Source: Ignavibacteria bacterium (GTDB lineage: Bacteria; Bacteroidota; Ignavibacteria; Tepidaquicellales; OLB5). Taken from it: a stretch of 41,842 nucleotides of DNA. The DNA is taken from assembly GCA_030835085.1 (NCBI GenBank), contig JAUQWQ010000143.1, positions 1 through 41,842 of the forward strand. Reading direction: 5' to 3'. Position 1 is the first letter of the stretch; every line of letters begins with the position of its first letter. Below are positions 1 to 41,842 of the stretch, piece by piece. Both the position numbers and the translations under genes were made by a program. A model generated the notes under the pieces. That model ran no database searches. It had not been told where the DNA came from and saw only the letters and a program-made list of their open reading frames with translations.

Positions 1-1
1 C

Positions 2-427
2 TTAATTGGTGAAAGAACTGCCGAAGAAATTAAATGCCAGGTTGGTTCAGTTATGCCGCTTAAGGAAGAAGTTATCATTGAAGTAAAAGGACGTGACCTT
101 GTTTCGGGTCTGCCTAAAATGACAGAGGTAAGCTCTATTGAGATTCGCGAGGCTTTAAGCGATCCTGTCAACCAGATGATAAGGGCAGTAAAAGTAGCCC
201 TAGAAAACACGCAGCCTGAGCTTGCATCTGATATACTGGATAGAGGCATCATGCTTTCGGGTGGCGGGGCTTTAATTAAAGGACTTGATGAACGTATCAG
301 GCTTGAGACCAATCTGCCTGTACACGTAGCCGAAGACCCCTTAACGGCTGTTGTACGCGGTGCCGGCAAGGTACTCGAGGACCTCCAAAAGTACTCAAAA
401 GTGCTGATAAAGAGCAAAAAGTATTAA
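2..427 (+). CDS. mreB: Rod shape-determining protein MreB, C-terminal part
   Basis: Bacterial actin homologue that polymerises under the inner membrane and directs the elongation machinery. Only the last 141 residues are present: the frame is open from base 2 to the TAA ending at 427, and the true start lies upstream of the window. The fragment has the usual C-terminal MreB features, including a GERTAEEIK stretch at its start, a RGIMLSGGGALIKGLD segment (the nucleotide-binding lobe near the C terminus) and the PVHVAEDPLTAVVRGAGK ending found in most MreB proteins. It is followed after 133 bases by mreC, then mreD, PBP2 and rodA, the classic mre order. An internal ATG at 53 is not the start, because homology runs through it. 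Identification is very secure. Confidence 0.97.
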   Translation, partial: LIGERTAEEIKCQVGSVMPLKEEVIIEVKGRDLVSGLPKMTEVSSIEIREALSDPVNQMIRAVKVALENTQPELASDILDRGIMLSGGGALIKGLDERIRLETNLPVHVAEDPLTAVVRGAGKVLEDLQKYSKVLIKSKKY

Positions 428-440
428 CCCAAATATTGAG

Positions 441-505
441 GAGCGAAAGCGACGACATATCCCATAGATAGACCAAATTTGTTATGAGATTGCTTCGCTT
501 CGCTC
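441..505. repeat. Imperfect inverted repeat between mreB and mreC
   Basis: GAGCGAAAGCGA at 441-452 can pair with TCGCTTCGCTC at 495-505, with one bulged A, across a loop of about 42 bases. The right arm, CTTCGCTTCGCTC (493-505), recurs exactly at 4993-5005 after rodA. No T-run follows, so this is not a typical intrinsic terminator. It could be an mRNA-processing structure or a small dispersed repeat. Confidence 0.4.
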
Positions 506-560
506 GCAAATGTATAAATCATAACCAAAAGTTCATTAACACTCAACTTCACTCCATTTA

Positions 561-1394
561 ATGAAGATCCTTCTTTCATATTTAGGAAATCTCAAAGAAT
601 ACATAATATTTTCAGCTCTCATTGTTATCAGTTTACTTCTCATATTCCAGAATGATAATGTACAGATACGTTTTGTGCGCGTGATTGCTGTTAATGTAAT
701 TGGTACAATACAGGATGGATTTTCCATCATACCCAATATTTTTGAGCTGGAGCGCGAAAATAAATCCCTGCGCGAAACCAACATTGATCTATCCAAAGAG
801 CTTAGCATGCTTAAAGAAGCAAAGCTTGAAAATCTCAGGCTTAACCAGATGCTTGAGTTCAAACAGCGCACAAACTACCGTGTTGCCACAGGTAAGATTA
901 TCGGTAAGACTTTAATTCAGACAAGGAATAATATCACAATTAATATCGGTGAAAACGATTCCGTAAAAATCGGTATGCCTGTAATTACAGATAGAGGACT
1001 TGTAGGTAAGATTGTTGCAACAAGCGGTAACTACAGTATTGCACAGATATTGCTGAACAAGGACCTGAAGGTGAGTGCTAAAGATCAGCGCAGCAGAGTA
1101 GATGGTATAATTGCATGGGATGGTGAAGGCAAAATACGGATGAAGAATGTTTCCAAAAGTGCTGATGTGAAAGTCGGTGATCTGCTGATAACTTCCGAAT
1201 ACAGCAACTCATTCCCTGCAGGTATTCCCATAGGTTTTGTGACCACTGATAACACACTGGATAACCTTTTCAAAAATATTGAAGTTGAGTGTTTTGTGAA
1301 TTTTCAGACTGTTGAAGAGGTGTTCGTTCTGAAATTCCTTTCAGAAGATGAACGAAAGGACCTTGAAAAAAAATATAATGAAAAGTCTAAATGA
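561..1394 (+). CDS. mreC: Rod shape-determining protein MreC
   Basis: Bitopic inner-membrane protein of the elongasome that links MreB filaments to PBP2 and RodA from the periplasmic side. The 277-residue product fits the family: a short cytoplasmic start, one hydrophobic helix at about residues 14-30, a charged heptad-like coiled coil at about 60-105, then the two-lobed beta domain. The beta domain carries the family phrases VIGMPVITDRGLVGKI-like (residues 139-155) and VGDLLITS...FPAGIPIGFV (about 205-226). The ATG at 561 is the first plausible start and has no strong Shine-Dalgarno sequence. mreD follows after 15 bases, so the two are co-transcribed. Confidence 0.95.
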   Translation: MKILLSYLGNLKEYIIFSALIVISLLLIFQNDNVQIRFVRVIAVNVIGTIQDGFSIIPNIFELERENKSLRETNIDLSKELSMLKEAKLENLRLNQMLEFKQRTNYRVATGKIIGKTLIQTRNNITINIGENDSVKIGMPVITDRGLVGKIVATSGNYSIAQILLNKDLKVSAKDQRSRVDGIIAWDGEGKIRMKNVSKSADVKVGDLLITSEYSNSFPAGIPIGFVTTDNTLDNLFKNIEVECFVNFQTVEEVFVLKFLSEDERKDLEKKYNEKSK

Positions 1395-1409
1395 TAGTGA
1401 AGAACTGAC

Positions 1410-1904
1410 ATGATGGAATATCTGAAATATGCGGGAATTTTGCTGGGACTCATCATCATCCAGAAAACTGCTGTAAGCTTCATTGATGTTACGGAATTCA
1501 GGATCACTCCTGATCTTGTTATAATTGGATTGGTTTACGTTGGCATTAAGAAAGGGAAAATAACCGGAAGTGCTGCAGGATTTGCTGCAGGATTGATTCT
1601 GGATATATTCAGTTTCTCATTTATAGGATTAATGGCGCTTTCAAAAACCATTGCAGGATTTGCTTCAGGGTTCTTTAATAATGAGCAGAAAGAAGAACGT
1701 TATCTGAATAGTTATATTTTTATAATTATCGTTTCTATCTGTTCAATTATCAATAATACTGTTTATTATGTTTTCTATTTTCAGGGAACGAATTTAGTGT
1801 TCCTGGACATTCTAATTAGATATGTACTACCTACAACTGTTTATACGGCTTTATTCAGTGTAATACCTGTTATATTTGCCAGAAGAAGGCGTTTTGCAAG
1901 ATAG
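1410..1904 (+). CDS. mreD: Rod shape-determining protein MreD
   Basis: Small polytopic inner-membrane partner of MreC in the elongasome. The 164-residue protein is almost wholly hydrophobic, with five or six predicted membrane helices and a basic tail (RRRRFAR). It contains the helix-glycine pattern GKITGSAAGFAAGLILDIFS typical of MreD around residues 50-69. Sequence conservation in this family is low, so the call rests on size, topology and position between mreC (15 bases upstream) and the PBP2 gene (32 bases downstream). Confidence 0.9.
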   Translation: MMEYLKYAGILLGLIIIQKTAVSFIDVTEFRITPDLVIIGLVYVGIKKGKITGSAAGFAAGLILDIFSFSFIGLMALSKTIAGFASGFFNNEQKEERYLNSYIFIIIVSICSIINNTVYYVFYFQGTNLVFLDILIRYVLPTTVYTALFSVIPVIFARRRRFAR

Positions 1905-1936
1905 CTGTTGTTTTAATGTTTCTATAATATAAATTA

Positions 1937-3718
1937 ATGGATCTCAGCAAAAGAAAAAATTTCTATTACATCTTTTCATTTATTATCGTAATGATAATTG
2001 CGGGCAGGCTTGTGCAGCTGCAGCTTATCAACCCCGAAAAGTTCGATAAGGATGCTGAGCGGAATTCGGTAAAAACAATTATCACTACACCTGCCCGCGG
2101 TCTTATATTTGACCGTAACGGCAAACTGCTTGTTGATAATAAGCCTTCTTACAGTGTAACTGTTGTTAAAAAAGAATTCGACACGAACAATATAAATGTA
2201 GTCTGCAATCTGCTGGGGATTGAAGCCGATTACATGAGAAGTGAGCTAAGGAAAATTGAAGGTACCAACCGTTTTATCCCAACCAGAATCCAGCGTGATG
2301 TTGATTTCAGGATCATTTCATTCATTGAAGAGAACAGGGAGCTGCTTAAAGGAATCGATTACAGTATTGACCCCATCAGGCTTTACCCCACCGATTTCCG
2401 CGGTTCGCATACTATAGGCTATACCAAAGAAATTTCAGAAAGCATGCTGAAAAAGCAGCAGGGCGACTATTACAAACAGGGTGATCTTATCGGTACCACC
2501 GGACTTGAAGCCGGTTATGAAAATTACCTGCGCGGTGAAAAAGGGTTTGAGTTCATTCTGCAGGATAACAAAGGCAGGGAAGTGGGTCCGCTTAACGACG
2601 GCAAGAACGATGTAAAGGCTATCAGCGGGTATGACCTAATATTGAGCGTTGACGCTGAAGTACAGAAATTCGCTGAAAAACTTCTGGAAGGCAGAACAGG
2701 CGGTATTGTTGCAATAGATCCTTCAAACGGCGAGATAATTTGCATGGTTAGCAAACCAGATTATGATCTGAACAATTTCAGCGGAAAACTTAAACCTGAA
2801 ATATGGACTGCTTTGAATACGGATAAAAATAAACCGTTATTTAACCGCGCAACTCAGACAAGATATCCTCCGGGCTCAACATATAAAATGGTGTCCGCAC
2901 TTGCTTCACTGCAGGAAGGGATTCTGAAAACTAACAGCACTATTCCCTGTGAAGGAAGTTTCAGGTTTGGCGATAAAGTATTCGGCGATCATGGTGCATT
3001 TGGCTCAATTACTATTCCAACCGCTATTGAACATTCTTCAAATGTGTTCTTTTATAAACTTGTGCTGCGAATTGGTCTTGATAACTGGAATAAATACGGT
3101 CAAATGCTGGGATTTGGGCATAAGACGGGCATCGATATTCCGGAAGAGACAAAAGGTTTACTGCCTTCAACTGAGTATTACAACAAAAGATACGGACCCA
3201 AAGGCTGGACTGAGGGTTATGTAGTCAGTTTAGGCATCGGACAAGGGGAACTTGGCGTATCACCTCTTCAGATGGCTTTATATACATCTATACTTTCAAA
3301 CTCGGGTACTTTTAATCAGCCGCATCTTGTAAGATCATTAAAGAATCCGGTGACTGGTGAAATTACCCCGGTGCAGTATAAAAAACACGAAGTGGCAATT
3401 GATAAAGATTATTTTAAAGTTATACAAAAAGGTATGTACCTGGTTGTGAACGGGAACGGAACGGCAAGGTCCATCAGAACAAGTGACGTTTCTATTGCAG
3501 GCAAGACCGGTACAGCGCAGAATCCGCACGGACAGGACCATTCATGGTTCATAGCATATGCTCCGGCAGATGATCCCAAAATTGCGATCTGCGTCATGGT
3601 AGAAAACGCGGGTTTTGGTGCAACAGTTGCCGCTCCAATTGCTCAAAGGATAATTCTGAGGTATTTACTCGGACTTCAGGATGAATCAGAAGTAAAAGAT
3701 TCATTTGGTGAAAGATAG
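1937..3718 (+). CDS. mrdA: Penicillin-binding protein 2 (elongation transpeptidase)
   Basis: Class B penicillin-binding protein: the DD-transpeptidase that cross-links peptidoglycan strands made by RodA during side-wall growth. Residues 7-26 form the single N-terminal membrane anchor. The non-catalytic pedestal follows, with the TPARGLIFDRNGKLL motif at about 51-65. The transpeptidase domain has all three active-site motifs: SxxK with the nucleophile Ser314 (GSTYK), SxN at 367-369 (SSN) and KTG at 523-525. The length of 593 residues is normal for the family. The order mreC-mreD-PBP2-rodA, with rodA starting 31 bases downstream, separates it from the division paralogue FtsI. Confidence 0.96.
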   Translation: MDLSKRKNFYYIFSFIIVMIIAGRLVQLQLINPEKFDKDAERNSVKTIITTPARGLIFDRNGKLLVDNKPSYSVTVVKKEFDTNNINVVCNLLGIEADYMRSELRKIEGTNRFIPTRIQRDVDFRIISFIEENRELLKGIDYSIDPIRLYPTDFRGSHTIGYTKEISESMLKKQQGDYYKQGDLIGTTGLEAGYENYLRGEKGFEFILQDNKGREVGPLNDGKNDVKAISGYDLILSVDAEVQKFAEKLLEGRTGGIVAIDPSNGEIICMVSKPDYDLNNFSGKLKPEIWTALNTDKNKPLFNRATQTRYPPGSTYKMVSALASLQEGILKTNSTIPCEGSFRFGDKVFGDHGAFGSITIPTAIEHSSNVFFYKLVLRIGLDNWNKYGQMLGFGHKTGIDIPEETKGLLPSTEYYNKRYGPKGWTEGYVVSLGIGQGELGVSPLQMALYTSILSNSGTFNQPHLVRSLKNPVTGEITPVQYKKHEVAIDKDYFKVIQKGMYLVVNGNGTARSIRTSDVSIAGKTGTAQNPHGQDHSWFIAYAPADDPKIAICVMVENAGFGATVAAPIAQRIILRYLLGLQDESEVKDSFGER

Positions 3719-3749
3719 AGTTTAAAACAATTTTAATTTTACAGCATTA

Positions 3750-4979
3750 ATGCAGGCAAAAGTTTTTGAAAGATTTAATTTCGTCGTATTCCTCTCAGCT
3801 TTCGCGCTGATATCAATTGGGCTGGTGGCTATTTACAGCGCAACCTTCGGCAATGATCTGGTTTCAGGGAATTTTACCAAACAGCTTATTTCCGCAAGTA
3901 TTGGCATTGTACTGGTTCTGGCAATAATGTTTACACCACCAAAGTATCTTTCAATGTCTTCATATGTAATATACGGTTTGGTTATGATACTGCTTATTGC
4001 CGTCATCATTCTTGGTAAGAAGATAAAAGGACAGACAAGCTGGTTCAGTGTTGCCGGATTTGGTGTGCAGCCTTCGGAATTTGCGAAAGTAGCTACAGTT
4101 ATGGCGCTTGCATTCTTTCTTTCAAACAAAAATAAAGAAGCAGATGTAACAAAACTTCGTGATTTTATGTATGCTGTAGCAATATGCCTTGTACCGGTAG
4201 CTTTAATTATGCTGCAGCCGGATATGGGTACTACGCTTGTGTTCTTATTCCTTCTGCTGCCCGTGTTATACTGGGCAGGTATGCCTAATTATATTATGTT
4301 TTTCATTGTTGCCCCGGCTATTACAGCCGTATGCGCGTTTTTAGGGACGTGGTATTTTGTTGCTGCGGTAGTTTTCATTATTGCTATGATGATGGTGTTT
4401 AAAAAGAACATCCTTGTTTCTGCGATTGTAGTTTGTATAGCCATTGCTTCTGGATTTTCTGTGAATATGATCTACAACAAGCTTCAGCCCTACCAGCAGA
4501 AGCGCATACAGAGTATGTTTGATCCGGAATCAGATCCATTGGGCGCGGGTTATAATGTGATACAGTCTAAAATTGCCATCGGTTCAGGGGGACTTTCAGG
4601 TAAAGGTTTCCTGCAGGGCACACAGACACAGCTTAAATATATACCTGAGCAATGGACAGATTTCATCTTCTGCATGGTTGGAGAGGAGTTCGGGTTCGTT
4701 GGCTCAATTGCTGTTGTATTGCTCTTCCTGATCTTAATTTGGCAGACGATCCATATTGCGTTCATCTGCAAGAACCAATTCTTAAGTATTTGCTGTATAG
4801 GGTTTGCTACTATCTTTTCGTTCCATATACTCATTAATCTTGGAATGATAATGGGAATAATGCCGGTTATCGGGATTCCTTTGCCCTTTATGAGCTACGG
4901 CGTATCGTTTTTGCTTAGTAACCTGATAATGCTTGGAATTATTCTGAATGCATACAGGAACAGGAAAGAATATGTGTAG
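3750..4979 (+). CDS. rodA: Peptidoglycan glycosyltransferase RodA
   Basis: SEDS-family integral membrane glycosyltransferase that polymerises lipid II and works as a pair with PBP2. The 409-residue product has about ten membrane helices. Family motifs are PSEFAK (about residue 110), QPDMGTTLVF (about 155), the PEQWTDFIFCMVGEEFG loop (about 298-314) and GIPLPFMSYGVS (about 375-386). It begins 31 bases after the PBP2 gene. This position identifies it as the elongation enzyme rather than FtsW. It closes the operon, and the 117-base gap that follows contains short simple repeats but no clear terminator. Confidence 0.95.
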   Translation: MQAKVFERFNFVVFLSAFALISIGLVAIYSATFGNDLVSGNFTKQLISASIGIVLVLAIMFTPPKYLSMSSYVIYGLVMILLIAVIILGKKIKGQTSWFSVAGFGVQPSEFAKVATVMALAFFLSNKNKEADVTKLRDFMYAVAICLVPVALIMLQPDMGTTLVFLFLLLPVLYWAGMPNYIMFFIVAPAITAVCAFLGTWYFVAAVVFIIAMMMVFKKNILVSAIVVCIAIASGFSVNMIYNKLQPYQQKRIQSMFDPESDPLGAGYNVIQSKIAIGSGGLSGKGFLQGTQTQLKYIPEQWTDFIFCMVGEEFGFVGSIAVVLLFLILIWQTIHIAFICKNQFLSICCIGFATIFSFHILINLGMIMGIMPVIGIPLPFMSYGVSFLLSNLIMLGIILNAYRNRKEYV

Positions 4980-5096
4980 ATGTGAAACCTTCCTTCGCTT
5001 CGCTCAATAAGGCAGGCGTGAAACTTCAAATGCGAAGCGTCAAATATCTAAATGTGAACTGTCAATTATCAATTATAAACTATCAACTAAATCATA

Positions 5097-5915
5097 TTGC
5101 ATTTTTCCAAAAAATTTAAAGGCGCTTTAAGGGAATCAAACTCGCATTTGGTTGTGGGACTTGATTCCGATATCACAAAAATCCCGGAATTCCTGAAAAC
5201 GGAGGTGAACCCAATTGCTGCTTTCAATAACCTGGTTGTTGAAGCAACAAAAGAATTTGCCTGCGGCTATAAGCTCAACATCGCGTTTTATGAACGTGAC
5301 GCAGAGCGCGGCTTTGCCGCAATACGCTCAACACTCGCGGCAATTCCGGAACACCTCATAACAATTGCCGATGCTAAAAGGGGCGATATCGAAAATACCA
5401 CTGAGCTTTATGCTCAGGCGTTCTTTGACGAGCTGAATTTTGATTCAATAACCGTGCAGCCCTATATGGGACAGGATTCAGCAAGACCGTTCCTGCGCAG
5501 GAAAAATAAATTTGTATGGATGCTTGCGCTTACTTCTAACTACGGAGCAAATGATTTCCAGTTCCTTAAAGTTGAAAATAAGCCGCTGTGGGAAGTGGTT
5601 GTTGAAAAATCACTCGGTTGGAACGACCATAAAACAGGTTTTGTGTTTGGCGCAAGTCATACTAAAGAAATTGCAAAGATGACAAAGAACTTCCCGGAAG
5701 TCCCGTTACTTATACCCGGTATCGGCGCGCAAAAGGGTTCACTTGAAAAAACAATAAATTCTTTGAATCACACTTTATTTGTAATTAATCAGAGCCGCTC
5801 AATTATATATGCTGCACCAAAGGCTGAAACCGCCGAAGAGTTCAAAACTATTGTTGGCGAAGCAGCACTGAAGGCAAGAGACGAGATAAACGGCTTTTTG
5901 ATGATGAAGAAGTAA
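5097..5915 (+). CDS. pyrF: Orotidine 5'-phosphate decarboxylase (type 2)
   Basis: Decarboxylates OMP to UMP, the last step of de novo pyrimidine synthesis, in the cytoplasm. The 272-residue protein has the type 2 (longer, eukaryote-like) layout. The substrate-site LDSD motif lies near residue 23, and the catalytic charged tetrad is in DAKRGDIENT, with Asp92, Lys94 and Asp97. The phosphate-binding region IPGIGAQKGS and INQSRSI lies near the C terminus. The only in-frame start after an upstream stop (TAA at 5088) is TTG at 5097. ATA and ATC are the other codons available, so TTG initiation is likely. No clear ribosome-binding site is visible. Confidence 0.93.
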   Translation: MHFSKKFKGALRESNSHLVVGLDSDITKIPEFLKTEVNPIAAFNNLVVEATKEFACGYKLNIAFYERDAERGFAAIRSTLAAIPEHLITIADAKRGDIENTTELYAQAFFDELNFDSITVQPYMGQDSARPFLRRKNKFVWMLALTSNYGANDFQFLKVENKPLWEVVVEKSLGWNDHKTGFVFGASHTKEIAKMTKNFPEVPLLIPGIGAQKGSLEKTINSLNHTLFVINQSRSIIYAAPKAETAEEFKTIVGEAALKARDEINGFLMMKK

Positions 5916-5928
5916 AGTCTAGAATAGT

Positions 5929-5952
5929 AGCACAGACATTCCTGTCTGTGCT
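5929..5952. repeat. Perfect 10-bp palindromic hairpin after pyrF
   Basis: AGCACAGACA at 5929-5938 and TGTCTGTGCT at 5943-5952 are exact inverted repeats around the loop TTCC. The hairpin begins 14 bases after the pyrF stop. It lacks an adjacent T-run on either strand, so it is more like a REP-type intergenic palindrome than a standard terminator, although it could still attenuate transcription. Confidence 0.55.
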
Positions 5953-6024
5953 TCAAAGACCGACGGTTTACGTTTTTGAAACTTCTTTAGAATATTATTT
6001 AGTAAGCTTGTCCTTGTTCTGAAC

Positions 6025-7449
6025 ATGAAACCCAAACTTAACATCAACGAAGATTTTATTTGCCGCATCTGGGAAGGTGGCATTTCCTATTATACATCCC
6101 TTGTAACAGATTCCGGCGAAGATGTTGTAGTATTGGATCATGGTACCCGAAATTATGATGCGGGTCCCGATTACAAAAATGCCAAAGTGAAAATTGGCGG
6201 CAAAACGCTGACGGGTGATGTTGAAATTCACCGTGATTTTAAAAATTGGGCTGAACACTCGCATCCAAAAGACCGCAGGTATAACTCCGTTATACTGCAC
6301 GTAGTGTTGTGGGATTCCGAAGAACGTACTCCGCCAAAGCTGCGTATAAAACGCGATCTGCCAACCGTCATACTTGCAAATCATCTGACCGCTTCTATTC
6401 ATGATATCTGGCAGGATATAATTTCAAAGCCTTCGGTTAAGTTCCGCTTACCTTGTTATGATTGCAATCAATTGGCTGATGATGAACTGATAACTAAATG
6501 GCTAGGCAAACTCGCAATTGAAAGGCTGAACCTCAGGGCAGGCCGAATTAAAAGCAGACTCACAGAGCTATCCGGTTCAGGAAATGTAATTTCAAAGAAT
6601 AAAGGCATTTGGGAGCAGTCTTTATACGAATTCGTCTTTGAAGCATTAGGTTTCGCCAAAAACAAAGAGCAAATGCTGAAACTTTCTTCAAGTCTGACAC
6701 TTGAGCTTATTAAAAAACACTCCGAAGGAAGTATTACCGGTATTCAGGCACTCCTTTATGGGGCAGGCGGATTGTTGTTTGATGTTCGCGCAAAAGATCC
6801 TTACATAGATGAGATAAAATCAAAATGGAAAGATGTTGAATCAAAAATTAATATTGAAAAGATTGAGAGAAGCCATTGGAATTTCTTTGGTCAAAGACCG
6901 CAGAATTTCCCAACCTTAAGATTAGCTTACGGCTCACAGATCATTTATAATCTGCTTTTCAATGAGCAGTTCAGAAAAATCATTGGTCTGTTCAGCAGTA
7001 AGATACTTAAGCCCCGTGAGTTATTTACAGGCTTAATGGAATTGTTTGCTCCGCAGACAGATAAATACTGGCATAGTCACTATGATTTTGGAAAATCCTC
7101 TAATTCACCAAATACACTTGGCGGCAAACAGCGCATTACTGATATTGTAGTCAATGTACTTATTCCGTTTGCCAAAGTTTACGGTGAAATATTTGATGAT
7201 ACCGATATATCAGGCAATACACTTGAGCTATACAGGAAATTAAGGATAAAAGCTGATAATAACATTATCAGGGTTATGGATGCACAACTCATTAAGAATC
7301 GGAATATTAAAATCAATTCTCCCGCAAATGAACAGGCAGTTATACAGTTATATAATTTTTACTGCACCCGCGAAAAATGTGATAAATGCGAAATAGGGAA
7401 ATATGTGTTTGAAAAGAAAGGATATGATTATAAGATTATTTATTACTAA
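6025..7449 (+). CDS. DUF2851 family protein
   Basis: A 474-residue protein of the DUF2851 family, which is widespread in Bacteroidota and Chlorobi and has no established function. The N-terminal region (residues 1-110) contains the family pattern NINEDFICRIWEGG...GTRNYDAGPDYKNAKVKI, followed by DVEIHRDFKNW...HILHVVLW-like conserved acidic and histidine residues. The C terminus has a compact cysteine cluster, CTREKCDKCEIG, which could bind a metal. There is no signal peptide or membrane helix, so it is probably cytoplasmic. It stands alone on the plus strand, and its stop codon overlaps that of the Omp85 gene on the other strand. Family assignment is firm. Function is unknown. Confidence 0.88.
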   Translation: MKPKLNINEDFICRIWEGGISYYTSLVTDSGEDVVVLDHGTRNYDAGPDYKNAKVKIGGKTLTGDVEIHRDFKNWAEHSHPKDRRYNSVILHVVLWDSEERTPPKLRIKRDLPTVILANHLTASIHDIWQDIISKPSVKFRLPCYDCNQLADDELITKWLGKLAIERLNLRAGRIKSRLTELSGSGNVISKNKGIWEQSLYEFVFEALGFAKNKEQMLKLSSSLTLELIKKHSEGSITGIQALLYGAGGLLFDVRAKDPYIDEIKSKWKDVESKINIEKIERSHWNFFGQRPQNFPTLRLAYGSQIIYNLLFNEQFRKIIGLFSSKILKPRELFTGLMELFAPQTDKYWHSHYDFGKSSNSPNTLGGKQRITDIVVNVLIPFAKVYGEIFDDTDISGNTLELYRKLRIKADNNIIRVMDAQLIKNRNIKINSPANEQAVIQLYNFYCTREKCDKCEIGKYVFEKKGYDYKIIYY

Positions 7450-9224
7450 AAATCATTTATGAGACCGAAATGGATCTTACCTTCTAAAATTGAATCACCT
7501 TTACCCAATGCGTAGCTTACACCAAACATTCCCAGCGCTGTTTCTATCCTTACCCCAAGTCCGTACCCGTAAATAAAGCCTTCCTGTGAAGGAATATTGT
7601 ACAGGTCATCTTCGGGTTTCAGGTAATAGCCCGCATCGTAGAATACCGCAGCAAAGCTTCTGCGGGTGAGTGAGTAACGAATTTCAAGGTTTCCCCAAGC
7701 CGCCCGTGAGGCCAGGAACTGACCTTCCCTGTAACCGCGTATTGTACTGTTACCGCCAAGCCTGAAAAGATCAGCCGCTTCAAATCGCGGTGAGCGTATT
7801 TCAATTCCGTGCAACCCGATCAACGAACTCTGGCGCTTAAAGAAAGAGTAATAGAAATCAATATCCATAGCGCCTTTTTGAACTGTAAAATCACCCGGGA
7901 TATCCAGGTTTGGGAAAGAGCCGGTATTATATATTTTTTTCTGTCCGACTGTGTAACTTGTCCTGTACAACAGCCCTGAATATGGATTATAGATATAATC
8001 CCTGCTGTCATATTTAATCTCAACTCCTGCTCCCAATATCCTGCTATCGAAGAGAGTGAAGATATTATTTGTTGTATTAGGTATTACGCGTTCGAAATTA
8101 AATATTGCAGAAAGAGTGATCTTTTTAGAAACTAGTGCGTCAGTTTTTATGCTCAGATTACGTTTAGTGTACGATGAATCTTCAATCCTCTGCAGGAACG
8201 AGAAATTCATATTTAAAGGGTAACCCAGTATCCATGGTTCAAGGTATTCAAGTTCCAGCTCCTGTGTGGTCTTAATTTCTTTTTTAAATCTTGCCTCAAC
8301 TTTTCTGCCGGTACCGAATAAATTACGAATAGAAAGATTTACAAGTCCGGTGAAATAACCTTTATCATCATTTTGTGTGGGTGGTACATAACCTAAAATA
8401 CCGTCAAATGTATTAGTATTACCTTCTTTTACTTTTATCAGCAGTACTGTTGAATTTTTATATTTCAGTATCTTCGGTTGTTCAACCGATTCAAAATAAC
8501 CAAGATTTTCAAGCCTGCGCCGTATATCGATCAGGTTTTCTTTTGTTATAGAATTATCTTCACCAAGTGCTATTTCACGAACAATGACATTTTCTTTAGT
8601 TTCAGTATTACCTTCTACTTTAATATTATCAATTTTTATCCTGTCATTCTCATCAATTTTTATGTTTACTCTCAGCTTTTGTGCACCGCCTGTTTCATAC
8701 TGGCTGATATCAGTTACACTAACGGATGCGAAAGTATAACCTTTTTTTTCGTACATGTTAAGTATTTCTGTCATATCACCGTTAAGGGTAATTGAATTTA
8801 ATACTGTTCCGGGTTTGGTATCAATACTGTTTTTTAACTGCTCTGCTGAAAAAAGCCTGTTCCCTGTAATATTTATTTCCCCTATCAAAGCCTGCGGACC
8901 TTCATCAATTTTTACTTCAAGTGTAACTGCTGAAGAATCGAAATTGTATCCGGCATTTATCATGCTTATGCGGCAATCTGTGTAACCGTTATCCTGGTAA
9001 TTTTTAATGATATTCCTCTGGTCAAGCTCAAATTGTTGAGGTGAGTATATTGTCCCTGGTTTTGAAGCAATAAAGTTCAGAAGCTCTCTTGATGAAAAAA
9101 AACTGTTCCCTGAAAAATCTATAGACGATACTTTTGTCTGTTCACTTTGTGCTAAAAGGGAAGCTTGACCAAGACAGAACACGATAAATAAGAAACGGGA
9201 AATATTTTTATAGAATTGATACAT
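7446..9224 (-). CDS. Omp85-family outer membrane protein (BamA/TamA-like, three POTRA domains)
   Basis: Outer-membrane beta-barrel protein of the Omp85 superfamily, whose members insert other proteins into, or translocate them across, the outer membrane. A signal peptide ends near residue 25 (LLAQ). Three POTRA domains follow at about 31-107, 112-192 and 196-268, each with the FSGN/ITGN/VEGN opening and a GY turn. The barrel spans about 270-592, contains the diagnostic IRGY motif near residue 495 (RLGGNSTIRGY), and ends in a terminal Phe that would serve as the barrel signal. With 592 residues and three POTRAs it matches TamA-like proteins better than five-POTRA BamA. It is a single-gene unit, divergent from the DUF5916 gene. 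Confidence 0.9.
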   Translation of the reverse strand: MYQFYKNISRFLFIVFCLGQASLLAQSEQTKVSSIDFSGNSFFSSRELLNFIASKPGTIYSPQQFELDQRNIIKNYQDNGYTDCRISMINAGYNFDSSAVTLEVKIDEGPQALIGEINITGNRLFSAEQLKNSIDTKPGTVLNSITLNGDMTEILNMYEKKGYTFASVSVTDISQYETGGAQKLRVNIKIDENDRIKIDNIKVEGNTETKENVIVREIALGEDNSITKENLIDIRRRLENLGYFESVEQPKILKYKNSTVLLIKVKEGNTNTFDGILGYVPPTQNDDKGYFTGLVNLSIRNLFGTGRKVEARFKKEIKTTQELELEYLEPWILGYPLNMNFSFLQRIEDSSYTKRNLSIKTDALVSKKITLSAIFNFERVIPNTTNNIFTLFDSRILGAGVEIKYDSRDYIYNPYSGLLYRTSYTVGQKKIYNTGSFPNLDIPGDFTVQKGAMDIDFYYSFFKRQSSLIGLHGIEIRSPRFEAADLFRLGGNSTIRGYREGQFLASRAAWGNLEIRYSLTRRSFAAVFYDAGYYLKPEDDLYNIPSQEGFIYGYGLGVRIETALGMFGVSYALGKGDSILEGKIHFGLINDF

Positions 9225-9250
9225 TATTCAGCTAATATTTGTGTGATGGT

Positions 9251-9262
9251 TTGAATATTCAA
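9251..9262. promoter_or_regulatory. 12-base palindrome in the divergent Omp85/DUF5916 promoter region
   Basis: TTGAATATTCAA is a perfect palindrome in the 123-base gap between two divergent outer-membrane protein genes. It lies 27 bases upstream of the putative -33 box of the plus-strand gene. It could be an operator, but in AT-rich DNA short palindromes also arise by chance. Confidence 0.25.
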
Positions 9263-9288
9263 GTCATTAATAAACCATTGTTTTACAT

Positions 9289-9319
9289 ATTGCATCTTAA
9301 TATTGAAACCGTATCTTTA
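9289..9319 (+). promoter_or_regulatory. Putative -33/-7 promoter of the DUF5916 gene
   Basis: ATTG at 9289-9292, a 19-base spacer and TATCTTTA at 9312-9319 fit the Bacteroidota pattern TTTG/TAnnTTTG with one mismatch in each box. The start codon is 28 bases downstream. Confidence 0.35.
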
Positions 9320-9347
9320 ACAATTCCGTATTAAAAATAAACAGATA

Positions 9348-11618
9348 ATGAATTTTAGAACTGCACTGTATTTAGCAATTTTATGCATTTTTTCGGGAAA
9401 TTCGTATTGCCAGGAATCGACTCCAACTGATACTGTAAATACAAACAGTAAGCCTGAAATAACAATTTCAAAAAGCGGAAATTCTTTAATAAAGATTGAT
9501 GGGGTTCTTAATGAACCTGTATGGGAAACCTGTCAGACTGCCGGTAATTTTGTTGAAATTGAGCCCGGAGATAACCTGCCGGCTATAGTAAAAACAGATG
9601 TTAAAATGACATACGATGATGACAACTTGTATGTAGCTTTCATTTGTTATGAAGACAGGATATCCAAATTAAGGGCTAATCTTTCAGACAGGGACAAAAT
9701 GTATCAGGATGATTACGTGGGTATTTTGCTGGATACATATAATGACCATAAGCAGGCGTATGAGATATTCCTGAATCCTTACGGGATACAGGGAGATGGA
9801 ATATGGACCAAACAGGGCGAAGAAATGAATTTTGATATGCTCTACGATGCAGAAGCGAAGATATATAAAGATAAATGGATTGTTGAACTGGCAATTCCTT
9901 TTAAAAGCATCAGGTTTCCTGAAAATGATGAACAGCAGTGGGGAGTGCATATTATCCGTACAAGACCCAGGGAAAGCCGCACGCAGTTTTCATGGGCTAA
10001 GGTATCACGGGATAACTCTGAGTTCATGAGCCAGGCGGGAATATTAAAAGGTTTCAGAAAACTTAAAAAAGGAAAGCAGCTTGAGCTGCTTCCTTATGTC
10101 ATAGGGTCACAGTTCAGTTACAGGAATGATTCTTATGATCCTGAATCTCCGTTTATAAATGATAAAGTTAAAGGTGATCTTGGTATAGGTATCAAATATG
10201 GGTTTTCATCGAATCTGACCGGGGAAATCTCTTTTAATCCTGATTTTTCGCAGGTTGAAAGTGATGCTGCCCAGATAAATGTTAATTCATCTTCAGCAGT
10301 GTTTTACCCTGAAAAGCGCCCGTTCTTTCTTGACGGGGCCAATATTTTTAATTCATATATAAATGTTGTGTATACCAGAATGCTTAACAATCCGTTATAT
10401 ACAGCCAAGCTTATTGGCAAGATTGATGATATTGATGTCGGTTATTTAATGGGATATGATCAGAGCACTCCATATATAATACCCACAAAATACGGCAGCG
10501 ATTTTATACAGACTGACCTTAGATCATTTGGAAATGCCCTAAGGCTTAAGAAGAGCCTTAAAGGCTCATCATTTATCGGTTTTATCGGTACCGACCATGA
10601 AACAGGGGATAGCTACAACAGGGTTGCCGGTTTTGACGGATCCTTTAATTTTGCTGAGAAGTATTACTTTAACTGGGAAGCACTTGGTTATTTTACAAAA
10701 GAAATGAATGATACATCGATCTATGATAATTCGGTCAAAATTAATTCCAAAGGAAATGATGCCGGGTTTAACGGTGAAAAATTAACGGGTTTTGGCGGAA
10801 CATTTTCACTTGTCAGAAACTCAAGGCACTGGAACGGTGAAATTTTTATGAACATAGCTCCACCTGAGGCAAGACGGGAAATGGGTTATGTTGCTAAAAA
10901 TGATTTCAGGGAGCTTGGGGTATGGTCAGGTTATACATTCTATCCTAAGAATTCTATAGTGCTCAGGTTTGAACCTAATTTTGATGCGGGTTTTCAGTAT
11001 GATTATGACGGAAGGATCAAAGAACAATGGTTAGCTCCCAAGTTCTATTTACAGCTTAAACACCAGGTAAGTATAAGCGGCGGATTCCTTGCAGTTAACA
11101 ATGAAAATTACTACAATGTATATCATAAAAATGTGCACCGCGGCTGGATGGAGCTTAATGTAAATACCAGCAGTAAAGCAACAGGCGGGGCATTCCTTGA
11201 GCTTGGCAAATACATAGTCAGGTTTGAAGAACCATCTTATGTTGGCTGGGGGTGGATTGCAGAAGCATGGATGACTGTTAAGCCTCTGCACAATCTGGTG
11301 CTTGAAAATAATTACAGCTATTTTGAGCTTTCTAAAGAAAGAGGCGGTGAGAAACTTTATACAGGCTATATTTTCAGAAATAAAACTTCATTCCAGTTTA
11401 CCCGTAAATTCTTTTTAAGGCTTGTTATGCAGTATGATTCGTTTACAAAAAGCTTTGATATAGATCCGCTGCTAAGTTATAAGTGGAATCCATTCACGAT
11501 ATTTTATATAGGTTCAACACATAACCTTGCCGATATTGGTACCTCACCAAATCACGGAAGATTCCTTGAAACAAAAAGGCAGTTCTTTGCCAAGTTTCAA
11601 TACCTGATAAAACTATAA
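9348..11618 (+). CDS. DUF5916 outer membrane protein with CBM9-like N-terminal domain
   Basis: A 756-residue outer-membrane protein. The signal peptide ends at about residue 22. Residues about 36-230 form a CBM9-like beta sandwich with the signature IDGVLNEPVWE, DDDNLYVAFICYE, YQDDYVGILLDTYNDHKQAYEIFLNPYG and WIVELAIPFKSIRF. The rest, from about 240, is the DUF5916 barrel-like region rich in alternating aromatic strands, including SEISFNPDFSQVESDAAQINVN-like and FFLDGANIFN segments. Such pairs are common in Bacteroidota and are often suggested to handle sugars or peptides at the surface, but the substrate is unknown. It is monocistronic and ends just before a bidirectional hairpin. Confidence 0.87.
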   Translation: MNFRTALYLAILCIFSGNSYCQESTPTDTVNTNSKPEITISKSGNSLIKIDGVLNEPVWETCQTAGNFVEIEPGDNLPAIVKTDVKMTYDDDNLYVAFICYEDRISKLRANLSDRDKMYQDDYVGILLDTYNDHKQAYEIFLNPYGIQGDGIWTKQGEEMNFDMLYDAEAKIYKDKWIVELAIPFKSIRFPENDEQQWGVHIIRTRPRESRTQFSWAKVSRDNSEFMSQAGILKGFRKLKKGKQLELLPYVIGSQFSYRNDSYDPESPFINDKVKGDLGIGIKYGFSSNLTGEISFNPDFSQVESDAAQINVNSSSAVFYPEKRPFFLDGANIFNSYINVVYTRMLNNPLYTAKLIGKIDDIDVGYLMGYDQSTPYIIPTKYGSDFIQTDLRSFGNALRLKKSLKGSSFIGFIGTDHETGDSYNRVAGFDGSFNFAEKYYFNWEALGYFTKEMNDTSIYDNSVKINSKGNDAGFNGEKLTGFGGTFSLVRNSRHWNGEIFMNIAPPEARREMGYVAKNDFRELGVWSGYTFYPKNSIVLRFEPNFDAGFQYDYDGRIKEQWLAPKFYLQLKHQVSISGGFLAVNNENYYNVYHKNVHRGWMELNVNTSSKATGGAFLELGKYIVRFEEPSYVGWGWIAEAWMTVKPLHNLVLENNYSYFELSKERGGEKLYTGYIFRNKTSFQFTRKFFLRLVMQYDSFTKSFDIDPLLSYKWNPFTIFYIGSTHNLADIGTSPNHGRFLETKRQFFAKFQYLIKL

Positions 11619-11655
11619 TATTTTTTAGATCTTTATTGTAAGAGTTCAGTATTTA

Positions 11656-11712
11656 AAAAACGGAAATATTAAACAATGTTGCTGAAAAAGCTTATTTGAT
11701 ATTTCCGTTTTT
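11656..11712. terminator. Bidirectional terminator-like hairpin
   Basis: The 14-base arms 11656-11669 (AAAAACGGAAATAT) and 11699-11712 are exact inverted repeats with a 29-base loop. Each arm supplies a T-run on one strand. It follows the DUF5916 stop by 38 bases and overlaps the stop codon of the small minus-strand gene, so it can serve both. Confidence 0.6.
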
Positions 11713-11845
11713 ATCTTGCTACTGTACTGATGAGATTCTGCACTGTTCCGTAAAGTGACCAAACATACTGTACATTATAAAATAAAATGTAGAGTATGAC
11801 TATTGTAACCTGGAACATTGAGATTATAAAATTTACTGCTTTCAT
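11711..11845 (-). CDS. Small 44-residue membrane peptide, function unknown
   Basis: ATG at 11845 opens a 44-codon frame ending in TAA at 11711-11713. The peptide has a short basic N terminus (MKAVNF) and one long hydrophobic segment at about residues 6-24, followed by a tyrosine-rich part, so it would be a single-pass membrane peptide. I do not recognise a family. Support for a real gene comes from its surroundings. A purine-rich site (AAAGGGAAAG) precedes the ATG by about 4 bases. A full ATTG-N20-TAATTTTG promoter lies 38-69 bases upstream, and a 14-bp terminator stem abuts its 3' end. Such a complete unit is unlikely to arise by chance, but coding has not been shown. Confidence 0.5.
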   Translation of the reverse strand: MKAVNFIISMFQVTIVILYILFYNVQYVWSLYGTVQNLISTVAR

Positions 11846-11882
11846 ATTACTTTCCCTTTAATTACTAACTGATTCAACTACT

Positions 11883-11914
11883 CAAAATTAGTGGTTACAG
11901 CTACTTATTTCAAT
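11883..11914 (-). promoter_or_regulatory. Putative -33/-7 promoter of the 44-residue peptide gene
   Basis: Read on the minus strand: ATTG (11914-11911), 20 bases, then TAATTTTG (11890-11883), an exact TAnnTTTG. Transcription would start near 11876, leaving a leader of about 30 bases. The same ATTG-N20-TAnnTTTG layout precedes the cargo genes ending at 12107 and 15430. Confidence 0.5.
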
Positions 11915-12031
11915 ACCCCTTATTCGGGATATTACAAGAAGAGGGATAGAAAATTGTTGATTATATATACAAAACGGCAAATAATACAGTATAGCATACC
12001 GTATAGCGGGTAGTTACTCCTGCAAAAAAAA

Positions 12032-12053
12032 ACGCCGATATTTCTATCGGCGT
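12032..12053 (-). terminator. Intrinsic terminator of the cargo gene ending at 12107
   Basis: Nine-base arms ACGCCGATA (12032-12040) and TATCGGCGT (12045-12053) enclose the loop TTTC. On the minus strand the stem is followed by a run of about nine T, the textbook intrinsic terminator form. Confidence 0.85.
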
Positions 12054-12106
12054 GTTAATTGATTAATTTGATGCTTCAAAGTTAAAGCTGAATCAAATAT
12101 TACTTT

Positions 12107-13378
12107 TTACTTGGTTAGTATCATTTTCATTGTTTTGGTGATATCCATTGAACCTGAATTCACTCTTAAAACATAGAAGTAAATTCCGCTTGCAAGATTG
12201 GAAGCATTGAAGTTTACTGAATATGTACCTGCATTCTGGAAGGAATTAACAAGTGTTCTTATCTCTCTTCCGGTCATATCATAGATCTTAATGCTTACAT
12301 TTGCATTATCATTAACGTTATAACTTATTACTGTTGAAGGATTGAACGGGTTAGGATAATTCTGGTTGAGCTTAACCGGTTCAATAACATTTTTAGATGC
12401 TGAAGGAGGCACTATGCTGGTTGACCATGTAATTCCGCCATCAGTAGTATATAACTCTGTACTTTCACTTCCTGTCGAAATTCCGAAAGAAATGCTTCCG
12501 AAGTTCACTGAGTAAAGATCAACTTCAGAAGATGTTTCGATTGTTGTCCAAGTATCTCCTGAATCTTCCGATCTTACCATTTTACCGTTTTCGCTTGTAC
12601 CAATTACAACTGTGGATGTAACAAATTTTACATCAAATATCTTTGTAATTATACCGGATGTTGATGAAAGCCATGTTGCACCATTATCAACTGATCTCAG
12701 GATTGTTCCGTTATCACCGGCACAAATTACTACATTATCCTTAAAATCAACTGTTAAAAGGTTATCAGTTGTTCCTGAAGTTTTTTCAATCCAATCAATA
12801 TTATTATCGGATACAAAGATAGTTCCTTCGTTTCCAACTATAACTGTGCTTGTCTTTACTTCCATAAAGCTTGATCCAATGGTTGCGATCTCGTTGAGAT
12901 CTTTGGTTGAGTTGATCGTTACTGTGGTCCAGGTTACACCGAAATCCGCAGATTTTAATAATGTACCATTATTGCCGCAAACTAATATTGTGTTCGGGGT
13001 AAAAATTGTAACATCATTCAGGTTTTCAAGGGTACCGCTGGTCATCAGTTCCCATGTGGTGCCGTTATCAACAGACCTCAGGATGATGCCGTTTTCACCA
13101 ACTGCCACCTGAAGATTAATCATTTCGCCGTTATCGTTGCAGAAATTTACATAATCATTGCTGTTAAGTACGTTCGTGATGCCGCTTGTCTGGGTTGTCC
13201 AGTTAAGGCCGCCGTCTTCAGTCCTGGATATCAAACCATCCTGGCCTACAAGTGTTGCAGTTGTACTATTTTCAAACTTGATGCTGTTTTTGTCCAGCAA
13301 TGTTTGTGAAAATATCTTTACTGCTGATAAGATGAATAATAATGCGAATAATGTTACAAGAGTTTTGTTGAGTTTCAT
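12107..13378 (-). CDS. T9SS cargo: Ycf48/BNR-repeat protein with type A sorting domain
   Basis: A 423-residue secreted protein. The signal peptide covers residues 1-25 (cleavage near KIFSQ). About seven Ycf48-like/BNR blades follow, each with the pattern VGxxGxIxRSxDxGxTWxxxTSG, predicting a beta-propeller over residues 27-325. The C-terminal 80 residues are a T9SS type A sorting domain: NQNYPNPFNPSTVISY, KIYDMTGREI, NLASGIYFYVL and the basic end MKMILTK. In the family this domain is removed after export across the outer membrane. It has its own promoter and terminator, and a good ribosome-binding site (AGAGG, 8 bases before ATG). It resembles the protein at 15430-16677 closely enough to be a paralogue. 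The ligand of the propeller is unknown. Confidence 0.88.
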   Translation of the reverse strand: MKLNKTLVTLFALLFILSAVKIFSQTLLDKNSIKFENSTTATLVGQDGLISRTEDGGLNWTTQTSGITNVLNSNDYVNFCNDNGEMINLQVAVGENGIILRSVDNGTTWELMTSGTLENLNDVTIFTPNTILVCGNNGTLLKSADFGVTWTTVTINSTKDLNEIATIGSSFMEVKTSTVIVGNEGTIFVSDNNIDWIEKTSGTTDNLLTVDFKDNVVICAGDNGTILRSVDNGATWLSSTSGIITKIFDVKFVTSTVVIGTSENGKMVRSEDSGDTWTTIETSSEVDLYSVNFGSISFGISTGSESTELYTTDGGITWSTSIVPPSASKNVIEPVKLNQNYPNPFNPSTVISYNVNDNANVSIKIYDMTGREIRTLVNSFQNAGTYSVNFNASNLASGIYFYVLRVNSGSMDITKTMKMILTK

Positions 13379-13513
13379 TGTTTTGCCTCTTTCATATAGG
13401 GTTTAATTAATGAAATATTTTTTAAAGTCATTAGCCATCATTTTTGATAAGCTAAAAATTATGTTTGTCAGATATCCGGATTACATTTGTAAGTGTTTAA
13501 CATTTATCTGCTT

Positions 13514-13545
13514 CAAACATAACTCATTATAGTTCATATCTCAAT
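13514..13545 (-). promoter_or_regulatory. Putative -33/-7 promoter of the cargo gene at 12107-13378
   Basis: On the minus strand, ATTG (13545-13542), 20 bases, then TATGTTTG (13521-13514), which matches TAnnTTTG exactly. The leader would be about 130 bases, longer than for the neighbours. Confidence 0.42.
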
Positions 13546-13597
13546 AGCTGATTTCGTTAGTTTCACAGGAAATATATTAATTAATTATAAATAAAAA

Positions 13598-13616
13598 AGC
13601 CGCTGTTTAAGCGGCT
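13598..13616 (-). terminator. Intrinsic terminator of the cargo gene ending at 13644
   Basis: AGCCGCT (13598-13604) pairs with AGCGGCT (13610-13616) around GTTTA. On the minus strand the stem runs into TTTTTATTT. Confidence 0.8.
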
Positions 13617-13643
13617 ATTAAGTCATTTAATTTAATAATTGAA

Positions 13644-15110
13644 TTATTTAGCTAAAACCATTTTTACTGTTTTGAGAAAATTTTCTGTTTTTATAGTATA
13701 AAAATAGATACCGCTTGATAAATTTGATGCATCAAAATTAACAGTATGATATCCTGCAGAAACATCTGAATTTACAAGTACCGCAACTTCTTTTCCTGTA
13801 ATATCGTATACTCTAAGTGATACTTTTGAGTCTGCAGGCAAGGTGAAATCGATCTTAGTCGATGGATTGAACGGGTTTGGATAATTCTGTGAAATTGAGT
13901 ATTCTGCAGGTATATTCCCTGCTGAAAACTTATTTCCGCTTATATTGCCTTCATTACTGTTTGCATATTGAGTTGAGGATTTACTGCCATTGAACGGATT
14001 CCCGAATTCAGGATTATATGTAAATTCAAAGCCGTTTTTGATAATTTCATAACGGTGTACTATTAGCGGACAGTTGACTGCCAGATCTCGCTGAAGTGAA
14101 ATAGTATTGAGAAGCTCGAATTTCTCCAGGTTACGGGGTATCAATAACTCGCCGCTGCCTGATACAGTTTGCAATGAATTACCGTTGAATATTACTGAAA
14201 TCCTGTTATTTACATCATCTGTAAATTTAAATGAACCATCTGTAGTTATATTTCCATGGATAAATATTGACGGAACATAATTCAGATTTGTATTTTTGAT
14301 ATTTAGTGTGCCGCCGTTTTTAACTGTGATATTTGTAACATTAAGATCAGATGTAAAAGATTCCGTTATGCCGAGAAATGAACCCTGTTCAACAGTAAGA
14401 TCGGCAATGTACCTGCCGGAAAGCTGCATTGAGCTGATACTTGTTATAAGTAGGTTACTTGAGTTTTCAAATAATACTTTTGAAGCCGGGGCGGTTAAAC
14501 CGAACGGATTTAATGCAGCCGGATGATTTATCTTCATCTTTGATCCGCTTTCAAAAACTACAGCATTCGGAGTTCCGATATTATTAAATACATTACCGGG
14601 GCATAATTGAGTGAATACTGAACCGGATTTGAATTTTACTGCCATAGGGTCAGCTGCATTGAAATAATGCCCTATAGAGCCTTCTATGGTCATATTACCG
14701 CTTATTGAAGCCGTAGCGCCGGGTCCAATATATAAATTCAATGATGGATCGTTTCCGAATATTCTTAAACTTGAACCGCTTTCAATTGATAAGTCCTCAC
14801 CTGTAACTCCTTTAACTGTCAATAACTTCATATTACCCGATGCAGGTGATAAAACAAGATTTGTATTATTCCTTACAATAAGCTGGCCAATAGTGACCTG
14901 GTAAACATTAGTAACGTTTACATTGCCGGAATTTTCAAATACAAGTATATCTGTAACCAAACCGACCTGGCGAAACGGTGTCCAGTTACCGGCTGTTGAA
15001 AAACCGGAATTAACAGAACCATTCCATACGTACACAGTTTGTGTATATGATATGTTTACGGAAATAAAAAGTAGAAGTGAAAGTGAAAAGAGTTTAAGTA
15101 ATTTATTCAT
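13644..15110 (-). CDS. T9SS cargo: beta-helix-like secreted protein with type A sorting domain
   Basis: A 488-residue secreted protein. A signal peptide covers about residues 1-23 (ISYTQ). The mature part starts with the pattern YVWNGSVNSGFSTAGNWTPFR, seen in many large secreted proteins of this lineage. It continues as a low-complexity beta-rich region of short strands rich in Gly, Ser and Asn (about 30-345) that looks like a right-handed beta-helix or stacked strands. No catalytic motif was recognised. The last 85 residues are the sorting domain: SQNYPNPFNPSTKIDF, RVYDITGKEVAVLV, NLSSGIYFYTI and MVLAK. It is monocistronic with its own terminator. An adhesin or surface-layer role is possible but unproven. 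Confidence 0.82.
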   Translation of the reverse strand: MNKLLKLFSLSLLLFISVNISYTQTVYVWNGSVNSGFSTAGNWTPFRQVGLVTDILVFENSGNVNVTNVYQVTIGQLIVRNNTNLVLSPASGNMKLLTVKGVTGEDLSIESGSSLRIFGNDPSLNLYIGPGATASISGNMTIEGSIGHYFNAADPMAVKFKSGSVFTQLCPGNVFNNIGTPNAVVFESGSKMKINHPAALNPFGLTAPASKVLFENSSNLLITSISSMQLSGRYIADLTVEQGSFLGITESFTSDLNVTNITVKNGGTLNIKNTNLNYVPSIFIHGNITTDGSFKFTDDVNNRISVIFNGNSLQTVSGSGELLIPRNLEKFELLNTISLQRDLAVNCPLIVHRYEIIKNGFEFTYNPEFGNPFNGSKSSTQYANSNEGNISGNKFSAGNIPAEYSISQNYPNPFNPSTKIDFTLPADSKVSLRVYDITGKEVAVLVNSDVSAGYHTVNFDASNLSSGIYFYTIKTENFLKTVKMVLAK

Positions 15111-15176
15111 TTGAAAAGATTAATTATTGAAAGTGTTTTATAATCTTTTCTGCATATTCCCTAACTAATTGTACTA

Positions 15177-15208
15177 CAAAGATAATACAATTTTGGGGTA
15201 AAAATCCA
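15177..15208 (-). promoter_or_regulatory. Putative -7 promoter element of the cargo gene at 13644-15110
   Basis: On the minus strand, TATCTTTG (15184-15177) is an exact TAnnTTTG. The -33 position has only TGG (15208-15206) instead of TTG after 21 bases, so the upstream box is weak. The leader would be about 60 bases. Confidence 0.35.
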
Positions 15209-15344
15209 GAAAATATGGGTGTATTTCTAAAAATAGGCTGTAAACCTAAATCCACATTGATTTACGGTATAAAAATACTAACTAAAAAGGGTTAGATAGT
15301 TTGTAGGAGATTACCTTAGCGAAATATGGTGAATATAATAAAAA

Positions 15345-15367
15345 AACGCCGCTTTTTAAGCGGCGTT
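15345..15367 (-). terminator. Intrinsic terminator of the cargo gene ending at 15430
   Basis: AACGCCGCTT (15345-15354) and AAGCGGCGTT (15358-15367) form a perfect 10-bp stem with a TTT loop. It continues into T on the minus strand. Confidence 0.85.
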
Positions 15368-15429
15368 AGCAGTAACAATACGAAGGAGAAACAAAATTGT
15401 TAACTGTATTTCAGTTAATTTCTCCGGTA

Positions 15430-16677
15430 TTATTTTGTCAGTATCATTTTATTTACCTTGGTAATACTGTTAGTTCCATTAACAACATTCAAACGGTAGA
15501 AGTATACTCCGCTTGAAAGGTTCGAAGCATTAAACTGTACACTGTGATTTCCTTCTGCCTGGAATCCGTTGAACAGAGAAGCAACTTCTTTTCCTGTAAT
15601 ATCATACACCTTGACAGTAACATTTGCACTGTAGGGTAATTCATAATTTATAACCGTAGACGGATTAAAAGGATTCGGGTAATTCTGCATCAAACTGACT
15701 CCTCTTTGTTTGCTGCCTGTAAATGTTGCGATCAGGTTCGGTGCATCGATAGTCCATGTTATTCCGCCATCAACTGTATATAGTTCTTTTCCTTCATTGC
15801 CAACTGATATGCCGATATTGGCATCGTAAAATGAAACTGCCTGGAAGTCATAAGTTTCAGATCCCGGTGCAATTTCAGAAGGCTGCCATGAATATCCGCC
15901 ATCCTCGGTCCTGAGTATCAAACCGTTATCACCTGTTGCAACTCCTGTATTCGCATTAAAAAATACAACATCGTTAATATTGTTTTCATACATCAGTCCG
16001 TTTGCTCCAAACCATGTATTCCCTCCGTCATTGCTCATAAATATTGTACCGGCATCACCAACTACACATATATTATTTTCATCAATTGCTTCAATTGCGT
16101 TAAGATTCTGATTTGCGAAACCTGTATTTAACTGAACCCAGGTCATTCCGCCGTCAGTAGTTTTTAGAACCTCAGCAAGCTCGCCTGCAATAAAGCCTAT
16201 ATTTGATGAAATGAACTTTACATCGTTCAGTCTTTTAGTTGTAGTATAGGATGATGTTGACCAGTTCTGTCCGCCATTTCCGGAATAGAATATCGTTCCG
16301 TTGTCTCCGCATACAACTGCATTTGTACCGTAAAGATCCACATCATTCAGGCGATTAACAGTACCCGGTAATATAACATCCCATGTATTACCAAAATCCA
16401 CTGATCTTATTATTACACCATTTTCACCAACTGCCAGTGAGATACCATCTTTTATAGATGCACCAAACAGAACATTTGTAACATTCGTGTTTTGTTCAGT
16501 CCAGTCCATACCGTTATTTGTGGTTCTCATCACCAATCCGTTTTCTCCTACTATCGAAATAGTTGATGGGTTCTCAAATTTTACTGCGTGTTGATTTAGA
16601 TCTGTCTGCTGCGAAAATAATGTTGTTACTGCAAGCATTATTGTAAAGATCGCGGTTGTAAGTGTAGATTTTAACAT
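15430..16677 (-). CDS. T9SS cargo: Ycf48/BNR-repeat protein with type A sorting domain
   Basis: A 415-residue secreted protein. The signal peptide spans about residues 1-22 (TTLFSQ). Residues 25-318 hold about seven Ycf48/BNR blades with VGENGLVMRTTNNGMDW, VGENGVIIRSVDFGNTW and similar repeats. The sorting domain occupies the last 85 residues (MQNYPNPFNPSTVINY, KVYDITGKEVASLF, NLSSGVYFYRL, KMILTK). A strong ribosome-binding site, GGAGG, lies 9 bases before the ATG, and the gene has a complete -33/-7 promoter and its own terminator. It shares repeat pattern, length and ending with the protein at 12107-13378, so the pair probably arose by duplication. The precise role of the propeller is unknown. 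Confidence 0.88.
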   Translation of the reverse strand: MLKSTLTTAIFTIMLAVTTLFSQQTDLNQHAVKFENPSTISIVGENGLVMRTTNNGMDWTEQNTNVTNVLFGASIKDGISLAVGENGVIIRSVDFGNTWDVILPGTVNRLNDVDLYGTNAVVCGDNGTIFYSGNGGQNWSTSSYTTTKRLNDVKFISSNIGFIAGELAEVLKTTDGGMTWVQLNTGFANQNLNAIEAIDENNICVVGDAGTIFMSNDGGNTWFGANGLMYENNINDVVFFNANTGVATGDNGLILRTEDGGYSWQPSEIAPGSETYDFQAVSFYDANIGISVGNEGKELYTVDGGITWTIDAPNLIATFTGSKQRGVSLMQNYPNPFNPSTVINYELPYSANVTVKVYDITGKEVASLFNGFQAEGNHSVQFNASNLSSGVYFYRLNVVNGTNSITKVNKMILTK

Positions 16678-16786
16678 TTTTGTATCCTCCGTTTAGGGTT
16701 TTGTTTATAAAGAGTTATTGCTTTCTGCTATTTCTTTAATCTAATAATTTTTTATTGATATTGTATCATAGGGAAATCTTAATACA

Positions 16787-16818
16787 CAAAGTTAACTGAA
16801 AGGGGGTAGTAAATCAAT
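16787..16818 (-). promoter_or_regulatory. Putative -33/-7 promoter of the cargo gene at 15430-16677
   Basis: On the minus strand, ATTG (16818-16815), 20 bases, then TAACTTTG (16794-16787), an exact TAnnTTTG. The -33 context CTATTGA is the same as in the promoter at 13514-13545. Confidence 0.48.
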
Positions 16819-16846
16819 AGCGAAAATCGTTAATCTTTATTACTAA

Positions 16847-16878
16847 AAAAGCCGGGCAATTTGTATTGACCGGCTTTT
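16847..16878 (-). terminator. Intrinsic terminator of the cargo gene ending at 16895
   Basis: AAAAGCCGG (16847-16855) pairs with CCGGCTTTT (16870-16878). The inner CAAT/ATTG pairing extends the stem past one G-A mismatch to a TTGT loop. A T-run follows on the minus strand. Confidence 0.8.
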
Positions 16879-16894
16879 ATTGGAATTTACATTG

Positions 16895-18301
16895 TTATTT
16901 AACAAGAACCATTTTCAGTGTCCTTGTAAAATTGGAGTTTTCTGAACTTACTGAAATTCTGTAAAAATATATTCCTGAAGCAAGGTTATTCCCATTAAAA
17001 GTAACCGTGTGATAATCAGCAGTTTGGAATCCATTTACGAGTTCTATAACAGCTTTTCCCGTAACATCATAAACTGTTAAATTTACATTTCCCGAAAATG
17101 GTATCTGGTAATCTATTTTGCTTACTGGATTTGAAGGATTCGGATAATTCTGACTTATTGAAAAGACATTAGGACTTACTATTGTGATATAATCAGCATT
17201 GGCCGGCGAGAAATATTCAAAATTTCCGTTGTAATCAATTTGTTTTAACCTGTATTTATAATTTCCTGCCTTCAGGTTATTATCACTGAATGAATAACTT
17301 TTTGGCTCATTAGTAGATCCGCTTCCCTGTACAAATGCTATTTTTTGCCAGTCACCGGATGTACTGCCTGAAATAATGCTTCGCTCTATATCAAACCCTG
17401 AATTATTCAGCTCACTGGTTGTGCTCCATGTAAGTGATGCTGACCTGCTGTTACCGTACAAATTAAATGAACCCATAGTAACAGGCAGGGGAGTACCTGC
17501 TAAATCGTTATGATAATCAATCTCATCAAGGAAAATGTTAGCAGCATTTCCGGTGCTGCTTTCCCCATTCAACATCCAGGAATCAATAGGTACATTATTT
17601 GCTAACTGCCCTTTTGAAAGATCATTCCCGACTAATACTCCATTAACCCAAAGGTCCCAAGTATTTGCAGCAATTGTTTCAGGATTTATGTATGTATAAT
17701 TTTGTGTAGACGAAGAATTATTACCATAAATCTCTACAACATAGTTCACACCTTGTACAAAGGGTGAGCCAGAAATTGCAGTTGACCAAGCGCCACCACT
17801 CCTATAATTTGTTACAATTGAACCACTCGTTCCAAATGTGAAACGTAAGCCTGAAAAAACCATAGTTCCAGTAAAATTATTTGAATTTGAATAGTCAGCC
17901 CCATCTCCGGCAAAGAAATACCAAATACCTGAATTTGCAGTTGCAGAACCAGAACTTGAACCAAATCTTATGTTGAATCTTATGGTGAAAGATGTACCTG
18001 GGGAATAATCATAAATAGAAAATTTATTTACAGAACCTCCTGTTGGTGCCGAGATTCTAAGATATGTTTCACTTCCTAAGAGTTGTGGAAAATTTTCCAA
18101 ATTGAAAGATCCACCACCTCCATTACTTACTTTAACTCTTGCTATACCAGATAACGGCGTAGGTAAAAAAGTAGTTGACGCTGTATTGCTAGTACTAAAG
18201 CTCCCCGTTCCCGTCCCAAAATCATAATGCCATGGCTGTGAGAAAATTGTCGAAGTTGTTATTATAAAAAACAGAATAAAGAGTGTAAACGCTTTTTTCA
18301 T
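16895..18301 (-). CDS. T9SS cargo: lectin-like secreted protein with type A sorting domain
   Basis: A 468-residue secreted protein. The signal peptide covers about residues 1-21 (TIFSQ). Residues 22-265 form a Gly/Ser/Asn-rich beta region resembling a concanavalin-like (LamG-type) sandwich, including TWDLWVNGVLVG and NIFLDEIDYHND. A fibronectin-III-like domain follows at about 270-370, opening with LPVTMGSFNLYG and TWSTTSELNNSGFDIERS, a pattern very common in Bacteroidota secreted proteins. The sorting domain is SQNYPNPSNPVSKIDY, with Ser in place of the usual Phe of NPFNP, then VYDVTGKAVIEL, NLASGIYFYRI and MVLVK. It is monocistronic with its own terminator. Carbohydrate binding is plausible but not shown. 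Confidence 0.83.
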   Translation of the reverse strand: MKKAFTLFILFFIITTSTIFSQPWHYDFGTGTGSFSTSNTASTTFLPTPLSGIARVKVSNGGGGSFNLENFPQLLGSETYLRISAPTGGSVNKFSIYDYSPGTSFTIRFNIRFGSSSGSATANSGIWYFFAGDGADYSNSNNFTGTMVFSGLRFTFGTSGSIVTNYRSGGAWSTAISGSPFVQGVNYVVEIYGNNSSSTQNYTYINPETIAANTWDLWVNGVLVGNDLSKGQLANNVPIDSWMLNGESSTGNAANIFLDEIDYHNDLAGTPLPVTMGSFNLYGNSRSASLTWSTTSELNNSGFDIERSIISGSTSGDWQKIAFVQGSGSTNEPKSYSFSDNNLKAGNYKYRLKQIDYNGNFEYFSPANADYITIVSPNVFSISQNYPNPSNPVSKIDYQIPFSGNVNLTVYDVTGKAVIELVNGFQTADYHTVTFNGNNLASGIYFYRISVSSENSNFTRTLKMVLVK

Positions 18302-18695
18302 AGTATTCCCCGGTAAATTAAATTGTATGTTACAAAAATAACATCTTAAAGTTAAAGATGTATTAGAAAAATTTATACTTAATATATACTTGCTAAAACA
18401 ATAAAATTAGGGGAGAACTGCATTAATTCAGTTAATCTAATTTATAGTTTTATTGTATGCTATTTACTAAACAAACTCCTAATTTTCAAGGTTTTTTGGC
18501 GATTTTTGCAAAAATACCATACAATAGCTATACATTCAGCATTCAGTTAAATTATTACTTAACTTAATAGTTGCAATTTGTTTATTCTGATATATGTTAA
18601 CTATTTCTTGAATATTATATGTTGTAAGAACTTTAGGTATTTGAAAATACTGTTTGCTTAACCTTTATAGGGTATACAAATTGCTTCAATGGCAT
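18302..18695. other. 394-base AT-rich gap with several inverted repeats
   Basis: No gene was found on either strand. On the minus strand TATTTTTG (18340-18333), 32 bases before the ATG at 18301, fits the -7 consensus but has no -33 partner. The inverted repeat ACATCTT/AAGATGT (18341-18347 and 18355-18361) sits immediately upstream of it. Further away, TATTGTATG (18451-18459) is the exact inverse of CATACAATA (18518-18526). Between them lies the perfect palindrome ATTTTTGCAAAAAT (18502-18515). These could be operators or an RNA structure. No clear terminator follows the methyltransferase gene ending at 18696. Confidence 0.4.
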
Positions 18696-19352
18696 TCAGC
18701 TGCCGGCTGCGATGAAGGATTTGTTCAGTAGTAAGAATTTTTCTTTTATAATCCTGCAGTTAGTAAAATATCCTTTTAACTTACTTTTCGTAAGCAGTGA
18801 ATTATTCTCCAGCAGTTCGATTGCTTCCTGTTTGCTTCCGCATTTTTTGAACCAGCCCATGTTAAACTTCGTAAGCATGTATATCTGCAAAGCACGCGGA
18901 AAGAACTGAAAGCAGGGGAATAAAAAATGCGGCTCAAAAGGAAAGTAGTACGAAGGGGTCTGTACAAAATATTTTTTACCTACCCTAGTTATCTCATCTG
19001 CCATTTTTTGTCTGCCGGTATGTAGCGGAATATGTTCAATTACAGAATTTGAAAATACTACGTCAAAGCTTTTATCAGCAAACTCAGATAGATCTGCAGC
19101 ATCACCTTTTACGAATATAAAATTGCCCCTGCGGGCATTGGCAGGTTCATCTATATTTAATATTGTTATTTCATATTCCGCTCTGTCATCAAACCCCATT
19201 TGTTTCCAGAAATCCTCTGTACCGCCAACATCCAGTATTGTGAGAGGCAGCGGAATATCTTTTATAAATTCACTGAAATATCGGAACCTGTTTCTGCGGA
19301 ATTTATTTGCAAGCGATGAGGGATCTGTATTATCTAAGATTTTTCTGAACAC
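18696..19352 (-). CDS. Class I SAM-dependent methyltransferase
   Basis: A 218-residue cytoplasmic methyltransferase of the Rossmann class. Motif I is ILDVGGTEDF (about residues 39-48). The acidic end of strand beta 2 is ILNIDEP, motif II-like GDAADL follows, and DVVFSNSVIEHI is the motif around strand beta 4. This resembles methyltransferases found in polysaccharide clusters, where they cap or decorate sugars, but the substrate cannot be read from sequence. The start is GTG at 19352, only 3 bases after the stop of the cargo gene upstream, so translation is probably coupled. It is the last gene of the long glycan-PorU operon. Confidence 0.82.
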   Translation of the reverse strand: MFRKILDNTDPSSLANKFRRNRFRYFSEFIKDIPLPLTILDVGGTEDFWKQMGFDDRAEYEITILNIDEPANARRGNFIFVKGDAADLSEFADKSFDVVFSNSVIEHIPLHTGRQKMADEITRVGKKYFVQTPSYYFPFEPHFLFPCFQFFPRALQIYMLTKFNMGWFKKCGSKQEAIELLENNSLLTKSKLKGYFTNCRIIKEKFLLLNKSFIAAGS

Positions 19353-19355
19353 AGC

Positions 19356-22043
19356 TTATTTAACAACAACCATCTTTTTTATATCACTAAATGAACCGGA
19401 AGTAAGCCTGAAGAAATATACCCCGCTGGAATACCCCGAGGCATTCCAGTTTACGCTGTACTTTCCGGGCTTAAGGGCTGTGTTCACCAGCACTGTTATT
19501 ATTCTGCCTGTGATATCATAAATGATAAGCTCTGTATTTGAATTAACGCCAGAGGGAATATCAAAATTAATATTGGTAACAGGGTTGAACGGGTTAGGGT
19601 AATTATTGTAAAGCATAAAATTATCTGGAATAATGGTGCTAATAGGTTCAATTCCTATAATCTGTGTTGTAAAACGCCAGGTAACAGACCATGGCCCGAA
19701 TCCGCCAACGTTGAATCCCCGTACACGCCAGTAATATATCGAGCTTCCCGATAATACTCCGGCTGGAATGGTAAACTGCGAAGGTGTTATGGTTGAATCA
19801 AGCAGTGTTGAATTGAATAATGAATCTGTTGAGACAAGTAATTTATAACCTGAAGTACCGAAAACATCATTCCAGTCAAGCGTAACATTCAGCGGCTGAT
19901 TAATTGCGCCGTTAGGGGGAGAAAGCAGAGTTGGTGCAGCAACCGGCGGTGAAATAACTGTGCGGAATTTCCATACCTGCGAATACGGACCCGTACCTGC
20001 GTTGTTAGAAGCATTTACACGCCAGAAATAAGTTGTGTTATTGCTCAAAACACCGCCAGGTACATTATACTGTGAAAAAGTTAAATCCCCCGCATTTATC
20101 AAATGCGGAATTGTAAAAGTTGAATCCGTTGAAAGCTGCACTCTGAATGTTGACGCGTACTGAACGCTATCCCAGTTTAATGTGGGAGTGGTTGAAATTT
20201 CTATTGCACCGTTCGGTGGATCAACAAGCTGAGGTGCAACCGGGGGAATTAGCAGTGTCATGAACCTGAAAGGTTCAGACCAGGGTCCTGTGCCAATTGG
20301 ATTTGTTGTTCTTACACGCCAGAAATATGTTTGTACGTTTGTAAGTAATCCTGCTCTTACGGTCACCTGAGATACATTAAAGCCTGTTGTATCCCATAAC
20401 TGGGATGTGAAGGTTGAATCAAGCGAGACCTGTACCTGGTAATTTGTTGCCGAAATATCTTCAACCCAGTCTAAAAGGGGAGTGAGGCTTACCCCCGTAG
20501 CAAAATTTGCCGGTGTAAGCAAAGTAGGCGCTGCGGGCATACCAAGCAATGTTGTGAAATTAAATATCGCTGACCACGGGCCCGTACCTGCAATATTAGT
20601 TGCGTTCACCCGCCAGTAATACCTTAAATTATTATTCAGCGGTGGAGTAATTAAATTCAAAAAAGAATGTATTATTCCCGAAGTCCATACCGGAGGATCA
20701 GTAAATGATGTATCAAGTGCAGCCTGCAGTGTGTATGAATCAGCCGGTGATGTACTGTCCCAGTCAAAAAAAGGAGTGAGCGAAATATTTGAAGCGCCGT
20801 TAACCGGAGTAATCAGTCCCGGGGCATTTGGCAAAGCTACAATTGTTCTGAAATTAAAATTAGCGGACCATGGACCTATTCCGCCTTCACTTTGACCGCG
20901 AACACGCCAGTAATAACGAATGTTATTGTTCAATTCCCCCGAAGGGACGTTCAGCATACTCAACATAACAAACGAAGTATCCAGCTCTGGTGAAGTATAA
21001 TTTGTATCTGTATCAATTTGCACCTGGTAAGTTTTTGCTGTAGTTATGGAATCCCAGTCAAGAAGTGGCGTTAAGCTTACGTTCAGTGCCCCGTTCACAG
21101 GTAAAGTCAGATTTGGAGAGCCCGGTATCTGGAATCCGCCATTTGTTGTTTTTATAATGTTACCGCCATCCCCGGAAATAAAACCCGTCTGAATGTTCAC
21201 AAAACTTACTCCGTACCAATCCTGGCCGGCTACAGGACTTACCTGTGATACCCAGCTAAGACCGCCGTTAGTTGTCCGAATGATAAAGTTACTGTGTGAT
21301 GAACCTGTACCTGTGTTTGCATTTAAGAAACTGAAATTAGTTATTCTCCCGGTAATTCCGGAATTCAGTGTATTCCAGTTCAGTCCACCGTTTGTAGTTT
21401 TGATCAGTACACCGCCTTCACCCCCTGAGTAAATTATATTATCCGTAACAACCCCCAGGGCAAAAAGCGGCGCTGTTACCCCGGTGGAAAGGGTTTCCCA
21501 ATTTGTGCCGGCGTTAGTTGTTTTTAAAATGGTGCCGGTAAATCCTGAAACGAACCCTGTAGAAGGATCAATAAAATAAATGTTATTCAGGTTTTGTGTT
21601 GTACCTGTATTCAATGAGCTCCAGGTTGAGCCGCCGTTAGTGGTTTTATCAATTTCTCCGCCGGTAGCACACAGGTAACCTGTATTAGCATCAATAAAAA
21701 ATGTACCCCTGAAAAGCTTCACAGGTGCTCCCGGGTTTGACCAGCTGGTTCCGCCATTGGTAGTTTTGTAGAAAACTGCGTCGCCGCATATAAATCCGGT
21801 GTTCGAATTCAAAAACCGTACATCGTACAGGTTATCAGCCGGAACAGATTGTACCGTCCAGTTCAGTCCGCCATTGGTTGTTCTCCTTATTGTTCCCAAA
21901 AGCCCTATTGCAGTACCTGTATTAGCATCAATAAAGTATATATTCGTTAGTACATTTGTTGTCCCGCTGGTTTGTGTAAACCATTGGGAATAAATTCCCG
22001 CGGAAAAGATAACAACTGATAATATGGATAATATTAATTTCAA
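19356..22043 (-). CDS. T9SS cargo: Ycf48 propeller plus five fibronectin-III domains and sorting domain
   Basis: An 895-residue secreted protein. The signal peptide spans residues 1-19 (GIYSQ). Residues about 20-305 contain seven Ycf48/BNR blades (TGxxxGxxGTIxKTTNGGxxW). Five fibronectin-III-like domains of about 97 residues follow at about 308-800, each with LxxPxNGAxxxSxTPxLDWD at its start and YYWRVxAxNxxGxGPWS near its end. The sorting domain has NNYPNPFNPVTNINF, IIYDITGRIITVLV, YSSGVYFFRL and MVVVK. The frame begins with TTG at 22043, directly adjoining the TAG stop of porU, so the two are almost certainly translated together. It is the only cargo gene fused into the glycan-PorU operon. 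The start codon is a little uncertain, but no ATG lies nearby. Confidence 0.86.
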   Translation of the reverse strand: MKLILSILSVVIFSAGIYSQWFTQTSGTTNVLTNIYFIDANTGTAIGLLGTIRRTTNGGLNWTVQSVPADNLYDVRFLNSNTGFICGDAVFYKTTNGGTSWSNPGAPVKLFRGTFFIDANTGYLCATGGEIDKTTNGGSTWSSLNTGTTQNLNNIYFIDPSTGFVSGFTGTILKTTNAGTNWETLSTGVTAPLFALGVVTDNIIYSGGEGGVLIKTTNGGLNWNTLNSGITGRITNFSFLNANTGTGSSHSNFIIRTTNGGLSWVSQVSPVAGQDWYGVSFVNIQTGFISGDGGNIIKTTNGGFQIPGSPNLTLPVNGALNVSLTPLLDWDSITTAKTYQVQIDTDTNYTSPELDTSFVMLSMLNVPSGELNNNIRYYWRVRGQSEGGIGPWSANFNFRTIVALPNAPGLITPVNGASNISLTPFFDWDSTSPADSYTLQAALDTSFTDPPVWTSGIIHSFLNLITPPLNNNLRYYWRVNATNIAGTGPWSAIFNFTTLLGMPAAPTLLTPANFATGVSLTPLLDWVEDISATNYQVQVSLDSTFTSQLWDTTGFNVSQVTVRAGLLTNVQTYFWRVRTTNPIGTGPWSEPFRFMTLLIPPVAPQLVDPPNGAIEISTTPTLNWDSVQYASTFRVQLSTDSTFTIPHLINAGDLTFSQYNVPGGVLSNNTTYFWRVNASNNAGTGPYSQVWKFRTVISPPVAAPTLLSPPNGAINQPLNVTLDWNDVFGTSGYKLLVSTDSLFNSTLLDSTITPSQFTIPAGVLSGSSIYYWRVRGFNVGGFGPWSVTWRFTTQIIGIEPISTIIPDNFMLYNNYPNPFNPVTNINFDIPSGVNSNTELIIYDITGRIITVLVNTALKPGKYSVNWNASGYSSGVYFFRLTSGSFSDIKKMVVVK

Positions 22044-25000
22044 CTATTTTAAAATTGCTAATTTCTGGATGGATGTTTCAGTCTTGCCGCTTCCTTCAAG
22101 TATCAGTTTATACAAATATATGCCATTTGCCATTGTTTCGCCATCACCATCTTTGCCATCCCAGAAGACCTGGTTAAACCCTACTCTTGCGGGGGCTTTT
22201 ACATCCCTCACAAGCCTGCCGGCAACGGTATAAATCTTAATTATACATGATTGCGGAGCTTCTGATGCAAAAAGATCGAAAGTGAAATATGTATCACCCT
22301 GCATCGGGTTTGGATAGTTAAATAAATTGCGTACTGCAAAATCATAACTTACATATGCGTTATCAATGAGAGTATCCCTGTTGCCGTCCTTATCAGTGCC
22401 GTAGTATTGCAGTAAATGCATACCTGCTGAGAGCTCCGGCTTATATAACACGCTTGTTTTCAGATTGCCGTCATTAACTGCGGTGAAAGTTATCTCTGTA
22501 TTCTGCTGCCCAGCATTAAAATAATTTATTCGTTTTCCGTCAAGTTTAATGTAAATTCCCGTTGTATCTGCAATACTGTATTCCAGCTTGCTTTCATCGT
22601 AGAACCTGAAAAGAATTTCCGGCTTTGCTGCGATAAGATCTCCGGGAAGTATTTTTATGCCGTCGTATGTAACATCTATTGAAGGGCCTGTGGAATCACC
22701 CAGTATAATAATATCTGTGAATGCGAAATTATTGAACGGGTAATAATCGTTCTGTTCATTAAGCATCGATACTTCAAAATTGATATCGAGCGTATCAACT
22801 GTTGACTGCGGATTCTTTAAACCCTGGGTGTTGAAAGTCACTTCTGATAAATAACTGCTATCCGGCATTAAAGGAGTATAAATGGTATCCTGTTTTAAGG
22901 TAACTAATCCGTTATAAACATTCGCTGTCCATTTATATACTATTGTACCTGCAGGTACGAAACCAATATTATGATTCCTAACACTTATGGTAACATTAGC
23001 GCCTTCATCAACAACTGTATCGCTGCGTATGAATGAATAATTATCAGGAATAATTTCTGCCGGCGGGGTGTATTTAAAGTACAATGACCTGAATTCGGGT
23101 GACTCTACTCCTGAAAGTGTATCAATTTCTATGCTTGCCCTCAGTCTGAGCTCGGGATAAATGAAGCTGTTTACAGTATCGAGATTTGAAAATGCATTTG
23201 AGCTTAGATTTGAATACAGCGCTACAGGAGTCCCGAAAATGTTTATTCCTGTTACATCAAAATTGACAAATGAACCTCCGGGCAAGAGCCTGTTCCAGGA
23301 AAAGTATTTCCAGCGGTGCGCGGGTCCCATTGAAAAATCTATGGTACCAAATGTATTTAAGAATGTTGAGTTCACTGTCGCAAATGAAGGGCAATAAAAA
23401 TCCTGGCAGGAAGGATCTGGTGTATTGAATTCTTCAGCCCCGGGTATCGGGGAAGAATTCAGAATACCGATAAACGCCCAAGTGTAAAAAGAAGCGAATG
23501 AAGTAACTGAATCAACAAGCTGACTTCCGAACTGTTTGAATTTCAGTTTACAATCCGGTCTGAGGCTGTCGGAATTCGGTGACCAGGATGATAAAGCAAC
23601 CATCAAATAATGTGTTGTATCAAAAGTATTTAAAAAGCTTAGAACTGAATCAGATGAAGTTGCAGAGTTCATGTAAAAATTCCTGAATTCAAGCAGTTTG
23701 CCCGTCAGCCTTCTGGCTTTAATAATATTTAAACCTGGGAAACTTCCTCCATCTATAAAGAACTGGTAACCGGGCATCGTAAAGTATGATGCCTGGTAAC
23801 CATTGTTACCATGTGATTTTACCTGCAATACTCCTTCGCTGTTATTAAGCTTAAAACCGCTGCCTGTATAATAAACTCCTGAATATGAATTTGCCGGGAA
23901 TTGTCCCAATAACCGGGGATACAATGTTACAATGGAATCGCTGTTAACAGATTTTGATGTAGTTTGCAAAATCGCAGGATTATAAACGAATTTATTTGTT
24001 TCTGACCATCCTGTACTATCACCATTTATGATAGCGTTTGTTCTCCAGTAATATACTTTGTTTGAATCAAGTACCGGAATTTTGTAACGGACTCTGTTCG
24101 ATACCCCGCTGATACTGTTGTTGGAATAGTTTAGCAATAGTGAACCGAAAGATTGAGCTGTATCAACCTGCAAAATTACTTTTACATTGTTCGCTCTAAG
24201 GTCAATCTGCGGATTTAATCCAACGAACTCAACGGAATCTTCAGAAATCACTGAATTATCAATTGGTTTTAGCGGAGTGTATGAAATATTTCTAAGTGGC
24301 AGCGGCAGGACAATTACGTTGTTCGATGGGTCCTCATTCGGGTAAATGTTGTTATGGTCAAGGGTAGCTTTCAATGAATAATTCCCTATAGTATCAATGC
24401 TGAATGTATATGAAAGCGTATCATAATATTTAAAGTTAACAATATTTGTATCCTTATAACGGAATTGCTGACCATTCTTTAATATTTCAAATCTTACAGC
24501 ACAGTTTGGAGCAAACAAACCGTAATTCTTGGGGAAAATTTTCCACGTTACTGTTTCGCCAACTAGTGGATACTGGTCTGTTATCCGGTAGTCAGTTTGA
24601 CCGATAACAAATTCAGGACCAATTGGCAGAAGAAGTTTGGAAGCCGGGTCACCAAGCAGATTATAACAATTTATCATGTTTCTCACCTGGAAGTTCGATG
24701 AATCTTGTAACATTCTGTTGTTGGCAAACTGCACCAGTGAACCGAGTCTTCGGATCGTATCCTGTGAAAGGCCGATGAAAATATGTTTATTTATTTCATT
24801 TCCCGAACCTGAAAAGCTCCATCCTGTTGTACCCAGAAACCCAAGAGCTCCGCGGTTAGATGTATATACGAACTTTTCTCCAAAACTGCGGAAATTTGCT
24901 TCAGCGTTAATTCCGGTAAAGCATGTCATGCTCAGAACCAGTGGCAGACGGTTACCATTGGAAAGCGTCTGGGGGTCTTCAAGACCCAGCTCCCAGTTCT

Positions 25001-26918
25001 GGCTTGCCGCATGGCCGATAAAATTTACGATCAAACCGCCCCGGTTAATGGCATTCTTTATGGAATCAGCATAATTAAACGTAATGAACCCTGCTGAATC
25101 ATTCCTGTATATTTTTTCAGCTATTCCTGATATCGGCGCAGGTGTGATATAATTATTTACCAGTTCATTTGACTGTGTCTGGTACTGAATCTGCTCTATG
25201 CGGTTAGGGCCCCCGGTTATCATATTAAAATTCTTCCACCAGCTGGCAGGCGGTTCGTTTTCATATGCAATTATCTTATTCACCATATCCTGCGCTTCCT
25301 GCTGGGTATAAGCAGGCAGCCTGCCGATCGCTGCCTGGTGAAAATAAGTAAAACCATTCATATTAAAATTTACGAAATATCCGTCACTTGGCGGATTTCC
25401 ATAAACCGGAATAAGATTCCTGTAAAAGCTGTTTGTAAGCCTGTTATTTTTGGGGTCAAGCGAGCCTCTTCCAAGTAATGCAATATACCCGACTTTTGGA
25501 AGCTGCCAGTTATCATAAACGTGTTTTACAAATCTGCGTATTGCTACAGGATTTTCTATACCGTAATTGAAGATATCAATAATATCATCAACAGGTGCTT
25601 TAAAAGAACGGAAATTATCCCTGGTTTGCCTGTATGAACGAAGCTGCTCTGCCTGTGATTCAAAAAGCCTGTTATATATTACAATATAGTCGGCTCCGTT
25701 TGATGATGCAGTCAGATTCTGTACCTGCCTTGGCTGGCTGCGGAATGGCCGTTGTGTAATAACCTGGTTATATATTTCAAAATCACCGTTTTGCTTCCCC
25801 GTGAAAAATAACGTATCAGCTTCATTGCTGATACTTGTAATTTTTATATTGTTCTTTACATCGTAAATTGAAAATGGAGCTGATGAGTTAAATCCGGTTA
25901 CCCTGAATACTGCGCTTGATGTATCGGTGGAATTCAGAGTAATTCTGCAATGGGAATTAGTAAACTTAAACTGTTTTGGATAGGTAAGTTCGATCAGATC
26001 AAAAAAAAGGCTTGGCGTAGCGTTTGGATTTGTAAATGTCGGAGTGTATGTTACTGAAACCGTATTCTGCTGGTTGTTAAAAAGACTGCTTTGGAAAGAT
26101 ACAGATGTATCAAATCTTTCATAGTCATTTCTTGCTAGTGTAATAATTGTTGAGGAATTTAGGGTAAGTACCAGTTTATGCTCATTAAAAGAAGTATCCC
26201 TTGAATTTGGATATGCGAACACACGGAAAGTACAGTTTGCCGGCAATGAATTGAGCAGCGGCAGAGAAAACACCCTGCTAATTGAATAACCGTATACTGC
26301 TGTCAGGTTACGCCAGTACCATCCTTCTCCGGAGATCTTTTCATTGTTAAAGAATCTGAAATCTGTGTTAGAATTAATTGTTTGCCCAAGACTGTATACT
26401 GAATCAGCTTCAAGGTGAATTTTTTCCAAAGAATAATTTTGCGGGTACTGATTAGTAACGGAATAAGTAGAGATCGTGTATCTTAAACCGTTTGTACCAT
26501 CCCAGCCTATCCAGTAAACGCTGGTATCAGAATAAAGGTCATTGTATTCATCTGTAGAATAATCAAAAACAGTAGGTCCAAAGCTCGCAAGGTAGGTAGT
26601 TGTTAAGCCGCCATAATTTCTGTGACCGTAAAAATCAATAAAATCATTCGCGTCAAAAGAACCATCTTGTTCTCCTTCAAAATAAACCGGAATTTCGCTG
26701 CCTTTGTAGTAAACTTTAACCGTACGGGGATCTATGTTCGAGGTATTTATGCCGGAATTCGTAAATTCATTACGGGTGATCCTGTTAATTCCATCACCTG
26801 ACACGTACATTTTCAGGTATGTTTTATTTGGTGTTATCCAGTTAAAGTTCTGGCTTAATACTGTTCCTGAAAGCAGTATAAATACTGCAATAAAGTAACG
26901 AAATTTTATGGCAATCAT
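22044..26918 (-). CDS. porU: PorU-like type IX secretion sortase (C25 family cysteine peptidase)
   Basis: In characterised T9SS systems PorU is the surface cysteine peptidase that removes the C-terminal sorting domain of cargo and joins the new end to anionic lipopolysaccharide. The 1624-residue protein has a signal peptide (about 1-22) and an N-terminal PorU region (KVYYKGSEIPVYFEGE...SFDANDFIDFYGHRN). The gingipain-type C25 domain includes YIALLGRGSLDP, a probable catalytic His636 in NFIGHAASQNW and Cys666 in LSMTCFTG, 30 residues apart. Long beta-rich regions follow. From about residue 1530 it ends in its own sorting-like domain (NYPNPMQGDTYFTF, KIYTVAGRLVRDV), as PorU does. The His motif reads GHA where C25 enzymes usually have GHG. 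Its ATG overlaps the preceding glycosyltransferase stop by 4 bases. Confidence 0.88.
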   Translation of the reverse strand: MIAIKFRYFIAVFILLSGTVLSQNFNWITPNKTYLKMYVSGDGINRITRNEFTNSGINTSNIDPRTVKVYYKGSEIPVYFEGEQDGSFDANDFIDFYGHRNYGGLTTTYLASFGPTVFDYSTDEYNDLYSDTSVYWIGWDGTNGLRYTISTYSVTNQYPQNYSLEKIHLEADSVYSLGQTINSNTDFRFFNNEKISGEGWYWRNLTAVYGYSISRVFSLPLLNSLPANCTFRVFAYPNSRDTSFNEHKLVLTLNSSTIITLARNDYERFDTSVSFQSSLFNNQQNTVSVTYTPTFTNPNATPSLFFDLIELTYPKQFKFTNSHCRITLNSTDTSSAVFRVTGFNSSAPFSIYDVKNNIKITSISNEADTLFFTGKQNGDFEIYNQVITQRPFRSQPRQVQNLTASSNGADYIVIYNRLFESQAEQLRSYRQTRDNFRSFKAPVDDIIDIFNYGIENPVAIRRFVKHVYDNWQLPKVGYIALLGRGSLDPKNNRLTNSFYRNLIPVYGNPPSDGYFVNFNMNGFTYFHQAAIGRLPAYTQQEAQDMVNKIIAYENEPPASWWKNFNMITGGPNRIEQIQYQTQSNELVNNYITPAPISGIAEKIYRNDSAGFITFNYADSIKNAINRGGLIVNFIGHAASQNWELGLEDPQTLSNGNRLPLVLSMTCFTGINAEANFRSFGEKFVYTSNRGALGFLGTTGWSFSGSGNEINKHIFIGLSQDTIRRLGSLVQFANNRMLQDSSNFQVRNMINCYNLLGDPASKLLLPIGPEFVIGQTDYRITDQYPLVGETVTWKIFPKNYGLFAPNCAVRFEILKNGQQFRYKDTNIVNFKYYDTLSYTFSIDTIGNYSLKATLDHNNIYPNEDPSNNVIVLPLPLRNISYTPLKPIDNSVISEDSVEFVGLNPQIDLRANNVKVILQVDTAQSFGSLLLNYSNNSISGVSNRVRYKIPVLDSNKVYYWRTNAIINGDSTGWSETNKFVYNPAILQTTSKSVNSDSIVTLYPRLLGQFPANSYSGVYYTGSGFKLNNSEGVLQVKSHGNNGYQASYFTMPGYQFFIDGGSFPGLNIIKARRLTGKLLEFRNFYMNSATSSDSVLSFLNTFDTTHYLMVALSSWSPNSDSLRPDCKLKFKQFGSQLVDSVTSFASFYTWAFIGILNSSPIPGAEEFNTPDPSCQDFYCPSFATVNSTFLNTFGTIDFSMGPAHRWKYFSWNRLLPGGSFVNFDVTGINIFGTPVALYSNLSSNAFSNLDTVNSFIYPELRLRASIEIDTLSGVESPEFRSLYFKYTPPAEIIPDNYSFIRSDTVVDEGANVTISVRNHNIGFVPAGTIVYKWTANVYNGLVTLKQDTIYTPLMPDSSYLSEVTFNTQGLKNPQSTVDTLDINFEVSMLNEQNDYYPFNNFAFTDIIILGDSTGPSIDVTYDGIKILPGDLIAAKPEILFRFYDESKLEYSIADTTGIYIKLDGKRINYFNAGQQNTEITFTAVNDGNLKTSVLYKPELSAGMHLLQYYGTDKDGNRDTLIDNAYVSYDFAVRNLFNYPNPMQGDTYFTFDLFASEAPQSCIIKIYTVAGRLVRDVKAPARVGFNQVFWDGKDGDGETMANGIYLYKLILEGSGKTETSIQKLAILK

Positions 26919-27652
26919 TCTGCCAATTTACGCATTTTTATACTAATAATTCTATATAAAAATAGTGGGTTTCCGATGATATACCTCCCGAAAAATTTGA
27001 ACGGATTTGTAAAAAATCTCCACAGCCATTCAAAACCCAAAGCTCTTAAAAATACCGGACCCCGTTTTTTATTCCCGGCGAAGACCTTTATTCCTTCACC
27101 AACACAAATTATTACTTTACTGTTCAGATTGCCGCGGTATTTTGCTGTCCAGTTTTCCTGTAATGGGGTACCAAGACCTATAATTAGAATATCGGCCGAG
27201 TGGCTGTTGATATCATCTATCACTTCGTCATCAGAAAAGTTATACCCGTTATGAAAACCTGAGATTATTAAATCCGGATGATTTGTTGAAATCCTGCTGA
27301 GTGTTTCATTATCGTGTCCTAAAAAATAATAACTATATTTATTTTTTATTGAGTTGTTTATCAGCAGGGGATAGAAGTCACTGCCGGTAAATCTTTGATC
27401 CGAACCGAAAGGTGTATTCAGCATCCGGGCAGCGAGCCTTATTCCGGTTCCGTCCGGGTGGATCACATCAAATTTTTTAAGTGACTTTACCAGTTCAGGG
27501 TATCTAAATGATAAATTTATGCTGTTTGCATTAGCATATGCAATTGCAGTTTGTTTGTTGTTTTTAATATTTATATCTATTGCAGAAAGAAGATCGGAAA
27601 AACCTGTATCAGTTATTATAATGCCGTTTATATTCAGGGAATTACTTTGCAT
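26915..27652 (-). CDS. WecG/TagA/CpsF family glycosyltransferase (GT26)
   Basis: Members of this family transfer a sugar, often N-acetylmannosamine, its uronic acid or glucose, onto a lipid-linked monosaccharide at the inner face of the membrane, usually the second step of glycan assembly. The 245 residues include HPDGTGIRLAARML with the probable catalytic Asp67, the RFTGSDFYP motif, DILIIGLGTPLQENW, and the basic C-terminal appendage FEWLWRFFTNPFKFFGRY that holds these enzymes to the membrane. It starts with ATG 2 bases after the preceding GT4 stop and overlaps porU by 4 bases (ATGA), so translation of the two is coupled. No initiating transferase is present in the window. Confidence 0.9.
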   Translation of the reverse strand: MQSNSLNINGIIITDTGFSDLLSAIDINIKNNKQTAIAYANANSINLSFRYPELVKSLKKFDVIHPDGTGIRLAARMLNTPFGSDQRFTGSDFYPLLINNSIKNKYSYYFLGHDNETLSRISTNHPDLIISGFHNGYNFSDDEVIDDINSHSADILIIGLGTPLQENWTAKYRGNLNSKVIICVGEGIKVFAGNKKRGPVFLRALGFEWLWRFFTNPFKFFGRYIIGNPLFLYRIISIKMRKLAE

Positions 27653-27654
27653 TA

Positions 27655-28731
27655 TCAGCGCTGAACAAGTGACCTATAAAGTTGCTCAATTTTCGGAATG
27701 ATAAATTCCTGTGTGTAATAGTTTACAACATCTCTGTGAAGGTTTTCTGCACAGTATTCAGCAAAATTTTTATCATTTTTAAATTTCATAATTTTCCCTG
27801 CCAGTTCCTGCTCGCTGCCCGCCTTAAATAACAGCCCGTTTACAGAATCTTTAATGAGTTCTCCAATACCGTCAACATCTGCACCTATAAACGGAACCCT
27901 GTGAAGCCCGGATTGAAGCATGAAGTTAGGGAAAGGATCGCGGGTAGAAGGAAGTACGCATATATCAGCTACAAGGAAATACCGCAGAAGGTTCTTTTGC
28001 GGTACGATAATTTCCACATTAAGATCTTTGCTTGCTATATACCTTCTGTAATTTAAATCATTGTTGCCTTCACCTACTAATATCAGACCAATGTTTTCCT
28101 TCTTTAGCAGGTTTAGTGCTTTTAACAGGGTTTCGAAATCCTTATCATTATGGAACCGGCCAATAGCCAGAATTAAGAAAAATTTACCGTGCTGCCTGAA
28201 CCTTGGAGAAATAATTTCCAGATCATGTATTTCTTCTGTATCAGTAAAGTTATTTATCAGGGTTATTTTATCCTTATTCACAGAAAATTTATTTAAAAGC
28301 ATTTTCTTCACGGAATTGCTGACAGCAATAATTTTATCTGAACGGTATTCTATGTTATATTTTCGGTTTACAATACTTAGTGATGTGAATACCGATGCAG
28401 GTTTATCCTTCTTAATAAGTTTTATTGCCTGCAATGCAAGAATCTCAGTCAGCCTGTGATGTGTATGCACTATGCTGATATCATTATCAATGATAAATTT
28501 CCGGATTTCTTTTATGTTCCTGGCAATTATAATGGGATTTTTTGATTTTAAACTTTTTATTTTAAGGAATTCTATTTTTTTCTCTTCAAGCCTTTCAAGA
28601 GAGTCACCCCCGTTTGTTATAACAAATACATTGTGCTTTTTACTGAGATATTTAGAAAGCAGGTAAACGTAATAAGACCTTCCGCAGGCATAATTAAAAT
28701 CCGGGGTAATATGTAAAATATTATATTTCAA
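27655..28731 (-). CDS. Glycosyltransferase, GT4-like
   Basis: A 358-residue GT-B fold glycosyltransferase. The N-terminal Rossmann half starts with ILHITPDFNYACGRSYYVYLLSKYL, the acceptor-side glycine-containing motif. The donor half has LAIGRFHNDKDFETLLKALNLL (about residues 188-210) and LILVGEGNND. The usual GT4 E-x7-E pattern is altered: the segment reads STRDPFPNFMLQSGLHRVPFIG, with Asp and Gln where Glu is expected. Activity or donor type may therefore differ from the classic enzymes. The start is TTG at 28731, 20 bases after the previous gene, and no nearby ATG exists. It is an inner-membrane-associated step in the glycan operon. The transferred sugar cannot be inferred. Confidence 0.85.
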   Translation of the reverse strand: MKYNILHITPDFNYACGRSYYVYLLSKYLSKKHNVFVITNGGDSLERLEEKKIEFLKIKSLKSKNPIIIARNIKEIRKFIIDNDISIVHTHHRLTEILALQAIKLIKKDKPASVFTSLSIVNRKYNIEYRSDKIIAVSNSVKKMLLNKFSVNKDKITLINNFTDTEEIHDLEIISPRFRQHGKFFLILAIGRFHNDKDFETLLKALNLLKKENIGLILVGEGNNDLNYRRYIASKDLNVEIIVPQKNLLRYFLVADICVLPSTRDPFPNFMLQSGLHRVPFIGADVDGIGELIKDSVNGLLFKAGSEQELAGKIMKFKNDKNFAEYCAENLHRDVVNYYTQEFIIPKIEQLYRSLVQR

Positions 28732-28751
28732 CTGGTTAAAGTAATACTTTC

Positions 28752-30392
28752 TCAGTATAATTTCCTGAAACCAAGTTCTTCAGCAAGAAAACATTCTATC
28801 TTATCAGATAAGATCTTAAGTTTCATTCGAATTGGTTTATCTACATTATTGAATTCAGTGAATTCTATCAATATATCCTCATTTTTAAATCCTGTACGTA
28901 TCCTTTCGCTGTTGTATCCTTCGATATAGAAAAAATGTCTTGGCGCAGTAGCTTTTATTTCAAATTCTGTTGCCGATATACTTTTGTAGTCAAGTTTAGC
29001 TCCAATAGAACTTTCCTGGAAAGCAGCTGTCTGAATTACATCATTGATCGTATCATTGATATTAAATTGTTTATTTTTCCAGAAGTTATACGCACCTGTC
29101 ATTTTATCGAACATAAACGTTTGTTTATACCTGCCGGGATTACCGATCAGTACTATTTTTTTCCCGGGAGTGTGCGGGGCTTCTATCAGTTTATTTACAT
29201 TCACGATTGCTTTATCGTATGATGTTTTCCAGTCAGTAACGGTTACAGCTGACCAGAAACACCATAATGCTGCAGCTGCTGTAAACGATACCCTAAGTAC
29301 ATTTTTATTAAGTTTCAGGCTAAGTCTTCTTTGCTCACTGTAAAGATAGAGTACAAATATTGTTAATATAACAAAAGGAAGAAGTATCATCTGAGGGCGG
29401 ATGTAACCAACAATTGCATATGGTGTTATCATTACAAAAAAGAATACAAGCAGCTGCCCGATTATACGGTATATATCGGTTTTAACAGCTATCCATATCA
29501 GGTAAAAACCGGAACCGTATAAAATTAACAGGTATAGAAATATTATCTTATTATCGTTTCTAAGCAGGTAATTAATTGTGATAAAATCCATTGGGATAGA
29601 CAGCGCTATCAATGACCTGGCGTAAACACCGGGTGCATTGCTCAACGGAAAAGCCTGGTAGAGTGTAGCTATTTCTGTCATGTTGTTTCCAAGTATAAGT
29701 ATCCTGAAAACAAAATAGCTTATAAGCATCACAGTAAATATTATCAATAACGGGATAGTTTTTTTGATCCCTGTTTTTCCTTTTCTGAAATATTCAATAA
29801 AGAAAATAACGGCAGGGAAAGTTATGGCAAGCTCTTTGGTAAATAAAGCCATAAAAAATGTAAAAATTGAAATATAGAAGAACATTTTTTTACCTGAGTC
29901 ACTGTATATCAGAAATACAAGTATGGATACTACATAAAAAAACCCGCATATAAGGTCAACCCTTGCAGCCATCCAGCAGATATTATTTATATTGTTAGGA
30001 TATAACAATATTGTGAGCGAACAAATTAGCGATACAGACGCTCTTTTTGTAAGATAAAGCACTGTTAATCCTGCTGTAAATGAAATAAAATATAACAGCA
30101 TCAGGTTCTGTATCCTGAACCATAAAAAATTATCAGGCGCAAATCCAAACAAAGTGCTCAGGTTAACGCTTTTTTCCAGCGATAAATAGTAAAATGGCCT
30201 GATGTGAAATGCATTGGTAAAGGGAAGGTGACCGGTAAGTTTCTGGTAAAATGTGGAATTTACCGCATCGTAGATATTCAGGTAGTCATCTGATAATAAA
30301 CCAATACTGAAAAATCCAAGTATATGCAGCGCCGCTGCATATACAGCAAATATCCCCAGGGAATAATATATAAATTTTCGGGACTCTTTCAA
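28752..30392 (-). CDS. Polytopic membrane protein, GT-C-like glycosyltransferase candidate
   Basis: A 546-residue inner-membrane protein with about ten to twelve hydrophobic helices (roughly residues 8-375) and a soluble C-terminal domain of about 150 residues. The first periplasmic loop contains LLSDDYLNIYDAV (Asp35 and Asp36) followed by HIRPFYYLSLE, the arrangement of a paired acid plus an Arg-Pro motif seen in GT39/ArnT-like GT-C transferases, which use polyprenyl-linked sugars. It could instead be the repeat-unit polymerase, which is otherwise missing from the operon. It begins with TTG at 30392, and the upstream GT2 gene ends 18 bases before. The GT-C class is inferred and no family was firmly recognised. 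Confidence 0.65.
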   Translation of the reverse strand: MKESRKFIYYSLGIFAVYAAALHILGFFSIGLLSDDYLNIYDAVNSTFYQKLTGHLPFTNAFHIRPFYYLSLEKSVNLSTLFGFAPDNFLWFRIQNLMLLYFISFTAGLTVLYLTKRASVSLICSLTILLYPNNINNICWMAARVDLICGFFYVVSILVFLIYSDSGKKMFFYISIFTFFMALFTKELAITFPAVIFFIEYFRKGKTGIKKTIPLLIIFTVMLISYFVFRILILGNNMTEIATLYQAFPLSNAPGVYARSLIALSIPMDFITINYLLRNDNKIIFLYLLILYGSGFYLIWIAVKTDIYRIIGQLLVFFFVMITPYAIVGYIRPQMILLPFVILTIFVLYLYSEQRRLSLKLNKNVLRVSFTAAAALWCFWSAVTVTDWKTSYDKAIVNVNKLIEAPHTPGKKIVLIGNPGRYKQTFMFDKMTGAYNFWKNKQFNINDTINDVIQTAAFQESSIGAKLDYKSISATEFEIKATAPRHFFYIEGYNSERIRTGFKNEDILIEFTEFNNVDKPIRMKLKILSDKIECFLAEELGFRKLY

Positions 30393-30410
30393 ATTACAAT
30401 CAATGTAAAA

Positions 30411-31361
30411 TTATTTCAATAATAGAGACAATTCCTTTTTAAAACTGCTCTTTTCTTTAAAGAAACTTTTTATCCGGTATTTTAAATGTGAATCTATAAA
30501 CTTAAAGAAATATTTATCAGGTAAAAATGTAGTAAAATATGCAGTTAAATTCTTCAATGAAAAAGAATTCCTGAAATATCCCCGCGCGCTTTGCCTTGAG
30601 CCGTAGAAATAGTTTAGCCATGCGGCTACCGATGCCCAGTAGAAATGATCTCCTTTGGATTTTGAATCAACCATCCTGCGGAAAGCATTGGTATTCAGCA
30701 TATCATACAGGTTACTTCTATTGCCTCGGGCTGTCCTTGAGTTCTCCCGCAGCCTCGTATAAACAAGGTATTCAGGCATATTCGCAAACCTGTACTCATC
30801 CCGTAACCTGTAGAGCAGCTCATAATCTTCATTACTGTTAAGTGATTCATTAAATTTGTATTTATCAAAGATACTTTTTCTGCATATCATCGCAGATTGA
30901 TTTATCGGGTTATGTAAATTTAGATATTTATATATTTCGTTATGACTGAGCGGTTCATTCAGAAAAAAAAGGATTTTTGCGGGGTCAGAAAAATATATTG
31001 ACCATGAAGAGAGTATATCAATTTCTCTGTTGTTTTCAAGGAACTGTACCTGAGCTCCAAGTCTTTGAGGGGGATTTAAATCATCAGCGTCAATCCTTGC
31101 GATCCATTCATATTTACACAATCCAATTCCGTAATTCAGGGCTGCAGAAGTGCCGTTATGTTCAACCTTTTTGTACTTTATTCTTTTATCAGCAAAACTC
31201 TTAATAACCTGTTCTGTTTCATCAGTTGAACCGTCATCTATTATTATGAACTCGAAATTTGTATATGTCTGATTCAATATGCTTTTTACAGCTGCAGAAA
31301 TATACTTTCCGCAGTTATATGCTGGCATTAGTACTGAAATATTTTTTATTTTTTCAGACAT
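30411..31361 (-). CDS. Family 2 glycosyltransferase
   Basis: A 316-residue GT-A fold transferase of family GT2. The N terminus has SVLMPAYNCGKYISAAVKSILNQTY and FIIIDDGSTDETE, which bind the nucleotide. The metal-binding DxD is DAD at residues 91-93 (RIDADDLNPPQRL). Catalytic-region residues follow with NEDYELLYRL around 185. The C-terminal 90 residues are basic and may touch the membrane. It would add one sugar to the lipid-linked glycan in the cytoplasm. Its ATG at 31361 lies inside the end of the upstream GT4 gene (16-base overlap), supporting operon membership. Donor and linkage cannot be read from the sequence. Confidence 0.9.
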   Translation of the reverse strand: MSEKIKNISVLMPAYNCGKYISAAVKSILNQTYTNFEFIIIDDGSTDETEQVIKSFADKRIKYKKVEHNGTSAALNYGIGLCKYEWIARIDADDLNPPQRLGAQVQFLENNREIDILSSWSIYFSDPAKILFFLNEPLSHNEIYKYLNLHNPINQSAMICRKSIFDKYKFNESLNSNEDYELLYRLRDEYRFANMPEYLVYTRLRENSRTARGNRSNLYDMLNTNAFRRMVDSKSKGDHFYWASVAAWLNYFYGSRQSARGYFRNSFSLKNLTAYFTTFLPDKYFFKFIDSHLKYRIKSFFKEKSSFKKELSLLLK

Positions 31362-32416
31362 TTATTATATAAAGCAATATGTTTTTGTATCATTACGGGT
31401 ATTGAAAATTCTTTCTTTGTAAATTCATAAAAATTTTCTGAAAGAGGAGAGTATTTTCCGATATCAGATATAACTTCAGCCATTAAATTACACAGGTTTT
31501 CTGAGCTGTTTTCTTTATAAACCAATCCGTTCACACCATGTTTGATCACGTCTTCTGCTCCGGCAAAATCTGAGCTTATTACCAGTGTATTTGTTGCGCC
31601 TGCTTCTGTAATAATGGCAGGGAAACCTTCATTGGGAGTGCGTGAAGCATTTACAAGCACATGTGCAGTACTGAGGAATGTATACATATCATTCACTTTA
31701 CCTGAAAACTTCACCTTGTTTCCGAGAGAACTATTCAGTTCTTTCAGTTCACTTTCAAGTTCACCTTCACCTGCAATATAGAAATCTGCTTTTTCTGTAA
31801 GTGATACCGGCAGTTTGTTTACAGCATGAATAAAAATATCTAGTCCTTTGCTGAAAGTAAACCTGGAAGCAGAGACTATTTTAATTTTACTGGCAGGAGA
31901 TTTCAATGTTAAATATTCATTTACCGGAACACCGCACCTGATAAACGCAATATCATCTCTTTTCGCAATCTTGTTTTCCAGCAAGAATCTTTGTATATGT
32001 TCATTTATTGCAATATACTTATCAGCATTAAAATGTTTTAATCTGCCAATATCCTGCAGTATACCATGGTTTGTCTGAATTGCAGTCTTTCTGGCAAGCT
32101 GAGATGCCCTGCGTGCTATAGCTGCCCCAAAATGATAATGCGAATGCATTATGTCAATTTCATTTTTACGAATAAATCGCGTCAGGAAATTTATAGCGGA
32201 AATGAAACCCGAAAAGCTGCGGTTTATATGAAGAAATCTTTCATCTGAAATTATATTTACATCAATATCGCTGAAACGGTTTATACCGTTGCCGCCCCCG
32301 CAGATTATCCATAGCTTAACTTCACCGGTTGCTGCAAGCCCGCGTGTTAAATGCAGAATATGGTTGGTAACGCCGCATGTATATCTGAGTTCATTTACTA
32401 GAAACAGAATATTCAT
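31346..32416 (-). CDS. Glycosyltransferase, GT4
   Basis: A 356-residue GT-B glycosyltransferase. The N-terminal half begins NILFLVNELRYTCGVTNHILHLTRGLA and has HSHYHFGAAIARRASQ. The C-terminal GT4 domain contains VSASRFTFSKGLDIFIHAV, FYIAGEGELESELK and the canonical E-x7-E in NEGFPAIITEAGATNTLVISSD. It is the most canonical GT4 of the three in this operon, so normal retaining transferase activity is expected. Its ATG overlaps the stop of the upstream gene by 4 bases (ATGA), and its own end overlaps the GT2 start by 16 bases. Confidence 0.91.
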   Translation of the reverse strand: MNILFLVNELRYTCGVTNHILHLTRGLAATGEVKLWIICGGGNGINRFSDIDVNIISDERFLHINRSFSGFISAINFLTRFIRKNEIDIMHSHYHFGAAIARRASQLARKTAIQTNHGILQDIGRLKHFNADKYIAINEHIQRFLLENKIAKRDDIAFIRCGVPVNEYLTLKSPASKIKIVSASRFTFSKGLDIFIHAVNKLPVSLTEKADFYIAGEGELESELKELNSSLGNKVKFSGKVNDMYTFLSTAHVLVNASRTPNEGFPAIITEAGATNTLVISSDFAGAEDVIKHGVNGLVYKENSSENLCNLMAEVISDIGKYSPLSENFYEFTKKEFSIPVMIQKHIALYNKCLKK

Positions 32417-33531
32417 ACCGCAATTTCCCGGTATAGTTCATAATACATCCTGTAAACATTATAATTGCTCAGTTCACCTGCTGTTTTTACTGCATTTTTG
32501 CGTAAATCTGTAATTTCAATATTATCCATTTTTGCAATCTCTTTCAATATGCCCGGCAGACCTGCCTCATTATAATGATCAAAAACGAATCCATTCACTC
32601 CGTTTTGAATATACCTGCTGATACCGGTTTGCGAAGTAATTACAGGAATTAATCCTGATGCCATTGCTTCGGCAGTTGAGGTGGAAAATGTATCATATTT
32701 ATTTAAAGATAAGAAAACATCTTTATCTTCGTAAAACCCGGGAAGCTCACTTACAGTGAGCAATTGATTTTCAGTAAATGTTATATTTTCGGTTGAAGGC
32801 AGGCTGATTTTTATATCAGTTAATATAAAAAAATCAATTGGGATTTCAATTCTTTCTAATGATCTTTCAAGTAATTCTATTGCGGAATAATTCAGTTCAT
32901 TTTTATAATGCATAACTGCTTTTAATCTGCCTGAAAAGTCAGGTTTTAATTTATTACTGAAAAATTCTGAGTTTACTCCGTTTGGAAGTAATACAGCTTT
33001 ATTCTCCTCAATGCTATAATTATTCCCGGCAAGGTCTATCGTCATAACCGAAGGGAAAATAATTTTATCGGAATACTTCAGAAATATTTTTTCGCATAAC
33101 ATATCTTTGAACCTGTAGAAGGCAGGTAATTTTTTCAGTTCAGAGTTCTCATACCGGACTATTCCGTGTGAATTATACAATATCTTTACTCTAAATAACA
33201 TTTTGTAAATATAAAAAATTACCGCAAATCGCTCAAATGTAATTAAATGAATAATATCCGGGTGTCTTCTGCGAAGCTCCGGAATTATCCTGAATATCCC
33301 GAGTGTAATTATCCTCCCGTCAAGTGCTTCAGTTCGGCCAAATAGTTTTTTGAAAATTGAATATTTCCTTCCGTCAAAGAAATACTGCAGAAATACTGAA
33401 TTGTTATTCACATTGTGTTCTTCAAACACACTTTTGGCTGTCATCTCAGGTCCAGAAACAACTCCGCTTTCAGGATACCTGCCTGCGAACAAAACATTAA
33501 TATTATCATTTGCCCTTTTCAATACCCTCAA
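32413..33531 (-). CDS. Glycosyltransferase, GT4-like
   Basis: A 372-residue GT-B glycosyltransferase. The acceptor half has VLFAGRYPESGVVSGPEMTAKSVFEEH and HLITFERFAVIFYIYKMLFRVKILYNSHG. The donor half is shorter and diverged (KAVMHYKNELNYSAIELLERSL). The E-x7-E region reads KYDTFSTSTAEAMASGLIPV, keeping the second Glu but with Asp for the first. The end of the upstream methyltransferase gene overlaps its start by 26 bases. Only TTG codons (33531, or 33522 preceded by GAGGG) are available as starts, so the exact N terminus is uncertain. The donor sugar is unknown. Confidence 0.84.
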   Translation of the reverse strand: MRVLKRANDNINVLFAGRYPESGVVSGPEMTAKSVFEEHNVNNNSVFLQYFFDGRKYSIFKKLFGRTEALDGRIITLGIFRIIPELRRRHPDIIHLITFERFAVIFYIYKMLFRVKILYNSHGIVRYENSELKKLPAFYRFKDMLCEKIFLKYSDKIIFPSVMTIDLAGNNYSIEENKAVLLPNGVNSEFFSNKLKPDFSGRLKAVMHYKNELNYSAIELLERSLERIEIPIDFFILTDIKISLPSTENITFTENQLLTVSELPGFYEDKDVFLSLNKYDTFSTSTAEAMASGLIPVITSQTGISRYIQNGVNGFVFDHYNEAGLPGILKEIAKMDNIEITDLRKNAVKTAGELSNYNVYRMYYELYREIAV

Positions 33532-34168
33532 TTGTCTTCTTTAATCCCAGTCTGTGTTTTAAAAAATTTTTTACTCCGAAAAACCTTCCGTATTTTTTTG
33601 TGAATTTTATTTTTTCATTTGAAATCAAAACCACACTGAACTCACGCTGAGTCAGATCATAAAATGTTTTAATTTTATGATACCTGTATTTGGTAAAATC
33701 ATTGTTATACCATACGCTCCTGTGCGCCTCAAAAGGATTAATTTCCGTGCCTTCCTGTTCCCAGTACCTGCCAATCGGTATATTGATAAGCACATATTTA
33801 CCTCTTTGCAGTGCAAGTTCAATAAGCTTAATGCCATCTTCTTTGGTAAAATGCTCTATTACATCGCCAAAATTTATGAGGTCATATTTCTTTTCAGCAA
33901 ACTGTAAATGCTTCAGAGCGTTTTCTGTATAGATCTCATTGTAAAAATAACTGTGATAATCTTTTATATATCCCGGAAATATTTCAATGCCGTCTATTAC
34001 ACACTGCCAGTTACCGTCATATCTGCCATTATCCCATATTTCAAGGAACTCCCTGAAAAGAATTCCCCACCTCCCGAAACCGACACCTACATCAAGAATA
34101 GAATCTGGATCAAGCTTTCGTACGAGCTCTATATTATATGAAATGTTCTGCCAGTTTGATGTTCCCAT
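33506..34168 (-). CDS. Class I SAM-dependent methyltransferase
   Basis: A 220-residue cytoplasmic methyltransferase. Motif I is ILDVGVGFGRWG (about residues 24-35). The acidic loop is VIDGIEIFPGY, and DLINFGDVIEHFTKEDG is the motif following strand beta 4. The NPFEAHRSVWYNNDFTKY segment near residue 165 resembles small methyltransferases found in O-antigen clusters. It is a second methyltransferase besides that at 18696-19352, so the glycan may be methylated twice, or once internally and once as a chain cap. ATG at 34168 follows the flippase stop by 16 bases. Confidence 0.82.
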   Translation of the reverse strand: MGTSNWQNISYNIELVRKLDPDSILDVGVGFGRWGILFREFLEIWDNGRYDGNWQCVIDGIEIFPGYIKDYHSYFYNEIYTENALKHLQFAEKKYDLINFGDVIEHFTKEDGIKLIELALQRGKYVLINIPIGRYWEQEGTEINPFEAHRSVWYNNDFTKYRYHKIKTFYDLTQREFSVVLISNEKIKFTKKYGRFFGVKNFLKHRLGLKKTIEGIEKGK

Positions 34169-34184
34169 TAATCTTTGAGCTTGT

Positions 34185-35447
34185 TTATGTTTTCTTGGAC
34201 TGCAAGTTAACCAATATTTTCTTCAGGTAGTACCACTCAAGGGCAAAAATAAAAAATTCAGTTATTACTGTTAATACTGCCGATGCTGTTATTCCGTATT
34301 TTGGGATAAGGAACGCATTCAGAACCACGTTCATTATCAGTGCGTATAGAGTAATAAACATTACTATCTTGAAATATCCCATTCCGTTGAGAATTATTCC
34401 AGTGAGGTTATTTAGACCCATAGCAATTATCCCAATTGAAAGAATACGCAGAATATTTACTGAATTTTCGAATTTGCCGGTATAAAAAGCAGTTATGATA
34501 AATTCAGCGAAAACAAATAAAATTACTGAACAAATGATACATATAATGCTTACCAGCATTGTATGTTCTTTAAGGAATTTCATAATGGCAGCCGGTTCCC
34601 TGTGCAGTTCGGCAACCCTTGTGAAACCGCTCACTAGCAAAAAGGAAAACGCAATTGATGATGATTTAAATAAACCGTATGCGATGCTGTAAAAAGCAGC
34701 TTCATCGAAACTGCGCAGTTTGGATATCAGAAGCAGATCGATCTTGTCGTACAGCAGGTTGAAAACAACTGCAATTCCCAGAGGTAATGAAATTGCCAGT
34801 ATCTTCTGTATTCCTGAAAATGAAAAGTATTTCAATGATAGCCTGATCTCATTTTTGCACAGTATAATAACAGATATTACGAGATTGGAAGCGATGCCTG
34901 TAAACATAACCAGCAGAAGGCTCCTTTCTGTCATTGAAAATAAATATATTCCGGGGATAATTACTGCTAATACTATGATTCTCGGAAGAATGAATGACAG
35001 AAACTGCTTTTTATATTCGTTAATTCCCGATAACGTTTTATTATTTACAGTCACTAAAAAAGAAGAATACATCATCAGCGAAATTATGATAAACAAACTG
35101 TAAGGAATATCCGGATATATGATAAAAACCGCAGCCGAGCCCAGCGTGAAATACAGTACCATTAATAATGAACCAAACAGGAACACCCGGCTGTAAATCT
35201 CTGAAGCGGTAGAACGGTTTACAGCAATTTCACGCTGAATATAGATGGGCAGTCCAAGATCGAATACAGATATCAATACAATGCTTAAAGTTAAAAGGGT
35301 TACTATCTGCCCGTAAATTTCGGTTGAAAAATTCCGGGCCAATAGCAGCATAACGATAAATGAAAATATCTTATCACTTAAATTGAGCAAAAAGATATAT
35401 TTACTTCCTGCCAGTAAGCTTTTATATTTACTTAAATTAATTGCCAA
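34185..35447 (-). CDS. Wzx-type oligosaccharide flippase
   Basis: Polysaccharide transporter of the MOP superfamily that moves a polyprenyl-linked oligosaccharide from the inner to the outer face of the inner membrane. The 420-residue protein has about twelve membrane helices with the usual opening YIFLLNLSDKIFSFIVMLLLARNFSTEIYG, in which the N-terminal helix carries the ARN/Tyr-Gly pattern. Further signs are FDLGLPIYIQREIAVNR and internal helices with GIASNLVISVI. The first gene of the operon, it starts with TTG at 35447. No ATG is available before the first helix. Its putative promoter lies 40-70 bases upstream. Confidence 0.9.
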   Translation of the reverse strand: MAINLSKYKSLLAGSKYIFLLNLSDKIFSFIVMLLLARNFSTEIYGQIVTLLTLSIVLISVFDLGLPIYIQREIAVNRSTASEIYSRVFLFGSLLMVLYFTLGSAAVFIIYPDIPYSLFIIISLMMYSSFLVTVNNKTLSGINEYKKQFLSFILPRIIVLAVIIPGIYLFSMTERSLLLVMFTGIASNLVISVIILCKNEIRLSLKYFSFSGIQKILAISLPLGIAVVFNLLYDKIDLLLISKLRSFDEAAFYSIAYGLFKSSSIAFSFLLVSGFTRVAELHREPAAIMKFLKEHTMLVSIICIICSVILFVFAEFIITAFYTGKFENSVNILRILSIGIIAMGLNNLTGIILNGMGYFKIVMFITLYALIMNVVLNAFLIPKYGITASAVLTVITEFFIFALEWYYLKKILVNLQSKKT

Positions 35448-35486
35448 GTAAGTAAAATTAACGATGTTTTAATGATTAATAAAGAA

Positions 35487-35517
35487 GAAAATTACCCCTT
35501 AACAAACCCGTTTCAAA
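35487..35517 (-). promoter_or_regulatory. Putative -33/-7 promoter of the glycan-PorU operon
   Basis: On the minus strand, TTTG (35517-35514), 19 bases, then TAATTTTC (35494-35487). The -33 box is exact and the -7 box has one mismatch to TAnnTTTG. Transcription would start near 35480, about 33 bases before the TTG start of the flippase. The -33 box is one arm of the palindrome CAAAGTCTTTG shared with the divergent promoter. Confidence 0.45.
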
Positions 35518-35524
35518 GTCTTTG
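35514..35524. promoter_or_regulatory. Palindrome formed by two divergent -33 boxes
   Basis: CAAAGTCTTTG: five-base arms around one central T. The left arm is the -33 box of the minus-strand operon and the right arm that of the plus-strand cargo unit. The site could let one regulator or one polymerase choose between the two directions. Confidence 0.4.
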
Positions 35525-35552
35525 GATATATTATAATTTTATATTATCTTAA
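35521..35552 (+). promoter_or_regulatory. Putative -33/-7 promoter of the two-gene cargo unit
   Basis: TTTG at 35521-35524, 20 bases, then TATCTTAA at 35545-35552, which has two mismatches to TAnnTTTG. The start codon lies 22 bases downstream. The -7 box is weak, so this call is less sure than the divergent one. Confidence 0.35.
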
Positions 35553-35574
35553 ATTAAATTAGTAAACCTAAATT

Positions 35575-37890
35575 ATGAAAAGAATTCTTCATTCAATTGC
35601 TGTATTATTGATATATGTTGTTCCGTTGTTTTCAAACGGTACAGGCTGGCTTGCACTTGGCAGCGGAACAAACAGCTCAATAAAAGCAATGGTATCTTAC
35701 CAGGGAAACCTGATAGCCGCAGGTACTTTCATTACCGCAGGAAATTTACCTGCAGGAAAAATTGCCTCTTGGAACGGTACTGCATGGAGTCCGCTGGCTG
35801 AAGGGTTAAACGGTGATGTAAATGCTCTGGCTGTATTTAATAATGAGCTGTATGCCGGGGGTCAGTTTACTGTTGCCGGAACACAAACAGTAAGCAATAT
35901 CGCTAAATGGAATGGAAGTGCCTGGTCTTCAGTAGGTACCGGTATTGCGGGAAGTGTATTTTCTTTAACTGTATTTAATAATGAATTGGTTGCAGCCGGA
36001 AATTTCACAGAAGCCGGCGGTGCACCTGCTAATTATATAGCAAAGTGGAACGGAACTTCATGGCTGCCGTTTGGCAGCGGTTTTAATGCATTTATACGTG
36101 CTGTTACAACTCACAACGGTGAATTGATTGCCGGCGGATTTTTTACCTCATCAGGTTCAACCTCGCTTAACAGAATAGCAAAATGGAACGGGACAGAATG
36201 GATAAATATTGGCGATGGCTTTAATAACCAGGTTTACTCGCTGCATTCGGATGGTAGCTTTCTTCATGCTGGCGGAAGTTTCACTCTGTCCGGGTCAATA
36301 CAGGTGAACCGAATTGCCAGATGGAACGGAACTATCTGGTCCGCTTTGGGAAGCGGGATGGATGGCGTAGTCGCATCATTATACAGTTACAACAACCTGC
36401 TTTATGCCGGCGGTAATTTTACAAATGCAGGCGGAATTGCCGCATCTAAGATAGCATACTGGAACGGAAGCTCATGGAATCCTTCGGGGCTGGGTTTTAA
36501 TGCGCAGGTTTTGACATTTGCTGTTTCGGGTAATATGTTCTTTTGCGGCGGTGAGTTCAATACATACGGCGGTGATGTTTTAAGATTTGCCGCAGTTGCT
36601 GATACCGTTACCAGGATCTGGTCACAATTACAGGGTGGAATGAATAATTCTGTCCTTTCTACTGCAGTTTTTGAAGGAAGTCTTGTTGCAGGCGGCAGCT
36701 TTACTTTTGCAGGTAATGATTCTGCCAAACATATCGCTAAATGGAACGGGAGTGAATGGAGCTCCTTAAGTACAGGAATGAATGATGATGTTTATGCATT
36801 AACTGTATTTAATAACGAACTTATTGCTGCGGGAAATTTTACTGAAGCCGGGGGTCAGTCTGCAAACTATATCGCAAAATGGAATGGCAGCTCCTGGATA
36901 TCTCTTGGAAGCGGAATGAATAATTTTGTGAATGCTTTGATAGTATATAATGGTGAGCTTTATGCAGGCGGGGCATTTACAAATGCCGGAGGAAACCCTT
37001 GTAACAGGATAGCCAAATGGAACGGTACAACATGGACTCCCCTTGGAACCGGTGTAAATAATGTTGTTACATCACTTGTAATTTTTAATAATGAGCTGAT
37101 TGCCGGTGGTACGTTTTCTCTTGCCGGAGGGAATCAAGCCTTTAGAATAGCAAAATGGAATGGCACTGTTTGGTCACCATTAGGCAGCGGTATGAACAGT
37201 TCGGTTTTTTCTTTGGGAGTTTATAACAATGAACTTGTAGCCGGAGGAGCTTTTACTACTGCAGGCAGTATAAGTGCAAATAAGATCGCAAAATGGAACG
37301 GTACTTCATGGTCCGCGTTTACTTCAGAAATTTTCAACGGGAATAGTGTAACTATTAGCGCAATTGCTGTTAATAACGGAGAGTTATTTATTGGCGGATT
37401 TTTTACCGCTATTAATAATATTGGAATTAAAAATATTGCCAAATGGTCAGGTACCGCATGGGCAAGTACCGGTAACTTCAATAATGCTGTATATACTTTA
37501 TGCGTGTATAACAGTGAATTAATAGCTGCAGGAAGTTTTACAGCTTCAAGTGCATCACCGCTGCAATATATAGCAAGGTACAGTTTCAAAGTGATCGGCA
37601 TAGAACCTGTTACAGGTATTATTCCCAAAGGATACGCTCTTTACCCTAATTTCCCCAACCCTTTTAACCCGGCAACTGTAATCAGGTTTGCATTACCTGA
37701 AGCCTCAATTGTTAAAATAAATATTTATGATGCCGCAGGCAGGCTTGTGCGTGAACTTGTAAACCAACACCTTAATGCCGGCATATATCAGGAAAAATGG
37801 GATGCAGCCGAATATTCAAGCGGTATCTATTTTTATAATATCCAAACAGAAAAATTTCATTCTACCGGAAAAATGATCTTAATAAAATAA
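35575..37890 (+). CDS. T9SS cargo: 14-repeat propeller protein with type A sorting domain
   Basis: A 771-residue secreted protein. The signal peptide is about residues 1-21. Residues about 22-675 are fourteen tandem repeats of about 46 residues with the consensus WxxLGxGxNxxVxxLxVYNxELxAGGxFTxAGGxxxxxIAKWNG, similar to Rax2/kelch-like propeller blades. The seventh repeat is degenerate (FAAVADT in place of IAKWNG) and marks the midpoint, suggesting two seven-bladed propellers. The sorting domain is YPNFPNPFNPATVIRF, a variant with Phe for Tyr, then NIYDAAGRLVREL, YSSGIYFYNI and MILIK. Its start is ATG at 35575, and it is followed after 6 bases by a second cargo gene. The binding partner is unknown. 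Confidence 0.88.
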   Translation: MKRILHSIAVLLIYVVPLFSNGTGWLALGSGTNSSIKAMVSYQGNLIAAGTFITAGNLPAGKIASWNGTAWSPLAEGLNGDVNALAVFNNELYAGGQFTVAGTQTVSNIAKWNGSAWSSVGTGIAGSVFSLTVFNNELVAAGNFTEAGGAPANYIAKWNGTSWLPFGSGFNAFIRAVTTHNGELIAGGFFTSSGSTSLNRIAKWNGTEWINIGDGFNNQVYSLHSDGSFLHAGGSFTLSGSIQVNRIARWNGTIWSALGSGMDGVVASLYSYNNLLYAGGNFTNAGGIAASKIAYWNGSSWNPSGLGFNAQVLTFAVSGNMFFCGGEFNTYGGDVLRFAAVADTVTRIWSQLQGGMNNSVLSTAVFEGSLVAGGSFTFAGNDSAKHIAKWNGSEWSSLSTGMNDDVYALTVFNNELIAAGNFTEAGGQSANYIAKWNGSSWISLGSGMNNFVNALIVYNGELYAGGAFTNAGGNPCNRIAKWNGTTWTPLGTGVNNVVTSLVIFNNELIAGGTFSLAGGNQAFRIAKWNGTVWSPLGSGMNSSVFSLGVYNNELVAGGAFTTAGSISANKIAKWNGTSWSAFTSEIFNGNSVTISAIAVNNGELFIGGFFTAINNIGIKNIAKWSGTAWASTGNFNNAVYTLCVYNSELIAAGSFTASSASPLQYIARYSFKVIGIEPVTGIIPKGYALYPNFPNPFNPATVIRFALPEASIVKINIYDAAGRLVRELVNQHLNAGIYQEKWDAAEYSSGIYFYNIQTEKFHSTGKMILIK

Positions 37891-37896
37891 TCTATT

Positions 37897-39177
37897 ATGA
37901 AAACTAAATATTTGATACTTTTATGCTTGCTTTGTTATGGAATTTATTCACAAACATGGCAAATTATGCCGGGCTTGCCGGAAGCACAGGGTCGTTATGA
38001 AGATCTCTGGTTCATTAACGAAAATACAGGATGGGTCGTTCAGTGCGGCTCCCCGGATAAAATATTCAAAACTACTAACGGCGGACTTAATTTCACCGAA
38101 CAGCTTGCTGTTGATGCAGACTGCCTGAGAAGCGTTGCTTTTAATAACGCGAATTTGGGATGGGCAGGCTCTTTAGGCGGACATTTGTACAGAACAACTA
38201 ACGGCGGCACTAACTGGATGAGAGTTGATACCACAATTTTTCCTCCGCCTGTTGGGGTATGTGATATTTCTGTTGTTGGTGATCTCACCATGTACGGTTC
38301 TGGGAAATACAGCGGACCCACGAACATTATTAAAACTACCGATGGCGGGCTTACGTATGAAAATATCGATATGGGTGCATACAGTAATTACCAGGTGGGC
38401 ATAAAGTTCATGAATGAAAATACCGGTTTTGTAGGCTGCCGAAGCAATATTGTAACAGAAGGCAGTGTTATGCTGTATACAACAGATGGCGGAAATTCAT
38501 GGTCAAAAAGATATAAATCGTTTATTCAGAGTGAGCACGTTTGGAATATTTATTTTGTCAATTCATTGCTTGGATACGCTACTGTTGAAAGGTTTGCTGC
38601 CGGAAACGGCGCTGTTATTAAATCAACCGATGGCGGACTAAGCTGGACAAGGATTAATATCCCCGGCAGCGGTAACGACCTTGACCCGATAGGATTTATT
38701 AATGCGAGCACAGGATGGATAGCAAATCATATCGGTACCGGCCTTAGACAAACCACCGATGGCGGACAAACATGGACATTAATTAATGTTGGAAGCAGTA
38801 TTCACGGAATATATATCGCAAGCGATAGTATTGCTTATGCGTCAGGGCACGAGTTCTATAAATACACAGGAACTGTTGTGGGGATTTCTGACCCGGGAGT
38901 TAACACAATTCCTTTTGTAAATACACTGGAACAGAATTATCCGAATCCTTTTAATCCGGTAACGAATATTTCATACAAACTAATACAAAGTACAAATGTT
39001 GTGCTGGATATTTATAATGCAAGCGGTGAGTTTGTAGAAGTACTTCTCCAGACGAGACAGGGTCCGGGCAGTTTTTCTGTTGCATGGGATGCTTCAGGTT
39101 ATCCAAGCGGAGTTTATTTTTATTCATTAAGAACTGACCAGGGTAACTATTACGGCAAGGCTGTTCTGGTTAAATAA
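37897..39177 (+). CDS. T9SS cargo: Ycf48/BNR-repeat protein with type A sorting domain
   Basis: A 426-residue secreted protein. The signal peptide is about residues 1-18 (GIYSQ). Six to seven Ycf48/BNR blades follow over 20-325, with KIFKTTNGGLNF, HLYRTTNGGTNW, NIIKTTDGGLTY, MLYTTDGGNSW and VIKSTDGGLSW. The sorting domain is EQNYPNPFNPVTNISY, DIYNASGEFVEVLL, YPSGVYFYSL and AVLVK. It starts 6 bases after the 14-repeat protein gene and surely shares its transcript. It is less similar to the minus-strand Ycf48 proteins than those are to each other. The convergent ABC permease gene ends 9 bases beyond it, and no separate terminator is visible. Confidence 0.88.
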   Translation: MKTKYLILLCLLCYGIYSQTWQIMPGLPEAQGRYEDLWFINENTGWVVQCGSPDKIFKTTNGGLNFTEQLAVDADCLRSVAFNNANLGWAGSLGGHLYRTTNGGTNWMRVDTTIFPPPVGVCDISVVGDLTMYGSGKYSGPTNIIKTTDGGLTYENIDMGAYSNYQVGIKFMNENTGFVGCRSNIVTEGSVMLYTTDGGNSWSKRYKSFIQSEHVWNIYFVNSLLGYATVERFAAGNGAVIKSTDGGLSWTRINIPGSGNDLDPIGFINASTGWIANHIGTGLRQTTDGGQTWTLINVGSSIHGIYIASDSIAYASGHEFYKYTGTVVGISDPGVNTIPFVNTLEQNYPNPFNPVTNISYKLIQSTNVVLDIYNASGEFVEVLLQTRQGPGSFSVAWDASGYPSGVYFYSLRTDQGNYYGKAVLVK

Positions 39178-39186
39178 CAAGCTGGG

Positions 39187-40062
39187 TCAGTCTTTTTTAT
39201 CATATGGAATTCCATCTGCGGCTGGCGGATTTGCTTTACCGATGAATCCTGCCAGAACTATGATCGTAAGCACATAAGGCAGCAACTGTATGAATTGCGT
39301 TGGAATACCTGAATCCTGGAACTGAAGTGTAAAACTCTCTGCAAGTCCGAAGAGCAGGCATGCTGCTGCTGCACCTAACGGATTCCATTTGCCGATTATC
39401 ATTGCTGCCAGCGCAATGTAACCCCTGCCGGCGGACATGCCGTCAGTAAAACTATGCTGATCCATTGCAAGCCATGCCCCGCCTAATCCCCCCAGCGCAC
39501 CGCTGATAAGAACACCAATATATCTAATACTGTTAACATTAATGCCTAATGAATCAGCCGCTTCGGGATTTTCGCCAACTGCCCGCAATCTAAGTCCGAA
39601 TTTAGTTTTATAAATTACGAAATATGTTACAGCAAGTATCAAAACACAGATCAGTAAAAACGGGTTGAAGGGCAGGTTCAATGTTTCAAGTCCCGGTATA
39701 CGTTCTGAATTGCTGGAGCTGCCGAAAAGAATTTTACAGAAAAATTTTGTAAAGCCGAAGGCGAAAATATTCAGAGCAATGCCTGAAACTATCTGGTTAG
39801 CCTTAAAAGTAATTGTGATGATACTGTGTATCAGAGAAATTAATATTCCTGCAATTACTCCGCATAATATTCCAAACAATACGTTACCGGTATAGTAAGT
39901 CCCGGCCGCTGCGGCAAAAGCACCGCTAAGCAGAATACCTTCAAGGGCAATATTAACAACTCCGCCTTTTTCTGAATAAACCGCCCCAAGTGATGGCAGC
40001 AGGTAGGGGATAGTAATCCTCAGCGTTTGCAATACAAATGTTATTGTCAGCAGTTCCTGCAA
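39187..40062 (-). CDS. Nucleoside-type ABC transporter permease (YufQ/NupQ-like)
   Basis: A 291-residue inner-membrane permease of the branched-chain/ribose/nucleoside importer class. It has about eight to ten hydrophobic helices. Family features are LPYLLPSLGAVYSEKGGVVNIALEG at the start, the EAA-like loop with FGLRLRAVGENPEAADSLGINV (about residues 150-171), GALGGLGGAWLAMDQHSFTDGMSAGRGYIALAAMIIGKWNP and a closing proline-rich tail. It would form the membrane channel together with the upstream permease. It begins with ATG 6 bases after that gene, so they are translated together. Confidence 0.9.
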   Translation of the reverse strand: MQELLTITFVLQTLRITIPYLLPSLGAVYSEKGGVVNIALEGILLSGAFAAAAGTYYTGNVLFGILCGVIAGILISLIHSIITITFKANQIVSGIALNIFAFGFTKFFCKILFGSSSNSERIPGLETLNLPFNPFLLICVLILAVTYFVIYKTKFGLRLRAVGENPEAADSLGINVNSIRYIGVLISGALGGLGGAWLAMDQHSFTDGMSAGRGYIALAAMIIGKWNPLGAAAACLLFGLAESFTLQFQDSGIPTQFIQLLPYVLTIIVLAGFIGKANPPAADGIPYDKKD

Positions 40063-40068
40063 ATTCAG

Positions 40069-41115
40069 CTATGCCTTCTTTAATTTGATTTTCTTGTCAA
40101 AAATTTTAGTGAATGTTATGATCAGTAGTATAATTACGCCCTGCAATATTGTAACAATTTCTTTCGGTACAAGTGTATTGACAGTCAAGCCGCCGTATTC
40201 CAGTATCCCGAAAAATACTGCTATTACAACGATCGCAAAAGGATTATTCCGTGCTATAAGTGCAACTGCAATACCAACATACCCTGCATTTTCAGAAAAA
40301 CCCAGCTCAAAGTAATGCTTATATCCATTTACAAAATTTAAGCCGCCAAGTCCAGCCAGCCCGCCTGTAATTGCCATTGCTGAGATAGTAAGTTTTTTTA
40401 CATTCATCTTCGCATATTCAGCGGCGTTCGCATTGAATCCTAGTGTTTTTATCCTGTAGCCAAATGGCGTTTTCTGAATTAAGAAATAAATCACAAAACA
40501 TGCCGCAAGTGCGATAATGAAACTCAGGTTGAACGGTGAGCCCTTGAACAGCCCTGTAATTATATCAAACCTGAGCAGTACAGCATTTGGAGAGATTTCC
40601 GGGGTATGAATTGTTGCGGGCACCATGTATACATTATTAACAAGATAGCTGACTACAGCAAGCGCAATAAAATTCAGCATAATTGTATTTATCACTTCAT
40701 GTGAGCCAAACCTTGCTTTTAAATAACCAGCAATACCTGCCCAGAATGCTCCCGCCAAAAAACCTGCCAATACACAAAGCGGTATCAGTATTATCCATGG
40801 CAGAGAAACAAATGTAAAACCCGCCCATGCTGATGCGAATGCGCCAACTGTCAGCTGACCCTCTGCGCCGATGTTAAACAATCCCGCGCGGAATGCAAAA
40901 GCTACTGATAAGCCGGTTAGTATTAAAGGAGTTGCTTTGAACAACACCTGACCTATCCCGTATGTGTTGCCCAGAGTTTCACCAAATAGTTTTATGTAGA
41001 CTTCAAACGGATCCTGCCCGATAACAGCTATCAGCACACCACCAATTACCAAAGAAAGGATTATTGAGATTACCGGTCCTGTTGTATAAATAATATATTT
41101 ATTCAGTCTTACCAA
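40069..41115 (-). CDS. Nucleoside-type ABC transporter permease (YufP/NupP-like)
   Basis: Inner-membrane permease paired with the one at 39187-40062. The core includes about ten helices, FRAGLFNIGAEGQLTVGAFASAWAG, HEVINTIMLNFIALAVVSYLV and the coupling loop FGYRIKTLGFNANAAEYAKMNV. An ATG at 41181 would give 370 residues but overlaps the ATPase gene by 65 bases and adds an unrelated N terminus. TTG at 41115 follows the ATPase stop directly, has GGAAGA about 5 bases before it, and gives 348 residues starting LVRLNKYIIYTTGPV, close to the family norm, so I chose it. Confidence 0.88.
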   Translation of the reverse strand: MVRLNKYIIYTTGPVISIILSLVIGGVLIAVIGQDPFEVYIKLFGETLGNTYGIGQVLFKATPLILTGLSVAFAFRAGLFNIGAEGQLTVGAFASAWAGFTFVSLPWIILIPLCVLAGFLAGAFWAGIAGYLKARFGSHEVINTIMLNFIALAVVSYLVNNVYMVPATIHTPEISPNAVLLRFDIITGLFKGSPFNLSFIIALAACFVIYFLIQKTPFGYRIKTLGFNANAAEYAKMNVKKLTISAMAITGGLAGLGGLNFVNGYKHYFELGFSENAGYVGIAVALIARNNPFAIVVIAVFFGILEYGGLTVNTLVPKEIVTILQGVIILLIITFTKIFDKKIKLKKA

Positions 41116-41116
41116 A

Positions 41117-41842
41117 TTATCTTCCTTTGACTCCCAGCATAAATTCGCCAATTTCCCGTTCATTTGTTTGCTTAGCGTCAAAAATTGCGGCGAATTTACC
41201 CTTAAACATTACAGCAATTCTATCGCACAACTTCAGCAGCTCACCAAGGTCAGATGAAACAAGCAGTATTGCTTTGCCCTTTAAGCTTTCTTCCAGTATC
41301 GTTTTATAGAGAAAGTTCGCAGCTTTTATATCCAGCCCGCGCGCGGGGTGACTTACTACAATAACATCAGTTTGTTTTGTCATCTCTCTTGCAGCTACTA
41401 ACTTTTGCTGATTGCCGCCTGAGAGTTCCGCAATAAGAGCACTGTGATCCTGAGGCCTTATGTCATATTCTGCAATAATGTCATCGGTAAAGGAATCAAT
41501 CGCGTTTTTCTTTAGCAGCAGACCCATAGAAAACCGGCTTTCATTTTCTCTCCCAAGCAGAATATTTTCTGAAAGGCTGTATTCAGCCACAATGCCGTGT
41601 TTATGCCTGTTTGCAGGAATGTGTGCTATTTCTGTTCTGCCTGTGATTTCATTACCATTGATCTTTATTCTTCCTGATTCAATTTTACGCAAACCGCATA
41701 AAGCTTCTATGAGTTCAGTCTGACCGTTGCCTTCAACTCCGGCAATACCCAGTATTTCACCTGCTGAAATTTGAAATGAAACATCTCTTACAGCGGGGAA
41801 TGATCTTTCATTCTTTACATTCAAGCCAGTTACTTCAAGTAT
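41117..41842 (-). CDS. ABC transporter ATP-binding protein, C-terminal half (YufO/NupO-like), partial
   Basis: ATPase of the same importer, cut by the window end. The frame is open to the last base, so the residues seen belong to a longer protein. This is the second nucleotide-binding domain of a double-domain ATPase of the ribose/nucleoside type. Its Walker A is the degenerate GVEGNGQTEL form, the signature is LSGGNQQK, and Walker B is VIVVSHPARGLDIKAA, with Ser where most ATPases have the second acidic residue. These substitutions are usual for the second domain of the family. It is the most upstream gene visible, and the substrate-binding lipoprotein would lie outside the window. Confidence 0.9.
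   Translation of the reverse strand: MLEVTGLNVKNERSFPAVRDVSFQISAGEILGIAGVEGNGQTELIEALCGLRKIESGRIKINGNEITGRTEIAHIPANRHKHGIVAEYSLSENILLGRENESRFSMGLLLKKNAIDSFTDDIIAEYDIRPQDHSALIAELSGGNQQKLVAAREMTKQTDVIVVSHPARGLDIKAANFLYKTILEESLKGKAILLVSSDLGELLKLCDRIAVMFKGKFAAIFDAKQTNEREIGEFMLGVKGR

Follow-up and report, generated by a model that had tools for sequence, protein, structure and literature searches.

In the few bacteria in which it has been studied, PorU of the type IX secretion system (T9SS) attaches secreted proteins to one lipopolysaccharide-type glycan, and it took over two decades to approach the question of what this anchor is (PMC7468200). In Porphyromonas gingivalis, clustering of the A-LPS genes with porU is not described in PMC7468200 or PMC13086638, and the C-terminal domain (CTD) of PorZ, a protein of the attachment complex, is retained uncleaved (PMC8545088). 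Two further described groups are relevant here. The first is the family covered by NF052324, annotated as a putative type IX secretion system sortase PorU2, and the second is the exosortase/PEP-CTERM systems of exopolysaccharide clusters, which Veith et al. compared with T9SS linking-sugar genes (PMC7468200). In the openly accessible journal literature on PorU, PorU2, PorV2 and C25 paralogues, no description of the gene arrangement reported here was found.

The locus described here lies in a 41,842-nucleotide stretch of DNA from a bacterium of the largely uncultured Ignavibacteria, referred to as the window. It consists of eleven open reading frames on the minus strand, read from 35447 to 18696 (Table 1), and an earlier note on this DNA had described the same run; all eleven frames, their limits and their domain content were recovered as it gave them. 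In transcription order the gaps are 16, -26, -4, -16, 18, 20, 2, -4, 0 and 3 bp, so that, as had been claimed, none exceeds 20 bp and several junctions overlap, the 4-bp overlaps falling between the two adjacent GT4 genes and between the WecG gene and the C25 gene (ATGA), with 0 bp between the C25 gene and the cargo gene. Internal terminators and promoters were sought within the run without any clear excess; terminator-like sites numbered 18 against 12.8 +/- 3.7 in shuffled sequences, which is barely an excess.

Table 1. Genes of the minus-strand run, listed in order of transcription, with the evidence for each assignment.
Feature	Coordinates	Strand	Evidence
Wzx/MATE-type flippase (420 aa) at the start of the run	34185..35447	-	Polysacc_synt 7.8e-15, MatE 7.6e-10; position kept in family f1
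Putative methyltransferase, 220 aa	33506..34168	-	Weak Methyltransf_23 match, E 0.0015; second position conserved
GT4 glycosyltransferase, 372 aa	32413..33531	-	Glycos_transf_1 7.5e-12
GT4 glycosyltransferase, 356 aa	31346..32416	-	Glycos_transf_1 7e-29
GT2 glycosyltransferase, 316 aa	30411..31361	-	Glycos_transf_2 2.3e-35
GT-C fold membrane glycosyltransferase, 546 aa	28752..30392	-	AlphaFold2 model; Foldseek; PMT_2 match of a relative, 3.9e-4
GT4 glycosyltransferase, 358 aa	27655..28731	-	Glycos_transf_1 8.6e-24
WecG/TagA/CpsF-family glycosyltransferase, 245 aa	26915..27652	-	PF03808 8.2e-42; adjoins POR2 in related genomes
POR2, PorU2-like C25 sortase-type protein, 1624 aa	22044..26918	-	NF052324 368 bits, NF033707 338 bits
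T9SS type A cargo, 895 aa	19356..22043	-	YCF48-type propeller, fibronectin-like repeats, Por secretion tail
Methyltransferase (218 aa) at the end of the run	18696..19352	-	Methyltransf_11 1.1e-8; last position conserved in f1

On either side of the run (12107-18301 and 35575-39177) lie genes for six more T9SS CTD proteins, some of which have YCF48-type propellers, and positions 39187-41181 encode a pair of BPD_transp_2 permeases from an ABC transporter of the branched-chain amino-acid type. This permease pair is also found upstream of the run in several relatives, and other genes occupy that position in others.

With a flippase and a set of glycosyltransferases, the run has the composition of a Wzx-dependent lipid-linked glycan pathway. 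Pfam gave no match for the 546-residue membrane protein, whose AlphaFold2 model (pLDDT 89.7, pTM 0.90) was matched by Foldseek to GT-C glycosyltransferases and oligosaccharyltransferases, among them ALG12, OST/PglB and ArnT; no polymerase or ligase was named among the 50 matches listed, a result that does not exclude a Wzy or WaaL role. Neither a Wzy polymerase nor a WaaL ligase was seen within the operon. An initiating phosphoglycosyltransferase is likewise absent from the run, as the earlier note had observed. Elsewhere in the genome the search for an initiating transferase gave five matches to PF02397, and the sole PF00953 gene is, from its sequence, a predicted MraY. None of the P. gingivalis linking-sugar pathway genes is present in the operon, and a genome-wide search for a VimA-type gene returned weak family matches (72 bits, where the cut-off is 260) that are unlinked to POR2.

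The C25 gene of the window had been taken for the type IX sortase PorU. Three C25 genes are encoded in the genome, which measures 4.05 Mb, is 99% complete and by sequence lies closest to metagenome-assembled genomes of Ignavibacteria. The canonical PorU is on another contig (C202), where it scores 922 bits against NF033707 and is followed by PorV (273 bits) and an M6-like gene, a porU-porV locus which is kept in the related genomes examined. PorZ (contig C159, 359 bits) and SprA are also encoded elsewhere. The C25 protein of the window is therefore a second enzyme. Its 338-bit match to NF033707 is what speaks for its being the genome's PorU and the T9SS attachment module, but this falls below the cut-off of 420 bits, both genes coexist in genomes of the same family, and they fall into clades that are separated with full support; with the orthologue placed beside porV, this identification is already refuted and is given next to no probability. 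In place of PorU, the best NCBIfam match of POR2 is the PorU2 model NF052324, which aligns over profile positions 4-879 of 879 with the N-terminal 870 residues of POR2, although the score is below the 450-bit cut-off, which is exceeded in none of 59 genomes. POR2 is about 26% identical to porU from the same genomes, and a Pedobacter PorU2 (761 bits) is nested within the POR2 clade. Based on the sub-cut-off scores, the separate clade and the Pedobacter member inside it, POR2 is read as a putative divergent paralogue of the PorU2 family. The similarly named PorV2 shows no clear co-distribution with it: PorV2-like genes (NF052325) that score below the cut-off are found in almost every relative, whether or not POR2 is there too, and the distribution does not support PorV2 as an obligate partner. 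A third C25 protein (L005:8688-11705) is gingipain-like, with a P-domain and a cargo-type CTD, and is encoded beside two-component regulators.

The earlier note had tied a PorU-type enzyme to lipid-linked glycan genes in this one genome, and comparison with relatives showed that the arrangement is not unique to it and that the tie is conserved across families. In the sister genomes of family f1, the family of the window, wherever contigs were long enough, the order of all eleven genes is kept down to about 60-70% POR2 identity, and the flanking genes change. Across the order the contents of the cluster vary, and WecG, which is usually single-copy, lies directly upstream of POR2 at most loci. 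Among 59 related genomes (POR2 being called at 280 bits or more, or as a contig-edge fragment), 46 carry both genes, 12 carry neither and one has POR2 alone, at a contig end (Fisher 1e-11, uncorrected for shared ancestry). By family, 6 of 14 have both and 8 neither (p 3e-4, likewise uncorrected). One of the 12 genomes scored as having neither, G052, has a distant POR2 which the tree places within the clade.

Proximity follows the same pattern, as POR2 and WecG are close together in 39 of the 41 genomes of the same order that have both. WecG is no more than about 1.5 kb from a POR2 in all 14 testable f1 genomes and in 25 of the 27 family f2 genomes that have WecG, the two f2 exceptions being fragmented assemblies; family f3 has the two genes at separate places. 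At 70 non-redundant first-copy POR2 loci, a glycosyltransferase was found within three genes upstream or two downstream in 58, and WecG within two genes in 44. The 12 loci lacking nearby glycosyltransferase genes belong mainly to one sub-clade and to family f3. None of 13 canonical porU loci, a small control, had glycosyltransferases of those types, and none had WecG. Sugar genes are not entirely lacking around canonical porU, since a GT9 heptosyltransferase gene (L004:13140-14243) is found one gene upstream of it in f1, though not in f2. Glycosyltransferase content differs between families, as would be expected had mobile clusters in a glycan hot-spot picked up a C25 gene by chance, but the adjacency of POR2 and WecG outlasts this shuffling, down to about 26% POR2 identity, and their presence and absence agree across the 14 families, which makes hitch-hiking very unlikely. 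The operon is real and is conserved beyond what the earlier note could know, and the case for linking a PorU-type enzyme functionally to glycan assembly is stronger than the note could make it.

WecG and glycosyltransferase genes at POR2 are also found in other families of Ignavibacteria and in metagenome-assembled genomes labelled Bacteroidota or Chlorobi. In three KSB1-like genomes (L117:8077-9063, L118:4697-5692 and L120:8221-9222) a WecA/TagO-type initiator lies directly upstream of POR2, replacing WecG. In the synthesis of lipid-linked glycans, enzymes of the WecA and WecG types work at the first and second sugars. A lipid-proximal step is the most constant neighbour of POR2, and this may point to a dependence of POR2 on the lipid-proximal portion of the glycan. 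As the linking sugar of P. gingivalis is proposed to lie at the distal end of the glycan (PMC13086638), the anchoring chemistry here may differ.

Family f2 has loci of other kinds, in which the place of the cargo gene is taken by a second POR2 or by an ABC exporter pair and an aminotransferase. At L050:188-4469 and L053:253-4536, POR2 is followed by an ABC-2 permease, an ABC ATPase and a DegT-type aminotransferase. At L047:1-7182 (also L032, L039, L041 and L052) the gene for a protein of 1900-2400 residues that contains five GT2 domains comes before additional GT2 genes and two POR2 genes in tandem, and these loci are a second kind of glycosyltransferase-POR2 cluster. Some f2 copies of POR2 appear split into two reading frames (L111, L092 and L096). 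The f2 clusters with an ABC-2/ABC exporter pair and no cargo, together with the restriction of the adjoining cargo gene to f1, would fit a role for POR2 in the assembly or release of polysaccharide, such as the processing of an export or adhesin protein, in which case its link would be to glycan export rather than to anchoring. We know of no polysaccharide pathway with a surface C25 enzyme, which counts against this reading. Ligation is the simpler explanation in view of the kinship of POR2 to PorU, which uses an LPS glycan as its acceptor (PMC13086638), and an export role is considered rather improbable.

The C25 domain of the POR2 protein spans residues 411-762, and the His636/Cys666 dyad is invariant in 57 POR2 and 13 PorU sequences. 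The top solved relative of the POR2 profile is P. gingivalis PorU (6za2, E 2e-44), matched over the catalytic domain and the last 220 residues. The CTD (approximately 1530-1624) is of the PorU type: with custom profiles the median POR2 scored 92 bits for PorU-CTD against 35 for cargo-CTD, a relation which is reversed in true cargo, and the window protein scored 88.5 against 28. In P. gingivalis the CTD of PorU, like that of PorZ, is retained uncleaved. A different reading of the same protein is that it is a T9SS-secreted surface protease or processing enzyme, co-regulated with a polysaccharide locus and trimming, for example, embedded proteins, which would join nothing to sugar. The C25 family includes gingipains, gingipain R2 is among the matches of POR2, the dyad alone does not tell a hydrolase from a transpeptidase, and the third C25 protein of this genome carries a cargo CTD. 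The CTD of POR2, however, is not of that cargo type, the match to PorU is far above that to gingipain R2 (4.5e-16), and across families POR2 stays tied to lipid-linked glycan genes and not to any substrate gene. A protease is therefore judged unlikely, while being the most serious of the alternatives.

POR2 also has a domain which PorU lacks. Residues of approximately 1027-1186 have a predicted FAM3/POMGnT1-stem fold (Z 19.4, rmsd 2.6 over 146 residues), an assignment backed by sequence (E 2.5e-8; identity about 19%), and this domain occurs in 102/102 POR2 proteins of the core set, in 23/32 of the distant ones and in 0/13 PorU. The fold is shared with FAM3 (ILEI) and with the stem domains of POMGnT1, which bind GlcNAc (PMC9802357). 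The POR2 residues aligned with the GlcNAc-contacting Arg129, Asp179 and Arg207 of POMGnT1 (PMC9802357) differ, so it is only the predicted fold that suggests a sugar ligand for the POR2 domain.

The earlier note had joined these genes into a self-contained anchor system with its own client. A cargo gene is indeed part of the run, and the encoded 895-residue protein is cargo-type by CTD profiles (TIGR04183 39.7 bits, cut-off 23). A dedicated client is not what the comparisons point to, as the genome has at least 150 CTD matches, a POR2-specialised CTD was sought in the co-encoded cargo with CTD profiles and not found, its CTD being ordinary, and the gene is conserved beside POR2 in f1 only. With an ordinary cargo of this distribution, and with SprA, PorV, PorZ and any initiating transferase coded elsewhere, 'self-contained' is too strong; that the protein is a client of POR2 is plausible. 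Since PorZ also has propellers, the 895-residue protein was considered as its equivalent, and this was rejected: it has a single YCF48 propeller where PorZ has two, its CTD is of the cargo type, and it is not among the PorZ matches, the true PorZ being the one on contig C159.

Taken together, we favour, with modest confidence, the reading that the run is an operon for glycan-linked surface anchoring with its own PorU paralogue, POR2 being a second T9SS sortase dedicated to the co-encoded glycan. An oligosaccharide would be built on a polyprenyl carrier in the cytoplasm, by WecG early and then by the GT4 and GT2 enzymes, with methyl additions. Wzx would flip it, the GT-C enzyme would add a sugar on the periplasmic side, and enzymes coded elsewhere would transfer it to an outer-membrane lipid. 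POR2 would be exported by Sec and the T9SS, stay at the surface through its PorU-type CTD and recognise the glycan, perhaps by the FAM3/POMGnT1-stem domain. With its Cys/His dyad it would then cleave the CTD of the cargo and link the shortened protein to an amino group of the operon's glycan, working alongside the ordinary PorU-PorV-PorZ complex.

Such a system would resemble the PorU/A-LPS anchor of P. gingivalis in its C25 dyad, its PorU-type CTD and its predicted lipopolysaccharide-type glycan acceptor. POR2 differs from that PorU in its extra domains, its coexistence with PorU and its position in a glycan operon. This position, with a C-terminal sorting enzyme coded within a glycan assembly cluster, may best be read as analogous to that of exosortases in exopolysaccharide clusters, although those are inner-membrane enzymes which are unrelated to C25 and use another sorting signal.

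We tentatively propose, while stopping just short of calling it probable, that Ignavibacteria, KSB1-like bacteria and their relatives have at least two parallel surface sortases, PorU and POR2s each with its own co-encoded glycan, which could send cargo to different anchors. If this is true, more pairings of a sortase with a glycan would be represented by the tandem POR2 pairs and alternative glycosyltransferase clusters of family f2, including the five-GT2-domain one. A paralogue of PorU whose gene accompanies a glycan operon in several families offers a genetic handle on anchor sugars outside Porphyromonas and an initial clue to the function of the PorU2 group, and it raises the prospect that more than one route of protein-to-glycan ligation exists in T9SS bacteria.
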